From Natrialba aegyptia DSM 13077 (GTDB lineage Archaea > Halobacteriota > Halobacteria > Halobacteriales > Natrialbaceae): a stretch of DNA of 64,000 bases. The stretch spans positions 1-64,000 of the forward strand of contig NZ_AOIP01000060.1 of assembly GCF_000337535.1 (NCBI RefSeq), read 5' to 3'. Of this stretch, positions 1 through 64,000 are shown one piece after another. Every line of letters begins with the position of its first letter. Within the stretch, counting starts at the first letter, position 1. A model generated the notes under the pieces. That model saw only the letters and a list, made by a program, of their open reading frames with translations. It had not been told where the DNA came from and did not search any database. The translations under genes and the position numbers were made by a program.

Positions 1-19
1 AGATGTGTATAAGAGACAG
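1..19 (+). other. Tn5 mosaic-end sequencing adapter (artefact)
   Basis: The first 19 bases, AGATGTGTATAAGAGACAG, are exactly the Tn5 transposase mosaic end used in tagmentation libraries. They are not genomic. They mark the end of an assembled contig, and any peptide beginning MCIRDR here is an adapter artefact. Homology to the neighbouring paralogues resumes at base 20. Confidence 0.97.
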
Positions 20-794
20 GCTTCATTTCGTACCCTTCACTTCGCGCGTACAGCGGGTAGAACTGCCCCGCGGTCGGATCCGATCCACCGTTGATGAGGC
101 CGATCCGCGGGCGCTCCGATTCGGGCGGCAGCCGGGACTGGATCTCCGACCGGAGTTCGTCGTGGATCTCGGCGAACGCCTCGTATCGCTCTCGCTCCTG
201 AAACAGGTCTGCCAGACGTTCGAACCCCTCGTAGAGTGGGTAGAGCTCGTAATCGTGGAACTCGCGTCGACGGCGCATGTTGTTCCCGAAAAAGGGCGCG
301 ACGTTCTCGATGATCTCGGCCGTGTCTTCTTCGTCCCAGTTGGCGTCCCAGCCGACGCCGTGGAGGTACTCGGGGTCGATTAGGAACACGTCCGGATCGA
401 TCTCGTAGAAGCTCTCTTTGTCCCAACTGTCCTCCGCCCACATCGCCGGCAGGCCCTCCTGCGTAGGAACGTCGAGGCCGAACGGTTCGAATAAAAACTC
501 CGGGATCATGTTGCCGGCGGTGAGGAACCCCTCACGTTGACCGAGCGCGAACGCCATGTCCGCCCAGCCTCCGTTGTAGACGGCGTACCGCTCCGGGACC
601 TCCTCGAAGGAGAGACAGCCAGTAGGTTCGATGCACGCCTCGTACGACCTTCCACTCTCGGACTGTTGGGAATCGTCGTCCCGTCCGATCAGATTCGAAC
701 AGCCGGCCAGGACACTCCCCGTAACGAGTGTTCCGCCGTATTTCAGCGCGTCTCTTCGGGTCGGCCCCTCGAGCGTGCTGTCGTTGCCACTCAT
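20..794 (-). CDS. Iron-siderophore-type ABC substrate-binding lipoprotein, class A, 3'-truncated (receptor 1)
   Basis: This is the eleventh and last visible receptor of the array, cut by the contig edge after about 258 residues. The ATG at 794 overlaps the stop of the upstream receptor (ATGA). The start gives a Tat lipoprotein signal: Arg13-Arg14 in a TRRDALKYGG motif, then lipobox Leu-Ala-Gly-Cys32. It belongs with receptors 7 and 8 because it has the C-x5-C pair (Cys54, Cys60) in the first strand region and the GWADMAFALGQ helix that follows. The central FFGNN-RRRREFHDYELY segment is present. The last readable residues (GQFYPLYARSEGYEMK) match receptor 8, so the reading frame is genuine to base 20. 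The C-terminal lobe is missing only because of the assembly break. Confidence 0.9.
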
Positions 795-1978
795 GCGAAG
801 TCACCGTTGATGATATCCGCGACCGCCTGCCGGTCGAATAGTTGCTCGTCGTCGGGAATCTCCGGGTACGGCCCGTCGGCGTATGTCGGCCACTCCCCGA
901 ACACGTCGGGATAGAGTTGCTTCGCGCTCATCTCGAGTTGGAATAGGTTTAGGATCGGGCCCTGGTAGCGCGCCCCCTGCGCGTAAACCCGATCGGTTTG
1001 GACCGCGGAGAGTTCTCGTCCGACGGCGTGGTTCTCCAGATCATCCCGTATATTGGACATATCTGTTCCCGGACTCATACCGCCCAGCGAGAAGAGAACG
1101 TCGGGATCAGCCTCGAGTAGCCCTTCCATGTCGATCGTATCGCCGGAGGAAATATCGTCGCCCAGGGTACCGATCGGACCGAGCGGGCGCACGTGTGCCA
1201 ACAGAAATCCGGGCGTGTCCAGCGTGTAGACGTACATGCTTTCAATGTCGCTCATCCCCGCCATGACCACGGTCGGACGGTTCTCTTCTGGGGGGAGATC
1301 CGCCTCGATCGTTTCCAGCAGGTTCGTGTGTACCTCCGCAAGCGCTTCGTATCGCGCCTCCTCGCGGAACACCGCTGCGACCTTCTCGAACATCTCCCAG
1401 AGCGTGTAATACTCGTAGCGGTCGGCCCACTCGGCGGGCGGCTCGCCGTGTCTGTCGCTGAATTTGTTCCCGAACCACGGGCCGACGGTCCCGCCGATTT
1501 CGTCGATATCTGACGTGCTCCAGCTATCGAGAGCGTTCACGCTCGCCGGGTCGGCGAGGTGGACGTCGCTGTCGAGGTCGTAGAGTTCCTCCTTATCCGG
1601 ATCCCACGAAGAGTACAATCCCGACCAGTCCAGCGTGATTCCGGGAAGTCGCTCGGTAAACTGGTTCCAGAGCTGGTCGTAGTAGTCGGGTGCGTGCATC
1701 GCGTTGACGTCGTTTCCGCGTCCGAGAGCGAACGCCATGCCTGCGTGGTGAGTGAGCCGCGTGAAGATGCTCTCCGGCGGTGAGTCGAACTCGACTTCTC
1801 CCATGGGGGCCATCGTCACCGAATAGGAGCCATCGCCGGACGGGTCGTCCGTCCCCTCGTTTTGTCCGGCCAGATCGGAACAACCTGCAAAGGCGACACC
1901 AGTTGCGAGCGTCCCCCCGTATTTCAGCGCGTCTCTGCGCGTCGGCGTGTCGGTCGTGCTGTCGTTGTTGTCACTCAT
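791..1978 (-). CDS. Iron-siderophore-type ABC substrate-binding lipoprotein, class B (receptor 2)
   Basis: A 395-aa receptor with Tat motif TRRDALKYGG (Arg14-Arg15) and lipobox Cys33, so it should be exported folded and anchored to the outer face of the membrane. It belongs to the histidine class: after SYSVTMAPMGEVEF it carries His77-His78 at the start of the HHAGMAFALG helix. The middle contains PWFGN followed by a PPAEWAD-YEYYTLWEMFEKVA stretch, which separates this class from A and C. The C-terminal lobe has the array-wide GPILNLFQLEMSAKQLYP and ends with a VADIINGDF motif. The fold is inferred from resemblance to FecB/FhuD-like class III binding proteins. At about 390 aa it is longer than most of these (about 300). 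It abuts receptor 3 without a gap. The ligand is unknown. Confidence 0.93.
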   Translation of the reverse strand: MSDNNDSTTDTPTRRDALKYGGTLATGVAFAGCSDLAGQNEGTDDPSGDGSYSVTMAPMGEVEFDSPPESIFTRLTHHAGMAFALGRGNDVNAMHAPDYYDQLWNQFTERLPGITLDWSGLYSSWDPDKEELYDLDSDVHLADPASVNALDSWSTSDIDEIGGTVGPWFGNKFSDRHGEPPAEWADRYEYYTLWEMFEKVAAVFREEARYEALAEVHTNLLETIEADLPPEENRPTVVMAGMSDIESMYVYTLDTPGFLLAHVRPLGPIGTLGDDISSGDTIDMEGLLEADPDVLFSLGGMSPGTDMSNIRDDLENHAVGRELSAVQTDRVYAQGARYQGPILNLFQLEMSAKQLYPDVFGEWPTYADGPYPEIPDDEQLFDRQAVADIINGDFA

Positions 1979-3154
1979 TTAGAGATCACCGTTGATGATG
2001 TCCGCAACACGCTGGCGGTCGAACAGCTGTTCGTCCGTGGGAATCTCGGGGTACGGTCCCTCTGTGTAGGTCGGCCACTCTCCGAAAGCATCGGGATAGA
2101 GCTGTTTGGCGCTCATCTCGAGTTGAAACAGATTGAGGATCGGTCCCTGGTTTCGAACCCCGCCAGCGTACACGCGGTCGTTCGCAACTGCAGTGAGCTG
2201 CCGGGCGACTGGGTCCTCTTCGAATGTGCTCCGGACGTCCTCGATACCGGAGTGGCCCATCATCTCGGCGACGAGGAGAACGTCAGGGTCGTGCTCTGCT
2301 AGCGTCTCGTAACCGATCTGCCGGCTGCTCGATAAGTCCGGGAACACATCCGTTGCTCCGAGCGGACGTGTGTGTGCGTAGGTGAAGCCCGGCGCGTTGA
2401 GAGGGTACACCCACAGTGACTCGTCGACCACTTTGAGAGTCACCGCCGTCGGCCGATTGTTTGGGGACGGACGGTTCTGCTCAATCGACGTGAGCACGGA
2501 GGCATGAATATCAGCAAGCGCTCTATACCGCTCCTCGGATCCGAAGAGGTTGGCGACTTGCTCGAAGATCTCCCACAGCGTATAATACTCGTATACGTCA
2601 GCCCATTCTTCGGGCGGAGAACCGTGTGTGTTGCTGAAGGTATTGCCGAACCACGGCGCGACGTTCTCTTCGATATCAGTGATGTCGGAACGAGTCAGTG
2701 AATCCATCCACGTCATGTATGCGGGATCCGCGAGATGGAGATCGCTCTCGAGTTCGTAGAAGAGTTCTTTGTCGAGATTGAACGAGTTCGGGAGGCCGCT
2801 CCACTCGACCGAGACACCCTCGAGGCGCTCGAGGTAGTTATTCCAGATCGGTCCGAAGCGGTCCCCACCCCAGGTTGCGTTGACGGCGTCGCCTCGGCCG
2901 ACCGCGAGGGCCATCCCGGCGTGATGGGTCAAGTCAGTGTACACGGACTCCGGGGGCGACTCGAGTTCGATAGTACCTGCCGGTGCCATCGTCACGGAGT
3001 ACGTCCCGTCGTCGGAACTCGACCCTGCTGGCGTCTCCTGTCCGACTAACTCCGAACAGCCCGCGAGGGCGGTCCCAGCCGCGAGTGCGCCGCCGTATTT
3101 TAGTGTCTCTCTGCGCGTCGATCCGTCGACTGTAGTATCGGTTTCGTCAGTCAT
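1979..3154 (-). CDS. Iron-siderophore-type ABC substrate-binding lipoprotein, class B (receptor 3)
   Basis: A 391-aa Tat lipoprotein. The frame stays open further upstream to 3256. The ATG at 3154 is preferred because it overlaps the stop of receptor 4 (ATGA) and gives the array-standard leader: MTDETDTT, Arg14-Arg15, TLKYGG, lipobox Cys33. It carries the His77-His78 pair of class B and the PWFGNTFSNTHGSPPEEWAD segment. It is closest to receptors 2 and 4, its immediate neighbours, which suggests local duplication. Its ligand contacts in the second half (ANDRVYAGGVRNQGPIL) differ from both. Confidence 0.93.
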   Translation of the reverse strand: MTDETDTTVDGSTRRETLKYGGALAAGTALAGCSELVGQETPAGSSSDDGTYSVTMAPAGTIELESPPESVYTDLTHHAGMALAVGRGDAVNATWGGDRFGPIWNNYLERLEGVSVEWSGLPNSFNLDKELFYELESDLHLADPAYMTWMDSLTRSDITDIEENVAPWFGNTFSNTHGSPPEEWADVYEYYTLWEIFEQVANLFGSEERYRALADIHASVLTSIEQNRPSPNNRPTAVTLKVVDESLWVYPLNAPGFTYAHTRPLGATDVFPDLSSSRQIGYETLAEHDPDVLLVAEMMGHSGIEDVRSTFEEDPVARQLTAVANDRVYAGGVRNQGPILNLFQLEMSAKQLYPDAFGEWPTYTEGPYPEIPTDEQLFDRQRVADIINGDL

Positions 3155-4344
3155 GCGTTGTTGGCTCCAGTAATAATGTCTGCAACGTCCTGCCGGTCGA
3201 ACAGTTGTTCGGCCTCGGGAATTTCGGGATACGGCCCGTCGGTGTAGGTCGGCCACTCCCCGAAAACGTCCGGATAGAGTTGCTTCGCCGCCATTTCGAT
3301 CTGAAAGAGATTCATAATCGGCCCCTGATTCCGCCCGCCCTGCGTGTAGATGCGATCGTTTTCCACGGCCGACACCGACGCGGTCGCCGGATCGTCCGCG
3401 AGTCGCTCTCGCGTCTTCGACACGTGTCTGAATTCGGACATCCCCGCGGGACAGAGGATAACATCGGGGTCGGCCTCGATGAGTGCCTCGAAGTCGACCG
3501 TCGACTCGGTCGCCACGTCGGCGAAGACGTCCGTCGCACCGAGGGGGCGGGTGTGGGCCGTCAGGAACCCGGGACCGTTCAGCGCGTAGACGTACATGCT
3601 GTCCTCGGACTGGTTGAGGATGATCATCGCCACGCTCGGTCGCTCGTCTTCGGGCGGGAGACCCGCTTCGATGGTCGCGAGCATCTCGGCGTGAACGTCG
3701 GCAAGCGCCTGGTACCGCGCCTCCGCTTGGAAGACCCGTGCGACCTTCTCGAAGAGTTCCCAGAGCGTGTAGTACTCATAGCCGTCAGCCCATTCGGCCG
3801 GCGGCTCCTTGTTCGCGTTACTGAACGTGTTCCCGAACCACGGGGCGACGGTCTCCCCGATTTCCTCGATGTCGTCGGTACTCCAGCCACCCATCGTCGT
3901 CATATAGGCTGGATCGGCCAGATGGAGGTCGCTCTCGAGTTCGTAGAGGAACTCCTTGTCCGGGTCCCACGTCCCGGGGAGGTCGGCCCACTCCGCGGAG
4001 ACACCGTCGAGGCGCTCGAGGAATTTGTTCCAGATCGTATCGTTGTACTCGGGGTTGTACAGCATCGACGAGACGGCGTCGCCGTGGCCGGCTGCAAGCG
4101 CCATATCCGCGTGATGCGGGAGGACCGTGAGGACGCTCTCCGGCGGCTGTTCGAACTCGACGGTGCCGCTTGGTGCCATCGTCACCGAGTACATCCCGTC
4201 CGATTCGTCGGACGAACCCGATTCGCTCTGGCCGGCGAGTTCCGAACAGCCCGCCAACAGCCCGCCGCCGACGACCGTGCCGCCGTACTTCAGGGTATCT
4301 CGTCGCGTCACTGCCTCGCGTCGAACGATATCGTCGTCCGTCAT
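3151..4344 (-). CDS. Iron-siderophore-type ABC substrate-binding lipoprotein, class B (receptor 4)
   Basis: A 397-aa Tat lipoprotein. The leader is unusual in having two RR pairs, Arg8-Arg9 and Arg14-Arg15; the second is in the conserved TRRDTLKYGG context. The lipobox is LAGC with Cys33. It is class B by His77-His78 (LPHHADMALAAG) and PWFGNTFSNANKEPPAEWAD. The ATG overlaps the stop of receptor 5 by 4 bp, so translation is probably coupled. Like the rest of the array it has no ATPase or permease partner of its own. Confidence 0.93.
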   Translation of the reverse strand: MTDDDIVRREAVTRRDTLKYGGTVVGGGLLAGCSELAGQSESGSSDESDGMYSVTMAPSGTVEFEQPPESVLTVLPHHADMALAAGHGDAVSSMLYNPEYNDTIWNKFLERLDGVSAEWADLPGTWDPDKEFLYELESDLHLADPAYMTTMGGWSTDDIEEIGETVAPWFGNTFSNANKEPPAEWADGYEYYTLWELFEKVARVFQAEARYQALADVHAEMLATIEAGLPPEDERPSVAMIILNQSEDSMYVYALNGPGFLTAHTRPLGATDVFADVATESTVDFEALIEADPDVILCPAGMSEFRHVSKTRERLADDPATASVSAVENDRIYTQGGRNQGPIMNLFQIEMAAKQLYPDVFGEWPTYTDGPYPEIPEAEQLFDRQDVADIITGANNA

Positions 4345-5519
4345 CGTTCGAATTCCCCGTTGATGATGTCCGAAACGCGATCGTAGTCGAAGAGGCGCTC
4401 ATCGCCGTTCGACAGCGTTTCGAGACCGTTCCACTCTCCGAACGTCTCGGGATAGAACTGCTTGGCGGCAGCTTCGGTCTGGAACAGATTGATGATCGGT
4501 CCCTGATAGGAGGTTCCACCGCGATAGAGCCGATCGTTCTGGACGGCGGTGAGCCGTTTGCCGACCGGGTCTTCGCGCATGGCATCCATTCGCTGCTCGA
4601 ACTGTTCGGTCGAAACGTGAGAAAACCCGTACTGGAACAGCAGCGCGTCCGGATCGATCTCGAGGAGCCGTTCGTAGTCCCACTCCGCGTAGCCCCCGTC
4701 GATCTCGTCGTCGAACGCACCTCGCATCTCGAGGTCCCGGTACTGCTTGTGTCCGTTCCCGTCGTGAACCGGATAGGCATAGAACGCACCCTTCTCGAAG
4801 TTCGAGTTGATCGATAGCAGTCCGACGGTCGGTCGTTCCTCGTTCGGCGGTAGTTCGGACCGAATTTCCGAGAGGAGGCGTTCGTGAATCTCGTTGAGTG
4901 CTTCGTATCGCTCTCGCTGTTGGAAGACGTCGGCGATTACGTCGAAGGCCTCGTATAGCGAGTAGTACGGGTAGTCGTGCCAGTCGTCGCCACGACGACG
5001 AATCGAGTTGCCGACGATGGGGCCGATACCGGTCGAGACTTCATCGAAATCCGCTGGCCCCCAACTGTCGTCGAGGACGCTGATGAAGTTCGGATCGAAC
5101 AGGTGGACGTCGCTCTGGAGGTCGTAGAACGTTTCCTTATCAATTCCGCCCTCACTCATGAGCTGCGGAACGTCGTCGAACGAGACATCGATGCCCGGAA
5201 GCGCGTCGTAGAACGCGCTCGGCCAGTTCTCCGTGTAAATGAGTCCCTGCAGACCGTCGAGTTGGCCGAGCGCGATAGCCATGTCAGCATAGGTGCTGAA
5301 GTACGCCATCCACGTCTCGGGTACGGCGTCGAAGGTGACCTCGCCCATCGGTGGCATCGTCACCGTGTACGACTTGCTTCCGTCCGTCTCGACTCCGTCG
5401 CTCTGCCCGGCCAACTCCGAACAGCCCGCGATGGCAACGCCGGCCGCAAGTGAGCTGCCGTATTTCAATGCGTCTCTGCGCGTCGGGCCTCCGGTCGTGC
5501 TGTCGGTATTGTCACTCAT
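4341..5519 (-). CDS. Iron-siderophore-type ABC substrate-binding lipoprotein, class C (receptor 5)
   Basis: A 392-aa Tat lipoprotein (Arg14-Arg15, lipobox Cys33). It lacks both the Cys pair of class A and the His-His pair of class B, having FSTYADMAIALGQ at that position. It shares the RRR-DDWHDY-YYSLYEAF segment with receptor 6 and, more distantly, with class A. The first-lobe sequence IVGNSIRRRGDDWHDY is Arg-rich, which could suit an anionic ferric-siderophore ligand; this is inference. It has 4-bp overlaps with both neighbouring genes. Confidence 0.92.
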   Translation of the reverse strand: MSDNTDSTTGGPTRRDALKYGSSLAAGVAIAGCSELAGQSDGVETDGSKSYTVTMPPMGEVTFDAVPETWMAYFSTYADMAIALGQLDGLQGLIYTENWPSAFYDALPGIDVSFDDVPQLMSEGGIDKETFYDLQSDVHLFDPNFISVLDDSWGPADFDEVSTGIGPIVGNSIRRRGDDWHDYPYYSLYEAFDVIADVFQQRERYEALNEIHERLLSEIRSELPPNEERPTVGLLSINSNFEKGAFYAYPVHDGNGHKQYRDLEMRGAFDDEIDGGYAEWDYERLLEIDPDALLFQYGFSHVSTEQFEQRMDAMREDPVGKRLTAVQNDRLYRGGTSYQGPIINLFQTEAAAKQFYPETFGEWNGLETLSNGDERLFDYDRVSDIINGEFER

Positions 5520-6685
5520 CGTTCGAACTCTCCGGTGATGATGTCTGCGACCGCCTGTCGGTCGAAGAGCTGGTCGTCGCCGGTCACCTCCCCGAACTCG
5601 TCGGGGAACAGTTGCTTCGCCGCTCGCTCGGTCAGGAAGAGGTTGTGAATCGGCCCCTGATTGAGGTAGCCGCCGCGGTAGACGCGCCCGTTCTGGACGG
5701 CGGAAAGCTCGCTCCCGACGGGATGGCTCTGCATGTAGTCGAGAACCACGTCCCGAAACTCCGCGGCGGACTTTCGCTCGTGACCACGGACGAGAATCAC
5801 ATCTGGATCGACCTCGAGTAAGTTCTCGTAGTCGAGTTCACCGCGGTTCGCCGTGCTGAGGTTATCGATGTCCGTCCCCGCCAGCGCGTCGTGGACGCCG
5901 AGATCGCGCCACTGTTTCTTGCTCGTCCCCGCGTCGTCGAGTCGGTACGGCGAGAACGTCTTCGGCTCGTCGGTTCCCTCGAACGTGAGGAAGACCTCCG
6001 GTCGGTCCCCGTTCGGTGGAAGCCGCTCCTGTATCGACGCGATGAACTCGTCGTGAAGGTCACTGAAGGCCTCGTAGCGCGCTTGCTGTTGGAACACGTC
6101 GGCAACCTTCTCGAACGCTTCGTACAGCGTGTAGTAGCGGTAGTCGTGCCAGTCGTCGGAGCGCCGAAAGATCAGGTTCCCGACGAACGGCGCGACGTTC
6201 GTCGCGATCTCGTCGACGTCTCCCTCGCCCCAGTCTAACCAATTGATGAGCATCTGAGGGTCATACAGGTGGACGTCGCTCTCGAGTTCGTAGAACTCCT
6301 CTTTGGTTCTGACCTCCGGATACTGCTCGAGGACGTCTTCGTCGACGGTCACGCCCGGCAGTTCGTCGTAGACGTACGTGTAGTAGCGGTCCGCGCCGCC
6401 GACGCCGGCCAATCCGTCGGCCTGCCCCAGCGCGACGGCCATGTCGGCGTAGCCGCCGTCGTACGCGGCCCATCGTTCGGGTACCTCGTCGAACGAAACC
6501 GTCCCCATCGGCTCCATTGACACCGAGTACGATCCCTGCTCGGTCGTCTGGGTCCCGTGGTCATCCTCCTGTCCGACCAGTTCCGAACAGCCCGCGAGGG
6601 CGGTCCCGGTCGCAAGCGCTGCGCCGTACTTGATCGTGTCTCTGCGCGTCGGTGCCGCTGTCGTATTCGTGTTCTTGGAATTCAT
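5516..6685 (-). CDS. Iron-siderophore-type ABC substrate-binding lipoprotein, class C (receptor 6)
   Basis: A 389-aa receptor, the shortest complete one in the array, with Tat leader TRRDTIKYGA and lipobox Cys33. It pairs with receptor 5 through GGYADMAVALGQADG and VGNLIFRRSDDWHDYRYY. The C-terminal tail is shortened, going directly from FGEVTGDDQLFDRQ to VADIITGEFER, without the longer WPTY-DGPYPEIP linker of class B. The start is adjacent to the stop of receptor 7. Confidence 0.92.
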   Translation of the reverse strand: MNSKNTNTTAAPTRRDTIKYGAALATGTALAGCSELVGQEDDHGTQTTEQGSYSVSMEPMGTVSFDEVPERWAAYDGGYADMAVALGQADGLAGVGGADRYYTYVYDELPGVTVDEDVLEQYPEVRTKEEFYELESDVHLYDPQMLINWLDWGEGDVDEIATNVAPFVGNLIFRRSDDWHDYRYYTLYEAFEKVADVFQQQARYEAFSDLHDEFIASIQERLPPNGDRPEVFLTFEGTDEPKTFSPYRLDDAGTSKKQWRDLGVHDALAGTDIDNLSTANRGELDYENLLEVDPDVILVRGHERKSAAEFRDVVLDYMQSHPVGSELSAVQNGRVYRGGYLNQGPIHNLFLTERAAKQLFPDEFGEVTGDDQLFDRQAVADIITGEFER

Positions 6686-7873
6686 TTAGATCTCTCCGTT
6701 GATGATATCCGCAACCCGCTGGCGATCGAACAGCTGCTCGTCTTCGGTGACATCCGGGAATCGGTCAGAATCGAACGCGCCGAACGTCTCGGGGTAGAGC
6801 AATCGGGCGACGAGTTCGGTCTGGAAGAGGCTCACGATCGGTCCCTGTTGGAAGTACGGACCCGGATAGACGGCGTCGTTCTGGACAGCAGTGAGTTGGC
6901 GGCCGACGGGATGGTCCGAAAGCGGCGCGACGAACTGGTCGTGAAACGCGCTCGCGGAGAACTCGCCGGTTTCGTCCGTGAGGCGAACGCCGCCGTGGAC
7001 GACGATGATCTCGGGGTCGACAGCAAGCATCGACTCGTAGTCGAGCATTCCGTCCGTCTGCTCGTCGCTGAACGCCGATTTGATACCGAGGTCGCGATAC
7101 TGCTTCATCTCGAGGCCTTCGGAATCAGTCGTCATCGCCGCGAACTCGCCGCTTTCGAGGTCGGATCCGAAGTTGATGAGTCCGATTTCGGGGCGGTCGC
7201 GGTCGGCCGATAAGTTCGAGTCGATCTCGGCCCAGAGGTCGTCGTGAACGTCGACGAACGCCTCGTACCGCTCGCGCTCGTCGAAGACGTCGGCCAACCG
7301 ATCGAACGCCTCGTACAGCGAGTACAGTTCGTAGTCGTGGAACTCGCGTCGGCGAACGATGTTGTTCCCGAAGAAGGGAGCGACGGTCTCTCCGATCTCT
7401 TCGGTATCGGACTCGTCCCACGAGTCATCGAAGCCGGTTCCGTGGAGGTAGTTCGGATCACAGAGGATGATATCCGGATCGAGTTCGTAGAACAACTCCT
7501 TGTCCCAGCCGCCCCCGGCCAGCGGGTTCGGAACGTCCGTCGGCATCGACACGCCGACGCGGTCGTAGAAGTACGGCTCTGGATACCATCCGGCGGGCCG
7601 AAACCCATCGCGTTGGCCGAGTGCAACGGCCATATCCGCCCACGGACCCGTAAGCGCCATCCAGCTCTCCGGAACCTCCTCGAGGGAGAGACAGCCGACG
7701 GGCTCGATGCAGGCTTCGTACGAACCCTGGCTGTCGGTCCCCTCTGCGCCGTCGTCCTGCCCGACCAGCTCCGAACAGCCGGCGAGCAGACTTCCCGCGG
7801 CGAGCGTCCCGCCGTACTTGAGGGCGTCTCTGCGCGTCGGTGCCTCGGTCGTATCGCTCGTCGTGTCTGGCAT
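6686..7873 (-). CDS. Iron-siderophore-type ABC substrate-binding lipoprotein, class A (receptor 7)
   Basis: A 395-aa Tat lipoprotein (MPDTTSDTTE leader, Arg14-Arg15, lipobox Cys33). It is class A: the mature N-terminus contains SYEACIEPVGCL with Cys55 and Cys61, which could form a disulfide outside the cell or a metal site. Its leader is nearly identical to that of receptor 8 (MPDTTSDTAA), pointing to recent duplication or gene conversion over the 5' end. The FFGNNIVRRREFHDYELY segment is conserved within the class. There is a two-base gap to receptor 8. Confidence 0.93.
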   Translation of the reverse strand: MPDTTSDTTEAPTRRDALKYGGTLAAGSLLAGCSELVGQDDGAEGTDSQGSYEACIEPVGCLSLEEVPESWMALTGPWADMAVALGQRDGFRPAGWYPEPYFYDRVGVSMPTDVPNPLAGGGWDKELFYELDPDIILCDPNYLHGTGFDDSWDESDTEEIGETVAPFFGNNIVRRREFHDYELYSLYEAFDRLADVFDERERYEAFVDVHDDLWAEIDSNLSADRDRPEIGLINFGSDLESGEFAAMTTDSEGLEMKQYRDLGIKSAFSDEQTDGMLDYESMLAVDPEIIVVHGGVRLTDETGEFSASAFHDQFVAPLSDHPVGRQLTAVQNDAVYPGPYFQQGPIVSLFQTELVARLLYPETFGAFDSDRFPDVTEDEQLFDRQRVADIINGEI

Positions 7874-7875
7874 GC

Positions 7876-9075
7876 TCAGAACTCACCGTTGATGATGTCT
7901 GCAACCCGCTGGCGGTCGAACAACAATTCGTCCGTAGAGAACTCCGGGAACGCCTCCGGATCGAACTCTCCGAAGATCTCCGGATAGAACTGTCGGGCGA
8001 CCATTTCCGTCTGCAGAAGGTTGACGATCGGCCCCTGTGAGCCGAACGCCCCGGGATAAACGGAACCGTTCTGAACAGCGGTGAGTTGACTTCCAACCGG
8101 ATGGTCTTCCAGCGGAGTGACGTACTGATCGCGAAACGCCGCTGCGGAGAACCCGTTACCGCCATCGGTAGTACCGATCCCCCAATGGACGACGATGATA
8201 TCCGGATCGACCTCGAGTAGCCGTTCGTAGTCGATCGTTCCGGCCTCGACGTGATCTGGCGAAAACGCGCTTCCGACGTCTAAATCACGATATGGCTTCA
8301 TCTCGAGACCTTCGACCCGCGTGTCCATCGGATAGAACTGTCCCTGAGTCGGGTCGGATGCGCTGTTAATCAGGGCGATATCGGGTCGTTCGTTCTGGGG
8401 CGGGAGCCGGGAATCGATCTCGGACAGCACGCGCTCGTGAATATCGGCGAACGCCTCGTACCGATCTCGTTCTTGGAAGAGGTCAGCCAGCCGCTCGAAT
8501 GCCTCGTACAGCGAGTAAGAACGATAATTGTGCCACTCTCGACGGCGGAGAATGTTCTTTCCGAAGAACGGCGCAACCGTATCGCGAATCTCCGCGGTGT
8601 CTCGCTCGTCCCACGAACTGTCCCATCCGGTCTCGTGCATGTAGTTGGGATCCATCAGAATAACGTCGGGATCGAGTTCGTAGAACCGCTCTTTGTCCCA
8701 GTTCGAGGGAGACAGTGACGCGGTTTCTGACTCGGGTGGAACATCGAGACCGAACGGTTCGAACAGGAATCCCGGAATCATGTTCGCGGCGGTCTGGAAC
8801 CCATCTCGTTGGCCCAACGCGAAGGCCATATCCGCCCACTCTCCGTTATTGACGATGTACGTCTCCGGAATCTCCTCGAACGTGAGACAGCCGACCGGTT
8901 CGAGACAGGCCTCGTACGCCGAATCATCGGATCCTCCCTCCGACCCGGTATCGGCGTCGTGACTGAGAAGGTCGGAACAGCCTGCGACTGAAACCGCGGT
9001 TGCGAGTACTCCGCCGTGTTTCAGCGTGTCTCTTCGTGTCGGTGCCGCTGCCGTATCGCTCGTCGTGTCTGGCAT
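7876..9075 (-). CDS. Iron-siderophore-type ABC substrate-binding lipoprotein, class A (receptor 8)
   Basis: A 399-aa Tat lipoprotein with the slightly altered motif TRRDTLKHGG and lipobox Val-Ala-Gly-Cys33. It is class A by AYEACLEPVGCL (Cys57, Cys63). Through most of its length (EPFGLDVP, GWDSSWDERDTAEI, DPTQGQFYP) it is the closest relative of the truncated receptor 1, although the two are separated by six other receptors. The array has therefore not grown only by copying neighbours. Confidence 0.93.
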   Translation of the reverse strand: MPDTTSDTAAAPTRRDTLKHGGVLATAVSVAGCSDLLSHDADTGSEGGSDDSAYEACLEPVGCLTFEEIPETYIVNNGEWADMAFALGQRDGFQTAANMIPGFLFEPFGLDVPPESETASLSPSNWDKERFYELDPDVILMDPNYMHETGWDSSWDERDTAEIRDTVAPFFGKNILRRREWHNYRSYSLYEAFERLADLFQERDRYEAFADIHERVLSEIDSRLPPQNERPDIALINSASDPTQGQFYPMDTRVEGLEMKPYRDLDVGSAFSPDHVEAGTIDYERLLEVDPDIIVVHWGIGTTDGGNGFSAAAFRDQYVTPLEDHPVGSQLTAVQNGSVYPGAFGSQGPIVNLLQTEMVARQFYPEIFGEFDPEAFPEFSTDELLFDRQRVADIINGEF

Positions 9076-9077
9076 GC

Positions 9078-10328
9078 TCAGAACTCACCGTTAATGATGG
9101 CTGCAATCCGCTGGCGGTCGAACAACTGTTCCGACTCGGAAAACTCCGGATACGCGCCGCCATCGTATCGCGGCCACTCGCCGAACTGCTCCGGATAGAG
9201 CTCCTTTGCGCCCATCTCGAGTTGGAAGAGGTGCGCGATCGGTCCGCCGTACCGAATCGCCATGGGGTAGATGCGACCGTTTTCGACCGCGGGAATCTCT
9301 CGAGCCACGGGATCGGTTTCGAGGAAGTCTTTCGTCTCGACGAAGTTTCTCGTCGGCCCCATCGCGTGGGTGTTGAGTATCACGTCGGGATCGGCTTCGA
9401 CGAGCGCCTCGAGATCGATCTGGCTGTACGCCTCGATGTCGGTGAACGCGTCTACCGCACCGAGCGGGCGGAGATGCGCCTGCTCGAAGCCGGGGTCGTT
9501 GAGTGCAAACGGCGAGATGCTCAGGTCTCCATCCGAGAGTCCCGTCTGTATGCGAGCGACCCGCGGCCGGTCGGTTTCCGGCGGGAGGTTGGCCTCGATC
9601 TCGGCGAGGAGATCCGTGCGGATCGCCGTGAGTTCCTGATACCGCTTTTCTTCCCGAAAAACTGCCGCGACCTTCTCGAATATCTCCCAGAGCGTGTAGT
9701 ACTCGTAGTCGTCGGCCCACGCTGCTGGCGGCTCTCTCTGGGAATCGCTGTAGGTGTTTCCGAACCACGGGGCGACGGTCTCGCCGGTCTCTTCGATGTC
9801 GTCGCGGTCCAAACTGTCCATTATCGTCATGTACGCCGGATCGGCCAGGTGGAGATCGCTCTCGAGTTCGTAGAGTTGCTCCTTGTCGATGTTCCAGGAG
9901 CTAGGCAGGTCGGCCCACTCGGTGGATACCCCCTCGAGGCGCTCGAGGAAGAGTTCGTAGAGCGTCCCGAAGTTCTCCGGGCTGTACAAGGCGTTAATCG
10001 AGTCGCCGTGCCCGAGTGCGAGCGCCATATCGGCGTGGTGGACGATATTGGTGAAGACGTTCTCCGGCGGTCGCTCGAGCGTGATCTCGCCGGCGGGGGC
10101 CATCGTCACTGAGTATGACTCGCCATCGCCCTCTCTTTCGCCCTCGTCACCGGTCCCGGTACAGCCGGCGAGTAGCCCGCCGCTGACCACTGCCCCGCCG
10201 TATTTCACGTATTCCCGTCGAGTCCGTTCGCTTCGCTCACTCCCCCGACGACTTCCCGCTCGCTGGCGCTCGCGGGAATCCCGTCGCGTCGGTGCTCCGG
10301 TCGTTTTCGCGTCGTTGGTGTCAGTCAC
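9078..10328 (-). CDS. Iron-siderophore-type ABC substrate-binding lipoprotein, class B, with expanded Tat leader (receptor 9)
   Basis: A 416-aa receptor. The GTG at 10328 is preferred over the ATG at 10358: it gives MTDTNDAKTTGAPTRRD like the paralogues and overlaps the receptor 10 stop by only 8 bp. Compared with the paralogues, 22 extra residues, rich in Arg, Ser and Glu, sit between the expected RRD (Arg15-Arg16) and the KYGG hydrophobic start. They end in a second TRRE (Arg37-Arg38) that recreates a Tat motif next to the h-region. The lipobox Cys is thus at 56 instead of 33. The rest is ordinary class B (His97-His98, PWFGNTYSDSQREPPAAWAD). Confidence 0.92.
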   Translation of the reverse strand: MTDTNDAKTTGAPTRRDSRERQRAGSRRGSERSERTRREYVKYGGAVVSGGLLAGCTGTGDEGEREGDGESYSVTMAPAGEITLERPPENVFTNIVHHADMALALGHGDSINALYSPENFGTLYELFLERLEGVSTEWADLPSSWNIDKEQLYELESDLHLADPAYMTIMDSLDRDDIEETGETVAPWFGNTYSDSQREPPAAWADDYEYYTLWEIFEKVAAVFREEKRYQELTAIRTDLLAEIEANLPPETDRPRVARIQTGLSDGDLSISPFALNDPGFEQAHLRPLGAVDAFTDIEAYSQIDLEALVEADPDVILNTHAMGPTRNFVETKDFLETDPVAREIPAVENGRIYPMAIRYGGPIAHLFQLEMGAKELYPEQFGEWPRYDGGAYPEFSESEQLFDRQRIAAIINGEF

Positions 10329-11547
10329 GGTTAGATTTCCCGTTAACGATGTCGGCAACCTCCCCGCGGTCGAACAGCTGTTCGTCGGCTGGAATTTCGG
10401 GATACGGTCCCTCGGTGTAGGTCGGCCACTCGCCGAACGCGTCGGGATACAGTTGCTTCGCCGTCATCTCCGTCTGGAAGAGATTGAGAAGCGGACCCTG
10501 ACGCCGTGATCCCTGGACGTGTATCCGGTCGTTCTGGACAGCGGTCAGCTCGCTCGCAACGTCGTGGTTCGCGAGGGTCGACCGGATCTCCTCGATGTCG
10601 TGAGACTCCGTCATCGGTCCGAAGACCAGGAGTGCATCAGGATCGGCTTCGAGTAGGAGTTCGTAGTCCAGCACGATGTTCCGACCGTCGTCTCCGTACG
10701 ACGGGCCGACGGCGTCCGCGAGGGCATCGGTCGCCCCAAGCGGTCGCGAGTGGGCGGCGTAGTAGCCGGGGTGGTTCATCTTGTATCCCCAGATCTTGCC
10801 GTCATCCGCGGTCGAGAACAGGACCATCGCCGCTGTCGGCCGGTCGCCTTCCGAGGGCAGTCTGCGTTCGATTTCGTTTAGCATCGACTCTCGAACGGCC
10901 GCGAGTTCCTGATAACGCGTCTCCGCCTGGAACACCTGTGCGATCTTCCGGAAGATTTCCCAGAGAGGGTAGTACTCGTAGCTGTCGGCGTAGGCCTCTG
11001 GCGGTGCCTTCTGCGTGCCGCTGAGGGTGTTTCCGAACCACGGTGCGACGAGCTCCGCGATCTCTTCGACGTCGTTGGCGTCCAAGCCTTCGGCCGTCGC
11101 AACCTTCGCCGGGTCGGCCAGGTGGACGTCGCTATCCAGTTCGATGAGTTTCTCCTTCGTCGGCGGCCACGAGGAGTAGAGGCCGGACCAATCGACGGAG
11201 ACGCCCTCGAGGCGGTGGAGGAACTTGCTCCAGAGCGACTCGTAATAGTCGGGCCCGTGCATGGCGTTGAGCGAGTCGCTGCGACCGACCGCCACCGCCA
11301 TGTCGACGTGGTGGGGCAGAATACTGAACACGTTCTCCGGTACGGAATCGAACGTGACCTCGCCCATCGGAGCCATCTCGACCGAGTAGGACCCGTCTCC
11401 TGGCGTTCCGTTCTGACTCTGGTTCTCGTCTTGCCCCGCTAGTTCCGAACAGCCGGCGATTGCCCCACCCCCAGCCAACGCCCCGCCGTACTTCACAAGG
11501 TCTCTACGCGTCGGTGCTCCACTCGTAGTAGTGTCATGATTTGGCAT
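10321..11547 (-). CDS. Iron-siderophore-type ABC substrate-binding lipoprotein, class B (receptor 10)
   Basis: A 408-aa Tat lipoprotein (TRRDLVKYGG, lipobox Cys33) of the histidine class (His79-His80, ILPHHVDMAVAVG). It is longer than its relatives because of a loop around SYGDDGRNIVLDYELLLEADP in the second lobe. PWFGNTLSGTQKAPPEAYAD replaces the usual Trp of the class. There is a two-base gap to receptor 11. The gene ends in a short Lys/Asn/Arg tail after VADIVNG instead of the usual acidic or aromatic end. Confidence 0.92.
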   Translation of the reverse strand: MPNHDTTTSGAPTRRDLVKYGGALAGGGAIAGCSELAGQDENQSQNGTPGDGSYSVEMAPMGEVTFDSVPENVFSILPHHVDMAVAVGRSDSLNAMHGPDYYESLWSKFLHRLEGVSVDWSGLYSSWPPTKEKLIELDSDVHLADPAKVATAEGLDANDVEEIAELVAPWFGNTLSGTQKAPPEAYADSYEYYPLWEIFRKIAQVFQAETRYQELAAVRESMLNEIERRLPSEGDRPTAAMVLFSTADDGKIWGYKMNHPGYYAAHSRPLGATDALADAVGPSYGDDGRNIVLDYELLLEADPDALLVFGPMTESHDIEEIRSTLANHDVASELTAVQNDRIHVQGSRRQGPLLNLFQTEMTAKQLYPDAFGEWPTYTEGPYPEIPADEQLFDRGEVADIVNGKSNRD

Positions 11548-11549
11548 TT

Positions 11550-12740
11550 TCAGACGTCTCCGTTGATGATATCCGCGACGCGCTTTCGCGAGAACAACTG
11601 CTCCGATTCCGGGATGTCGTACGTCCCATCGTCGTTGTAGGTCGGGAACTCGCCAAACTGCTCGGGGTAGATTTGCTTCGCAGCCATCTCTATCTGGAAC
11701 AGGTTATAAATCGGGCCCTGCATCGAATCGCCGCCACCGTACAGCCGATCGTTCTGTACCGCGCTCAACTTCGAGCCAACCGGATCGTCTTTGAGGTCGA
11801 GCATCGACTGATACCGTTCGTCAAAGCCACCCGTGCCGAAGTTGTGAATGAGAACGTCCGGATCGATTTCGAGCATCAATTCGAGGTCGTAGGTTCCTGC
11901 GTCCGATTCGTACGTGCGGTCGCTGTCGGCGAATACGTCCCGCACGCCGAGCGGCCGGTAGTGTGAGACGCCGTATCCCTCGTTATCTATTTTGTACGGC
12001 GAGAACACACCCCAGTCGTTCATCGCGACCAGTGCCACCGTCGGGCGTTCGTCCGCAGGCGGGAGGTTGGATTCGACGAGTGAGACGAGATCGTCACGGA
12101 CGCGTTTTAACGCCTGATACCGCTCCGTCTCGCGGAATACCTGTGCCACCTTATTGTATAACTCCCAGGCGGTGTAGAAGTCGTAATTCTCGACGCTTTG
12201 ATCGACTCGCTCGTTGTGCGACCGCGAGAAACGATTCCCGAAGTAAGAGGCCACGTTCCGTTCGATCTCGTCGATATCGTTCTCATCGAAGTCGTAGTAC
12301 TCGCCGTAAACGGTGTACCACGTCGGATCAAGCAAGATGAGGTCGGGATCGACATCGTAGATAAGCTCCTTGTTGTCGTAACTGCTCGTCATCCGCGCAG
12401 AGGGATCAAACTCGACATCGGGTAACTGGTCGTAATAGCCAGTATAAAAGCGCTCCGTCGGCATCGCCGTGATCGCTTCACCGTGGCCGAAAGCCACCGC
12501 CATGTCGACGTAATTTATACTATAGGTTAGCACCCGATCGGGGACTTCCCCGAATTCGATGGTTCCGACCGGTGATATCGTCACCGAGTAGGCGTCCCCG
12601 CCTGCTTCAGCCGTCGATCCCGAATCGTTCTGTCCTACTAAGTCAGAACACCCCGCCAGCAGTCCGCTTCCGACGGCCGTGCCGCCGTATGTCACGAAAT
12701 TCCGACGTGTCGGGCCGTTGCCTCTCATTTTGTCTCCCAT
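11550..12740 (-). CDS. Iron-siderophore-type ABC substrate-binding lipoprotein, first and most divergent receptor (receptor 11)
   Basis: A 396-aa Tat lipoprotein (TRRNFVTYGG at 11-20, lipobox Cys31). It is promoter-proximal. The ATG at 12740 is chosen over Met5 because an operator palindrome and TATA-like box lie 6 and about 25 bases upstream, the geometry of a leaderless start and the same as at the permease promoter. It has Tyr-Val-Asp in the helix where class B has His-His-Ala. It also has its own middle segment, YFGNRFSRSHNERVDQSVENY, so I place it in a class of its own. The C-terminal lobe has the shared GPIYNLFQIEMAAKQIYP. Confidence 0.92.
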   Translation of the reverse strand: MGDKMRGNGPTRRNFVTYGGTAVGSGLLAGCSDLVGQNDSGSTAEAGGDAYSVTISPVGTIEFGEVPDRVLTYSINYVDMAVAFGHGEAITAMPTERFYTGYYDQLPDVEFDPSARMTSSYDNKELIYDVDPDLILLDPTWYTVYGEYYDFDENDIDEIERNVASYFGNRFSRSHNERVDQSVENYDFYTAWELYNKVAQVFRETERYQALKRVRDDLVSLVESNLPPADERPTVALVAMNDWGVFSPYKIDNEGYGVSHYRPLGVRDVFADSDRTYESDAGTYDLELMLEIDPDVLIHNFGTGGFDERYQSMLDLKDDPVGSKLSAVQNDRLYGGGDSMQGPIYNLFQIEMAAKQIYPEQFGEFPTYNDDGTYDIPESEQLFSRKRVADIINGDV

Positions 12741-12745
12741 CGTAT

Positions 12746-12798
12746 TTTTAGGATCGCCTAAAACATAATAAACGCTCCGATTATTAGGTCGGCCTAAA
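12746..12798 (-). promoter_or_regulatory. Receptor-array promoter with paired iron-repressor-like operators
   Basis: Two inverted repeats of the form TTAGG-N4-CCTAA lie at 12747-12762 (TTTAGGATCGCCTAAA) and 12784-12797, with centres 36 bp apart. An AT-rich TATA-like element (12764-12772) lies between them. The nearer palindrome starts 6 bases upstream of the receptor 11 ATG. The form resembles DtxR/IdeR/SirR-family sites; the regulator itself is not in the window. Occupancy would cover the TATA box and start site, so iron-dependent repression is the natural reading (inference). Confidence 0.8.
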
Positions 12799-12816
12799 TC
12801 AGGAACTGTCCCCGAT

Positions 12817-12900
12817 TATAGTAACAACTGAAACGGTTTACACACTGATCGTACAGCTGTCGCACGATCAGGTGTGCACTGACTTTCAGTGGCTACTATA
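12817..12900. repeat. 84-bp MITE-like inverted-repeat element, copy 1
   Basis: It begins TATAGTAACAACTGAAA and ends with the near-complement TTTCAGTGGCTACTATA, with a further internal dyad around GACAGCTGTC-type sequence, so the whole can fold into a long hairpin. A nearly identical copy in the opposite orientation lies at 63357-63440 and a diverged one at 22852-22934. It sits immediately 3' of the exporter gene stop (12905) and upstream of the array promoter, where it may act as a terminator or insulator. Confidence 0.8.
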
Positions 12901-12904
12901 CCTC

Positions 12905-14788
12905 TCAAGCGGTGGTCTCGAGAAACGATTCGGGGACGGCATCGATTTCACCGGCTTGGACGCCCCACAGCGTCGCGTACAGCCCGTCCGCTGCGAGCAA
13001 GTCGTCGTGAGTGCCGCGCTCGACGATCCGCCCGTCCTCGAGGACGAGGATCGTGTCCGCGTCCTTGATCGTCGACAGCCTGTGGGCGATGGCTACCGTC
13101 GTCCGCTCGGTGGTCAGTTCCTCGAGCGAGCGTTGGATGAGGTACTCCGTCTCCGTGTCGACGCTGGCGGTCGCCTCGTCCAGCAGGATGATCGCCGGAT
13201 CCTGCAGGATCGCCCGGGCCAGTGCGATCCGCTGGCGCTGGCCGCCGGAGAGTTTGACGCCCCGCTCGCCGACCCGCGTCTGATAGCCGTCCGAAAGCGC
13301 TCGGATGAACTCGTGGGCTTCCGCCGCGTCGGCGGCCTCCCGTACCTCGTCGTCGCTCGCATCGAAACGGCCGTAGCGGATGTTCTCGGCGACGGTACCG
13401 TCGAATAGGAACGTGTCTTGGCTCACATAGCCGATCGCGTCCCGCAGGTCCGAAACCCGGACGTTCCGCACGTTGTGGCCGTCGACGCGGATCGCGCCGT
13501 CGTCGACGTCGTACAACCGCAAGAGGAGTTTCGCGACCGTCGATTTGCCCGCGCCGGTCGACCCGACGAGAGCGATCGTCTCGCCCGGTTCGACGGCGAA
13601 GTCGATCCCGTCGAGGATCGGTTCCCCGTCCTCGTAGCCGAACCGAACGTCGTCGTACTCGAGTCGCCCGTCGACCGCCTCGAGGGCGGCCGCGTTCGGT
13701 GAGTCCCGAATCCGGACTGGCACGTCCAACAACCCGCAGATGCGCTTGCCCGACGCCTTCGCGTTCTCGTACCAGTCGACGATACTCGAGAGTTGGGCCA
13801 TCGGCCCCGTCAGGCGCTGGGTCAACAGCATGAAGACGACGAAGTCGCCCGTGGTGAGTTCGCCGGAGAAGAACAGCGGCGGTCCGGAGAACACCCACAG
13901 TCCGCCGACGACGAACGTCGCGAGCAGCGCCACGCCGGTGATCAACTCCATGCCGGGCCGGTAAAAGTAACTCAGCTTCAACACGTCCATCTGTGCATCG
14001 AGCACCTCCCGTGAGACATCGCGAACGCGGCCGTTCTCGTACTCCTCGGTGCTGGCGGTCTTGACGAGTTCGATCCCGCTGAGACCGTTCTCGATGCGCG
14101 TGTTCAGATCGCCGATCGTCGAGCGGACGGCGGTGTACCGCGGTTCGATCAGCCTGACGAACCACCAGGTAAACGCGACCAGCAACGGCACGGCCCCCAG
14201 CGTGACCAGTGCGAGTTGCCAGTTCGTGTACAGCAACGCGGCGGTGATTCCGACGACGATCACGCCGATCCGAACGCTGTCTCCCAGCGCGTTATCGAAG
14301 AACACCTCGAGATTTGAGGTGTCGTTGTTCAGAATCGACATGACCTCGCCGGTCTCCTTGTTGTCGAAAAAGGTCATATCGAGGCGTTGCATCTTCTCGT
14401 AGGTCTCCGTTCGAATCGTGTACATCACTCCGTGGGCGAAGAAGTTCATCGCCACGCCCCGGACCCATTGGAGCAGCGCACCGCCCGCCAGCGCGACCCC
14501 GATAACGGTCGCGGACAGCCAGAACTGCGCGGTCGGGTCAGTCGGCAGCCACGCGGCGGGCACGAGCGGAAGCGCGTACGTTTCCTCCCCGAACACCGCA
14601 TCGATAGTCGTTCCGAGCACGAGCGGCGTCACGAGGACCGTTCCGTAGGCGATCACGCTGGAGACCAATCCAAGTGCGAGCCAGCGTCCCTCACCGAGGC
14701 CGTAGGTACGGAACAGTCGAAACAACGGCTGCGAGACTCGCTCTCGGTAGGCATCGAGTTCCGTCTCGAATTCCTCGTTCTCGGTCAC
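12905..14788 (-). CDS. ABC transporter, exporter-fold fused TMD-NBD (MsbA/IrtAB type)
   Basis: A 627-aa half-transporter expected to act as a homodimer. The N-terminal ~330 residues carry six membrane helices of the type IV/exporter fold. The C-terminal ATPase has Walker A (GSTGAGKST), signature LSGGQRQR, Walker B (IILLDEATASVD) and the His switch (AHRLST). The GTG start overlaps the stop of the FecE-like ATPase by one base, so it is in the iron operon. Exporter-fold ABC proteins can import siderophores (mycobacterial IrtAB, Yersinia YbtPQ) or export siderophores or lipids. Which applies here is open, but the operon argues for a siderophore-linked role. Confidence 0.92.
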   Translation of the reverse strand: MTENEEFETELDAYRERVSQPLFRLFRTYGLGEGRWLALGLVSSVIAYGTVLVTPLVLGTTIDAVFGEETYALPLVPAAWLPTDPTAQFWLSATVIGVALAGGALLQWVRGVAMNFFAHGVMYTIRTETYEKMQRLDMTFFDNKETGEVMSILNNDTSNLEVFFDNALGDSVRIGVIVVGITAALLYTNWQLALVTLGAVPLLVAFTWWFVRLIEPRYTAVRSTIGDLNTRIENGLSGIELVKTASTEEYENGRVRDVSREVLDAQMDVLKLSYFYRPGMELITGVALLATFVVGGLWVFSGPPLFFSGELTTGDFVVFMLLTQRLTGPMAQLSSIVDWYENAKASGKRICGLLDVPVRIRDSPNAAALEAVDGRLEYDDVRFGYEDGEPILDGIDFAVEPGETIALVGSTGAGKSTVAKLLLRLYDVDDGAIRVDGHNVRNVRVSDLRDAIGYVSQDTFLFDGTVAENIRYGRFDASDDEVREAADAAEAHEFIRALSDGYQTRVGERGVKLSGGQRQRIALARAILQDPAIILLDEATASVDTETEYLIQRSLEELTTERTTVAIAHRLSTIKDADTILVLEDGRIVERGTHDDLLAADGLYATLWGVQAGEIDAVPESFLETTA

Positions 14789-15705
14789 TATTCAGCCTCC
14801 ATGCCGTCGTTTCGTCGGCTGGTTTCGTCGTCGTGATCCGAGTCAGCGTCGTCGTTACGGGCGCAGAGTGGATCGATCCGCGGTCCGCGCTCGGTCAGTT
14901 CGACATCGGCATCGATCCGGAACACCTCCTCGAGCAATGACTCGGTAACGACGTCCGCAGGGTCCCCTCGATCCCGTATCTCGCCGTCCCCGAGGACAAT
15001 TACGTGGTCGGCGAGCCGCGCCGCCTGTTCGATGTCGTGGAGCACGACGACGACCGTACTATCGCTTTCCTCGCGCAGGCGTTCGACGATCTCGAGGACT
15101 GTGAGGTGATGGTGAAGATCGAGGAACGTCGTCGGTTCGTCGAGCAAGAGCACGTCAGTCTCCTGGGCCAGCACCATCGCGATCCACGCGAGTTGTTTCT
15201 GGCCGCCGCTGAGACTGCCGACCTCGCGCTCGCGGAGGAGACCACAGTCCGCGAGTTCGATCGCGCGCTCGACCGCCTCGTGATCCGCGTCGGAGATCGA
15301 CTCGAAAAAGCCCCGGTGGGGATAGCGGCCGTGATAGACGAGATCCTCAACGGTGATACTGCTCGGCGACGTACTCTCTTGGGAGAGCAAGCCGAGCTTC
15401 CGGGCGAGGGCCTTCGTCTCCATCGACTGTACCTCGTCGTCACCGAGCAGTACCGACCCGTCCTCGGGCGCGAGCCGGTTGGCAAGTCCCTTCAATAACG
15501 TACTCTTCCCCGATCCGTTCGGGCCGACGAGTGCGGTGACCGCTCCCGGTTCGGCCGCGACGGATTCGCCGCCGATGATCGGATCGCCCGAGCTCGAGTA
15601 CTGCAACACGAGGTCCGAACCGGAGAGCGTACTCGCCGCCGAGTCGCCGGCGGCTGGCTCTCCCTGTTCGGTCGGTCGACCCGAGTCCGTGATGAGGCCA
15701 TCCAT
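14788..15705 (-). CDS. ABC transporter ATP-binding protein, FecE/FepC-like
   Basis: A 305-aa cytoplasmic ATPase of the iron-siderophore/B12 importer type. It has Walker A GPNGSGKST, Q-loop LLSQES, signature LSGGQKQ, Walker B VLLLDEPTTFLDL and the H-loop VLHD. An unusual ~35-residue acidic N-terminal extension precedes the ATPase core. The C-terminus continues ~40 residues past the core with a D/R-rich tail. It is adjacent to the permease stop (no gap) and followed by the exporter-fold gene. It is the only stand-alone ATPase in the locus, so it presumably powers the FecCD permease for all the receptors. Confidence 0.95.
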   Translation of the reverse strand: MDGLITDSGRPTEQGEPAAGDSAASTLSGSDLVLQYSSSGDPIIGGESVAAEPGAVTALVGPNGSGKSTLLKGLANRLAPEDGSVLLGDDEVQSMETKALARKLGLLSQESTSPSSITVEDLVYHGRYPHRGFFESISDADHEAVERAIELADCGLLREREVGSLSGGQKQLAWIAMVLAQETDVLLLDEPTTFLDLHHHLTVLEIVERLREESDSTVVVVLHDIEQAARLADHVIVLGDGEIRDRGDPADVVTESLLEEVFRIDADVELTERGPRIDPLCARNDDADSDHDDETSRRNDGMEAE

Positions 15706-16836
15706 TCAGATCTTACCCATGTTCTCTTGTTTTCGCATCAGATAGAGGAAGTATGGGCCACCGAGGAGTCCAGTGACGATGCCGACGGGGATCTGCGTGG
15801 GACTTAACGCGAGTCGCGCACCGACATCAGCAGCGACCATCAACGCTGGGCCGACGAATAAACAGCCGATGATCAGTTTCTTCGAGTCACTCCCAACGAG
15901 ATTTCGAACCATGTGTGGGACGATGAGTCCGACGAAACCGACGATTCCGGCGACGGCGATGCTCGCTGCTGCCGCGAGGACTGCAACGCCAGACAACGCG
16001 AATCGGACTTTCTCGATGGACATGCCAAGTGACTTCGCCGTCTGTTCACCAAGCAAGAGGACGTTCATTTGACGCGAACCGGCGATGGATAGCAAGACCA
16101 CGAGGAACGACCACGGGAGGATGAGCCGAACCTGTTCCCAGTCAGTTCCGGTGAGCGAGCCGGTAGTCCATGCGATAGCTGACTGGACAACGCCGATATC
16201 GTCCGCGAAGAAAAACAACGCCGTCTGCAGCGAGCCAAAGACCGTGCCGACGATGACGCCGGCGAGCACCAGTCGAACGGGTGATGTGCCGTTTTTCCAG
16301 GCGATAACGTAGACGATGAGAAACGCGCCAGCCCCACCAAACGCAGCGATCAGCGGCAGAAACGCCGTTAAGCTGCCAAACACGACGAGTGTAAGTAGAA
16401 TCAACAACCCAGAACCTGAGGAAACACCGAGAATGAAGGGGCTCGCAAGTTCGTTCCGCGTCACCGCCTGAAAAATCGCCCCGGAGACGCCGAGGTTCAT
16501 CCCGACGAGAGCCGCGACGAACACCCGTGGCAGGCGGATGTTCCAGACGATGAGGCTGTTAGTACTCATCTCGGGCATCGCTTCGCCGAGTATGAATGCA
16601 TCCCATGCCTGCGGGTTGAACACCACGTTCGGGTTGAATATTGCGGCCCACGCCTCGGTGAACGTCATCGAATACGCCCCGAAGCTCACCTGAATCAGCC
16701 CGCCGGCGAACACGATAGCGAGGCTGCCGAAGACCACCGTCGCGAGCGTCGGATCGAAGAGCCACCCGAACCGCGTCTCGCTCACCAACGATGCCACCGT
16801 CCGTTTTGTGCCGACGCTCGATTCCTTCTTACTCAT
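15706..16836 (-). CDS. FecCD-family iron-siderophore ABC permease
   Basis: A 376-aa polytopic membrane protein of the FecCD/BtuC family with about nine to ten hydrophobic segments. Family motifs are visible: GxNLGVSGAIFQAVTRNELASP near residue 120-140, GLIVPHMVRNLVGSD toward residue 310, and the PxQIPVGIVTGLLGGPYFLYLM C-terminus. It is the only permease gene in the locus and so probably forms a homodimer. The ATG overlaps the stop of the 57-codon small ORF upstream (ATGA). It is under the paired-operator promoter at 17012-17061. Confidence 0.95.
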   Translation of the reverse strand: MSKKESSVGTKRTVASLVSETRFGWLFDPTLATVVFGSLAIVFAGGLIQVSFGAYSMTFTEAWAAIFNPNVVFNPQAWDAFILGEAMPEMSTNSLIVWNIRLPRVFVAALVGMNLGVSGAIFQAVTRNELASPFILGVSSGSGLLILLTLVVFGSLTAFLPLIAAFGGAGAFLIVYVIAWKNGTSPVRLVLAGVIVGTVFGSLQTALFFFADDIGVVQSAIAWTTGSLTGTDWEQVRLILPWSFLVVLLSIAGSRQMNVLLLGEQTAKSLGMSIEKVRFALSGVAVLAAAASIAVAGIVGFVGLIVPHMVRNLVGSDSKKLIIGCLFVGPALMVAADVGARLALSPTQIPVGIVTGLLGGPYFLYLMRKQENMGKI

Positions 16837-17006
16837 CGTCGAACCACGTACTCCGTTGGGACGGAACTGTGGCGCTCGTTTCTGTCGGGTGCGTTCTCAC
16901 CGTGTCCGCTCGATTCCGAGCATCGAGCAGGCACCACATCACCACTGTTGCCCGGTATGGACACTTGCCGAACTAAGACGGGACGTTCCTCGAGTTCATC
17001 AGCCAT
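16833..17006 (-). CDS. Small leaderless ORF coupled to the permease, 57 aa
   Basis: This open frame runs from ATG at 17006 (MADELEERPVLVRQ...) to a TGA that overlaps the permease ATG. The start lies 5 bases downstream of the proximal operator and about 25 from a TATA-like box, matching the leaderless start of the receptor array to within one base. That geometry is the best evidence it is translated. The peptide is hydrophilic with one Cys and no membrane segment. Third-position G+C is lower than in neighbouring genes, so it could be a coupling leader rather than a functional protein. No family was recognised. Confidence 0.45.
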   Translation of the reverse strand: MADELEERPVLVRQVSIPGNSGDVVPARCSESSGHGENAPDRNERHSSVPTEYVVRR

Positions 17007-17011
17007 AGTGA

Positions 17012-17061
17012 TTTAGGCCGGCCTAAACAATAAAACCGTTCCGGTTTTTAGGCCAGCCTAA
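17012..17061 (-). promoter_or_regulatory. Permease operon promoter with paired iron-repressor-like operators
   Basis: A perfect palindrome TTTAGGCCGGCCTAAA lies at 17012-17027 and a second TTAGG-N4-CCTAA site at 17048-17061, with centres 35 bp apart. A TATA-like TTTTATTG (minus strand, 17028-17036) lies between them. The spacing and order are the same as at the receptor-array promoter, so the two transcription units are probably controlled by the same DtxR-type regulator. Confidence 0.82.
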
Positions 17062-17073
17062 TGCGACGCGCCG

Positions 17074-18060
17074 TCAGCGGGGGGCACCACACTGAGGACA
17101 CAGCGGTGGTCCCGATTCAGGGAGAGCAAGCCCACAATGGGGACATACACCGCCGTCAGGAGCGGTGATCTCGGTTGCAATTTCGTCAGTTCGTTCACGA
17201 ATCGACTCGATGGTCCCCACATCTGCCGCCATGCTTTCCTCGTCGCCATCGACTGCGAACTCGACTCGATCGACAAGGAACTGCAGAGCATCGCCGTCCG
17301 TCAGCGACTTCAGTTCCGGTATCGAGACGGCTGCCTCCGATCGAGCAAGTAAGCCGAACGCCTCAGCCACACGTCCCCGAACGTATGGACTCTCATCGTG
17401 TACCCGATCAGCCAAGGCGGTGGTACACTCGGCCAACGCAGTCGGATACTCACAGCCGACTGCAACAAGTGCCGTACAAAGGCGATATCGGACGAGTTCA
17501 CGTCGATCGGAGAGGTGCCTGCTCAGATCCGCTGTGTGATGGCGGAGTCTATGTTGGTCGCCCAGCGCCACACATTCGAGCGCTTTCGCCAGTTTTTCTC
17601 TCACTTCGGGCTCATCGAACGACAGTCCAATTCGCAGGTCCGCCAGGACATCGGGAGAGGCGACTACCGCTGGCCGTTCCAGTGCAATGTAGCCAAGTGC
17701 CTCCGCCGATCGACCGCGCACATAGTAGAACTCGTCCTCGTCGGCCAACCGGTCGGCAAGCGGTGAGACGACCGTCGCGGCTGCGTTCGGGTCTGTCTCG
17801 GCGGCGGCGACGATCAGTTTTGCAGTCGTCAAACGGACTGACCGTTCCTCATCAGTAAGAAAGTGTGCAAGCGTCGGGAGTACCGGCTCGAGTGCGCTTG
17901 GCTGTTGAGTGGCGAACTGTCGGAGCGCCTGAAGCGTTGTTTTCCGTGTCTCAGCGTCGTCGTGTGCGAGTTGCTCGAGACAGGCAACAGCTCTCTCGCG
18001 TGGTCCGCCTTCAAGGAAGGCTTCGAGCCGGTCGATCGGCGGCTGTGTCGAATCATCCAT
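17074..18060 (-). CDS. HEAT-repeat protein with C-terminal zinc ribbon
   Basis: A 328-aa protein. The frame is open to 18177, but the ATG at 18060 fits a TATA-like TTTTATTG at 18100-18108. Tandem alpha-helical pairs of HEAT/PBS-lyase type span roughly residues 20-270 (units such as VRGRSAEALGYIALERP and VRGRVAEAFGLLARSE). The C-terminus has a CPHCG...CPQCG zinc ribbon. Such proteins usually act as protein-protein scaffolds; no enzymatic motif is visible. It is co-directional with the iron operon, but operator 17048-17061 begins just downstream of its stop. Confidence 0.85.
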   Translation of the reverse strand: MDDSTQPPIDRLEAFLEGGPRERAVACLEQLAHDDAETRKTTLQALRQFATQQPSALEPVLPTLAHFLTDEERSVRLTTAKLIVAAAETDPNAAATVVSPLADRLADEDEFYYVRGRSAEALGYIALERPAVVASPDVLADLRIGLSFDEPEVREKLAKALECVALGDQHRLRHHTADLSRHLSDRRELVRYRLCTALVAVGCEYPTALAECTTALADRVHDESPYVRGRVAEAFGLLARSEAAVSIPELKSLTDGDALQFLVDRVEFAVDGDEESMAADVGTIESIRERTDEIATEITAPDGGVCPHCGLALPESGPPLCPQCGAPR

Positions 18061-18284
18061 ATGACTGTCAGCGCGTATTCGGAAGATCGATCGCATCGCA
18101 CAATAAAATCTATCGTCTGAGGGCTGGAATGGGTGTCGCGACCTCCCGGCGAAAGCGGGGCTGTGTAGGGGCGACAATCTGGTACCGAGACCGATGAATG
18201 CGGCGGTCTTCGGTGTGTGACGGAATGTGCGATAGCTGCGATAGGTGCCTCGGCGAAGTTACTAAAAATCGGACGCCGCAGGAA

Positions 18285-19577
18285 TCAGTTACAACGAGGG
18301 TACTCGATGACCGAAACCGCGTCGAGTTCAGCCAGCGCGGAGAGCACGCCGTCCAGATGCTCGGGGCCGCTTCCTTCGAGTCCGATCATCACCGGAACGC
18401 GGTTCGGACGGGCGACCGGTCCGGTTCCCGTCCCTGTGCCGCGACGGGCGCGTTCTAACGCGTCGAGTTCGGCTCCTTCGGCTTCGACTGTGTCGACTAC
18501 GTCGCCGACGGTCGTCGGCCAGCCGTCGAGGGCCAGCCGCGCCTCGACGTAGCGGCCGAGTTCGTGCAGGCCGGTCCGAGTCAGGTCGGCGTGCTCGGTG
18601 AGGTTCACGTTGCCGCCGGAGATGATAACGCCGACGTGTTCGTCTTCGAGAGCGAGCCCGGTCTCGTCCGACAGTGCGGCCGCGAGCGGCGCGGCACCGG
18701 CACCCTCGGCGACGGTCTTGGCTCGCTCCGCCAGCAGGGTGACGGCGGTCGCGATCTCGCGGTCCGTAACCGTCACCACGTCGTCGACGACTTCGCGGGC
18801 GGTTGCAGCTGTGGTCTCGAGCATCCGGGTGTCCGCGATCCCCTCCGCGACGGTATCCACGTCCGCGAGTTCGTGTATCCCCGCGCCCTCGCCGTTCCGA
18901 GCGTCTGCTGCGGCCTCGAGCGTCCGTTTCGCGTGGGCGGCTCCCTCGGGCTGGACGCCGATAACGCGAACGTCGTGCTCGGCAGCCTCGAGCGCCGTGC
19001 CGACACCCGAGATGAGGCCGCCGCCACCGATCGCGACGAGCACCGTCTCCATCTCGGGAAACTGGTCGCGCAGTTCGAGTCCGATCGTCCCCTGCCCGGC
19101 GATGATCGCCTCGTCGTCGAAGGGGTGGACGAACGTCTCCCCGGTTTCGTCGGCTCGGTCGAGCGCGAACTCGTAGGCTCGTTCGTAGATGTCGCCCTCG
19201 ACGACGACTTCGGCACCGTAGCCGCGGGTGGCCTCGATCTTCGCGGCGGGCGTGACTTCGGGGACGACGATGGTCGTCTCGATATCGAGCAATCGTCCCG
19301 CCAGCGCGACGCCCTGGGCGTGGTTGCCCGCGCTCGCGGAGATAACGCCCGCCTCCCGTTCCTGAACATCCAACTGTGCCAGCTTGTTGTACGCGCCGCG
19401 GATCTTGAACGAGCCCGTTCGCTGGACGTTCTCGAGTTTGAGCCCGACTGACGCTGCGCCGCTCAGTTCGGCGAACGTTCGCGACGTGTCGAGCGGCGTT
19501 CGGTGGACGATGTCGTCGATCCGCGCACGGGCGTCCTCGACATCCGCGAGCGTGACGAGATCGTCGGACCCGCTCAT
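18285..19577 (-). CDS. ilvA: Threonine ammonia-lyase (PLP-dependent) with ACT-like C-terminus
   Basis: A 430-aa fold-type II PLP enzyme expected to deaminate threonine (or a related hydroxy-amino acid) to the 2-oxo acid. The PLP lysine lies in TGSFKIRGAYNKL. SASAGNHAQGVA and the GGGGLISG phosphate loop are intact. Residues after ~330 form a small alpha/beta domain (GLHELGRYVEARLALDGWP onward, MIGLEGSGPEHLDGVLSAL) typical of the ACT-containing archaeal enzymes. It overlaps the upstream M20 gene by 4 bp, so the pair is one operon. A hydroxyectoine-type EutB dehydratase is an alternative, but EutB lacks this C-terminal domain. Confidence 0.88.
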   Translation of the reverse strand: MSGSDDLVTLADVEDARARIDDIVHRTPLDTSRTFAELSGAASVGLKLENVQRTGSFKIRGAYNKLAQLDVQEREAGVISASAGNHAQGVALAGRLLDIETTIVVPEVTPAAKIEATRGYGAEVVVEGDIYERAYEFALDRADETGETFVHPFDDEAIIAGQGTIGLELRDQFPEMETVLVAIGGGGLISGVGTALEAAEHDVRVIGVQPEGAAHAKRTLEAAADARNGEGAGIHELADVDTVAEGIADTRMLETTAATAREVVDDVVTVTDREIATAVTLLAERAKTVAEGAGAAPLAAALSDETGLALEDEHVGVIISGGNVNLTEHADLTRTGLHELGRYVEARLALDGWPTTVGDVVDTVEAEGAELDALERARRGTGTGTGPVARPNRVPVMIGLEGSGPEHLDGVLSALAELDAVSVIEYPRCN

Positions 19578-20917
19578 TCGCGCCCCTCCGTCTCCACGAT
19601 GCGGGCGTCTCCGTCCGCCTCCGCGGGATCGACGTGCGGAACCGGGTGCCGGGACTCGAGTTCACGGATCGTCTCGACGAGCACGTCGACCCCGTGTTCG
19701 AGACTCGCCTCATCGACGTCGAACGTCGGGGTGTGGTGGCTGGTCGGGTGATCCGTCCCGACGATGAGGTACGTCGCGAGCCCGCCGTCGCGCTGGACGC
19801 GTTCCATCAGGTACGTCGCGTCCTCGCTCGCGCCGAAGTCGGCGGCCGGCAGCACGCGCTCGATACCCGACGCGCCGTCGGCGACCTCGCTGACGAGCGC
19901 CTGCAACTCGGGATCGCTGTCCGCACGCGGCGATTCGCTGACGACTTCGACCTCGGCCCGACAGTCGTGCATCGTTGCAGCCGATTTGACGGTTCGCTCC
20001 AGCCGGTCCTTCATGAACTCCATCAGCTCGGTCGTCTCGCCGCGCGCTTCGGCCTCCATGTAGGCGCGTTCTGCGATGACGTTGCTCGCAGTGCCCGCTT
20101 CAGCTTTCCCGATATTCACCCGCGTCATGCCGTCGCTGTGGCGTGGAATCCCGTAGGCGTTCTCGATCGCCGTCCCCATCGCGTGCATGGCGTTTGCCCC
20201 CTCGTTCGGCGCTTTCCCCGCGTGCGCGGAGGCACCGTGGATCGTCGCGTCGACGTGGCACATGGCCAGCGGCTTCTCGATCCCGGCGACGACCTCGCCC
20301 GTCGGGTGATCGAGACCGACGTGCACGGCGAGCAGGTAGTCCAGGCCGTCCGCGAACTCGCTTTTCGCCATCGGACAGCCGCCGCCACTGGTCTCCTCGG
20401 CGGGCTGGAAGAAGACGACCAGCCGACCCGCAAAGTCGCTTTCTGCGATGGCTTCGAGGACGGCCAACCCCCACGTCATGTGCACGTCGTGCCCGCAGGC
20501 GTGCATCGTGCCGTCGATCTCCGATCGGAACCCCTCCGCGGCCGGATCGTGCTCCTCGGCGGTCGACTCCTCGATGAACAGCGCGTCGATATCGACCCGC
20601 AGTCCGATCGTGGGTCCCTCCCCGCGGTCGAGAACGGCGACCGCGCCCGTGTTGCCGCCAGCCATCCGGTCGAGCAGCGCCGGATCCGCGCCCCGCTCGC
20701 GGGCGCGCTCGATCCACGGCCCGAGTTCAGCGTCGGGAACGGCCATCCGATCCGCGGGGTCGTAGGCGTCCGGCCCGACGGCCAGTTCGTCGACGCCGAT
20801 CGCTCGAATCTCCTCGACGAGGCGCGCCGTCGTGTAGAACTCGCGCCACGCCGGCTCCGGGTGGCGGTGAAGGTTCCGTCGAAGGGTCACGAGACGATCT
20901 CGTATCGGTTCGTTCAT
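19574..20917 (-). CDS. M20-family amidohydrolase (AbgA-like)
   Basis: A 447-aa zinc-dependent amidohydrolase/aminoacylase of the M20D family. The metal-ligand regions are recognisable (DIDALFIEES, HACGHDVHMTWGLA, QPAEETSGGGCPMAKS, and a late His in SHHTPTFDVDE). A separate dimerisation lobe lies between. The overall match is to p-aminobenzoyl-glutamate hydrolase subunit A; deacetylases of N-acetyl amino acids belong to the same family. The ATG at 20917 is preferred over the GTG at 20926 because a TATAATTA-like box at 20944-20952 places transcription start a few bases upstream. It is first in an operon with the ammonia-lyase and divergent from the hydroxyacid dehydrogenase. Confidence 0.85.
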   Translation of the reverse strand: MNEPIRDRLVTLRRNLHRHPEPAWREFYTTARLVEEIRAIGVDELAVGPDAYDPADRMAVPDAELGPWIERARERGADPALLDRMAGGNTGAVAVLDRGEGPTIGLRVDIDALFIEESTAEEHDPAAEGFRSEIDGTMHACGHDVHMTWGLAVLEAIAESDFAGRLVVFFQPAEETSGGGCPMAKSEFADGLDYLLAVHVGLDHPTGEVVAGIEKPLAMCHVDATIHGASAHAGKAPNEGANAMHAMGTAIENAYGIPRHSDGMTRVNIGKAEAGTASNVIAERAYMEAEARGETTELMEFMKDRLERTVKSAATMHDCRAEVEVVSESPRADSDPELQALVSEVADGASGIERVLPAADFGASEDATYLMERVQRDGGLATYLIVGTDHPTSHHTPTFDVDEASLEHGVDVLVETIRELESRHPVPHVDPAEADGDARIVETEGRE

Positions 20918-21061
20918 GCCAGACACTGACTCACTCCACTAACTTAATTATACACAATCAGTGTTGATGGTAGGTACACAAAAGGAATAAGAGAGGCGAT
21001 GACAACCGTTGGGTACGAGTCGTTTCAGTGGCGAGAACACGCTACTGCGACGGAGGATCAC

Positions 21062-22042
21062 ATGAGCACGAGTACGAGTACGAGCACGAACGCAGATGTC
21101 GTCGTTCTCCGCGAGGGAACGGAAGGGCTATCGATGGAATCGTACGCCGAAACGCTGCGCGAGCGACTGCCGAACCACATCGTCGCGCTCGCACGGACGC
21201 CCGCCGAGGAGCGTGAACTCGTCCCACAGGCGCGGGTCGTGACAGGGATCACGATCGAGGAAGACCTCCTCGAGCGGGCCGAGCGACTCGAACTCTTCGC
21301 GTGTACGTTCGCCGGCACCGATCACGTCCCGATGGAGGCGCTCGCCGAGCACGGCGTCGCCGTGACGAACGCGGGCGGTATCCACGCACCCGGAATCGCC
21401 GAGCAGTCGATCGCCAATATGCTCGTCTTCGCGCGTAACCTCCACGAAGGCTGGCGGCGCAAGCAAAACAGCGAGTGGCGACACTTCCAATCCCACGAGT
21501 TCACCGGGAGCACCGTCACAGTGGTGGGGCTCGGCTCGATCGGTCAGGAAATCGTCCAGCGACTCCAGGGCTTCGAGGTCGAGACGATCGGCATCCGTTA
21601 CACGCCCTCGAAAGGCGGCCCGACGGACGAGGTCCTCGGGTTCGAGGAGGAAGACGTCCACGAGGCGTTCGCCCGCAGCGAGTACGTCGTGCTCGCCTGT
21701 CCGCTGAACGACCTGACGCGAGGACTCGTCGGCGCGGACGAACTGGCGACGCTGCCCCCGAACGCCGTCGTCGTCAACGCCGCGCGCGGCGGCCTCGTCG
21801 ACACCGACGCGCTCGTCTCGGCGCTGCAGTCGAACGGCATCCGGGGAGCCGCACTCGACGTGACCGACCCCGAACCGCTGCCGAACGATCACGACCTCTG
21901 GGATCTCGAAAACTGCCTGCTGACTCCCCATACGGGCGGGCACACGCCGAAACACTGGGATCGGTTAGCCGATATCGTCGCGCACAACGTGAGCGCGCTC
22001 GAGGATGGCGACGCTGAACTCGAGAATGTTGTCTCTCAGTAG
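21062..22042 (+). CDS. D-2-hydroxyacid dehydrogenase (NAD(P)-dependent)
   Basis: A 326-aa cytosolic oxidoreductase of the D-isomer-specific 2-hydroxyacid dehydrogenase family. It has the nucleotide-binding GLGSIGQEIVQRL (~residues 160-172), the active-site Arg in NAARGGLVDT, Glu in DVTDPEPLP and His in LTPHTGGHT. The open frame extends to 20999, but the ATG at 21062 starts the acceptable MSTSTSTST-NADVVVLREG N-terminus. It is divergent from the M20/ammonia-lyase operon across a 144-bp promoter region, so it may reduce a 2-oxo acid made by that operon (inference). Confidence 0.9.
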   Translation: MSTSTSTSTNADVVVLREGTEGLSMESYAETLRERLPNHIVALARTPAEERELVPQARVVTGITIEEDLLERAERLELFACTFAGTDHVPMEALAEHGVAVTNAGGIHAPGIAEQSIANMLVFARNLHEGWRRKQNSEWRHFQSHEFTGSTVTVVGLGSIGQEIVQRLQGFEVETIGIRYTPSKGGPTDEVLGFEEEDVHEAFARSEYVVLACPLNDLTRGLVGADELATLPPNAVVVNAARGGLVDTDALVSALQSNGIRGAALDVTDPEPLPNDHDLWDLENCLLTPHTGGHTPKHWDRLADIVAHNVSALEDGDAELENVVSQ

Positions 22043-22185
22043 AGAATGTCATAGAACTATTCACACGGGTTCTTTTCACGCACACAGGGCTGAACTATCT
22101 GTTCACTGTACGTGGGAATTGATCGCTGGTCGTCGAAATTCTCGTTTGGGGGGTTACTAATGACGAAGCCAGACATCTCCTCCAG

Positions 22186-22485
22186 CTATCCCGTGATGAA
22201 CTCCGGGGTAACGAAGATAATAGCGAGAAGACACACCAATACGGCAATTGCTATTAGACGAACAATCCCAGCCGTAAACTTCCTATTTTTTGGAAGTGCC
22301 TCTGCAATGCCCGAGAGGAAAGCTCCGATAATCATAAAAAGTAACCAATTGATTGAGTCAGCATTGCCTCCAATCCAAGCGTAAGCATATAGCCCCAAGT
22401 AAATGACTGCAGCTGCGAATTGAACTGTAGAAGTGGGCCGGCCAGAAGGCTCACTAAACACAACTTCGTTGATCGTGGAGGGCAT
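22186..22485 (-). CDS. Small membrane protein, three transmembrane helices
   Basis: A 99-aa protein. It has three hydrophobic segments: VQFAAAVIYLGLYAYAWI, INWLLFMIIGAFLSGIAEAL and VRLIAIAVLVCLLAIIFV. The ATG at 22485 (MPSTINEVV) is preferred over the in-frame ATG at 22506 because an AACTATTATTAG-like TATA region sits about 30 bases upstream. I do not recognise a family and no neighbour suggests a role. Confidence 0.65.
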   Translation of the reverse strand: MPSTINEVVFSEPSGRPTSTVQFAAAVIYLGLYAYAWIGGNADSINWLLFMIIGAFLSGIAEALPKNRKFTAGIVRLIAIAVLVCLLAIIFVTPEFITG

Positions 22486-22997
22486 TACACGAACACTCGC
22501 CTTCAAGTACTAATAATAGTTGTCATGACCCGGTTCTATGTGAACTGTGAAATGTCTGTACTGATCGTTCGTCGGGTGACCATAGAGGAGGTATGCGAAC
22601 TGTTCTTGACACCCTCACTCAGTAAGTAATCGTACTGTTCCTGTATCTATTTGCTACAGAAACAGCCATTTGAGAGAACGTGTTGTCAATTAATCTCCTA
22701 CTCGGCGTTTTCCCTCCTGGTAGTAGCATACTCTACTGTATTAGATAGTGATCGAATTAGCCGATATCATGGGCTTAGACGGATGAAGACGAGGAAATCG
22801 AGCTTGGTATGGAGGACGACCTCCTCGACGTCGTTGAGCAGTGTCGTCATCTATAGGAGCCACTGACAATCAGAGTATACTAATCGCATGACGGCTGTCC
22901 GATCTGTGCAGAAGCAGTTTCAGTCGTTACTATAGCTAAACAAGCGTTGATATAGTTGTAACGTGATCCTCGAAGGTAGAAACCTGCCAAACAGTGA
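22486..22997. other. Intergenic region with remnants
   Basis: No intact gene is seen in these ~510 bases. A short acidic frame at about 22781-22853 (DEDEEIELGMEDDLLDVVEQ) reads like the end of a haloarchaeal protein cut by stops, and is probably decayed coding sequence. The MITE-like element copy 2 lies at 22852-22934. Confidence 0.5.
22852..22934. repeat. MITE-like inverted-repeat element, copy 2 (diverged)
   Basis: It starts TATAGGAGCCACTGA and ends TTTCAGTCGTTACTATA, with the same terminal inverted repeats and length (83 bp) as the copies at 12817 and 63357, but about a third of the internal bases differ. It directly follows a decayed coding fragment. Confidence 0.7.
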
Positions 22998-25331
22998 TTA
23001 TTCTGGCAGGATTGGCACAACGTCCTCGAAGTTATAGAGGACGCTATCTGTCAGCGATGGGCCGGTATCGAATACGCCAGCATCAACGTCGATTGCATCA
23101 CCCGTGTACGGGTACTCCGATGACTCGTATCGACTTCGGTAGTAGTTGCCGTCCGGATTTCTGAGACCGACGCCGAAGTCGGTATCGGTCGGCTCGTCCA
23201 GCATAATCTCGAAGGACTCACCTGGATCCACGTCGGATACGTCGACTACGGGAGAGACTATCTCACCCCAGCCATCAATACAGAAGGCCTCAGTGTAGCC
23301 CTCTGGTGCGTTTTCCCCGTCAGCGATCGTACAGCGAACGCCGGAAACCTCTCGTTGAACATTGAAGTAGAGACCGTTGAAGCCCGAGTGGCTATCCCTC
23401 GATTCAGGATTGGGTAGCGAGATCGAGGTCCCGAGATTTCCGTCTCCCGCTCGGATTTCAGTAACCGCATAGCGAACGTTTTGAGTCGTAGATTGGCCGC
23501 CAGAGTAGACGCCAGCGGTTACCGCGAGGGATTCATTCTCGTACGTGTAATCCGGGCTACTGTCCTCGCCACGGTCCCAATAACCGCCATCGGCGTCGAC
23601 CGTAATCGAATACGTGTTGTCAGCGTTTATTCCGTCAGCTGGTGCAAGAACGAACGAGTCGCCGGCACCCAGGTTGGAAATATCCGTCTGGGTAACGACC
23701 TCTGCAGCACTATCTCGGAGATAGGCCGTTTGATGCCGATCCGTGTTTTCAGAAAGACGTGCTTCGATCCTCTCGATGTTTTCTTTCGCCTGGAAAAGAA
23801 TACCAGCTTCATTTGTCGGTTGGCTGTAGTCGTCATCCGACCCGAGGTCTAGCCAACCCTCAGTTCCGCCTTCGTCGTTCCCGTAATCGAAGTAGAACGA
23901 CGGGAGGCTTCCGTCATCAACAAGGGGACTCTCAAGGCCGAGATCATCGGCTGACAGCGTGGTGCTGGAATATTGCTCGCCCTCGTAATGGAGTTCCCCC
24001 GAGGAACCGATGGAAAACTCGTCGCCCATGGTGGAGTCGACGCGAACATCCTCCTCGAGATAGCAGTAGCCGTCGTTTGCCCACGGCACGTGGAACGTGT
24101 GGTCCTGGCTCCCCTCGTCGTAGATGTAACAGTCTCTAAAGGTAGCCGACCCCTCACCGTTGACGGTACTGTCGATGCGGACAGGGAGTTCGGAGCCGCC
24201 ACGGATGTGGACGACCAACTTCTCGAACTCGCAGTGAATCTGATCGCTACGCAACTGGACTGCAGCATTGCCCCAGGAATCGCCATCGACGATGATTTCG
24301 AGGCCGGTAACACTGGCCTCACCGTCTTGATGGACAAACGGCTGGGCAAGCTGAGAGTCGCGCTCGCTCGTTACCTCGGCAGTGCCGCCGACGACGACAT
24401 CGCCGTCGCTGATGCGGATGTTGCCACGAGCGTTATCCTTGGCGTGACAGTTCCAAACGACGTTTTCCCCAGCATCGAGGTAGAAGCCGTTTGATTCCCA
24501 CTGTTCGGCATAACAGTCCTTCCAGACGTTATACCCCTCGTGGCCCTCGACCGAAATACCGATCGCCTCGTCCTTTTCGCCGTCGCCCTCGAGACCACCG
24601 TCGGGCATCTCGAGGCGATGGATGAGCGTCTCGACACCGGAAGCGCTATCGATTGCGACGGTGTTGTTGAAGCCACCGTCCTGCGTTCGGGTTCGCTGGC
24701 CGAAGAACGAGATATCCTCGAAGAATCCTTCTTCTTGAATCGCTCCGTAGGTGGTGATGAGTGCGAGGTCCGGCCCCTCCGAGATATCGACGTTGAAGCC
24801 CTGCATCAGGATCCGATCCTCGCCACCGAGCGGGAAAATGATCGATGAGGAGTACTCACTCTGGTCACCGACAGCATAGATCGTGGCACCGTCACCCGCG
24901 ATGGCAACCATCGACCCGGTGGAGTCAATGGAAGAGTGCATCTCATAGGTTCCGGATCCGAGATCGACGATTTCGCCATTGTTGGAAGCACTCTCAATTA
25001 AATCAGCGAGGTCCCCGTTCCGGCCGTCGTAGTCATCGGCAGAAACGACGGTAGCATCGACATCCTCACGGATATCGTCGTAGGACTCCTTCCACAAGTT
25101 GTAGGCCCTATTCGGGACCTCATCGACTAGATTGTAGTAGTCACCCGAGTTTTGCGTTGTCGAACTAGAAGACGCAACGGTCCGTGTTACTCCCTGGGTG
25201 AGGCCGATCATCGATGCTCCGAAGACTGAACTGCCCATCTTCAACCATCCCCGCCGATCCAAGAGAGTGCGATCGTCGTTCGTGATTTCGTCTCTATCGG
25301 TATTACTTCTAGATATGTCTTTCCGAGACAT
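22998..25331 (-). CDS. Secreted parallel beta-helix protein (Tat substrate)
   Basis: A 777-aa exported protein. The ATG at 25331 (MSRKDISRS) is chosen because TATTTATTTA at 25360-25369 sits at the right distance for a leaderless start; an upstream ATG at 25352 is possible. The Tat motif DRRGWLKMGSS lies near residue 33, followed by a hydrophobic stretch. Residues ~100-420 show the repetitive short strand/Gly-Asn pattern of a right-handed beta-helix (pectate-lyase-like fold), for example VVWNCHAKDNARGNIRISDGDV. The last third contains two similar ~110-aa beta-sandwich-like units (TYSITVDADGGYWDRGEDSS; EIMLDEPTDTDFGVGLRNPDG). No catalytic residues can be assigned. Possible roles are a cell-surface polysaccharide lyase or a binding protein. 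Confidence 0.75.
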   Translation of the reverse strand: MSRKDISRSNTDRDEITNDDRTLLDRRGWLKMGSSVFGASMIGLTQGVTRTVASSSSTTQNSGDYYNLVDEVPNRAYNLWKESYDDIREDVDATVVSADDYDGRNGDLADLIESASNNGEIVDLGSGTYEMHSSIDSTGSMVAIAGDGATIYAVGDQSEYSSSIIFPLGGEDRILMQGFNVDISEGPDLALITTYGAIQEEGFFEDISFFGQRTRTQDGGFNNTVAIDSASGVETLIHRLEMPDGGLEGDGEKDEAIGISVEGHEGYNVWKDCYAEQWESNGFYLDAGENVVWNCHAKDNARGNIRISDGDVVVGGTAEVTSERDSQLAQPFVHQDGEASVTGLEIIVDGDSWGNAAVQLRSDQIHCEFEKLVVHIRGGSELPVRIDSTVNGEGSATFRDCYIYDEGSQDHTFHVPWANDGYCYLEEDVRVDSTMGDEFSIGSSGELHYEGEQYSSTTLSADDLGLESPLVDDGSLPSFYFDYGNDEGGTEGWLDLGSDDDYSQPTNEAGILFQAKENIERIEARLSENTDRHQTAYLRDSAAEVVTQTDISNLGAGDSFVLAPADGINADNTYSITVDADGGYWDRGEDSSPDYTYENESLAVTAGVYSGGQSTTQNVRYAVTEIRAGDGNLGTSISLPNPESRDSHSGFNGLYFNVQREVSGVRCTIADGENAPEGYTEAFCIDGWGEIVSPVVDVSDVDPGESFEIMLDEPTDTDFGVGLRNPDGNYYRSRYESSEYPYTGDAIDVDAGVFDTGPSLTDSVLYNFEDVVPILPE

Positions 25332-25578
25332 CAATCGGAAATTAACCATCATCCAATAAATAAATAGGGAATGATTCTATCTCAGGCTATATAAGTATAT
25401 AATATTCTATATATAATTTTTATTTTATAATATACTAACATCCTATATCAAATTTACAAATAATTCATCATCGGAGAGCCGACTCGCCGCAGTGAGCCGG
25501 TGAATAAGGAGTCACCGAGAGAGCACCGAGGAAACGAGCGGACGCCCCGAGAAGAGCGTGTCGAAGGGACGAACGCGG

Positions 25579-26757
25579 CTACGCCGTAAACAGCTGTCGC
25601 GGGAAATTCGCCAACGTCTCCGCGCCGGAACTCGTCACGTGGAACGTCTCGCTGATCTCCATGCCGATATCCTCGGTCCAAATCCCCGGAATCATGTGGA
25701 AGGTCATGTCCTCCTCGAGAACCGTCTCGTCACCGGGTCGGATGCTCGCCGTGTGCTCGCCCCAGTCCGGCGGGTAACCCAGCCCCATCGAGTACCCGAT
25801 GCGATCCTCCTTCTCGATGTCGTACTGTGCGATGGTCTCTCGCCAGGCCTTCTCGACGGCCTCGCAGGTGACGCCCGGCTCGGCAGCGTCGAGCGCGGCC
25901 TCGATTCCCTCGGTGACGATATCCGCGGTCCGCTCGAGTTCAGCCGGCGGGTCGCCGACGAACGTCGTTCGCGCGAGCGGCGAGTGGTAGCGGTGACGAC
26001 AGCCCGAGAGTTCGATGATGACCGGGTCGCCATCCTCGAACGGACGGTCGGTCCAAGTCAGGTGCGGCGTGCCGGTGTGGTCGCCCGAGGGCATCAGGGG
26101 GACGATCGAGGGGTAGTCGCCGCCGAACTCGTCGGTGCCGGTGATGAGCGCGTCGTAGATCGCGGCCGCGGCCTCGTACTCGGGGACGCCCTCCTCGATG
26201 GCATCGATTCCGGCCTGCATGGCGTTTTCCGAGATGCGGGCGGCCTCGCGCATGTACGCGAGTTCCTGCTCCGATTTCTTGACCCGGACCCAGTTGACGA
26301 GCAGCGTCGCGTCGCTGAACTCGGCCTCGGGAAGGTTTTCCTGCAGACGCGTGTAGGATTTCGCGGTGAAATAGGAGGCGTCCATCTCGAGTCCAATGTG
26401 GCCGTCGTCGACGTCGAGTTCTTCGAGGACGCCCGCGACGTAGTCCATCGGGTGGAGGTCGTACGGCGAGTGGACGTGGTCGTCGCTGTACGACCGGATG
26501 CTATCTGCGGAGAGGATAGTCGTCGCCCGTGCGCCGTCGGCGTCCATCTCGCGGCCGACCCAGACCGGTTCGTCGCGGTCGGCCGTCACGATGACCGCCT
26601 GGTGAACGTAGAACGACCAGCCGTCGTAGCCGGTGAGATAGTTCATGTTGGCGGGGTCGGCGACGACGATCGCGTCGAGGTCCTCCTCGTGCAAGCGCGC
26701 TTTCGTCCGGTCGAGCCGACGGTCGTATTCGGCGGTGTCGAAAATAGCTCGTGACAT
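25579..26757 (-). CDS. doeA: M24-family creatinase/ectoine-hydrolase-like protein
   Basis: A 392-aa pita-bread-fold protein. The N-terminal creatinase/prolidase domain is ~1-150 and the C-terminal M24 domain ~165-392. The Asp metal ligands of Xaa-Pro peptidases are not at their usual places: the segment reads IIELSGCRHRYHSPLARTTF instead of a D-x-G...D arrangement. The late His (WGEHTAS) and Glu (MEISETF) are kept. This is the metal-independent creatinase/ectoine-hydrolase pattern, and the ending GYPPDWGEHT...LANFPRQLF resembles DoeA as I remember it. Ring opening of ectoine to N-acetyl-diaminobutyrate is a plausible function, but the rest of that pathway is not adjacent. The gene symbol is tentative. 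Confidence 0.62.
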   Translation of the reverse strand: MSRAIFDTAEYDRRLDRTKARLHEEDLDAIVVADPANMNYLTGYDGWSFYVHQAVIVTADRDEPVWVGREMDADGARATTILSADSIRSYSDDHVHSPYDLHPMDYVAGVLEELDVDDGHIGLEMDASYFTAKSYTRLQENLPEAEFSDATLLVNWVRVKKSEQELAYMREAARISENAMQAGIDAIEEGVPEYEAAAAIYDALITGTDEFGGDYPSIVPLMPSGDHTGTPHLTWTDRPFEDGDPVIIELSGCRHRYHSPLARTTFVGDPPAELERTADIVTEGIEAALDAAEPGVTCEAVEKAWRETIAQYDIEKEDRIGYSMGLGYPPDWGEHTASIRPGDETVLEEDMTFHMIPGIWTEDIGMEISETFHVTSSGAETLANFPRQLFTA

Positions 26758-26945
26758 GATACCAGGGCCTGTGCGAACAGTTGATCAGTGGGACCTAAAA
26801 CTTTTCGTGTATAGTAAATACAGATACTGTTCACATAATCCCATTCGGCTCGTCGGTTACGACCGTGGTCGTCGTGGGCCTCGTGATCGCGCCCACGCTG
26901 GTGATTGGGGTATTCGCGCTCGTGGTCGGGGCGGTCGTGAGAACG

Positions 26946-28430
26946 CTAGTGCTCGTGGTCGTGAGACTGCTGCTGCTCGTGACCGTGCTGGTGATGATGC
27001 TCGTGTGTCCCTCCGTGACGCGTGAACTGTCCGGCGAACGCTCGATCGACGACCTCCGACAGCGCCGGATGGATGTGGACCGACTCGCGGATATCCCAGA
27101 CGGACCCCGTCCCCGCCGTCATCGCGACGACGACCTCCTCGATGAGATTCGACGCCTCCGGCCCGACGATGTGACAGCCGAGTAGTTCGCCGTCGGGTTC
27201 GGCGACGACCTTGACGAACCCTTCGGCGTGCATCGCCTGCCCACGGGCGGTATCCTCGTAGCGATAGGTCCGCGTCGCGTACTCTCGATCCGCCTCGCGG
27301 AGCGTCTGCTCGCGGGCCCCCACGCCGGCCACTTCCGGCGAGGAGAACACGGCGAAGGGCATCGCCGTGTAATCGACCGGTTCGGGTTCGTCGCCGAACA
27401 GGTTTCGAACGACGGCCCGAGCCTCGTGATTCGCGTTGTGCTTCAGCAGGTACTCCCCGACGATGTCTCCGAGTGCCCAGATTCCGTCCGCCGTCGTGCG
27501 CAGGTACTCGTCCGTCTCGATAAAGCCGAACTCGTCGGTTTCGACGCCGGTGGCACCAAGGTTCAGCGTATCCGAGTTCGGCTGTCGGCCCGCCGCGACG
27601 AGCACGGTGTCGCCGGTTACGGCGACGGGATCGTGCGCCGACGGATCGTCCCACGCCGGCGGGTACGGCCGCGCCTCGATAGTTACATCCTCGCCGGATT
27701 GCGAGGCGGCGACGGCCTCGTACCCCGTGTGCACGTCGAAGCGCTCGTCGTAACGCTCGGTGAGCGCGGCCGCACTATCCTCGTCGCTCTCCGGAAGCAG
27801 GTACCGGCGGCGACCCACGATCGATACATCGCTGCCGAACGTCCCGAAGAAGTGCGCGAGTTCGGCCGCGATGAAGCCACCGCCGACGATGACGAGGTGA
27901 TCGGGCGGCGTCTCGAGTTGGAGGGCGTCCCGACTGGTGAGGTAGTCGACGGCGTCGATGCCGTCGATCGGCGGGATGGCCGGACGCGTGCCGGCCGCGA
28001 TGAGAACCGTGTCGGCGCGGGCGCGTGCACCGGCGTCCGGCCCGTCGACGAGTTCGACCGTTCGATCGTCGACGAAGCGACACTCGCCTTCGAACAGCGT
28101 GTGCTGCTCCGAGGCCTGCACGCCGTTGTAAATCGAGTCCGAACTTCCCGACACGTCCTCGTTGACCTCGCGGACGATCTCGGCGAAGTCGACGCCGGTC
28201 ACCTCGGCATTGATCCCGAACTCGTCGGCGCGCTCGATGGTCCGTCGCACCTCCGCGTGGTACAGCAGTTTCTTCGACGGAATGCAGCCGCGATTGAGAC
28301 AGGTGCCGCCGAGGGGCCCCTTCTCGACGACCGCGACTGACTGGCCGCGGTTCACTGCGGCGCTCGCTACGTCCAGTCCGGAACCCGATCCGACGACGAG
28401 GAAGTCGAACTCCGCGGTATCCGTCTCCAT
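26946..28430 (-). CDS. Dihydrolipoyl dehydrogenase-like flavoprotein with His-rich tail
   Basis: A 494-aa FAD/NAD(P)-dependent disulfide oxidoreductase. The ATG at 28430 is the start (METDTAEFDFLVVGSGSG), although the frame stays open further upstream. It has FAD-binding GSGSGLD, a redox-active disulfide GGTCLNRGCIPSKK, NAD-binding GGGFIAAELAHFFG and a C-terminal dimerisation domain with the His-Glu-type HIHPALSE. It lacks the C-terminal Cys pair of mercuric reductase. After residue ~470 the chain ends in a His-rich string (HEHHHQHGHE...SHDHEH) that could bind metal. The same frame continues with more His/Asp codons beyond the TAG stop. No lipoate or 2-oxo acid dehydrogenase genes are nearby. 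Confidence 0.82.
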   Translation of the reverse strand: METDTAEFDFLVVGSGSGLDVASAAVNRGQSVAVVEKGPLGGTCLNRGCIPSKKLLYHAEVRRTIERADEFGINAEVTGVDFAEIVREVNEDVSGSSDSIYNGVQASEQHTLFEGECRFVDDRTVELVDGPDAGARARADTVLIAAGTRPAIPPIDGIDAVDYLTSRDALQLETPPDHLVIVGGGFIAAELAHFFGTFGSDVSIVGRRRYLLPESDEDSAAALTERYDERFDVHTGYEAVAASQSGEDVTIEARPYPPAWDDPSAHDPVAVTGDTVLVAAGRQPNSDTLNLGATGVETDEFGFIETDEYLRTTADGIWALGDIVGEYLLKHNANHEARAVVRNLFGDEPEPVDYTAMPFAVFSSPEVAGVGAREQTLREADREYATRTYRYEDTARGQAMHAEGFVKVVAEPDGELLGCHIVGPEASNLIEEVVVAMTAGTGSVWDIRESVHIHPALSEVVDRAFAGQFTRHGGTHEHHHQHGHEQQQSHDHEH

Positions 28431-28898
28431 ACGTGATCGACGGCTGCGAGACCCATTACCCTTACACCGGCAACGACAGAGAACCGGGGAAATCTCCGAG
28501 AGAGAGAGAGAAAGAGGGATGGCGTGATAGCGCTCCGAACGAGTTGTCGTCGGGTGCAGAGACGGAGTCGATCGCCCGCTCGGAAATCGAACAGCCAAGC
28601 GGCTCAAACGGACGAGAGCGAGTTCATAACCGAACGATATCGGTTGTTTTGGCTTTGGTGAATCGCCATACAGCGTTCGGTTGAGTGGCTTTAGAAGGCC
28701 TGTGGCAGAGTCCAATCGTTCTGCCATCGTGGATTCCTTCGAACTCGTAGCTAAATGGTTTCAGAGTAGCGCCACAAACTACTGACTCGTACCTCAGAAG
28801 TCGATGCCGTCTAGTGATTCACCAGAGCCGTTGTTTTGGGACGGAACAATGATAATTCATACCCACCGATTTAGACCCCACTAGCTAACAAGACAATA
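28431..28898. other. Intergenic region, no gene seen
   Basis: About 470 bases separate two divergent genes. Only a purine-rich GA run (28497-28519) and short dyads around 28625-28645 (AACCGA...TCGGTT) and 28709-28728 (TGGCAGA...TCTGCCA) were seen; no open frame has haloarchaeal codon character. Confidence 0.5.
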
Positions 28899-30017
28899 AT
28901 GAACTCGTTGGAGATCGCCGGACGAATACTTGCAGGCGTACTGCTCATCCTGATAAACGCGTACTTCGTCGCGATCGAATTCGGGCTGACGCGCGCTCGG
29001 CAATATCCCAAGTCCGAGTTCGATACGCCGGGTTTGCGGCGAGCGTGGGAGATGACCGACGATCTCGAACTCTATCTGACGACCTGCCAGATCTGGATCT
29101 CCGGAACCAGTATCGCCCTCGGTATTATCGCTGAACCGGGGCTCGCAGCCGTTTTCGAACCGCTTTTCCAGAATTCGTTCCTTGCGTCGGTCGGTGCCGG
29201 ATCGCTTTTCGCGTTCTTTCTTATCAACATGGTTCACCTCACCCACGGCGAGCAAACGCCGACGTATCTCGGTGTTGAGCGTTCAAAGCAGGTCTGTCAG
29301 TATGGCTCCGGACCGTTATACTGGTTCGCGTGGGTAATCTCGCCGCTGATCCGATTCGGCGACTGGGTCGCAAAGCGGACGCTCAACCTGTTCGGTATCG
29401 AGATGACCGGCGCGTGGCTCGAAACCGAAGAAGACGTGATCCAATCCCGGGCGGACCTCCGCAACCAACTCGGAACGGTTCTCGATCAGAGCGACCTCAG
29501 CGAGGAGCGCCGCGAGGAAGTCATGAACGCGCTGCAGATCGGCGAACAGCCGATTCGAGAGGTGATGATTCCGCCCGAGGAAATCGTCGCGCTGTCGACG
29601 GAGGAAGACTTCGAGGAGAACCGTCGCCGCATGGAGGCCCATCCACAAACGCGCTATCCGCTCGTCGGCTCGGATGTAACGGACTTTCGCGGCATCGTCT
29701 ACTTCCCGATCTTCGCCAGACACCGCGAGGAGTTAGCCGCCGGTGAGATCGACTTCGAGGCGGTCGCTGCACCGCCGATGACGCTCTCACCCGATACGGA
29801 TGTCAGCGACGCGATCGACCAGTTCCAGGCCGAATCACAAGAACTCGCGCTCGTGATCGAAGACGGCGACGTCGTCGGGCTGGTGACCGTGACCGATCTT
29901 CTAGAGGTCGTTATGGGCGATATCGAGGATCCATTGGACGTCGCAGCGACTGGGAAACGGCCGGCGCAGTCGGAAGCGAACGCAACTACCGAGAGCAACG
30001 GCGACACCGAGCGCTGA
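28899..30017 (+). CDS. CNNM/DUF21 membrane protein with CBS domains
   Basis: A 372-aa protein of the CNNM/HlyC-CorC family. The N-terminal ~190 residues carry hydrophobic helices (ILAGVLLILINAYFVAIEFGL; IWISGTSIALGIIAEPGL; AGSLFAFFLINMVHLTHGEQ) characteristic of the DUF21 membrane domain. Two CBS motifs follow (IREVMIPPEEIVALS ~220 and the MTLSPDTDVSDAIDQF...VVGLVTVTDLLEVVMGDI region ~285-345). The CorC_HlyC domain that often closes the family is missing. Bacterial and animal relatives are linked to Mg2+/Na+ transport; the substrate here is unknown. Confidence 0.88.
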   Translation: MNSLEIAGRILAGVLLILINAYFVAIEFGLTRARQYPKSEFDTPGLRRAWEMTDDLELYLTTCQIWISGTSIALGIIAEPGLAAVFEPLFQNSFLASVGAGSLFAFFLINMVHLTHGEQTPTYLGVERSKQVCQYGSGPLYWFAWVISPLIRFGDWVAKRTLNLFGIEMTGAWLETEEDVIQSRADLRNQLGTVLDQSDLSEERREEVMNALQIGEQPIREVMIPPEEIVALSTEEDFEENRRRMEAHPQTRYPLVGSDVTDFRGIVYFPIFARHREELAAGEIDFEAVAAPPMTLSPDTDVSDAIDQFQAESQELALVIEDGDVVGLVTVTDLLEVVMGDIEDPLDVAATGKRPAQSEANATTESNGDTER

Positions 30018-30072
30018 CACCGGAAGAATAGTAGCAAAAGTACTAGTATCTCGCCTCGTGAAATAACACTCG

Positions 30073-30120
30073 ATGACTCCCCGACTGCGCCGTGAACTCT
30101 CGGAGGTGAATCCACCGTGA
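30073..30120 (+). other. Short upstream ORF coupled to the arylsulfotransferase-like gene
   Basis: A 15-codon frame (MTPRLRRELSEVNPP) ends in a TGA that overlaps the GTG start of the next gene (GTGA). A Shine-Dalgarno-like GGAGGTG at 30102-30108 lies inside it, 8 bases before that GTG, and supports the downstream start. It may be a coupling leader or chance. Confidence 0.35.
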
Positions 30121-31532
30121 CAGATCGACAACGACCGTCGCTCGATCGCGTTCGTTCAGCACTCTCACGAACTCGGCTTCGAATCGCATTTGCCGTTCTC
30201 ATCCTCGTTTCGGCCGCCGTCGTCGCCAGCGCGGCGACTTCGGGCGGACTCTCAACTGCGTCCGAAGACGAGTTACCCGAGGCACCGCCGACGGAGAACC
30301 ACACCGTCATTACCGAGTCGGGACGCGCCGGCACGATCACCGCGTACGCACCCGACGGCGAACCAGTCTATTACAACAACACGCGAACGAAGTACTTCGA
30401 CGTCGATCCCGTCGAAAACGAGTCGATGACGATCGAGTACACGGCGACCGACACGATCCACACCGAAGGGCCGACGTGTTCTGCGCCGCCGTGTGCGCTG
30501 AACGTCGTCGAGCGTGCCAACCTCTCGACCGGTGAGGTCGACGTCCTCTACGAACGATATGATCACCAGGAAACCGCCGGCGAGTGGCACGACGCCGATC
30601 GCATCAACGAGACCCACATCGCGATCGCCGACATCGTCGCGGACCAGGTGTTCATCGTGAACACCGAGACGGAAGTCGTCGACTGGCTCTGGGACGCACA
30701 GAGCGACTTCCCCGTCGAAGGGGGCGGCCCCTACCCGGGTGACTGGGCCCACATCAATGACGTGGAGTACATCGAAGAGGGCGAAATGGCGGGCAATCTC
30801 ATGGCCAGTCTGCGGAATCAGGACCAGGTCGTCTTCCTCGATCCGCAGGACGGGCTCGTCGAAGACTGGACGCTCGGAGACGAAAACGAATACGACGTCC
30901 AGTACGAACAGCACAATCCAGACTACATCCCCGAAAGTCAGGGCGGCCCGGCCGTCGTCGTCGCCGACTCCGAAAACGGACGCATCCAGGAGTTCCAGCG
31001 CAACGGCAGCGAGTGGACTCGCTCCTGGGAATGGTCCGACAGCCAGATGCAATGGCCCCGCGACGCGGACCGCCTTCCCAACGGAAACACGCTCGTCACC
31101 GACACACACGGCAACCGCGTGATGGAACTCAACGAGTCCGGCGATATCGTCTGGGAAGTCGGCTCGACGCTCCCCTACGAGGCCGAACGGATCGAAACCG
31201 GAGACGAAAGCGACGGCGGGCAAAGCGCCAGCGAACTCGGCCTCGAGTCCCAGACCGAAGCCGAGAGCAGCAGCGGTGGGGGTGGTGGGAGCAGTCTCAT
31301 CGACATCGACCCCCTCGGCTCTATCGGAGACTTCATCGAATCGACCCTTCCGCATCGAATATACAACGGGCTCCTGTTCGCGAGCCCCGTCTGGATGGGG
31401 TCATCCGAGTTCGCCGCGGTCGGAATCGCACTCCTCACCGGGCTCGTGTGGATCGGTCTGGAAATCCGCTGGCAGATCCACGACGCCGGCATCCGGTTCC
31501 GGCGACCGTTTTACCGGAACGGTGGTAACTGA
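30117..31532 (+). CDS. Arylsulfotransferase (ASST)-like membrane-anchored beta-propeller protein
   Basis: A 471-aa protein with a GTG start supported by GGAGGTG 8 bases upstream. The N-terminal helix (~21-42, AFAVLILVSAAVVASA) and C-terminal helix (~430-455, GIALLTGLVWIGLEI) bracket an extracellular beta-propeller. The propeller shows ASST-type blades: ADRINETHIAIADIVADQVF, DWAHINDVEYIEEG, and WPRDADRLPNGNTLVTDTHG near residues 317-336. A poly-Gly/Ser linker (SSSGGGGGSS) precedes the C-terminal helix. ASST enzymes move sulfate between phenolic acceptors without PAPS. Whether this one is catalytic or a sensory/binding propeller cannot be decided from sequence. Confidence 0.78.
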   Translation: MTDRQRPSLDRVRSALSRTRLRIAFAVLILVSAAVVASAATSGGLSTASEDELPEAPPTENHTVITESGRAGTITAYAPDGEPVYYNNTRTKYFDVDPVENESMTIEYTATDTIHTEGPTCSAPPCALNVVERANLSTGEVDVLYERYDHQETAGEWHDADRINETHIAIADIVADQVFIVNTETEVVDWLWDAQSDFPVEGGGPYPGDWAHINDVEYIEEGEMAGNLMASLRNQDQVVFLDPQDGLVEDWTLGDENEYDVQYEQHNPDYIPESQGGPAVVVADSENGRIQEFQRNGSEWTRSWEWSDSQMQWPRDADRLPNGNTLVTDTHGNRVMELNESGDIVWEVGSTLPYEAERIETGDESDGGQSASELGLESQTEAESSSGGGGGSSLIDIDPLGSIGDFIESTLPHRIYNGLLFASPVWMGSSEFAAVGIALLTGLVWIGLEIRWQIHDAGIRFRRPFYRNGGN

Positions 31533-31608
31533 GGAGATAGCGCCACCGACCGGACCTCACGACCGCAAACTATGTGAGCGAGTCCTCCGAAAGAGCGGAT
31601 AAACGGAT

Positions 31609-32145
31609 ATGGAACTCGGACGACTACTGTTTCTATTCAGTGCGTTCGCCACACACGCTTTCGTCGGGTACGCGCTCGTTCGCGGGTTGACCGACGCCGA
31701 TCCGCGACTTGGACTCGTTCTCGGGCTCCTCCCGGACGGTGACTTTCTGTTCCCCGCCGACTGGGGATGGCCGTTCGTGCACCGCGGACTGACGCACACG
31801 CCGCTTTTCGCGATTGGGCTCCTCGCAGGGCTCTACCTCGTCAGTCGCAACCGATCGGTTGCACTGGCCGGCGGGTTGGCCATCGGCTCACACCTCGCGA
31901 TCGATTCGCTCTCCCCGATGGGAATTCGGTGGCTGTTCCCGCTGCGGACGGCGTGGAATCCTAGTCCCGGACTCGCGGTTCACAGTCCGGCCGCGACAGC
32001 TCTCCTCTGGACGGCAGCACTCGGTATCCTCGCGTTCCGAGCGACCCAGGGACCCAGCCACGACCGAGACCCGACCACGGACAAACAGGAATACAAAGAC
32101 GAACAACCAACAGCCACACCCGACGCCACCGCTGAACTCGAGTAG
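31609..32145 (+). CDS. YdjM/DUF457-family membrane metal-dependent hydrolase-like protein
   Basis: A 178-aa polytopic membrane protein. It has the family's His/Asp signature: His16 in an early helix, LLPDGDFLFP, VHRGLTHTPLF and SHLAIDSLSPMG, arranged in about four hydrophobic segments. A charged, disordered tail follows from ~140. The family (LexA-binding/putative metal-dependent hydrolase, YdjM) has no firmly established substrate. It is co-directional with, and 76 bases after, the ASST-like gene. Confidence 0.85.
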   Translation: MELGRLLFLFSAFATHAFVGYALVRGLTDADPRLGLVLGLLPDGDFLFPADWGWPFVHRGLTHTPLFAIGLLAGLYLVSRNRSVALAGGLAIGSHLAIDSLSPMGIRWLFPLRTAWNPSPGLAVHSPAATALLWTAALGILAFRATQGPSHDRDPTTDKQEYKDEQPTATPDATAELE

Positions 32146-32293
32146 CACGAGTTCGACCGCACAGTCCCGTTCGATACCGATACTGTCGACACGGTAACCG
32201 AACTGATCCGGCAGAGACGGAGGGATCACCGGCTGCGAGCAGCAGTCATCCGGTTGGTATGATACTATCGAAAAATAAGAGATACAATGAGAA

Positions 32294-33029
32294 GACACTG
32301 TCCAGTTTAGCACCTCGTCAGCTGGCGTTCCTCCGTCGAACGATCGATGCGGTCTTTGGTGGTTATAGAACTGTGCAAATTATTCAAGACACTTGCGGAC
32401 GCCCGCCCGACTGCACACCCACGAGTTCTGCAAGCAGCCGATACGTATTTCGAGGATGTAAAACCGCTGTCCAATGCGTTTTCAGGCGATATAGTTAACC
32501 AGGTAGCTCAACCCGAACCGTGAGAAGACACACCAGTAGCTGCATCGATCAATAAGCAGTTCAACCTCGGAGAGATCGTATTTCTCGCAGGTTTTATACA
32601 AAAATGAAGCCGCTGGAGCAGTGCCAGACAGACCACACAACGTGACATCAAGGATCAACGTTGTTTCGATATGTATTGCAGTGTATAGACAAGACAGCTC
32701 TTCATTGATCTTGACAGCAGTCTCGTCGACAGCGACCTGCGACGGCTCTCCGTCGGCGGACCACGTTCTGCATAAACCACCACATATATCAACCATACAG
32801 TATTCCGTGAGAACATCCAACGCCTCGTTCCGTAAGAATCGTTATTGGTTCTCGAGTGAACAATCAGTCTGATCGAGGCGGACGGCAAACGGCCCAACGA
32901 CCGTCCGCTCGTTCTCTCAAGATTCTTCTCAATTCGGCTCGTCGCTCTTGCTGAGCCGGTCTGCGAGCACCGATCCAAATCAAATTCGTGCCCTACTCGC
33001 CTCTCAAACTGGCTCAATTAGACCGTGCC
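32294..33029 (-). mobile_element. Decayed IS6-family insertion sequence
   Basis: A 736-bp element, the normal size for haloarchaeal IS6 members. Its left end GACACTGTCCAGTTTA is an imperfect inverse of the right end GGCACGGTCTAATTGA (complement of 33014-33029). The flanking 8-mers do not match, so the target duplication has decayed or been lost. The transposase inside is broken. Confidence 0.75.
32310..32930 (-). pseudogene. IS6-family transposase pseudogene
   Basis: The reading frame is interrupted by several stops and frame changes. Recognisable parts in order are ERTVVGPFAVRL (N-terminal region), then VAVDETAVKINEE with the first catalytic Asp. AIHIETTLILDVTL and FLYKTCEKYDLSE follow, then ELLIDRC where the second Asp (VDG in active relatives) should lie. 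A C-terminal piece of the form NSWVCSRA...FYNHQRPHRSFDGGTPADEVLNW is in another frame. Residues conserved in active copies are changed (for example LLIDRCSY for FLVDGYGY), so it is inactive. Confidence 0.8.
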
Positions 33030-33694
33030 AACTGATGGAGCACAGTCAGAAACTAATGGGTAGTAGATGCGTGTATCAATCGCGAATAGATGTCACTCTC
33101 ACAGCCGTCCTTCTTTCGGGTCGTCTGCGATCCACGGACCCAAATGGATATACAGTAGTACGTCTGTAAATAGATCGCGGGATTACATTACACGTGCCGC
33201 TCTGTAAATGGACTGGGTGGGAGTCCTACACGTTCGGCCAGTAGCACAAGCAGAGCGGACCGAAGAGAGGGACCGCTCAGCGAATCGACTGTGTTGTTCC
33301 GGTATGGAAGTAGAAGACCACCTATTCTGGAGGGGCCGAGAACCGGTGTGCCCGATGGCGCGCAGAATCTCGCCTCTTTCAGAGATAGTACTCGCCAGAA
33401 CACATATCATATTCTAGCTAGTATCTGACAATCATGAGTACTATATCAATTCAATCGCCTACTGTAGTGCGGTTCTCGATCTAGATTCTACAATAATAGG
33501 TAGCACTCTCCATATATTTCTCGCAAAGTAAAAATTTAAACACCTATTGAACGAGGACTGCCGCCATAGCGCCTCCTCGTCAGCGACACGGTCACTAGAG
33601 TGGGGTCGTAACGAACTCGACTGTCGGAAAAGAAAAAAGAAAAAAGAAAAGAAAGAAGGACCACTTCCGCAAGAAACGAGCGGCAGTCAGTGCA
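33030..33694. other. AT-rich intergenic region, no gene seen
   Basis: These ~665 bases between the IS relic and the GH3 gene are less G+C-rich than the surroundings and include an AG tract (33629-33660). Short frames on the minus strand (33183-33410) have no recognisable motif or haloarchaeal composition. Confidence 0.5.
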
Positions 33695-35920
33695 TCACCG
33701 TACGTCGAGGTCGAACGTTCGATCCGCAACGAAGAGCCGGAGACGTCCCTCCTGGATTCGCTCACCATGCGATTGTTCGAAGCGTCCAATCTCGTCCGCG
33801 CTGAGCCGAAGTTCCACCTCCGTTCGCTCCCCGGGATCGAGTTCAACGCGCTCGAACGCCCACAGTTCGCGGACGGGCGTTACCACCGAACTGAACTCGT
33901 CTCGGCCAAACACCTGGACGACCTCGCTTCCGTGCCGATCGCCGGTGTTGGCCACGGTGGCTCGAACCGTAAGCTCCTCGTCCGGACGGACCGCGTCACG
34001 GGAAACGTCGACCGACTCGTACTCGATAGTGGTGTAGCTGAGTCCGTGGCCGAACTCGAACAGCGGATCGTACGATGCCGGGTGCTCGTCTGCCCCGATC
34101 GGTTGTGGATGGGGGAGGTGGTTGAAGTACGTCGGGAGCGTCTCCGCCGAGCGCGGGATCGAAATCGGAAGCCGCCCGCCGGGTTCGGCGTTCCCGAACA
34201 GGGTCTCTGCGATCACCTCGCCGCCGACCCGACCGGGATAGTACGCCATGAGGATCGCCGGGACTTCCGCTGCCAACCACTCGACGGCCAGCGGGCGACC
34301 GGTGACGAGGACTGCAACGATCGGTGTGCCGGTCGCGGATACTGCCGCGACGAGGTCACGCTGTGCGTCCGGAAGCGAGAGTTCGTTCCGCGTCGGGAAC
34401 TCGCCGGTCTCCCCCTCGGTCTCCGCGGACGGACCGAACTCGTGAAGATACCAGTCCTCGCCGAGGGCGACCACGGCGATATCCGCTTCGGCGGCGCGTT
34501 CTGCGGCGGCATCGACATCGTCGGGAGTGGAAATCCCGCTGCCGGGTTCGTGGGTGACGACCGTGTCGGTATCGACGGTATCGGAGATTCCCTCGAGAAT
34601 CGTCGTCCCGGGAACGCCGGTGTCCGCGTTGCAGCTCCAGCCGCCGTTCTGGTGGACCATCTCGTCGGCGTTCGGGCCGGTCACGAATACCTCGTCGACG
34701 CTATCGTCGAGGGGGAGTACGTCCTCCTCGTTTTGCAACAGGGTAAGCGACTTCCGAACGGCCTCGCGAGCGGTGTCGAGATGGGCGGGAGCGCCCAGTA
34801 CGTCTTCAGCATCGGGGTCCGGATACGGATCCTCGAAGAGACCGAGAGCGAACTTCGCCCGCAGTACCCGTTCGGCGCTGTCCTCGATCACTTGTTCGGA
34901 CACTGCGCCCTGCTCGACGAGATCCCGGATGTGCTGTGCGTGTTCGCCACCGGCAACCGAGCCGATGTCGAGGCCCGCAAGGCGCGTTTGACGTGCTGCT
35001 TCGATCGGGGTCCCCGCCGTGCGGTGGTCCTCGTGCAACTGGGTAATGCCGTTCCAGTCGGAAACGACGATTCCGTCGAAGTTCAGTTCCTCCCGAAGGA
35101 GGTCGGTCAGATATCGGCGGGACCCGTGAGCCGGTTCGCCGTCGATCGAGTTATAGCACGGCATTACTGCCCCAACGTCCTCGTCGAGGACTGCCTCGAA
35201 CGGCGGGAGGAGCATCTGTCGGAGCGTGGACGGGGAGACATCGACCGGTGCGGCGTCCTCACCGCGCGTCGGTGCTCCGTAGGCCGGGAAGTGTTTTGCC
35301 GTCGCGAGTACGGCGTCTCCGGGGCCACTACCCTGATAGCCTCGGATCTCGCTGCTTGCCAGCGCCCCGACGAGGAACGGGCTCTCGCCGAACGTCTCTC
35401 CGGTTCGTCCCCACCGCGGATCGCGAGCGACATCGCACGTCGGGCTGTAGTTCTGGGCAGCCCCCGTTGCTCGCATCTCCGTCGCGGTGATTTCGGCGGC
35501 ACGCTCGACGAGATCGGGACTCCACGTCGCCGCTGCACCGAGGTTGTTCGGGAAGACCGTCGACTCTTTGATGTAGGCGTGACCGTGAATCGCGTCGGCG
35601 GCGAACAGCAGCGGGACACCGAGTCGCGTCGATTCAAGGGCGTGCTTTTGCAGTCGGCGAGCCGCGTCCGTGGCCTCCGCGATTGACTCGTTGGGCGAGC
35701 CGCCCCAGCCGAAGGGGGCGGCTGCGCCGATGTGGTACTCGTCGATTTCGTCGATAACGTCGTCGACCCCGCGGGGGCCATCAGCAAGCACCCCGATGTA
35801 GGAACCAGCTAGCTGGCCGATCTTCTCTTCGAGCGTCATCCGGTCGAGGAGGTCTACGACGCGCTCTTCGATCGGGAGCGATGGATCTAGGTATGACTCA
35901 CTGTCCTCTAGGCTTGTCAT
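33695..35920 (-). CDS. GH3-family beta-glucosidase (cytoplasmic)
   Basis: A 741-aa glycoside hydrolase family 3 enzyme. The N-terminal TIM-barrel (~1-330) has the catalytic nucleophile Asp in GIVVSDWNGI and substrate-binding GKHFPAYGAPTRGED-type residues. The alpha/beta sandwich (~370-570) and C-terminal fibronectin-III-like domain (~625-735, starting near the SYTTIEYESVDVS segment) follow. There is no signal peptide, so it should hydrolyse imported beta-gluco-oligosaccharides inside the cell. A TATA-like TTTATTTAC at ~35944-35953 sits 25-30 bases from the ATG, a leaderless promoter. It is the distal member of a beta-glucan locus. Confidence 0.93.
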   Translation of the reverse strand: MTSLEDSESYLDPSLPIEERVVDLLDRMTLEEKIGQLAGSYIGVLADGPRGVDDVIDEIDEYHIGAAAPFGWGGSPNESIAEATDAARRLQKHALESTRLGVPLLFAADAIHGHAYIKESTVFPNNLGAAATWSPDLVERAAEITATEMRATGAAQNYSPTCDVARDPRWGRTGETFGESPFLVGALASSEIRGYQGSGPGDAVLATAKHFPAYGAPTRGEDAAPVDVSPSTLRQMLLPPFEAVLDEDVGAVMPCYNSIDGEPAHGSRRYLTDLLREELNFDGIVVSDWNGITQLHEDHRTAGTPIEAARQTRLAGLDIGSVAGGEHAQHIRDLVEQGAVSEQVIEDSAERVLRAKFALGLFEDPYPDPDAEDVLGAPAHLDTAREAVRKSLTLLQNEEDVLPLDDSVDEVFVTGPNADEMVHQNGGWSCNADTGVPGTTILEGISDTVDTDTVVTHEPGSGISTPDDVDAAAERAAEADIAVVALGEDWYLHEFGPSAETEGETGEFPTRNELSLPDAQRDLVAAVSATGTPIVAVLVTGRPLAVEWLAAEVPAILMAYYPGRVGGEVIAETLFGNAEPGGRLPISIPRSAETLPTYFNHLPHPQPIGADEHPASYDPLFEFGHGLSYTTIEYESVDVSRDAVRPDEELTVRATVANTGDRHGSEVVQVFGRDEFSSVVTPVRELWAFERVELDPGERTEVELRLSADEIGRFEQSHGERIQEGRLRLFVADRTFDLDVR

Positions 35921-36114
35921 GGATGTAGGTATCTGGAGAGGTAGTAAATAAATGTATCCCTCACCGTCCGGAATGCGACGGATCGGCGAGCAGGAGAAAC
36001 GATTACCGCACGTGGTCAGCCGCTTGTTTCCCGCAGTCGAACACGCCGGTCAGCGACACTTCATATCCGGCCACCGATTCCCGCCGTTTCCATCCGGGGC
36101 GCACGGACACGCAG

Positions 36115-36875
36115 TAAAATCCGGATCGTCGCTGAATCCACACCGAACCGTCGAGGCGTCGCTTGCCGAACCGCTGAAGACGGTTCAGACAGAGCTGGGT
36201 CCCGAAGACCGTGAGGCGCGAATCCTCGCGATGTTAGAGCGCGTCGGGATGACGCCGCCCCACGACTACGCCCCGACGGTATCCCCATCAACTGAGCGGC
36301 GGGGAGAAACAGCGCGTCGCACTGGTTCGAGCGCTGTTGATGAATCCGGACCTCACCCTGGCCGACGAGGCCGTGAGCGCGCTCGACGTCTCACTGCGCG
36401 TCGAAGTGATGGACCTAATGCTCGAGCTCCAGGACGCATTCGACACGTCGTTTCTCTTTATCTCACACGACCTTTCGAACGCTCGCTACTTGGCCGAGCA
36501 CGCCGACGGTCGACTCGGCGTGATGTACCTCGGTGAACTCGTTGAACTCGGTGATGCGGAAGAAGTGCTCCGAAACCCACAGCACCCCATACGAAGGTGT
36601 TGAAGTGGGTGACTCCTTCCCTCGGCATTGAGAAGGGTCCGGCAGAGCCGCCGGTTCTGGAGACCGATATCCCCGATCCGGTCGATCCACCCGCCGGCTG
36701 CCGGTTCCACACGCGGTGTCCGTACGCGACTGAACACTGCCGTGAAACGACCCCTGACAGGCGCTCGGTCGGCGAGGCGTCCCACCGAGCGTCCTGCTTT
36801 CGTAGCGGGGAAGACAGCGAATACTGGCACAGCGAGCCGCTCGAGGGAGCCAGCCTCGACGCCGACGAGCGGTAA
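36115..36875 (+). pseudogene. Oligopeptide/oligosaccharide ABC transporter ATPase (OppF/DppF-like), broken
   Basis: The remnant starts at a SSLNPHRTVEASLAEPLKT segment and has lost the N-terminal half with Walker A. It runs to RVGMTPPHDYA, then needs a frame change in a run of C at ~36270 to reach YPHQLSGGEKQRVALVRALL. Walker B reads LTLADEAVSALD, with Leu-Ala-Asp where LLLADEP is expected. A second single-base change near 36593 is needed to join NPQHP to KVLKWVTPSL. The rest includes the Opp-type C-terminal Cys motif (CRFHTRCPYATEHC). It lies between the GH3 and GH16 genes on the opposite strand, probably what is left of the transporter for the glucan products. Confidence 0.82.
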
Positions 36876-37040
36876 CGGCGGTTCGCGGCCGTCCGTTTCA
36901 GTGACATGGTTCTCGCGTGGGCTCCTCGAATAAATGAAGCGGTCTCGGTCAGCTGTTGCCCTCACAATGGGATGCCCGTTCCGCCGGTGGCACACCACTG
37001 AATAAGAGATCCCCCCACCGGTTATCGTCTCGATTCGTGC

Positions 37041-38894
37041 TTACGCTTCGGTGAACAGTCGAACGTAGTCGATCTCCATCCGCTGCGGGAAGGTCGTCGT
37101 TTCGTCGGGCGAGCCGGGCCACTCGCCGCCGACGGCGCAATTGAGAATCAACCAGAAGGGGCCGTCGTCGAACACCCAGTCGTTACCGCCGCTCTCGACG
37201 TCCTCGCGGGTGACCGTGAAAAAGTGCTCGCCGTCGACGTACCACTTGATCACACCGGGGTCCCACACGACGGAGAAGACGTGGAAGTCGTCGGCGAAGA
37301 CGCCACTGTCGAGGTGATAGTCCCCGCCGATGGAGCCGCCGCCCGAGTAACCGGGTCCGTGGACGGTTCCGTGGACCGCCGCGGGTTCGTTACCGACCAG
37401 TTCCATGATGTCGATCTCGCCGTCGTCCGGCCAGGCCGTGTCGCCGGCCGGTAACATCCAGTGGGCCGGCCACAGTCCCTGGTCCTCGACGAGCTTCGAA
37501 CGGAAGTCGACGCGACCGTACTGGAAGTCCAGATTCCCCTGGGTCACCAGCTTCCCCGACGTATAGTCGTACGTTCCGTGTTCGTCCGACGCCTGTTCCT
37601 CGCGAATCTCGACGACCAGATTGCTATTCTCAACCCACCTGTTGTCCTGGCTGTAATACTGCTCCTCGCTGTTCCCCCAGCCAGGGGCGCCGTAGTCGTG
37701 GCCATTCCCCTCCTGATCCACCCAGACGCTCGTATCGAGCGAGTCGCCGTCGAAGTGGTCGGCGAAGAACTGGTTCCAGGACCGGCCGTCGAGGTTCCCT
37801 GGATCGTCGGGATAGGTCGCCCCAGCGTCATCGCCCGCGGGGCGCAACTCGAGATAGTTGAAGTTCCAGTCACCGGTCTCCGCGTAGACTCGAACGACGT
37901 GTTGACCGGCGGCCAGATTGACTGAACCGGCGGCAATAGTCGTCCACTCTTGCCAGCCGCCGGTGGCATCGAACTCGATCGAGCCGGTGACGTCGGTCCC
38001 GTCGACCTCGACGCGAACCCGTCCGCCCGAGGTCGAGGCGACTCGAAGATCCAGGTCGTAGGTATCGTCACCGTCGACGTCAACGGTGTACTCGAGCCAC
38101 TCGTCGGCCGCGATCCAGCCGACGTTGTACCCGCCCTCGGTTGCGGACTCGATATCGACATCGTCGTCGCGGTACGCGCCGCCGGCGTTCCCCGATGTGG
38201 TGTCGTGATAGGCGACACCTTCGCCACCGGTATCGTAGTCTTCGGCCTCGATGCGACCGGGAATCGTCCACGCCGATCCGCCGTACGGCTGCTGGCCGGA
38301 TGAGCCGTCGCCGGTGGCTTCGACCACCCTGATCGCGTTGATCACGGCGTTGTCGACATCGCCAGTAGCCGATATCGTGAGCGTCCCGCCGGAAACATCG
38401 ACGCCGGAAACCGTCCGCACCAGCGCCGCGTCGTGACCGACCTCGGCGTAGATGTCGAGATCGGCGACCGCCTCGGTACCCGCTACCGAAACATCGAACA
38501 CGCGATCGCCGCTCGCCTCCCAGTACGTCTCGGCGAAGTGGAGTTCCACGTCGTACGTCCCGGCAGCGAGTTCAATGTCGTAGCTGAACTCGCCGTATCG
38601 CTCGCTCCGGTAGAGGTCGTCGTCGTCGGTACCGGCGATCGAATCGCTCGACTGTGCAGCGCTCCCGCCGCTATAACTCGTATCTGCCCGATAGTCAGTC
38701 CCGTCCGCAGCCGTGTAGGCACTCCCGCCGGCGTTGACCGCGAACGCGACGTCACCGGGAGCCGCACTCGCGACTGAACTCGCAAGACCGGAACCGGCTG
38801 CGGTCGCCGCAGCCGCACCCAGAAACCGCCTGCGCGGAATGGTCGCGTCTGTCGAATCCTCTGCGCTCCGTGCTTCGTGTCGTTTGTTTTTCAT
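37041..38894 (-). CDS. Secreted malectin-CBM6-GH16 endo-1,3-beta-glucanase (laminarinase)
   Basis: A 617-aa extracellular enzyme. The ATG at 38894 is the start; the upstream in-frame codon is only TTG. The Tat signal (PRRRFLGAAAATAAGSG) is near residue 22. A malectin-like domain (~50-190), a CBM6 carbohydrate-binding module (~210-355) and a GH16 catalytic domain (~375-617) follow. The GH16 signature EIDIME gives nucleophile Glu493 and acid/base Glu498. W-rich cleft residues (GLWPAHWMLP) are as in laminarinases. It should cut internal beta-1,3-linkages of laminarin, callose or curdlan. Confidence 0.94.
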   Translation of the reverse strand: MKNKRHEARSAEDSTDATIPRRRFLGAAAATAAGSGLASSVASAAPGDVAFAVNAGGSAYTAADGTDYRADTSYSGGSAAQSSDSIAGTDDDDLYRSERYGEFSYDIELAAGTYDVELHFAETYWEASGDRVFDVSVAGTEAVADLDIYAEVGHDAALVRTVSGVDVSGGTLTISATGDVDNAVINAIRVVEATGDGSSGQQPYGGSAWTIPGRIEAEDYDTGGEGVAYHDTTSGNAGGAYRDDDVDIESATEGGYNVGWIAADEWLEYTVDVDGDDTYDLDLRVASTSGGRVRVEVDGTDVTGSIEFDATGGWQEWTTIAAGSVNLAAGQHVVRVYAETGDWNFNYLELRPAGDDAGATYPDDPGNLDGRSWNQFFADHFDGDSLDTSVWVDQEGNGHDYGAPGWGNSEEQYYSQDNRWVENSNLVVEIREEQASDEHGTYDYTSGKLVTQGNLDFQYGRVDFRSKLVEDQGLWPAHWMLPAGDTAWPDDGEIDIMELVGNEPAAVHGTVHGPGYSGGGSIGGDYHLDSGVFADDFHVFSVVWDPGVIKWYVDGEHFFTVTREDVESGGNDWVFDDGPFWLILNCAVGGEWPGSPDETTTFPQRMEIDYVRLFTEA

Positions 38895-39270
38895 AATTTG
38901 CAATTGGATTGTATCCGATGTCTCCCGACGGATCGGCGTCTTCCGACCACGCTTGCGGTAGTGTCACTCTATCGACTCATCGACTCGACGCGAGCCACCG
39001 GAAGACACAATAGATGTCACAGTCACATCAATGATAAAAGTAATTCTTCATAATTGACGTGTTTGGCCGGTTCGTACGGCTTGTCTTTCGTGCCGACCGC
39101 GGTTGCTCCTGACTCGACGCCCCGTCGTAGCGGCAACCGAGAACGCGGGCCTCGTCACTCACGCAGGGGTGGTCAGCGACCGGGTCGGCACTCGCGTGCG
39201 GATCCGAGTCAAACGCCGGTCCGACGAGTTCACTGGAGCGGTCACGATCGAGTTCGAGAAGCGTCGTCGA
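38895..39270. other. Intergenic region between GH16 gene and regulator
   Basis: About 375 bases hold the GH16 promoter area (AT-rich 38895-38915 and 39010-39060). No gene was recognised; the remaining frames have no haloarchaeal acidic character. Confidence 0.45.
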
Positions 39271-40407
39271 TCAATCGTCTTCCGATTCGAGCGCGGCCGC
39301 CGATACGTCGTCGCCGTCGGCGCTCTCCCCACTGTTCGGTTCGTCGAACTCGATGGCCTCGAGCGTAATCTGGACCGCCTCGATATCCTCGTAAACGGTC
39401 CCCCATCCGCCGACGCTGTACAGGTCGCCATCGGCGGCCAGCGTCAGTTGCAGGAAGCCGGCTACCTCCTCGAACGATGGACGGCCCTCAGACCGGTAAA
39501 CGCCCGGGTATCCGATGTCGGTGACGACCCCGGTGATCTCGCAGGCGTCGTTCGTGTCGGCCCACGTCCCGTCGACAGTCACTGCGACGGTCGCTCCGTC
39601 CCGCCAGAGCGGCGCGACGTCCTGGACGAACTCTTCGAGAGTCATGTAGATGTAGGGCGGGTCGGTATCCTCGTACACCGTCTCCCAGAGCGCCCAGACG
39701 CCCGTCTGGAAGTACCAGTGGAAGATAAACGAGAGAATGTAGTCGTCGATCAGAACGCCGAACGGTCTGTTGGCCCAATCGTTCGGCGTAAAGCACGTCT
39801 GCGTGCGGTCTGCCACGAGCAGGAACGGCCCCGGAATTCGGCACGCGCGAAGTTCTGTCACCGTTTCTTCGAACGAGACGGTCGCGAGTTGCGCTTCCAG
39901 ATCGACCCCGTATACCGCCACCTTCGTGATGACGCCGCGATCGCGGGCGTCCTCCAGGGCGTTCGTGAGGGTCCGGAATTGGTCGACGGTCGCCGACAGT
40001 TCGATGAAGCTCTCCGCGTCCCGAATCAGGTCTCGCGCCCGGTCGATGACCGTCTCCTCGTGTTTGACGACGCTTACCTTGTGGTCGCTAACTGCCGGTT
40101 GCTCCCACCGATCTTCGATCGCATCCGCCGCCGAGTTCATCAGCTCGCTCCGGGACCGGAGTTCGCGGAGAACGGTGATCGGCTCCCGCGGGCGGGCGTG
40201 GAGTTTGTCCTGATCGAACGTCTCGATGTAGTCCATCCGCTCGAGAGCGCGAAGGACGTCGTAGATCTGGGACACCGGGACGGAACAGCGCTTGGCGACC
40301 GCCACCGCCGGCATCATTCCTTGCTCGAGTAGCGTGATGTATGCGTCGGCCTGGTACGAGGTCAACCCCGCGTCCTGTAGCGCGTCCCGGAGTGGGTCCC
40401 TGTCCAT
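39271..40407 (-). CDS. TrmB-family transcriptional regulator (sugar-responsive)
   Basis: A 378-aa regulator. The N-terminal winged helix-turn-helix (~1-80: LTSYQADAYITLLEQG...VPVSQIYDVLRALERMDYIE) is followed by a coiled linker (~85-110) and a TrmB-type sugar-sensing domain (~110-360). A Ser/Asp-rich acidic tail closes the protein. TrmB proteins bind maltose, glucose or other sugars and control sugar-uptake and glycolytic genes in archaea. Its position between the GH16 and GH81 genes, on the same strand, makes it the likely regulator of this glucan locus. Confidence 0.9.
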   Translation of the reverse strand: MDRDPLRDALQDAGLTSYQADAYITLLEQGMMPAVAVAKRCSVPVSQIYDVLRALERMDYIETFDQDKLHARPREPITVLRELRSRSELMNSAADAIEDRWEQPAVSDHKVSVVKHEETVIDRARDLIRDAESFIELSATVDQFRTLTNALEDARDRGVITKVAVYGVDLEAQLATVSFEETVTELRACRIPGPFLLVADRTQTCFTPNDWANRPFGVLIDDYILSFIFHWYFQTGVWALWETVYEDTDPPYIYMTLEEFVQDVAPLWRDGATVAVTVDGTWADTNDACEITGVVTDIGYPGVYRSEGRPSFEEVAGFLQLTLAADGDLYSVGGWGTVYEDIEAVQITLEAIEFDEPNSGESADGDDVSAAALESEDD

Positions 40408-40512
40408 GCCCCCATCACTGGAGCAGCCGCTAATCAGTCTTTTGCAAAATCGGGCCGGATCGATGTCTTCGCCACCGATCCGGTCCGTCTCTATCCAGCC
40501 GATCGGAACCGG

Positions 40513-43167
40513 TCAGTACTGGTGTGTGAACGCAGCAGAGACGTACTGCCCACCAGCCCCGTCGTCCCAGACGAACCGGACATCGATCGAGTCGCCATCA
40601 TCGGCGGCGTCACGAGTGTGGACGTGGGTGCCTCCGTCGGCCGCCATGCGATACCCGATCCAGCCGCCGCCGTCGTCGAACTGCACGTCCGCCCAGTCGG
40701 CAGCGTCGTTCGGATCGAACTCCCAGTGACCGCCGTCCGAAACGGTCGCAGTCCATCCACCACCGGCGTCTCCGGAATAGGTCTCTCCATCACCATCGCC
40801 ACCGTCGCCGCCGTCGCCACCATCACCACCGTCGCCGCCGTCGCCACCATCACCACCGTCGCCGCCATCACCACCATCATCACCGGTAGCCGTCGCCATC
40901 GAGTTCGCCGGGACGGACAACTGCGTCCCATCGGAGAAGGAGACGGTCTGCTCGGAGTCGCCGGCGTTGTAGGCAACGTAGGTCCGCTGGGTCCCGTCGC
41001 TAAACACCTGGTAGAACGGCGTATCAGCGGTAACGTCGCCATCCGGTGCGCCCATCGCACGAAGGTTGTAGATCCAGTGATACGTCTGGGCGCGGGTGTG
41101 GCCGCCCTCGACCTCGTACTCGTCCTTTCGCGCCTCGAACTTGTCGACGGCATCCTGTCCGTCGGAGAACGCCCGGTACATCCACATGAGATCCGGCCAG
41201 TAGCTGAACTCGTCGGTCCCCTTGTTCGCGACGAGTTCGTCGTAGTTCGCTTCGGGGGCCGCATCGTCCCACCCCAGGTGGAGTGAGTAGCCGGCGAGCG
41301 GGAGCCAGTTGATACCGTGGATGGCCTCCTCGTCCGCGGTCCACCAGGTGGCGTAGGCGTAGCCGTTGCCCCACACCATCCCGGCGGTGTCGTAGTCCCA
41401 CGAGTCGGGGTGATTCGTGTCGTCGGCGTCGAACCAGTACTCGTGGACGGCGTGGAGTTCGGTCGTGTACAGGTAGACGCCGAAGTCCCGCAGTTCCGCG
41501 TTGTCGGTGTATTCGCCCCACTCGATGATCGCCGCGTACGCGTTGAGCGCTTCGGAGGAGGATTCCTGGTTGTTCCCGTCGGCGAACTCTGCGCCGCCTC
41601 CTTCCGCCCAGGAGTGCCCGCAGTAGGGGCTGAAGTTCCGGGCGAAGGGGAACATATCGTCTTCGCGATCGGGGGTTGCGTAGTCGCGAATCAGGTGCTC
41701 GATCATGCCGCCCCATTCGGATGCAGTGCCCCACCCGGGGTTCGTACGCGCGATCTCGGCGGCGGCGCGGACGTAGTACCCGTAGTGGAAGTGGTGATCG
41801 GACAGCGACGACGCCGAGCCGTGGCTCTCGGGATACCCGAGCAGGGTCCCCCAGTTGTCGTCGTAGTAGAACAGTTCGTCCGATCCGCTCTCGGCCTGCA
41901 GCCACCGCTCGAGGTGGTCGCGAAGTGAGCCGACGATATCGTCGCGCTTGTCGCTCGAGCCGAACTGTTCGGCAAGCGCCTTGCTCTCGACCAGTCGGCC
42001 GTAGTCCTTGCCGACGTTGTACGTGTCTGGCCCGTCGATCGCGGTACCGATCTCGTCGATATATCCCCGTAGTTCCGCGGTATCGTACTCTCCTTCGTCG
42101 GGCAAGAACGGGAGCATGCCGCCGTAGTCGTAGGTCGTCGAGAACGATGGTCCGGCAACGACGCGCATCTCTCCGCGCGGGGACGTGTAGGTCGTGCCCA
42201 ACGTCTCGTCGTCGCTGTATTTCCACTGGTGGGGATGCAGGGCTGTGATCGTTCCCGCCGCCGCGCTCTCGGGTCTATCGGCAGTCTCGAAGCTGTAGGT
42301 CGTGTGGACCGCGGCATTTGCCTGATCGTACTCCCAGTCGACCTGGGTGTCGGTGACGAAATTGTACGCGTACGCCTCGAACGTCTCGAGGGATCCGGTC
42401 TCGGGAAGGGCTGCGATCGAGCAGTATCCCGCGCCGCCGAGGTCGTTGGCGAGCGTGTCGGTCCCGATGCCCGTCCAGTTCGTTCCCGAGGGGGCGAACA
42501 ACCCGTAGTGATGACCGGAGACCGTGACGCCGAGAACGTTGCCCTCGTCGGCCCAAACCGCCGGCACATCGTCAAAACCGATCTCGGCGCCGCCGCCACC
42601 GTATTCGCAGAACACGAACGGTGATCCCTGTGCGAACGTTGCACGCAGTGTGGTGGCGGTTCCATCGCCCCAGACCGCATCGACCGACCAGTCGCCGTGA
42701 TCGTCGAGACGCGCGTCGCCGAAGCTATCGGTACCCGCATGTCCGATCGTCAGATCGCGCCCCCGATTGTCCATTACTGTTGTCGACCCATCGATCCACT
42801 CGGTCGGATTCTTGACGAGAAGACCGTCCTCTTCCGCCCGAAGCATCAGCGGCTGAGAGAACATGTTCTCGGAGAACGAGTTCCAGACGAGACTCGACCA
42901 CCAGTCGTTGGTCGGAACCGGATCGCCGCCGAACTCCGGTGTCGTCCAGATAGCCGCCTGTGGTGCCTCCGCTCCCGATGGCAACGCTGTCGTGTAGCTG
43001 CCATTGCCGACCGGAACATGACTACTCGCGCCAACTGTGCCGACTGCACCGACCGCTCCTGCCGCTGAAGCGGCGCTGATCAGTTTGCAGTAGTCCCTGC
43101 GCGAGACGTCGCTCGAGTGTAGTTCGCTGTCGATGCCCTCGCCATCCGACGGTTGTTTATCGTTCAT
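40513..43167 (-). CDS. Secreted GH81 endo-1,3-beta-glucanase with C-terminal extra domain
   Basis: An 884-aa exported enzyme with ATG at 43167 (MNDKQPSDGE); the frame is open further upstream. The Tat motif SRRDYCKLIS has Arg23-Arg24. The GH81 domain covers ~60-700, with candidate catalytic residues Asp457 (SLSDHHFHYGYY), Glu535 and Glu539 (NQESSSEALNAY). A linker of tandem Gly-Gly-Asp repeats (~763-793) leads to an ~85-residue beta-rich domain (WTATVSDGGHWEFDPND onward) with many aromatic residues, likely carbohydrate-binding but not recognised. It releases oligosaccharides from beta-1,3-glucan, together with the GH16 enzyme. Confidence 0.94.
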   Translation of the reverse strand: MNDKQPSDGEGIDSELHSSDVSRRDYCKLISAASAAGAVGAVGTVGASSHVPVGNGSYTTALPSGAEAPQAAIWTTPEFGGDPVPTNDWWSSLVWNSFSENMFSQPLMLRAEEDGLLVKNPTEWIDGSTTVMDNRGRDLTIGHAGTDSFGDARLDDHGDWSVDAVWGDGTATTLRATFAQGSPFVFCEYGGGGAEIGFDDVPAVWADEGNVLGVTVSGHHYGLFAPSGTNWTGIGTDTLANDLGGAGYCSIAALPETGSLETFEAYAYNFVTDTQVDWEYDQANAAVHTTYSFETADRPESAAAGTITALHPHQWKYSDDETLGTTYTSPRGEMRVVAGPSFSTTYDYGGMLPFLPDEGEYDTAELRGYIDEIGTAIDGPDTYNVGKDYGRLVESKALAEQFGSSDKRDDIVGSLRDHLERWLQAESGSDELFYYDDNWGTLLGYPESHGSASSLSDHHFHYGYYVRAAAEIARTNPGWGTASEWGGMIEHLIRDYATPDREDDMFPFARNFSPYCGHSWAEGGGAEFADGNNQESSSEALNAYAAIIEWGEYTDNAELRDFGVYLYTTELHAVHEYWFDADDTNHPDSWDYDTAGMVWGNGYAYATWWTADEEAIHGINWLPLAGYSLHLGWDDAAPEANYDELVANKGTDEFSYWPDLMWMYRAFSDGQDAVDKFEARKDEYEVEGGHTRAQTYHWIYNLRAMGAPDGDVTADTPFYQVFSDGTQRTYVAYNAGDSEQTVSFSDGTQLSVPANSMATATGDDGGDGGDGGDGGDGGDGGDGGDGGDGGDGDGETYSGDAGGGWTATVSDGGHWEFDPNDAADWADVQFDDGGGWIGYRMAADGGTHVHTRDAADDGDSIDVRFVWDDGAGGQYVSAAFTHQY
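40793..40885 (-). repeat. Tandem 9-bp repeats encoding the Gly-Gly-Asp linker of the GH81 enzyme
   Basis: About ten near-perfect 9-bp units (variants of CCACCGTCGCC on the plus strand) encode GGD triplets. The array is in frame and can change length by slippage without disrupting the protein. It is not a CRISPR array because there are no spacers. Confidence 0.85.
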
Positions 43168-44505
43168 AACTGTCTCCCGATAGCGCCCGGGCGCGGCCCT
43201 CCGGCGGTGAACGCGTCCGCCGACTCTCTCCGTCCAGTACTCCGCGCAGTCGCGTTCCGGCATTGCCGCTTCGACGGTCGTTCTACAGCCGCCGCACCAC
43301 TATACGCTATTACCATAGGTTCATCCGGAATGTATTATATTTTTCTACTAGTTATAAACACAACGCCATGATTGAGAGCGGAACGCACCGTGGATCGTTC
43401 GAGCGATAAGATGAGAGCAATGGGATTGATGGGTGTCAGACTGCCGAGTCGGCGACGGTAACTGAGATACCTTTGATACGTCCAAGCAAAGACATCCGTC
43501 ACAGAGGTCGGCTATCTTATGTGTTATTTTTTCACACTATAATTCCGGGAAACACCAGGGAGGAGCGGGGTGTAAACAACAACAAATCGACATGTACTCG
43601 GGTAACAGACATATTTCCAACAATCGATCGTTCATGTCTCAAGCGGCTCTACGAACGGTCACTCATTTCGTGCCGGTAGCCAGCGGGAGAGTTCAACCTC
43701 GGAAGCAGCCGGGGAACCGATGGAACCAGGTCGGGAGTTACTTCCGCATCACGAACCGGCGACCCACACACTGAAACGGTGCTACGCATACCTTTACCCG
43801 TGTACTATTGTAAATCAAAGCAGGCTCCGTCGAGACCCGTAGCCCGCCGTCACTGGCCGGTCTAGCGCGTTCCTCACTCAGGTTAGAGCTGAACTCGTCG
43901 TAGTGGAACGAAATCGAGGACCCCGATCCGCTGGAACGTTGCAGCGTTACCGTGGATCACGAAATTACAAACGCCCCGCTTCTTGTCGCTTCGGAGAACT
44001 CGGCGGTCCATGAAGAGACGCTCACTATCCACAGTCGCGATTACGAAGCGTTCAGCGAAGGCTGCCGGATAGTGTATGGATTATTATCTGCAATACTATG
44101 TCGAAATAATACCCAGAAAAAGCAGTCGGAAAATGAGAGAGAACGACCGTATTTCCCGTTATCTACAGTAGTAAGCACCGTACTAACGATTTTTCAGAGA
44201 GGGCTTCACCAATACCGGACAAAGGTGGTGTATTCTAGCAAATATGAAGCGATTTACTGCCGGAGAGAAAGTATCTCATCGGAAAACAGCCAATGTATCC
44301 AAAAAAGTGGGGTTCCAACCAAGACGCATAGATCGGTGTCAAACTTCGGCATAGTATTGCACGTATTAAGAAATACATTTGGACACCACAAGACCGGCAC
44401 TCCCGTCGCACATCTACCTAACGGCTGTTTCAGCAACGTATCGAATCAAGAGAGTTCAACAGAGCCTAATATATACAACGAACGGGACCGTAGCTCGAGA
44501 TCGAG
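43168..44505. other. Long low-G+C intergenic region, no gene seen
   Basis: Over 1.3 kb separates two divergent genes with no recognisable coding region. G+C is clearly lower than in flanking genes, and short frames (43952-44941 plus strand, 44254-44436 minus strand) lack acidic composition and known motifs. It may contain decayed mobile DNA. The TATA-like TAATATATA at 44468-44476 belongs to the htrA-like gene. Confidence 0.5.
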
Positions 44506-45612
44506 ATGTCCATGCAGACATCCACACGTCGGAGATTTCTCGCGTTCAGTAGCGTGTCGCTCACAACCGGACTTTCGGGCTGTAGTTCGTCGCTCTTTCG
44601 CGCCGAGGACGATCCATCACAATCCGATCCCTCGACGGAGTCGACCAAATCGGAGACACAACCGCGGGCCGCTGGAAACGATTACACGGCGGTCTACCGA
44701 GAGACGATCTCCTCGGTCGTGCTGGTTCAGACGAAGACCGGACAGGGAACGGGATTCCAGTACGACGAAGACCACGTCGTCACGAACGCCCACGTCGTCG
44801 GAAACGCGGAGACGGCCCAACTACGATACTCCGATGGAGCCTGGAGCGACGGAAGCGTCCGAGGAACGGACGCACACAGCGATCTCGCCGTTATCCGGGC
44901 CGAGTCCGTACCAGATTCGGCACGCCCGCTGTCCTTTGTAGCGGACACGCCCGTGGTCGGACAGGAAGTCGTCTCCATCGGAAACCCGTACAACCTCGAT
45001 GGAACGGTGACGACGGGGATCATCAGCGGCACCGATCGATTGATTCCATCCCCCTCCGGCTACCGAATCCCCGACTCGATTCAGACGGATGCTGCGGTGA
45101 ACCCGGGCAACAGCGGCGGGCCGTTGATGTCGCTCGACGGAACGGTTCTCGGCGTCGTGAACTCGAAGCAAGGAGACAACATCGCGTTCGGCATCTCTGC
45201 CGCACTCACACAGCGCGTCGTCCCCCGGCTTATCGACACGGGAACGTACGACCACGCCTACATGGGTGTCTCGCTCGAAAACGTGACGCCGTCGATTGCC
45301 GAGGCAAACGGTATGCACGACTCTCGCGGGCAGTTAGTCGTCCAGACGACTCGAGGCGGGCCGGCGGACGGCGTATTGCAACCGAGTTCGATCCGATCCG
45401 TCAACGGAACTCGCATCCCCGTCGGCGGCGACGTTATCCTCGAAATCGAGGGAGCAGCGATGGACACGTTCGAGGACTTGGCGGGATACCTCGCACTGGA
45501 AACGCGTCCCGAGGATTCGATTCAGGTGACCGTCCTCCGGGACGGAGGCGAACAGACGGTCGACCTGACGCTCGCCGCCCGGCCCGAGCGATCACAGTCA
45601 CCGCTCAGATGA
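44506..45612 (+). CDS. HtrA/DegP-like serine protease, Tat lipoprotein
   Basis: A 368-aa extracytoplasmic protease. The Tat motif TRRRFLAFSS (~6-15) and lipobox GLSGCSS (Cys26) suggest membrane anchoring. The S1C trypsin-fold domain (~60-250) has the intact triad His in VVTNAHVVG, Asp in HSDLAVI and Ser in NPGNSGGPL. A PDZ domain follows (~265-355, GVSLENVTPSIAEANG). It is expected to remove or refold damaged surface proteins. TAATATATA about 35 bases upstream supports a start here (ATG 44506, or Met3). It overlaps the convergent ZIP gene by 8 bp at the 3' end. Confidence 0.93.
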   Translation: MSMQTSTRRRFLAFSSVSLTTGLSGCSSSLFRAEDDPSQSDPSTESTKSETQPRAAGNDYTAVYRETISSVVLVQTKTGQGTGFQYDEDHVVTNAHVVGNAETAQLRYSDGAWSDGSVRGTDAHSDLAVIRAESVPDSARPLSFVADTPVVGQEVVSIGNPYNLDGTVTTGIISGTDRLIPSPSGYRIPDSIQTDAAVNPGNSGGPLMSLDGTVLGVVNSKQGDNIAFGISAALTQRVVPRLIDTGTYDHAYMGVSLENVTPSIAEANGMHDSRGQLVVQTTRGGPADGVLQPSSIRSVNGTRIPVGGDVILEIEGAAMDTFEDLAGYLALETRPEDSIQVTVLRDGGEQTVDLTLAARPERSQSPLR

Positions 45613-46402
45613 GCGCTAGCGGAGCCATGAGCACCACTCCGAGCACGATCCCGCCGACGAGTTCAGGTTTGCCGCCGTTCGGGAGTCGGGTGCCGATCGA
45701 CAGCGCCTCGGGGACGAACTGCGAGAGCACGAGGTAGATCATCGCCCCGGCGGCGAAGCCGAAGCCGACGGCGAGGAACTCGCGGGCGACGCGAACGAAA
45801 GCGAAGGCCAGCACGGCCCCGATCGGCTGGGGCAGACTCGAAAAGACCGCCCACCAAACAAGCTTCCAGTTCGGGACGCCCAGCGACGTGAGCGGAATCG
45901 AGATGGCCGTTCCTTCGGGCACGTTATGGATGGAGATAGCAACGGTCATGAACACGGCCAGCAGCGGGATCGTCACGCCGAGGAACTCGAACCCGCCGTC
46001 GAGGCCGAGATCGGCGAACGAAACGCCGATGGCGACGCCCTCGGGAAAGCTGTGGACGGTGAGCACACCCAGGATGAGAACGAGGCGTCTGAAATCCGCC
46101 TCTTCGTACTCCCGGGGGTCGATATCGGCGTCGACGATGAACTCGTGAGCGACGACGACGAGCACGACGCCGGCGGCGAGGCCGATGCTGATGTCGACGA
46201 GTCCCCCTTCGGCGAGTCCTTCATCGACCAGCCCGAACACGGAGGCCGCGAGCATGATTCCCGAGGCGAGCCCCCAGAGGACGACGTTTTGGCGGTCGTT
46301 GATCGACTCGAAGAAGAAAAACGGCAGGGCACCGATGCCCGTCGCCAGCGCCGTGATCAGCCCGGCGACGAAGACGAGCGCGAGGTTCTCGAGCAGACCC
46401 AT
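45605..46402 (-). CDS. ZIP-family divalent metal transporter
   Basis: A 265-aa membrane protein with about eight helices. The two metal-binding helix motifs are visible, HSFPEGVAIGVSF (~125) and HNVPEGTAISIPL (~170), with His/Glu ligands as in GufA-like ZIP proteins. There is no long His-rich loop. It should bring Zn2+, Fe2+ or related ions into the cell. It is convergent with the htrA-like gene, and the copper regulator is divergent upstream. Confidence 0.92.
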   Translation of the reverse strand: MGLLENLALVFVAGLITALATGIGALPFFFFESINDRQNVVLWGLASGIMLAASVFGLVDEGLAEGGLVDISIGLAAGVVLVVVAHEFIVDADIDPREYEEADFRRLVLILGVLTVHSFPEGVAIGVSFADLGLDGGFEFLGVTIPLLAVFMTVAISIHNVPEGTAISIPLTSLGVPNWKLVWWAVFSSLPQPIGAVLAFAFVRVAREFLAVGFGFAAGAMIYLVLSQFVPEALSIGTRLPNGGKPELVGGIVLGVVLMAPLALI

Positions 46403-46600
46403 TACTCACACTGCTACCGAGTGACCCATATACGTCGGCCCGTCGTGAGCACGGGCCCGCAGTCTCCTCGGCTCGAGAGCCTCTGTCTCTCTGCCTCTTT
46501 CTCGGGGGTCTTCTTTTCCACTCTCTTTCTCGGGGACCGAGTCCCGCGATCTCTCGGCGGGCGAGCGGACTGCAGTCCGGCCGGAGGACCAGGAGACGTT

Positions 46601-46611
46601 AGAATCCAAAG
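46601..46611 (+). promoter_or_regulatory. Candidate copper-regulator site upstream of the Lrp-TRASH gene
   Basis: AATCCAAAG (46603-46611) lies about 75 bases before the regulator ATG. The same 9-mer occurs inverted at 47307-47315 in front of copA, with a related ATTCCAAAG at 47282-47290. Shared occurrence in both promoters suggests one binding protein. Confidence 0.4.
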
Positions 46612-46684
46612 TGAAATGGCGTATCGAATTTGCCTTCGAAAGTCTAACCGACGGCGTATTGAGTCTCGAGACCGAACTCGAGCT

Positions 46685-47272
46685 ATGCGAACGCTCGACG
46701 AAACCGACATCGAGATCCTACAACTCCTCGGCGAGGACGCCAGACGACCGTTCAGCGACATCGCCGCCGAAGTCGGTCTCTCTGGGCCCGCGGTGTCGGA
46801 TCGCGTCCAGCGGCTCCAAGAGGCAGGGGTGATCAATCGCTTTACCGTCGACGTCGACCGCTCTCAGTTACAAGCTGGCGTTCCGGTATTCGTCCAGGCG
46901 ACGGTTGTCAGCGGCGACGTCGAGGACTGCAAAGATCGGGTTGGCGAAGCCGATGCGGTCGAACACGTGTTCGTCACCGCCGACGGTGAACTCTGGTTTT
47001 ACGCCCGCGCACAGGTTCAAAACGTCCGACGGTGGCTCGATGGCCTGTTCGACGGCCACGATGTCGACTACACGGTGACGTTGATCGACGACGCCGAATG
47101 GCATCCCTCCCACGGCGGAACCGAGTTCGCGCTTACGTGCGCGGAGTGTGGCAACACCGTCGACAGCGAGGGGGAATCGACTCGAATCGACGAGCAGGTG
47201 TATCACTTCTGTTGTCCGTCCTGTCGAAGCCAGTTCGTAGAGCGCTACGACCGGCTCGAGGAGGGCGTCTAG
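46685..47272 (+). CDS. Lrp/AsnC-type regulator with C-terminal TRASH metal-sensing domain (copper response)
   Basis: A 195-aa regulator. The N-terminal Lrp-type helix-turn-helix is ~1-55 (LDETDIEILQLLGEDARRPF, VSDRVQRLQEAGVI) and a central alpha/beta region is ~60-135. The C-terminal TRASH domain is ~150-190 with CAECG...HFCCPSCRSQF cysteines that bind metal. ATG 46685 is the only start consistent with the HTH. Archaeal proteins of this design control adjacent copper-exporting ATPases (CopR/CopT types), and copA follows 87 bases downstream on the same strand. Confidence 0.9.
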   Translation: MRTLDETDIEILQLLGEDARRPFSDIAAEVGLSGPAVSDRVQRLQEAGVINRFTVDVDRSQLQAGVPVFVQATVVSGDVEDCKDRVGEADAVEHVFVTADGELWFYARAQVQNVRRWLDGLFDGHDVDYTVTLIDDAEWHPSHGGTEFALTCAECGNTVDSEGESTRIDEQVYHFCCPSCRSQFVERYDRLEEGV

Positions 47273-47281
47273 CTGCTTAGG

Positions 47282-47316
47282 ATTCCAAAGAATCTCTAGG
47301 TGTCACCTTTGGATTG
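47282..47316 (+). promoter_or_regulatory. Candidate operator region of copA
   Basis: ATTCCAAAG at 47282-47290 and CTTTGGATT at 47307-47315 form an imperfect inverted pair 45-80 bases upstream of the copA ATG. The second is the exact complement of a site before the regulator gene. The regulator presumably binds here, releasing or activating with Cu+ (inference). Confidence 0.45.
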
Positions 47317-47359
47317 CTATCAGAAAAGCGGGTAAGTACGGCACCCGTCTAGTCTGATA

Positions 47360-50119
47360 ATGGACACCCGAACCACGCACCTCGAAATCCAGGGCATGAG
47401 CTGTGCGAACTGCTCGCAGGCGATCACCGACGCCCTGGAAGAACTCGACGGCGTCTCGGCGGCGAACATCAACTTTGCCACCGACGACGGAACCGTCGAA
47501 TACGATCCCGACGCGGTGTCGCTTGGAACGCTATACGACGCGGTCGATGACGCCGGCTACCACGCCGAGCGTGCGACCGCTTCGGTCGGGATCTCGGACA
47601 TGACGTGTGCGAACTGCGCCGCCACGAACGAGGACGCGCTCGAAGCCGTTCCCGGCGTGATCAGCGCGAAGGCGAACTACGCGACCGACGAGGCGCAAGT
47701 CGAGTTCAATCCGGCGGACGCGTCCAGGGAGTCGTTCTACGATGCGGTCGAGGACGCGGGATACACGCCCGTCCGCGACGACGACGGGGAGCAGTCGGAC
47801 CAGGAGCGCCGCGACGACGCTCGGCAAGCGGAGATACAACGTCAACTCCGATTGACGCTCTTCGGAGCCGTACTCTCGGCACCGCTGCTCTTTTTCATCG
47901 CCGAGAAGTTCCTGCTCGGCGGCACGGTGCTCCCGGATACCGTATTCGGCATCGAGTTCGGTTGGATCGAGTTCCTGCTCGCGACGCCGGTACAGATCGT
48001 GCTCGGGCGAGAGTTCTACGAGAACTCGTACACGGCGCTCGTGAAGAATCGGCGGGCGAACATGGACGTGTTGATCGCGCTCGGGTCGTCGACGGCGTAC
48101 GTGTACAGCGTCGTCGTCCTGCTCGGGCTGTTAGCCGGGAGTCTGTACTTCGACACCGCGGCGTTGATCCTGGTGTTCATCACGCTCGGGAACTATCTCG
48201 AGGCTCGCTCGAAGGGCCAGGCCAGCGACGCGCTCCGGGCGCTGCTGGAACTGGAAGCCGAGACGGCGACGGTCGTCGACGAGAACGGCGAGGAGTCCGA
48301 GGTGTCGCTCGACGCGGTGACGGTCGGTGACCGGATGAAAGTCCGCCCGGGCGAGAAGGTTCCGACCGACGGCGTGGTCGTCGATGGACAGTCGGCGGTC
48401 GACGAGTCGATGGTGACCGGTGAGTCGGTCCCCGTCGAGAAGGAACCCGGCGACGAGGTGGTCGGCTCGACGATCAACGAGAACGGGGTGCTCGTCGTGG
48501 AGGCGACGAAAGTCGGCAGCGAGACGGCGCTCCAGCAGATCGTCCAGACGGTCAAGGAAGCCCAGTCCCGCCAGCCGGACATTCAGAATCTCGCCGACAG
48601 GATCTCGGCGTACTTCGTCCCGACGGTCATCGCGAACGCCCTGTTCTGGGGGTTCGTCTGGTTCCTGTTCCCCGAAACGCTGGCGGGGATCGTCGACTGG
48701 CTCCCGCTGTGGGGCCAGGTCGCCGGCGGACCGGCACCGGCCGGGGGAAGCGTCTCGGTCTTCGAGTTCGCGATCGTCGTGTTCGCGTCGTCGGTGCTCA
48801 TCGCCTGTCCCTGCGCGCTCGGGCTCGCAACGCCTGCGGCGACGATGGTCGGGACAACCATCGGCGCGAAAAACGGTGTCCTGTTCACGGGCGGCGATAT
48901 CCTCGAACGGACGAAAGACGTCGATACGGTCGTCTTCGACAAGACGGGGACGCTCACCGAGGGTGAGATGGAGTTGACCGATGTCGTCGCGGTAGACGGA
49001 GAAAGTCGTTCTGTGGCGGACGGCGGCGAGGCGGCGGTCGACGGCGGTCTCGCGAGTGAGACGAGTGAGACGAGTGACGCGAGTGAAGCAGGCGAGGCGA
49101 GCGAGACGAGCGATCCGAACGACCCGCCGGCGGATCGGGTAGCGGGCGCGGACCGACTCACCGAAGGCGACGTACTCCGGCTCGCGGCGACGGCCGAACG
49201 CGGCAGCGAGCACCCGCTCGCCCAGGCGATCGTCGACGGGGCAAAATCGCGCGGGCTCGAACTCGCAGAGCCCGACGAGTTCGAAAATGTCCCGGGACAG
49301 GGCGTTCGTGCTACCGTCGGCTCCGACGAGGTGCTCGTCGGCAACCGACGGCTCCTGCGAAACAACGGCATCGACCCCTCGCCGGCCGTCGAGACGATGG
49401 AGCGACTCGAGAACGAGGGCAAGACCGCGATGCTCGTCGCTCGCGTGCCGGCCGGAACCGGCGATGGCAAACCTGAGGGTGATGACGGCAGCGAGAACGA
49501 CAACGACAGCGACGGTGAACTCGTCGGCGTCGTCGCCGATGCCGACACCGTCAAAGACAGCGCGAGGGCGGCAGTCACTGAACTCTCCGAGCGCGGGACC
49601 GAGGTGATGATGATCACCGGCGACAACGAGCGGACCGCTCGATCGGTCGCCGAACGGGTCGGGATCAAACCGGAGAACGTTCGGGCCGAGGTGCTCCCCG
49701 AGGACAAGTCCGACGCGATCGCGGCGATTCAAGCCGACGGCCGGCAGGCGATGATGGTCGGCGACGGGGTCAACGACGCTCCCGCGCTCGCCGTCGCGCA
49801 CGTCGGGACGGCCATCGGGTCGGGAACCGACGTCGCCATCGAGGCCGCCGACGTGACGCTGATGCGCGACGACCCGCTCGACGTCGTGAAGGCGATTCGC
49901 ATCTCCGATGCGACGATCCAGAAGATCAAACAGAACCTCGTGTGGGCGCTCGGCTACAACACGACGCTCATTCCGCTGGCCTCGCTCGGGTTGTTGCAAC
50001 CGGTACTGGCCGCGGCGGCGATGGCGTTCTCCAGTGTGTCCGTGCTGTCGAACAGCCTGCTGTTCCGGCGGTATACCCCCGATCACGACTACGAACTGTT
50101 CGGAAGAGTTCGGCGCTGA
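47360..50119 (+). CDS. copA: Copper-exporting P1B-type ATPase
   Basis: A 919-aa Cu+ pump. Two N-terminal HMA domains have MSCANC (Cys15, Cys18) and MTCANC (Cys83, Cys86). Eight membrane helices include the metal-path CPC at Cys483-Cys485 ([12 protein letters not shown]). The actuator has VTGESVP, the phosphorylation site is Asp527 in DKTGT, the nucleotide domain has the SEHPLAQAI motif, and the hinge is GDGVNDAP. Two acidic low-complexity insertions interrupt the ATP-binding region: ~555-600, with [15 protein letters not shown] repeats, and ~700-722, [12 protein letters not shown]. It follows the Lrp-TRASH regulator. Confidence 0.96.
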
Positions 50120-50191
50120 TTCCGAACTCGAGAGTCGAGTTCAGGAGCCGGGTTCAGGGGCCGAGTGCAGGAGATGAAAATGAAAACCGCG

Positions 50192-51358
50192 TTAACTCGG
50201 GAGGCGATCCGTCCGCTCGAAGAGGACGAGAACGAGGATCGTCGCGCCGAGAAAGAGTGCAGCGCCGCTGAACACCGTATCGTAGGCGTAGCCTCGTTCG
50301 AGGAGGATTCCCAGGGCCGACGAGCCAAGCGCCTGCGAGAACATCCAGATCGAACTGAACACGGCGTAGGCGCTCCCTCGCGTCGAGTCCGAGAGCGTAT
50401 CGAGAAGGTACGTGTCGACGGCCGGGTACAACATGTGGACGACGAAGCCGATGAACGCGGAACCCGCGACGAGCGCGGGGAGACTCTCGAGTCGCGTCAC
50501 CACGAGCAGCGTCGCGGAAAACGTCCCGACGATACCGAGCAGATACGGGACGTGCGGAAGTCGGTCGGCCAGATCGCCGCCGAAGTAAAACGCCGGAACG
50601 CCGGCGGCGAAAACGATCGTGAGCATTGCCCCCGCCGCTCTATCGGAAAGTCCCTTCGACTGCATGTACAGTTCGTAGAAGTTGAACACTCCCTGCCAGA
50701 CGAAGACGGCCAGTCCGACGATAGCCAGTGCCGTCACGATGATACGCCACTCCGAAAGCGCGCCGGCGACGAAATCACGGTCGGCCTGTCCCGCGCTCGG
50801 CATCTCGGTCCGACTCGCGACGATCCACGTGTAGACCGTGATCACCGCAGCGCCGACGGCAATGGCCCACAGCGAGAGCCGCCAATCGACGAGGACCGTG
50901 AGGGCGACGAACGGCGCAGCGATCACCGCGGCGAGCTGATTGGCGGCCCCATGGATGCCCATCACGCGTCCGATGCGCTCCGGATATAACTCGCTCAAAA
51001 GCGGATTCGCCGAGACGAAATACACGCCGGAAGCCATCCCCATGAAGAACGCACCGACCATGAGATGCGGAAGCGTCGTCGCCGTCGCCGCGATGGCAGC
51101 GGAGACTGCAAGAATCGCACCGGACGCGATGACGACGTAGTGTCGCGGCACCTTCGTGAGAAGCCACCCCGTCGGAAGGCGGAGTGACGCACTGCCGACC
51201 CACGCGAGCGTCACGATGAGCCCAGCAGTCGCCTCCCCGATCGGGAACTCGGCGATAAAAACGTCCAGAAGTGGGGCGAAGATGATTCTGGCGAGATTAA
51301 CGAGAAAGACGAGTCCACAGAGGGAGGCAAAGAGCCGAGAGCGAGCCATGGAGTACAT
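50192..51358 (-). CDS. Major facilitator superfamily transporter
   Basis: A 388-aa membrane protein with about 12 helices in two halves joined by a charged loop (~185-200, RTEMPSAGQADRDF). The loop between helices 2 and 3 has SLRLPTGWLLTKVPRH, the MFS A-motif position. Conserved features include FMGMASGVYFVSANPLLSELYP in the first half. A start at the internal ATG 51349 (MARSRL) is equally likely. The substrate is unknown. It is convergent with copA and divergent from the nitrite/sulfite reductase. Confidence 0.88.
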   Translation of the reverse strand: MYSMARSRLFASLCGLVFLVNLARIIFAPLLDVFIAEFPIGEATAGLIVTLAWVGSASLRLPTGWLLTKVPRHYVVIASGAILAVSAAIAATATTLPHLMVGAFFMGMASGVYFVSANPLLSELYPERIGRVMGIHGAANQLAAVIAAPFVALTVLVDWRLSLWAIAVGAAVITVYTWIVASRTEMPSAGQADRDFVAGALSEWRIIVTALAIVGLAVFVWQGVFNFYELYMQSKGLSDRAAGAMLTIVFAAGVPAFYFGGDLADRLPHVPYLLGIVGTFSATLLVVTRLESLPALVAGSAFIGFVVHMLYPAVDTYLLDTLSDSTRGSAYAVFSSIWMFSQALGSSALGILLERGYAYDTVFSGAALFLGATILVLVLFERTDRLPS

Positions 51359-51705
51359 TTCTAACGGTGATTCTCAAGGGTTCCGAAACCGGAATTTCTC
51401 AGCCAGTTGGGAAGATGTCCCTAGATGTACAGTTGGTATCGGAACAGCCGACGAACGATGTGGATAATGCCTACGGGGCGAAGACGGCCATATCCAGCCG
51501 GACAGTGGCAAGTACCACACAGTATCGATGTGAGGGCTGTCGTCATCTCGTAGTCAGCAGCAATTTCAACCGCAATCGACGAGTATCGTCAGGTCTCGCC
51601 GTATCCCGAGAGACAATCACACTCAAACCCTTCTATCCTGTGCTAGTTCGCTGGGAGAGCCGTTCCCAGGATTCGTCGGTAGCTAGTAGCCAGAGGGGAA
51701 TACCA
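51359..51705. other. Intergenic region upstream of the siroheme reductase
   Basis: About 345 bases between divergent genes. The plus-strand frame of the reductase stays open upstream to 51367, but that part lacks acidic composition and homology, so I treat it as non-coding promoter region. No clear operator was seen. Confidence 0.45.
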
Positions 51706-53412
51706 ATGAATACAGTCGAACACTGGAAACAAGAAAAACACCCGCTCGACATTATCGAGGACGTCAAGGAGTACGCGAACGAGGGTCTCTCGTTCGACGA
51801 GATCGAAGACCGCGCCGGCGACGGCGAGTGGGAGCGCCTCAAATGGGCCGGGATGTACAGCCACGGCAAGCAACGCGGCTACTTCATGGTCCGCACGAAG
51901 GTTCCCGGCGGAGCGTTGCGGCCCGAGCAAGCTGCGGTCGTGGGCAAGGTTGCTGACGAATACGCCACCGCACCCGAAGAGTTCGGCGGCGCACAGCAGA
52001 ACGACCTCTGGGGCGACGCGTTCGTGGACATCACCACGCGACAGGACTTCCAGATGCATTGGATAGAACTCGAAGACGTACCCGAAATCTGGGAGAAGTA
52101 CGATGAAGCCGGATTGACGACGATTCAGGGGTGCGGCGATTCTGCGCGCAACGTTCTGGGATGTCCAGCGGCGGGTCTCGACCACCACGAAGTCTTCGAC
52201 GCGCAACCGGTTATCGATGCGGTGTCCGAGTTCTTCACCGAAAACCGGGAGTACGCGAACCTCCCGCGGAAATTCAAACTAACGATCACGGGGTGTCGGG
52301 AGGATTGCGCCCAATCCCAGATCAACGACGTGGGTCTCACCCCCGCCAGAAAAGAAATCGACGGTGAACGCTACTACGGCTTCCACGCTCGCGTCGGCGG
52401 CGGGCTCTCGGACGGCCCCCGGATGGCCTCACCTCTCGACGTGTTCGTTCGCCCGGAAGACGCAGTCGAGTTCTGTCGCGCCGTCGCCCAGGTGTTCAAG
52501 GAAGTCGGCGATCGGCACAACCGCGGCGTCTGCCGGATGCGCTACCTCGTGGAGGAGATGGGTCCCGAAAACTTCGAGCGGGCGATTCGAGATCGTGCTA
52601 CCGTTCCCCTCCGGTCGCGCGGCGAGGACCTCACCGAAGGGTACACCGGCGACCACGTCGGCGTCCACGAGCAGCGCAACGACGACCTCCGCTATGTCGG
52701 ATTCAACGTCGTTGGGGGCCGGATGGGGGGCGACGAGTTGGTCGAGGCCGCCCGCGCGGCCAAAAAGTACGGCACGGACGACACCACGATTCGGCTGGCG
52801 ACCGACCAGAACTTCCTCATCACCCACGTGCCCGAAGAGAACGTCGACGACCTGCTCGCCGAACCGTTCGCCGCGGAGTACCAGCCCGACCCCGGACCGT
52901 TCTCACGCGGCGCGGTGGGCTGCACCGGCAGCGAGTTCTGCAACTACGGCATCATCGAGACGAAAAAGCGCGTCAAGCGGTGGGCACGTGAACTCGACGA
53001 CCGTATCGACACCCCCGACGACCTCGACGTGGTGCGGATGCACATGTCGGGCTGTTCGGCCTCGTGTGCCCAGCCCCAGATCGCGGATATCGGGTTCCGC
53101 GGTGAGACCGTCCAGGTCGATGACGACGAGCACAGCACCAACGAAGAAGGGGACACCATCGTCGAGGGCATGGACGTCGGTCTCGGCGGTTCGCTTGGCA
53201 TCGACAACGAGTTCGTCGACTGGGTCGAGACCGCTGTCCCAGCCGACGCCGTCATTCCGGCTCTCGAGCGGTTATTCGCGGCCTACACCGACGACCGCCG
53301 CGACGGCGAGCGCTTCTACGAGTGGTGTCGACGCGTCGATAACGACCGGCTTCGGGCGGTCATGCAACGGGCTGATGCGAACGTTTCCGGAGGTGTCGCC
53401 GCCGATGACTGA
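51706..53412 (+). CDS. Siroheme [4Fe-4S] nitrite/sulfite reductase
   Basis: A 568-aa enzyme of the ferredoxin-nitrite/sulfite reductase family (six-electron reduction of nitrite to ammonia or sulfite to sulfide). The C-terminal half has the siroheme/cluster motif CTGSEFC (Cys406, Cys412) and CSASC (Cys450, Cys454) before AQPQIADIGFRG. The N-terminal half keeps a parallel motif, CGDSARNVLGCP (Cys143, Cys153) and CREDC (Cys197, Cys201). ATG 51706 gives the plausible MNTVEHWKQEKHPLD start. It overlaps the F420-type gene by 8 bp. No nitrate reductase or nitrate transporter is adjacent, so sulfite is as likely a substrate as nitrite. Confidence 0.9.
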   Translation: MNTVEHWKQEKHPLDIIEDVKEYANEGLSFDEIEDRAGDGEWERLKWAGMYSHGKQRGYFMVRTKVPGGALRPEQAAVVGKVADEYATAPEEFGGAQQNDLWGDAFVDITTRQDFQMHWIELEDVPEIWEKYDEAGLTTIQGCGDSARNVLGCPAAGLDHHEVFDAQPVIDAVSEFFTENREYANLPRKFKLTITGCREDCAQSQINDVGLTPARKEIDGERYYGFHARVGGGLSDGPRMASPLDVFVRPEDAVEFCRAVAQVFKEVGDRHNRGVCRMRYLVEEMGPENFERAIRDRATVPLRSRGEDLTEGYTGDHVGVHEQRNDDLRYVGFNVVGGRMGGDELVEAARAAKKYGTDDTTIRLATDQNFLITHVPEENVDDLLAEPFAAEYQPDPGPFSRGAVGCTGSEFCNYGIIETKKRVKRWARELDDRIDTPDDLDVVRMHMSGCSASCAQPQIADIGFRGETVQVDDDEHSTNEEGDTIVEGMDVGLGGSLGIDNEFVDWVETAVPADAVIPALERLFAAYTDDRRDGERFYEWCRRVDNDRLRAVMQRADANVSGGVAADD

Positions 53413-55000
53413 GCGAGAGAACGGGAGCGACCGGCCGCTACCGGGAGTCCCCGACGTGAGCGACGATGGCACGAGCGGTCCGCCGGGCAACGGTAACGAC
53501 CACACGAGTCGGCAGACCGGGCACACCACGAACGAGGCCGATGGCACAGACGGTGACGAACGCTGCACTGACGGGCAGTGTACCTGCGGTGCACGCGGGT
53601 CGGACGGCACGGCGGGTGACCAGGGGGCCATCGCTGACGGTGGTGCACCGGCGGCGAACGTCGACGAGAACGGCAGCCTCGGCGATATCGAGTTCACTCG
53701 GCCCGCCGACGGCGTGAGTCAAGACGTGGAACGCGGAGACGGGAAGTCGCCGGACGAGCGCGTCAACGTTCCCGATGGGGCGGCCGTCGATACGCCGGGG
53801 TATTCGATCCGTTCGGAGATGAACGACATCGAGACGCCCGACGACAAGACGTGGTTTATGGAACTCGATACGGCAGTCATCGACGAGGGTCGATGCATCC
53901 AGTGTGGCACCTGCGTCGCCGCGTGTCCCTCCGATTCCATCGGTATCGGCGACGACGGCCTGCCGGAACTCGTCAAGATGTGCACCGGCTGTTCGCTCTG
54001 CTGGGACTTCTGTCCGCGCGGCGGGCTGCGCTACGAGCGCCAGTGGAAGATCACCGGTGGGGAGGACAACGTCTCGGGCGCTGGCGATCCGATCACGGAG
54101 TTTTCCGCGCGTGTCGAAGCGAACTGGCGAGAGGGCGCACAGGACGGCGGCGTGGTTTCCTCGCTGCTGATCCACCTGCTCGAAGCCGGCGAAATCGACG
54201 GCGCGCTCATCGCCACCGAGAGCGACGAGGAGGCCTGGAAGGCGGAAAGCTTCCTTGCCACCACCCCCGAGGAAGTCATCGACAACGCGGGAAGTTTCTA
54301 CAACCAGACGATGGCGCTCGGAAACCTGGACCTCGCCCAGTGGGAGCACAAACTCCCGGACAAGGATCACGAGGATCTCTCGCTCGCGCTCGTCGGGACG
54401 CCGTGTGAAATCGAGGGTGTGCGCGCGCTCCAGGACTTCGAGTGGGACTACCAGTCCCAGAACGCGGGCGTGCGCGGCGTCGAGTACACGATCGCCTTGA
54501 TGTGTACGAAGAACTTCAACTATCGGAAACTCATCGGCGAGCAATTAGAAGCGAAACGCGACATCAGCCCCGACGAGATCGGCAAACTCGACGTGCTCGA
54601 CGGAAACATGTACGTCTACGACGAGGACGGCGAACAGCTCCTCGCGGAGGACATCGAGAACTTTCACGGGGCCGCGCTGAAGGGGTGCGACGAATGTGCG
54701 GATTTCACCGGGTACGCCGCCGATGTGACGGTCGGCTCGGTCGGGAGTTCGGACGAGTATTCGAGCGTCATCGTCCGCACCGAGCACGGTCTCGACGCGT
54801 GGCAGCACGCAGCGCCCGACCTCGACTATCACGACCTCGAAGACCGCTCGGCGATCGGCGGACTCCAGTCGTGGGACAAAAAGAACGCGTTTGAGGCGCT
54901 CGAACGACCGTTCGACCCGGACGCGCCGCGTTTCATCGACTACACCGACCACGTCGAGAACTACGGGACTGAACTCAACCCTCACGAAGCCGACCACTGA
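53405..55000 (+). CDS. Coenzyme F420 hydrogenase/dehydrogenase beta-subunit (FrhB/FpoF)-type protein
   Basis: A 531-aa iron-sulfur flavoprotein. Residues 1-~150 are a disordered Gly/Asp/Thr-rich extension that contains a small Cys motif (CTDGQCTCG, 54-61). Two [4Fe-4S] ferredoxin motifs follow: Cys164/167/170/174 (CIQCGTCVAACP) and Cys193/196/199/203 (CTGCSLCWDFCP). The FrhB N- and C-terminal domains fill ~210-530 (LALVGTPCEIEGVRAL; ALKGCDECADFTGYAADVTVG). It takes electrons from F420H2 and passes them through its clusters. The 8-bp overlap suggests it is the electron donor of the siroheme reductase. Confidence 0.88.
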   Translation: MTERENGSDRPLPGVPDVSDDGTSGPPGNGNDHTSRQTGHTTNEADGTDGDERCTDGQCTCGARGSDGTAGDQGAIADGGAPAANVDENGSLGDIEFTRPADGVSQDVERGDGKSPDERVNVPDGAAVDTPGYSIRSEMNDIETPDDKTWFMELDTAVIDEGRCIQCGTCVAACPSDSIGIGDDGLPELVKMCTGCSLCWDFCPRGGLRYERQWKITGGEDNVSGAGDPITEFSARVEANWREGAQDGGVVSSLLIHLLEAGEIDGALIATESDEEAWKAESFLATTPEEVIDNAGSFYNQTMALGNLDLAQWEHKLPDKDHEDLSLALVGTPCEIEGVRALQDFEWDYQSQNAGVRGVEYTIALMCTKNFNYRKLIGEQLEAKRDISPDEIGKLDVLDGNMYVYDEDGEQLLAEDIENFHGAALKGCDECADFTGYAADVTVGSVGSSDEYSSVIVRTEHGLDAWQHAAPDLDYHDLEDRSAIGGLQSWDKKNAFEALERPFDPDAPRFIDYTDHVENYGTELNPHEADH

Positions 55001-55130
55001 CGCAGCGGAATCCCCTCATCGTCAGCGCCGTCCGAATATTTTGGAGGCGCTCTCCGACGTTGTCCGGCCGACCTACACCGCCTCGGACGGTCTGCTGTGA
55101 CGATTCCGTAGATACGGCAAACAGCAGCGT

Positions 55131-55400
55131 TTACGACTCGATCTTCTCGACGATTTCGCGCGCCTGCTCTTTGGCTTTCTCCTCGCCGACGGATTTCTTG
55201 ATCAGGACACTCGTGACCTCCCAGTCGTCCTCCCCTTCGATTTTTCCGGTTCGTACTTCGCTCCCCTCGGAAACGGACTCTGCCGGGTTGTCCGCCCAGT
55301 CTGGTGTTCGAATCTCGTCGTACCGATCGGGGTCGCGAAAGCGGACGTGAATGTACTCGTCTTCCGCGTCCACCATCTCGATGTCTGGTATGGATGCCAT
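55131..55400 (-). CDS. Small acidic haloarchaeal protein, unknown function
   Basis: An 89-aa soluble protein. It has an aromatic/charged N-terminal half (EYIHVRFRDPDRYDEIRTPDW) and a Lys/Glu-rich helical C-terminal end (KKSVGEEKAKEQAREIVEK). Codon use and acidity match neighbouring genes, so it is real, but no family motif is recognised. It is convergent with the F420-type gene. Confidence 0.75.
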   Translation of the reverse strand: MASIPDIEMVDAEDEYIHVRFRDPDRYDEIRTPDWADNPAESVSEGSEVRTGKIEGEDDWEVTSVLIKKSVGEEKAKEQAREIVEKIES

Positions 55401-55672
55401 AGGCGTTCTATCCGAGATGGGTGCCTAAAGGAACGGCCTGAATGCGCACAGCGGCTCGAGTAGAGTCGTAGCGTCGTAGAGGTGCGGTCCGTACCGACCC
55501 AACTACCCGAAAACGTACTCGAGTTCACCGTAGAAACGCCGACAGAAACAAGAGTCGCTGTGGTGTCGGGAGAAATACCTGCAGTGTTCGAAAGCAATGG
55601 GTTGGCTATGACTGGCGCTCCCGAACGGTGTCGATTACGTGCTCCCCAGTCGATCGAACGGAGCGGGGGATA

Positions 55673-56905
55673 ATGGTCGAAACCGTTAGCATCGATGTTC
55701 TCGGGCTCTTGCTCGTGCTTACAGTCGCCTGGATATTCGGTGGGATAGCCGAACGAATCGGCTACCCGACGATGATGGGCGAACTGTTCGCCGGAATCGT
55801 CTTCGGCCCGCCGCTTCTCGGGCTGTTACAACCATCGAACCTTCTGGATGTCCTCTCCGAACTCGGCGTGTTTCTCCTGATGGTGTACGTCGGGATGGAG
55901 GTCGATCTTCGGGAGTTGTTCAGGCTGGGGCCACAGTCACTGTTGATCGCATTCGGGGCGTTCGTGATCCCGTTCGGATTCGGATACGGCGCGGGCATCT
56001 GGCTGGGAGTATCGACCGGAGCAGCACTGTTCCTGGGCCTTGCGATGGCCGCAACCTCGCTCGCGACGAAATCCCGAATCCTCGCCGATCTCGAGCTACT
56101 CGATACCCGTATCGCGAACGTCCTCCTCGGGGGCGCACTCGCCTCCGATGTCGGCGTCCTAATCGCCTTTGCCGCCGTCGATAGCTACGTCACGGCGGGC
56201 ACACTCAACCTGCTGGAAATCGGTATGATAGTGGCGAAAGCGCTGGGCTTTTTCGTGATTACGATCGTCCTCGGTTATCGGTTCCTCCCGCTCGCCTGGG
56301 CGTACATCGAGAACCGTCGCGAACGGTACGGATTCGTCGATAAAACGACCGCCTTCATGTTCGCCCTGCTCGTTTCGCTCCTGTTCGCCCAATTAGCGAC
56401 GCTCGCGGATCTCCACATGATTATCGGCGGGTTCGTCGCCGGCATGTTCCTCCGTCAATCGGACGTCGAGCCGTCGCTGTACGAGCACATACATACGGTC
56501 ATCTACGATCTCGCGATGGGGTTTTTCGCCCCGGTGTTTTTCGTGATCGTCGGCTTCGACATCACCTTCGACGTCTTCTTCGATTCGTTCGGGATTCTCG
56601 TCGTCCTCGTCGCCATCGCATTCCTCGGCAAAATAATCGGTTCGTGGCTCTTTGCACTGCCAACAATGCTCACCTCGCGAGAAGGACTCGTCGTCGGATT
56701 CGGGATGAACGGCCGCGGAACCGTCGAGATCATCATCGCGTCAGTCGCACTTTCGGCCGGCGTAATCGATTCGCAGTTGTTCTCGATCCTGGTCTTCATC
56801 GCAATCTTCACGACCGCGCTGGTCCCGATTACCGTCACCTGGGGGGTACGACTGCTCGAGAGCGCCGACGAACTCGTCTATGTTGACGCCGAAGAGCCGA
56901 GTTAG
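55673..56905 (+). CDS. CPA2-family cation:proton antiporter (Kef/NapA-like)
   Basis: A 410-aa membrane protein with about 12 helices. Family features are ERIGYPTMMGELFAGIVFGPPLLG in helix 2, GVFLLMVYVGMEVDL in helix 3, ATSLATKSRILADLELLDTRIANVLLGGALASD near helix 5, and FGMNGRGTVEIIIA toward the C-terminus. The C-terminal TrkA-N regulatory domain of KefB/KefC is absent. ATG 55673 gives a start just before the first helix. It probably exchanges Na+ or K+ for H+. Confidence 0.9.
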   Translation: MVETVSIDVLGLLLVLTVAWIFGGIAERIGYPTMMGELFAGIVFGPPLLGLLQPSNLLDVLSELGVFLLMVYVGMEVDLRELFRLGPQSLLIAFGAFVIPFGFGYGAGIWLGVSTGAALFLGLAMAATSLATKSRILADLELLDTRIANVLLGGALASDVGVLIAFAAVDSYVTAGTLNLLEIGMIVAKALGFFVITIVLGYRFLPLAWAYIENRRERYGFVDKTTAFMFALLVSLLFAQLATLADLHMIIGGFVAGMFLRQSDVEPSLYEHIHTVIYDLAMGFFAPVFFVIVGFDITFDVFFDSFGILVVLVAIAFLGKIIGSWLFALPTMLTSREGLVVGFGMNGRGTVEIIIASVALSAGVIDSQLFSILVFIAIFTTALVPITVTWGVRLLESADELVYVDAEEPS

Positions 56906-56979
56906 CCGCTACTCCCTAACCCGAGACGCGTTCGACGAGCACAGGACCTGAGCGGTCACTGGCGATCCGACCACCGTCG

Positions 56980-57591
56980 TCACTCCGGACGGAGAAGACG
57001 CGCCCGAAGACACTGATCGAACATGGCGCGACCCGCTCTCAACACGTCGTCGTCATCGCTGGTGACGCGCTGTGTCATCGTGCCGACGAACACGATTTGA
57101 AAGAGTGCTGCTGTTTCCTGCGGATCGACCTCCTGAAAGACACCCTGTTCGATACCCGACTGAATCGTGTGTGCGACGTGTTTTCGGACGAATCGATCGC
57201 TTCGAGTGAAATACTCGCGATAGGCTTCGTCGTGAGCGGCCTGTGTGCGAAGTTCGAGCAGCGCCTGCGTGAAGTGAGGATTCTTTTCGGTACTCCCGAA
57301 CGCAAACGTGCGGTCGACAATATCTGCAATGTGTTCGTCAGCACTTCCGTCTCGGTACGCCGGCATCTGTCCTTCGAGTTCAGCCAGCATGAACTCGAGG
57401 AAGTCGAGGAGAAGGTCGTCTTTGCTATCGTAGTGGTGGTACAACAGCGATTTACTCTTCGGGAACTCGTTTCCGATCCGTTGGATCGTGAGATCGCTGT
57501 AGCCGTGTTCACAGAGAGCATCGTACGTGGCCTTCATGATGGCCCCGCGAGTGTCGTCAGGCTCGTCGAGGAACGAGGGTAGTTGCGTCAT
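56980..57591 (-). CDS. TetR/AcrR-family transcriptional repressor
   Basis: A 203-aa regulator. The N-terminal helix-turn-helix (~15-60: AIMKATYDALCEHGYSDLTI, SKSLLYHHYDSKDDLL) is followed by an all-helical ligand domain. It lies divergent to the MMPL-type transporter gene across a region with two candidate operators, the usual arrangement for a drug- or lipid-responsive repressor. The ATG overlaps the stop of a 58-codon frame upstream. Confidence 0.92.
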   Translation of the reverse strand: MTQLPSFLDEPDDTRGAIMKATYDALCEHGYSDLTIQRIGNEFPKSKSLLYHHYDSKDDLLLDFLEFMLAELEGQMPAYRDGSADEHIADIVDRTFAFGSTEKNPHFTQALLELRTQAAHDEAYREYFTRSDRFVRKHVAHTIQSGIEQGVFQEVDPQETAALFQIVFVGTMTQRVTSDDDDVLRAGRAMFDQCLRARLLRPE

Positions 57592-57764
57592 CGGTGGCGG
57601 ATAGCAGTGACGCGGTTACCCGACCCGTCGCCGGTGTCATCCTGTCGGAACACGACACAATCAGCCTCTGAACGGATAGACGATAGAGACCCGCCCCGAT
57701 AGAGCCGTTCGTTCGGAACACCGGAGTTGTACTGGTTCCGGTTCACTCCTGTAATAGCACCCAT
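57588..57764 (-). CDS. Small ORF coupled to the TetR gene, 58 aa
   Basis: The frame runs from ATG 57764 (MGAITGVNRNQYN...) to a TGA overlapping the tetR ATG (ATGA). A TATA-like AATATTTG (minus strand, 57793-57800) lies about 30 bases upstream, consistent with a leaderless start. It resembles the small ORF before the iron permease in length and coupling but not in sequence. The peptide is rather basic and its codon use is weak, so it may be only an open leader. Confidence 0.33.
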   Translation of the reverse strand: MGAITGVNRNQYNSGVPNERLYRGGSLSSIRSEADCVVFRQDDTGDGSGNRVTAIRHR

Positions 57765-57799
57765 TCTAGATAGTGTCTCGTAGCCCTACATACAAATAT

Positions 57800-57817
57800 T
57801 GATTGAATGGTCAATCA
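57800..57817. promoter_or_regulatory. Candidate TetR operator 1
   Basis: TGATTGAATGGTCAATCA is an inverted repeat (arms TGATTG/CAATCA) overlapping the TATA-like box of the tetR transcript. It shares the core YTGAAT-N2-YCARTCA with sites at 57899 and 61789. Confidence 0.6.
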
Positions 57818-57898
57818 TGTGCAAGGACGATACAGTAACTGTTCGACACGGTAACCGGTAGTACGCTGAGACGAAGTGAGAAGATTGATGGGAGTTAA

Positions 57899-57913
57899 TT
57901 GAATATTCAGTCA
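57899..57913. promoter_or_regulatory. Candidate TetR operator 2
   Basis: TTGAATATTCAGTCA matches the operator core on the MMPL side of the intergenic region, 4 bases before an ATG (57918) that opens a 52-codon frame. Confidence 0.55.
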
Positions 57914-57917
57914 GTAG

Positions 57918-58076
57918 ATGCGCGAGAAACAGCGAGTAGCGATCGAAACGAGCAACCCGACGGGGGATGTCGTGGATGCTGCAGATTCGGTACAGAGAAC
58001 GGCGTCGAACCCGTTACGAACCGGTCTCAGGCACCGTCGGTACGCGGTCACATCCCGCCAGCGTGATGGAAAATGA
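57918..58076 (+). CDS. Possible small ORF before the MMPL transporter, 52 aa
   Basis: The ATG lies 4 bases downstream of candidate operator 2, in the position of a leaderless start, and the frame (MREKQRVAIETSNPTGD...) is open for 52 codons. The C-terminal half is Arg-rich and unlike haloarchaeal proteins. It may be the 5' end of the MMPL transcript rather than a gene. Confidence 0.25.
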   Translation: MREKQRVAIETSNPTGDVVDAADSVQRTASNPLRTGLRHRRYAVTSRQRDGK

Positions 58077-58194
58077 CGTTGGCGCAGAACCGGCAACGAA
58101 GGAGCGGTGTCTCGTGCTCTCAGTGTCACGACTACCCGACAGATAGCCCGCAGAAAGGGGGGCGCAAAAGAGCGCACGGAGGCCGATTCGGCAG

Positions 58195-61100
58195 ATGAGC
58201 TGGCTCGATCGCTTCGCGGCGATGGTCACGAGCCACAGCCGGGCCGTGATCGCCCTCATGCTCGTGCTCACGGTGGTCACGGGTGCCGGTGCCGGAATGA
58301 TCGAGCAGTCCTCCTCGCTCGATCAGTTCCAGAGTGACACCGCAGAATCGGAGAAACTGAACTACATCGAGGAGAACTTCTCGACCGGCGCGAACAATAC
58401 GACGACAGCGCAAGTGATCGTCAAAGGGGACAACACGCTCACTCAGGAGTCGCTGCTCGAGACGCTCCGACTGCAACAGTCGTTCCGGGAGAACGAGACG
58501 ATCAACCGGACCCTCGCCGACGAGCAACCCACGGTTGGCGTGGCGAATCTCGTCGCAATCTCGTCCATCACCGGCGACCAACAGCGCGAGCTCGAGGCGA
58601 CGGCCGCGGAGTTCGAACAGTTAAACGCAACCGTTCAGGAGGAACGCGCTTCGCTGGAACAACGACAGAGCGAGGTGAACGCGACGCAACAGGATCTCCG
58701 GGCGGCCCTCGAGACGCTTCGTGCAGACCAATCGGCGTCGCCGCAGGAACAGTTCGAAGCCGTTCGTGCAAACTCGTCGGTTGAACTCGACGAGACGCAG
58801 TATGCGACGTTCAACGAGTCGGCACAGCTCCTTCGGACCGCCGACAACGAGTCCCAGATAGAAACGGCGTACCAGCGCGGCACCCAGGGCGTCCTCGCCG
58901 ACGAGTACGCGGCGCTCGAACAGCGCAGCGCGGATCTCGAATCACAGGGCGAGCGACTGGCTGAACTCGGTAATCAACTAGAGACCCAACAAGCAGCCCT
59001 GGAAAACGCCACCTCGCCCACGCTGCAGGAACAGATCGACGCGGTCGACGCGATGAACGCCACGACCTACGAGCGGACGCTCGAAACCGTCCTGAGCGAG
59101 GATTCATCCGAGCAGATGAACGGATTGGCGTTCATGCCGACGAGCTACGACGCGAGTTCCACGAGTGCGAACGCGACGATGCTGTTGGTTACGCACCAGA
59201 CCGACGGCGGGGATGGCGGTCAAGGCGGGATGGCATCCGACGAACTCGTCGACGCACAACTCGCGATGCAATCCCTGGCGAACGACGGCGCCGACGGTGA
59301 TACATCGGACGTTATCGTCTTCGGCGGCGGGATCATGGGCGAAGAGATCAACAACTCGATGGGCGATAGCCTCGCGATCGTCGGGCCGCTCGCCCTGCTG
59401 TTCGTCGTCGTCGCGCTGATCGTCGCCTACCGCGATCTCCTGGATATCCTCCTCGGGCTAGTCGGCATCGCCGTCGTCCTCGTCTGGACGTTCGGCTTCA
59501 TGGGCTGGGCCGATATCGACTTCAACCAGATGTTCATCGCCGTTCCAGTCCTGCTCATCGGGCTCTCGATAGACTACGCGATCCACATCTTCATGCGCCA
59601 CCGCGAACAGCGTCAGAACGGTGGTGCGTACGGGGACGACGACGCCCGCGGCTCGATGCGAGTGGCACTGGCCGGCGTCGGCATTGCACTCGTGTTGGTG
59701 ACCGCGACAACGGCGATCGGCTTCCTCTCGAATCTCACGAGTCCGGTCCCACCGATTCAGGACTTCGGGATCGTGAGCGCGGTCGGTATCACGGCCGCCC
59801 TGCTCGTCTTCGGCGTCCTGATTCCGGCACTCAAAGTTGAACTCGACGGCTTCCTCGAAAATCGTGGGTTCGATCGGAAAAAGCGCGCGTTCGGGACGGG
59901 TGGCGGCCGGTTTAGCCAGGTCCTATCAACCGGTTCGACGGCAGCACGACGGATACCGATCGTCATCATCCTGGTCGCGGTCCTCGTGAGTGCAGGCGGT
60001 GCATACGGCGCGACGCAGGTCGACACCAGCTTCAATCAGGAGGACTTCATCGCGGAGGACCCGCCGGAGTGGACGAACAACCTCCCCGGACCGCTCGAGC
60101 CCGGCGAGTACTCGATGAAGGAGAATCTCGAGTTCGTCAACGAGAACTTCGTTCGGGAGGACTCGCAAGCGCAGATCCTCGTCGAGGGGAACGTAACCGA
60201 TCCGGAGACGTTACAGCAGCTCTCGGACGCCGAGAACGAGACTGCAGACAGCGATGTTGCTGCCACCCTCTCGAGTGGTGAGGCCAACATCCAGAGCCCG
60301 CTCGGAACGATGCAGCAGGTCGCCGCCGAGAACGAGTCCTTCAACGCGACGTTTGCCGCAGCCGATAGTAACGGCGACGGGATCCCCGACCGGAACATCG
60401 AGCAGGTGTACGACGAACTGTTCGAGGTCGCTCCCGACGAAGCGGCCGGCGTCATCCACCAGACCGATGACGGCGACTACGAGGCCGTTCGGATGGTCAT
60501 CTCGACGAGCGGGACCGCGGCCATGAGCGACGTCACGACCGAGATGCAATCTATCGCAGACGGCATCGACGGGACCGGGGTCGAGGCTACGGCAACCGGC
60601 CAGACGATCCTGTTCGACATCGTTCAGGGGCAGTTGATGGACACGGTCATCGAGAGCCTGCTGATCACGCTCGTCGCCGTCTTCGCGTTCCTGATGATCG
60701 CCTACCGGATCACGGAAGGAAGCGCAACGCTCGGCGCGGTAACGCTGTTGCCGGTCGTCTTCAGCGTCTCGTGGATTCTCGGGACGATGTACCTGCTCGG
60801 AATCCCGTTCAACGTCATGACGGGGATGATCACGAGCCTCACCGTCGGGCTCGGCGTCGCCTATAGTATCCACATGAGCGAGCGGTACAGCCTCGAGCTG
60901 AAACGAACCGGCTCCGTCTGGAAAGCGATGTCCCGGACGGTCACCGGAACGGGCGGCGCACTGCTTGGCAGCGCGGCGACGACCGTCGGCGGCTTCGGCG
61001 TCCTCGCGTTCGCCATCCTGCCACCGCTACAGCAGTTCGGGATCATCACCGGACTGACGATCATCTACGCGTTCCTCGCGAGCGTGCTCGTGCTCCCGAG

Positions 61101-61221
61101 CCTGCTCGTCGTCTGGACGAAGTATCTCGGTCCGGACGTCTCCTTCGACGCTCCGAGTCGATCAGGCGGTCCCGCCGCCAGCGACGGCGGGCAAGCGATC
61201 CAGGACCGTACTGAGGAGTAA
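58195..61221 (+). CDS. RND-superfamily MMPL-type transporter
   Basis: A 1008-aa membrane protein with 12 predicted helices in two repeats. Helix 1 (~14-35) is followed by a large external domain containing a long coiled coil (~120-290, Gln/Glu/Leu-rich). Helices 2-6 (~395-560) contain GLSIDYAIHIFMRHREQRQ. A second helix and external domain follow, then helices 8-12 (~805-985) with GLGVAYSIHMSERYS. Asp residues in the helix-4 equivalents suit proton coupling. A Shine-Dalgarno-like GGAGG at 58178-58182 supports ATG 58195. Relatives export lipids, hopanoids or siderophores; the substrate is unknown. It is probably repressed by the divergent TetR protein. Confidence 0.92.
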   Translation: MSWLDRFAAMVTSHSRAVIALMLVLTVVTGAGAGMIEQSSSLDQFQSDTAESEKLNYIEENFSTGANNTTTAQVIVKGDNTLTQESLLETLRLQQSFRENETINRTLADEQPTVGVANLVAISSITGDQQRELEATAAEFEQLNATVQEERASLEQRQSEVNATQQDLRAALETLRADQSASPQEQFEAVRANSSVELDETQYATFNESAQLLRTADNESQIETAYQRGTQGVLADEYAALEQRSADLESQGERLAELGNQLETQQAALENATSPTLQEQIDAVDAMNATTYERTLETVLSEDSSEQMNGLAFMPTSYDASSTSANATMLLVTHQTDGGDGGQGGMASDELVDAQLAMQSLANDGADGDTSDVIVFGGGIMGEEINNSMGDSLAIVGPLALLFVVVALIVAYRDLLDILLGLVGIAVVLVWTFGFMGWADIDFNQMFIAVPVLLIGLSIDYAIHIFMRHREQRQNGGAYGDDDARGSMRVALAGVGIALVLVTATTAIGFLSNLTSPVPPIQDFGIVSAVGITAALLVFGVLIPALKVELDGFLENRGFDRKKRAFGTGGGRFSQVLSTGSTAARRIPIVIILVAVLVSAGGAYGATQVDTSFNQEDFIAEDPPEWTNNLPGPLEPGEYSMKENLEFVNENFVREDSQAQILVEGNVTDPETLQQLSDAENETADSDVAATLSSGEANIQSPLGTMQQVAAENESFNATFAAADSNGDGIPDRNIEQVYDELFEVAPDEAAGVIHQTDDGDYEAVRMVISTSGTAAMSDVTTEMQSIADGIDGTGVEATATGQTILFDIVQGQLMDTVIESLLITLVAVFAFLMIAYRITEGSATLGAVTLLPVVFSVSWILGTMYLLGIPFNVMTGMITSLTVGLGVAYSIHMSERYSLELKRTGSVWKAMSRTVTGTGGALLGSAATTVGGFGVLAFAILPPLQQFGIITGLTIIYAFLASVLVLPSLLVVWTKYLGPDVSFDAPSRSGGPAASDGGQAIQDRTEE

Positions 61222-61355
61222 CCGAACTCGGGTCGTTACGGCGCTTTTTACTCTCAATCCGAGGACGAGTTCACCCAGACAGCTTCGCGCCGTGGCTCTC
61301 AGAGACTGTCCGATGGAGGAGTCACAAAACGACAGCGAGCAAAACTACCCCGAGT

Positions 61356-61781
61356 TCAGAATCGATCGTCCGACGAATTGTGGGCGTCGGTCCACGTCGA
61401 GTCGTCGTCCGCTGCTGTCGACTGCACCTCGCTCCCGCACCACGGGCAGAACGCGACATCAGCGTCGAGTTCACGATAGCAGGACGAACAACGGGATTCC
61501 TGTGCGACGGCGAGTTGGACGTTGTGCCGTTGAGCGATGAGATACGCGTCGATGACGCTTAGAAGGCCGACGACGAGAAGCGGAGCGCCATCCACGAGGT
61601 CGGCTGAGGCGGGGTTCGCGAGCGTCGACTCCGGGACGAGGAATGCGCCGACGAGCACCGCGAAGATCGCCCATCCGAGTGCTCGTTTCCAGCGGCGAAG
61701 ATACAGTTGTCCGAGTCCGGTGATAAGAAGCCCGAGTCCTGCTGCAAGCCACGGTCGCTTGCGGGATGTCGACTGGTCCAT
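61356..61781 (-). CDS. Zinc-ribbon membrane protein (TM2-like)
   Basis: A 141-aa protein. Three hydrophobic segments (AAGLGLLITGLGQLYLRRW, AIFAVLVGAFL and LLVVGLLSVIDAYLIAQRH) have the G-x-G-Q-x-Y arrangement of TM2-type proteins. A C-terminal zinc ribbon CSSCYRELD...CPWCGSEV and an acidic tail follow. A candidate TetR operator lies 8-22 bases before the ATG, in leaderless-promoter position, linking it to the MMPL/TetR group. Confidence 0.82.
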   Translation of the reverse strand: MDQSTSRKRPWLAAGLGLLITGLGQLYLRRWKRALGWAIFAVLVGAFLVPESTLANPASADLVDGAPLLVVGLLSVIDAYLIAQRHNVQLAVAQESRCSSCYRELDADVAFCPWCGSEVQSTAADDDSTWTDAHNSSDDRF

Positions 61782-62468
61782 ACCCTAGCTGAATGGCCAG
61801 TCAGTGGTAAATCTTCTCCCCCCGCTCCGTGCGTGACGGATCGCAACGACCGTGATCACGAGCAGAGCGTCGATCGAGGCATCGTTCTGTAACTGAACTC
61901 GTGGTAGAAACGGATCCGCCGATCGATATCCACGCACGTCCGAAGACGCGAGTACTCTCCTTGCGATTGATAGCTCCGCCGCAGGTCGCTAACCGGCGAC
62001 ATCGGCGAGGGCAAGTCACCGATCCAAACGGCCAGCCGAACCGGGGGACGATTTCGAGTGACTGGGAATCGGGTAGAAGTTGATAACGGTGGGGTGGAAT
62101 GCACTATCCGTCGCGCACCGGTGCGCGACAGCGATCCAATCAGCACCCACTAACCACTCCCGTTGTCGCCAGCGATGGGTTGCCCCCACCCATCGCCTGA
62201 TCTCCCGCTTTTCACGGCCGACACTGGTTCGCTACGGATAGTTGCAAAGCGAGCGAGCGGGAGCGTACCGTTCAGGTAGTCACCCCGCTCACAAAGCGTT
62301 CAGGCGTATAGCTCCGCTGAACTCGCAGCGGGGAGTGGGGAGGAGGTTGGAACCCAGCGATACGTGCAGGGCAGACAGTTATCGCACGGACTCCGTTGCA
62401 GGTGGCTTGAGTGGAAGAAGGTGCGTGATACGTAGTACTCAAGAGACTCGCTCTCATAGGCGAGCGCA
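61782..62468. other. Hairpin-rich non-coding region
   Basis: No gene is seen in ~690 bases. Strong dyads are a 20-bp perfect palindrome at 62110-62129 (GTCGCGCACCGGTGCGCGAC), a 9-bp-arm stem with a 7-base loop at 62172-62196 (GCGATGGGT...ACCCATCGC), and CCGCTG...CAGCGG around 62312-62330. Such clustering suggests a structured RNA, or the 3' end of a lost IS200/IS605-type element; neither can be settled by eye. Confidence 0.5.
61789..61803. promoter_or_regulatory. Candidate TetR operator 3
   Basis: CTGAATGGCCAGTCA matches the two sites in the tetR-MMPL intergenic region and lies directly upstream of the TM2-like gene start. Confidence 0.5.
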
Positions 62469-63125
62469 GTGAGTCAGGACGTCATCGCACTACTATTCGG
62501 CGATCCATTTGCCGTGATGAATACGATCGGCTTGGTTGCGTTCGCACTCGTTGGATCCTCAAAGGCGATCCGTGAGGAGTTCGACCTGTTCGGGGTTACC
62601 ATCGCTGGACTGGCAATGGCGTTTGCTGGTGGAGCAACGCGCGATCTCCTCGTGACACGAGTTCCACTAGCACTCCAGTCACCGATCGAAATCGGCCTGG
62701 GGCTACTCGGAGTTGGCTTGGCAATCGCGCTGAGCGTCGTTCTATCGTCGCCGGAAACGCATCCAGTCACCCTTATCTCGGATGCTATCGGACTCGCTGC
62801 CTTTACGACGACTGGCGCTATCGTCGCAACTGAGGCGGGTGTTTCGGCGTTCGGTATCGTCGCTATTGCGACGATCAACGCCGTCGGCGGTGGTGCGTTT
62901 ACAGATATTCTCCTCGATCGAACCCCGTTTATTCTCTTCGAGGATTTCTATGCGAGTTGTGCAGTCCTCGGTGGAAGCGCATACTGGCTCGTGGGAACGG
63001 TAGGGGCGGCCGGGAGCGCGGCTGCTGTAGTGTGTGCGGTAGTGACCGTTGTGACTCGGTTAGCGGCGGTTGCTTACGACTGGAATCTCCCGACGGTGCA
63101 GAATTCAGGACGACTGAGCAATTAG
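62469..63125 (+). CDS. TRIC-type cation channel family protein (YicG/UPF0126)
   Basis: A 218-aa membrane protein with seven hydrophobic segments built as a repeated half. Both halves carry the family's Gly-rich kinks: FAGGATRDLLVTRVP in the first and INAVGGGAFTDILLDRTP in the second. The GTG at 62469 (MSQDVIALLFGDPFAVMN) is chosen because homologues start about 15 residues before the first helix; ATG 62517 is an alternative. Trimeric cation channels of this family conduct K+ and related ions. Upstream is the hairpin-rich non-coding region. Confidence 0.88.
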   Translation: MSQDVIALLFGDPFAVMNTIGLVAFALVGSSKAIREEFDLFGVTIAGLAMAFAGGATRDLLVTRVPLALQSPIEIGLGLLGVGLAIALSVVLSSPETHPVTLISDAIGLAAFTTTGAIVATEAGVSAFGIVAIATINAVGGGAFTDILLDRTPFILFEDFYASCAVLGGSAYWLVGTVGAAGSAAAVVCAVVTVVTRLAAVAYDWNLPTVQNSGRLSN

Positions 63126-63688
63126 TCGGTTATAACGAACGGGTCCCGGGTCAGTTTCCCGTTCCTGTGTAACAGCTGGTTCAGACAAAGTGACTGCTCC
63201 CGCTCGGCAAGCGTTAAATGGTCACCGATACGATAGTAACCGAGACGGCTCGAAAAGTAGTTTCAGACCGGCTCAATTCGATCAATCGATAAATCGCTTT
63301 GAGGCTGACGGGAACCAGCTCACTGTAAGCAGTTACTATGCCGCTGCAAGAACTCCTATAGTAGCCACTGAAAGTCAGTGCGCACCTGATCGTGCGACAG
63401 CTGTACGATCAGTGTATAAGCCGTTTCAGTTGTTACTATAGCACCACGATCGATCGAATTCGGCACAGCCGGATGAAGCGCCTGCAAGACGGTACTGAAC
63501 CGGACAGTCCGTGATCAGTACTGCTCTCCTCGAGCGAAATTCGAGTTCGGCGGTAAAAAGCTACTTCGTACCGCTCGTCGTTTCGAACGACGGACGATGA
63601 AACGGATTCTGGGAGACGAAAACCGGCCCTCCGCGCACGTCGTCACGAACTCGGTGAGTGCGACGAGTACCACAACCGGTGAGAAGAC
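63126..63688. other. Intergenic region with MITE-like element
   Basis: No gene is seen in ~560 bases. The third copy of the 84-bp element lies at 63357-63440; the remainder shows no coding character. Confidence 0.5.
63357..63440. repeat. 84-bp MITE-like inverted-repeat element, copy 3
   Basis: The reverse complement is identical to the copy at 12817-12900 at all but a few positions, with the same length and ends (TATAGTAGCCACTGAAA ... TTTCAGTTGTTACTATA). Such similarity over 50 kb apart indicates recent mobility or gene conversion. Confidence 0.82.
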
Positions 63689-64000
63689 ATGAGCGGCGTC
63701 GCTCCCGATCGAGTGCAGTTACGACGCGCCAGAGAGCAGTTAGAAGGGTGGAAATACGGTGCACGGGACGCAGCGTTCTCCGACTTCTTCGAAACAGCGG
63801 ACCCCGCACTGACCACCGAGGACCTCCGACTCCTCGACGAGATAGATTCTGATCTCACACGACGGGACGGATCCGGTCTGTGGGGGGCTGACGAGTACGG
63901 AATCGTTTCGGAAGGACCGCTCGATGCCGACACACCACTGGTCGTGTGTACATATCATCCCGAAATACCCGATCAGGAGTATCGAGGAGCAGCGGGTCTC
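63689..64000 (+). CDS. Uncharacterised haloarchaeal protein, 3'-truncated by the window end
   Basis: The frame is open from ATG 63689 to the end of the window (104 codons seen). The sequence (MSGVAPDRVQLRRAREQLEG..., DPALTTEDLRLLDEIDSDL, GLWGADEYGIVSEGPLDA, VVCTYHPEIPDQEY) is acidic with good haloarchaeal codon use. It reads like a conserved hypothetical family, but no function can be assigned. Confidence 0.75.
   Translation, partial: MSGVAPDRVQLRRAREQLEGWKYGARDAAFSDFFETADPALTTEDLRLLDEIDSDLTRRDGSGLWGADEYGIVSEGPLDADTPLVVCTYHPEIPDQEYRGAAGL

Follow-up and report, generated by a model that had tools for sequence, protein, structure and literature searches.

A haloarchaeal array of class III binding lipoproteins beside one FecCD permease: a candidate iron-regulated siderophore-receptor repertoire

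The window analysed here, which is the first 64,000 nucleotides of contig C59 (C59:1-64000) in a 4.6 Mb genome of 65 contigs, begins with a long row of receptor lipoprotein genes beside one ABC importer core. From sequence comparison, we consider it likely that this locus is an iron-starvation-induced siderophore-uptake system whose whole receptor repertoire would work through one channel. In the ORF calls, the minus-strand gene order is FecCD permease, FecE-like ATPase, MsbA-like ABC exporter and then ten complete receptor genes and one cut receptor gene, which bears out the head-to-tail arrangement described in an earlier, sequence-only reading of this DNA. The complete receptor products are 389-416 amino acids long. 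The junctions between them are the 4-bp overlaps or 0-2 base gaps that had been reported, with the exception of one 8-bp overlap at 10321-10328, which depends on the start codon selected. The genes of the core and the array are as follows.

15706-16836, minus strand: FecCD permease (FecCD, E = 3.7e-89); R101, R104 and R341 align with BtuC R56, R59 and R295
14788-15705, minus strand: FecE/FhuC-type ATPase, absent beside the permease in many related arrays
12905-14788, minus strand: ABC exporter half-transporter, MsbA-like (ABC_membrane 9.9e-43, ABC_tran 6.4e-34)
11550-12740, minus strand: receptor 1, the array's first gene; 94% orthologue, dN/dS 0.12-0.18
10321-11547, minus strand: receptor 2; 66% relative in genome G035, profile match 556.9 bits
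9078-10328, minus strand: receptor 3, GTG start at 10328, 416 aa; 87% orthologue in genome G104, dN/dS 0.20-0.22
7876-9075, minus strand: receptor 4; 68% relative in genome G024, profile match 531.6 bits
6686-7873, minus strand: receptor 5; 93-94% orthologues, dN/dS 0.17-0.19
5516-6685, minus strand: receptor 6; 94% orthologue, dN/dS 0.12-0.19
4341-5519, minus strand: receptor 7; 97% orthologue in Natrinema versiforme JCM 10478, dN/dS 0.10
3151-4344, minus strand: receptor 8; pLDDT 89, pTM 0.85, docking residues Glu131 and Glu286, orthologues 92-94%
1979-3154, minus strand: receptor 9; profile match 558.8 bits, nearest relative 64%, in genome G025
791-1978, minus strand: receptor 10, class III binding lipoprotein; Peripla_BP_2 2.6e-11, orthologues up to 83%
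20-794, minus strand: receptor 11, N-terminal 258 aa; ORF cut by the adapter, with the C-terminal part on contig C58 (L029:7225-7481)
1-19, no strand: Nextera/Tn5 mosaic-end adapter AGATGTGTATAAGAGACAG; exact match, non-genomic, left on the contig edge

Because bases 1-19 are Nextera mosaic-end adapter, the end of the array is an edge of the assembly. The reverse complement of this adapter forms the end of contig C58, and the cut receptor 11 and the C58 fragment have the same protein as their best match, in fitting orientation and with 54 residues absent in between. Beyond the receptor C-terminus, C58 carries a 57-aa ORF, a complete receptor and a flavin oxidoreductase, and this miniprotein-receptor-oxidoreductase order recurs in arrays of other genomes. 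Most likely, then, the array continues on C58 with the rest of the cut gene, the 57-aa miniprotein, a twelfth receptor and the flavin oxidoreductase. The best estimate of its size is thus likely to be 12 receptors. The C58-C59 join spans a gap of ~160 bp, across which the operon would be continuous.

The assignment of these genes to siderophore-type binding proteins stands at the level of both profile and fold. Each of the five receptors tested matches Peripla_BP_2 above the curated cutoff, and a genome-wide search recovered all ten complete receptors above it. Structure prediction for receptor 8 gave a confident model of the class III fold, and a non-binding-protein fold did not appear: all 50 of the PDB matches listed are class III-type binding proteins (Z 18.9-22.4), mostly binders of siderophores or iron complexes, with CeuE, HtsA, FhuD2, YiuA and VctP among them and 4ljs the best (Z 22.4, rmsd 3.1, 287 residues). 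As modelled, the receptors are confirmed as two-lobe class III (cluster A-II) binding proteins. An alignment of 15 receptors of the genome shows R14, R15 and the lipobox residues A31, G32 and C33 to be invariant, as expected if every copy has its own Tat signal and lipobox. Per-residue variability is low at approximately 136-145, 286-295 and 346-394 and high at approximately 96-125, 146-155, 236-265 and 296-315. The divergence of the sequences suggests that the ligands of the receptors are diverse as well.

The FecCD permease and its cognate FecE-like gene are the parts of a BtuCD/FhuBC-type (type II) ABC importer, and both are present. Glu-Arg pairs are required for docking of the binding protein in FecB, FhuD2 and FeuA (PMC3741162). 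The equivalent residues, placed by sequence alignment to solved relatives and with that study, are Glu131, kept in 192 of the 193 receptors compared, and Glu286, kept in all 193. With the matching arginines in FecCD, these are the conserved permease contacts that a shared channel had been expected to show. We predict that one docking Glu on each receptor lobe pairs with the three FecCD arginines. This conservation also bears on the idea that the receptors are mainly extracellular binders or sensors, involved in capture, signalling or iron denial to competitors rather than in import. A sensor function has been proposed for orphan binding proteins in a different transporter family (PMC5994714), but sensing alone needs no permease-docking Glu, which essentially every copy keeps. 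Moreover, the receptor family and the permease are each found in 91 of 125 genomes of the taxonomic family, and in the same genomes among those listed, receptor counts per genome being taken from the best 15 scored candidates. We regard a primarily sensory role as improbable.

A full-length ABC exporter, which the sequence-only reading did not mention, sits between the core and the receptors. It is absent from many other arrays and is present as a remnant in two.

The single core proposed for this array holds locally, where there is one FecCD and one FecE, and fails genome-wide, as contig C15 carries another FecCD-FecE-receptor set from this family. Orphan receptors lie on C14, C30 and C31. 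C63 has a HEAT gene and a frameshifted receptor, C39 a permease and a receptor that are both broken, and C6 a separate set of BtuCDF-like genes. Counted over this draft genome, approximately 16 intact receptors accompany two intact permeases of matching type, and a genome-wide search for a dedicated permease for each receptor found none. What stands of the earlier proposal is therefore a siderophore-receptor repertoire with few permeases; its growth by tandem amplification is not supported, as discussed below.

The FecCD-FecE pair on C15 is intact and could serve some receptors. It is possible, albeit doubtful, that only some of the array receptors use the array permease and that the rest, together with the orphans, use the C15 pair. 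The C15 core has its own receptor and iron boxes, its permease is 66% identical to that of the array, and the receptors of both cores carry the same two docking glutamates. On the other hand, where arrays are long, the receptors stay next to the array permease and their order is conserved, and the docking residues of the 193 receptors do not fall into two classes. We therefore favor the reading in which the array receptors share the array permease.

Arrays of this family next to FecCD, which the sequence-only reading suggested seeking in other haloarchaea, do occur: with eight receptors in Natrinema versiforme, nine on plasmid NZ_CP007056 of Halostagnicola larsenii, five on pSTJ001 of Halobacterium hubeiense and seven in Halohasta litorea. 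Genome G104 has ten intact receptors and one broken receptor, and none of the loci examined has an array that exceeds the one in the window. The ATPase is the less constant part of the core. FecE is absent beside the array permease in 16 of the 20 genomes that have this permease. Fourteen of these 16 have one FecE-type ATPase, which accompanies the other core, and the remaining two have a further, distant one (E ~1e-51), where a single FecE-type ATPase refers to a count of close relatives of FecE. Because no FecE adjoins the permease in these 16 genomes, the array permease must use the ATPase of the other core or another one, and sharing of the ATPase between cores appears likely on this genomic evidence.

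Two pairs of palindromic boxes, one before the permease and one before the first receptor, point to control by iron. They are listed here together with the gene that lies upstream of the core.

12748-12761, no strand: iron box TTAGGcgatCCTAA, directly before the start of receptor 1
12784-12797, no strand: second iron box of the receptor 1 pair, 36 bp from the first; the pair flanks a TATA-like stretch
17012-17027, no strand: perfect iron box palindrome TTTAGGCCGGCCTAAA, upstream of FecCD
17048-17061, no strand: second iron box of the FecCD pair TTAGGCCAGCCTAA, 35 bp from the first
17074-18177, minus strand: HEAT-repeat protein gene, upstream of the FecCD promoter

The window contains four box matches with at most one mismatch, compared to 0.02 expected in 64 kb. 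Over the 4.6 Mb genome, the strict box occurs in five places, every one at receptor or permease loci of the array family, and a relaxed box gives 15 sites compared to two in a reversed control. The relaxed sites include C15, C30, the C63 relic and the iuc siderophore-synthesis operon on C64; three of the 15 (on C7, C16 and C52) are assigned to no locus. The palindromic box is thus common to iron-uptake and siderophore-synthesis genes, and boxes of the synthesis kind precede the array and the orphan receptors. The position of the second pair, immediately ahead of receptor 1, makes it probable that the receptors are transcribed from their own promoter, as an operon separate from that of the core. 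In many other arrays, too, the first receptor is preceded by paired boxes at this spacing. Since the genome probably makes a siderophore of its own, one or more of the receptors may be used for that compound.

The box regulon agrees, at the level of description, with an account of Haloferax volcanii that places FerR regulon signals before the fhu genes and reports five of 11 fhuD binding proteins and one permease as increased in iron starvation (PMC11349517). The repressor at the paired boxes is probably a DtxR-family, FerR/SirR-like protein. A gene for a metal-dependent regulator is found near the Halostagnicola array.

The same boxes help to evaluate whether these loci import haem or a cobalamin complex instead of siderophores. 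Haem and B12 are further substrates of FecCD-type permeases, and BtuC and HmuU are among the FecCD matches. However, the same kind of box precedes the iuc operon, the BtuCDF-like set is a separate one, and the structural matches are mainly siderophore binders; the Haloferax fhu genes, with their FerR signals and the rise of five of 11 fhuD proteins in iron starvation, point the same way. We judge haem or cobalamin import to be unlikely, and we retain ferric siderophores as the probable cargo.

The surroundings of the FecCD promoter yielded two candidates that we rejected. A 57-codon leader ORF before FecCD (16836-17006) has no relatives in the loci searched and is probably a chance ORF. A HEAT gene is not the usual neighbor between the upstream receptor and FecCD; a flavin oxidoreductase occupies that place, and the search for HEAT homologues upstream of FecCD detected only four other loci. 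A HEAT- or PDS5-annotated gene also adjoins the arrays of Halostagnicola larsenii and Halobacterium hubeiense.

The history of the array does not look like that of a family now growing by tandem amplification, as had been suggested: the copies are old, have their closest relatives in other genomes and resemble exchangeable cassettes. Receptors 1, 3, 5, 6, 7, 8 and 10 have orthologues in other genera at 79-97% identity, and the paralogues are mostly 40-69% identical. When 193 receptors were placed in one tree, each of the genome's own 15 had its nearest neighbor in another genome, and gene order is conserved with Natrinema versiforme for the slots held in common. The head-to-tail order and the presence of the array in only this one of seven genomes of the genus would fit a recent, ongoing and largely redundant amplification. 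We consider such an amplification highly improbable, as the paralogues are far more distant than the orthologues (up to 97% identical), and on this identity and the tree neighbors recent tandem duplication was ruled out. The orthologue pairs tested have dN/dS of 0.10-0.22 (like all such values here, a simple Nei-Gojobori estimate), so the tested receptor copies have been maintained.

Synonymous divergence suggests that the receptors and the permease have travelled separately. Measured against N. versiforme JCM 10478 and another Natrinema-group genome related to it, receptors 1 and 5-8 have dS values of 0.14-0.29, whereas those of the array FecCD are 0.67-0.80 and those of the C15 core genes 0.46-0.56; dS is 0.22 for the array FecE. 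With a dS of 0.77 to the same Natrinema genome, receptor 10 shows that recent exchange is not apparent in all slots. The simplest reading is that receptor blocks have been exchanged between genera independently of the permease. Several arrays sit on large plasmids, which are a plausible route. We give roughly even credence to a broader proposal, namely that this is a modular cassette system with a conserved permease, an exchangeable and often trans-supplied ATPase and a separately promoted receptor operon. Haloarchaeal genera would acquire, lose and trade the members of that operon, such that the substrate range of one channel could be rebuilt by horizontal transfer of receptors alone.

We propose the following mechanism. 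When iron is plentiful, the DtxR-family repressor would be bound to the paired boxes. When iron is scarce, two promoters would be released, one for the core (FecCD, FecE and the exporter) and one for the long receptor operon, which should end with the 57-aa miniprotein, the twelfth receptor and the flavin oxidoreductase. Each receptor would be exported in folded form by Tat, anchored by its lipid and occupied by a different ferric chelate. The two glutamates would then dock all of the receptors, and probably the orphans too, on one FecCD dimer. The ATPase is expected to be interchangeable with the C15 FecE, and iron release may be the task of the oxidoreductase. Evolution of the repertoire itself would proceed via gain, loss and inter-genus exchange of cassettes.

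Ferric-siderophore uptake in archaea is little characterised; as late as 2020, both the import genes and the reductase of Haloferax were described as unknown (PMC7407949). Here, a permease, an ATPase, approximately 12 receptors, a new conserved miniprotein and a candidate reductase are brought together under iron boxes, so that a tractable haloarchaeon would offer a simple setting for testing the system. The locus can also be viewed as a natural experiment in the number of different receptors that one ABC channel accepts and in the spread of receptor repertoires from species to species while the channel stays behind.

Among the closest counterparts are the other haloarchaeal arrays, which have the same permease and receptor families in a similar order, the oxidoreductase, often the 57-aa protein and a HEAT gene, and in most cases paired iron boxes. 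They have fewer receptors, and several are without the FecE gene, the exporter or both. Among bacteria, the TTT/Bug expansions of Bordetella and Rhodoplanes include a nine-gene tandem array of binding proteins that are mostly below 50% identical (PMC5994714). Many binding proteins for few membrane parts are found in both cases, but the TTT/Bug proteins belong to another binding-protein family and to a non-ABC transporter and form no single-permease array under a metal box. In Staphylococcus aureus FhuCBG-D1D2, several receptors likewise share a permease, and the FhuC ATPase serves HtsABC, SirABC and IsdEF, whose permeases lack their own (PMC10147376). There, two receptors act with a two-gene permease and ATPase sharing has been demonstrated experimentally, whereas here approximately 12 receptors are present and sharing is predicted. 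Haloferax volcanii FhuCGD, with 11 fhuD paralogues for two fhuG permeases, is also haloarchaeal and, compared by description, similarly rich in receptors and poor in permeases (Sailer et al., 2024; PMC11349517). The accessible part of that account describes no long tandem array, whereas approximately 12 receptors stand here in one row behind their own paired box. A search of the open-licence literature found no description of a long class III array, cassette-like exchange or recurrent ATPase loss. A high receptor-to-permease ratio is thus already known in Haloferax, of which this locus is an extreme and well-resolved variant; what it adds is the length of the class III array, the separate promoter with iron boxes that this array has, the exchange of receptors in cassette fashion and the repeated loss of the ATPase.

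Two genes accompany the receptors of these arrays, and in Natrialba aegyptia both lie on contig C58 (extracted locus L029), the likely continuation of the array:

L029:4739-5665, thioredoxin-reductase-like FAD oxidoreductase
L029:7051-7221, 57-aa protein (MRAREW...VRR), adjoining the last receptor

The oxidoreductase gene is present in nearly all arrays, where it either follows the final receptor gene or separates FecCD from a receptor gene lying upstream, and we propose its product as a candidate ferric-siderophore reductase. The gene for the 57-aa protein adjoins the last receptor in most arrays examined, and a match is present in 96 of 391 haloarchaeal genomes. The C58 protein shares 61-95% identity with 20 aligned relatives; searches of Pfam and NCBIfam with it returned no match, and its existing annotation is hypothetical protein only.

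The palindromic iron box that precedes the array permease and first receptor recurs in its relaxed form elsewhere in the genome:

L115:2250-10788 (contig C64), iuc-type siderophore operon with iron box upstream
C7:36159, relaxed iron box beside unassigned genes
C16:62386, relaxed iron box beside unassigned genes
C52:50781, relaxed iron box beside unassigned genes

By appearance, the operon encodes an aminotransferase, a decarboxylase, IucA/IucC-type synthetases, an acetyltransferase and a monooxygenase. With such an operon, N. aegyptia is itself a likely siderophore producer.

Decayed relatives of the locus lie on two further contigs, and untrimmed Nextera adapter remains in the assembly:

L025:902-3282 (contig C63), HEAT-repeat gene, then iron box, then receptor interrupted by stops
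L030:7181-8536 (contig C39), disrupted FecCD gene with a fragment of a receptor gene
Window 1-19, adapter at contig edge
L029:7482-7500, adapter at contig edge
L030:982-1000, adapter internal to contig C39, ~1 kb into the locus

The C63 segment is a decayed piece of a locus resembling that of the array, and the C39 fragments are the remains of a third transport set. Since adapter sits inside C39, a misjoin or chimera of assembly is suggested at that point.

Elsewhere, the window holds a glycoside hydrolase cluster (33695-43263; GH3, GH16 with malectin and CBM domains, and GH81), which suggests beta-glucan breakdown, and two membrane protein genes:

Window 47360-50119, heavy-metal P-type ATPase
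Window 58195-61221, MMPL/RND-type permease

In Haloferax, a permease of the MMPL/RND superfamily is the protein most strongly induced by iron starvation (PMC11349517).
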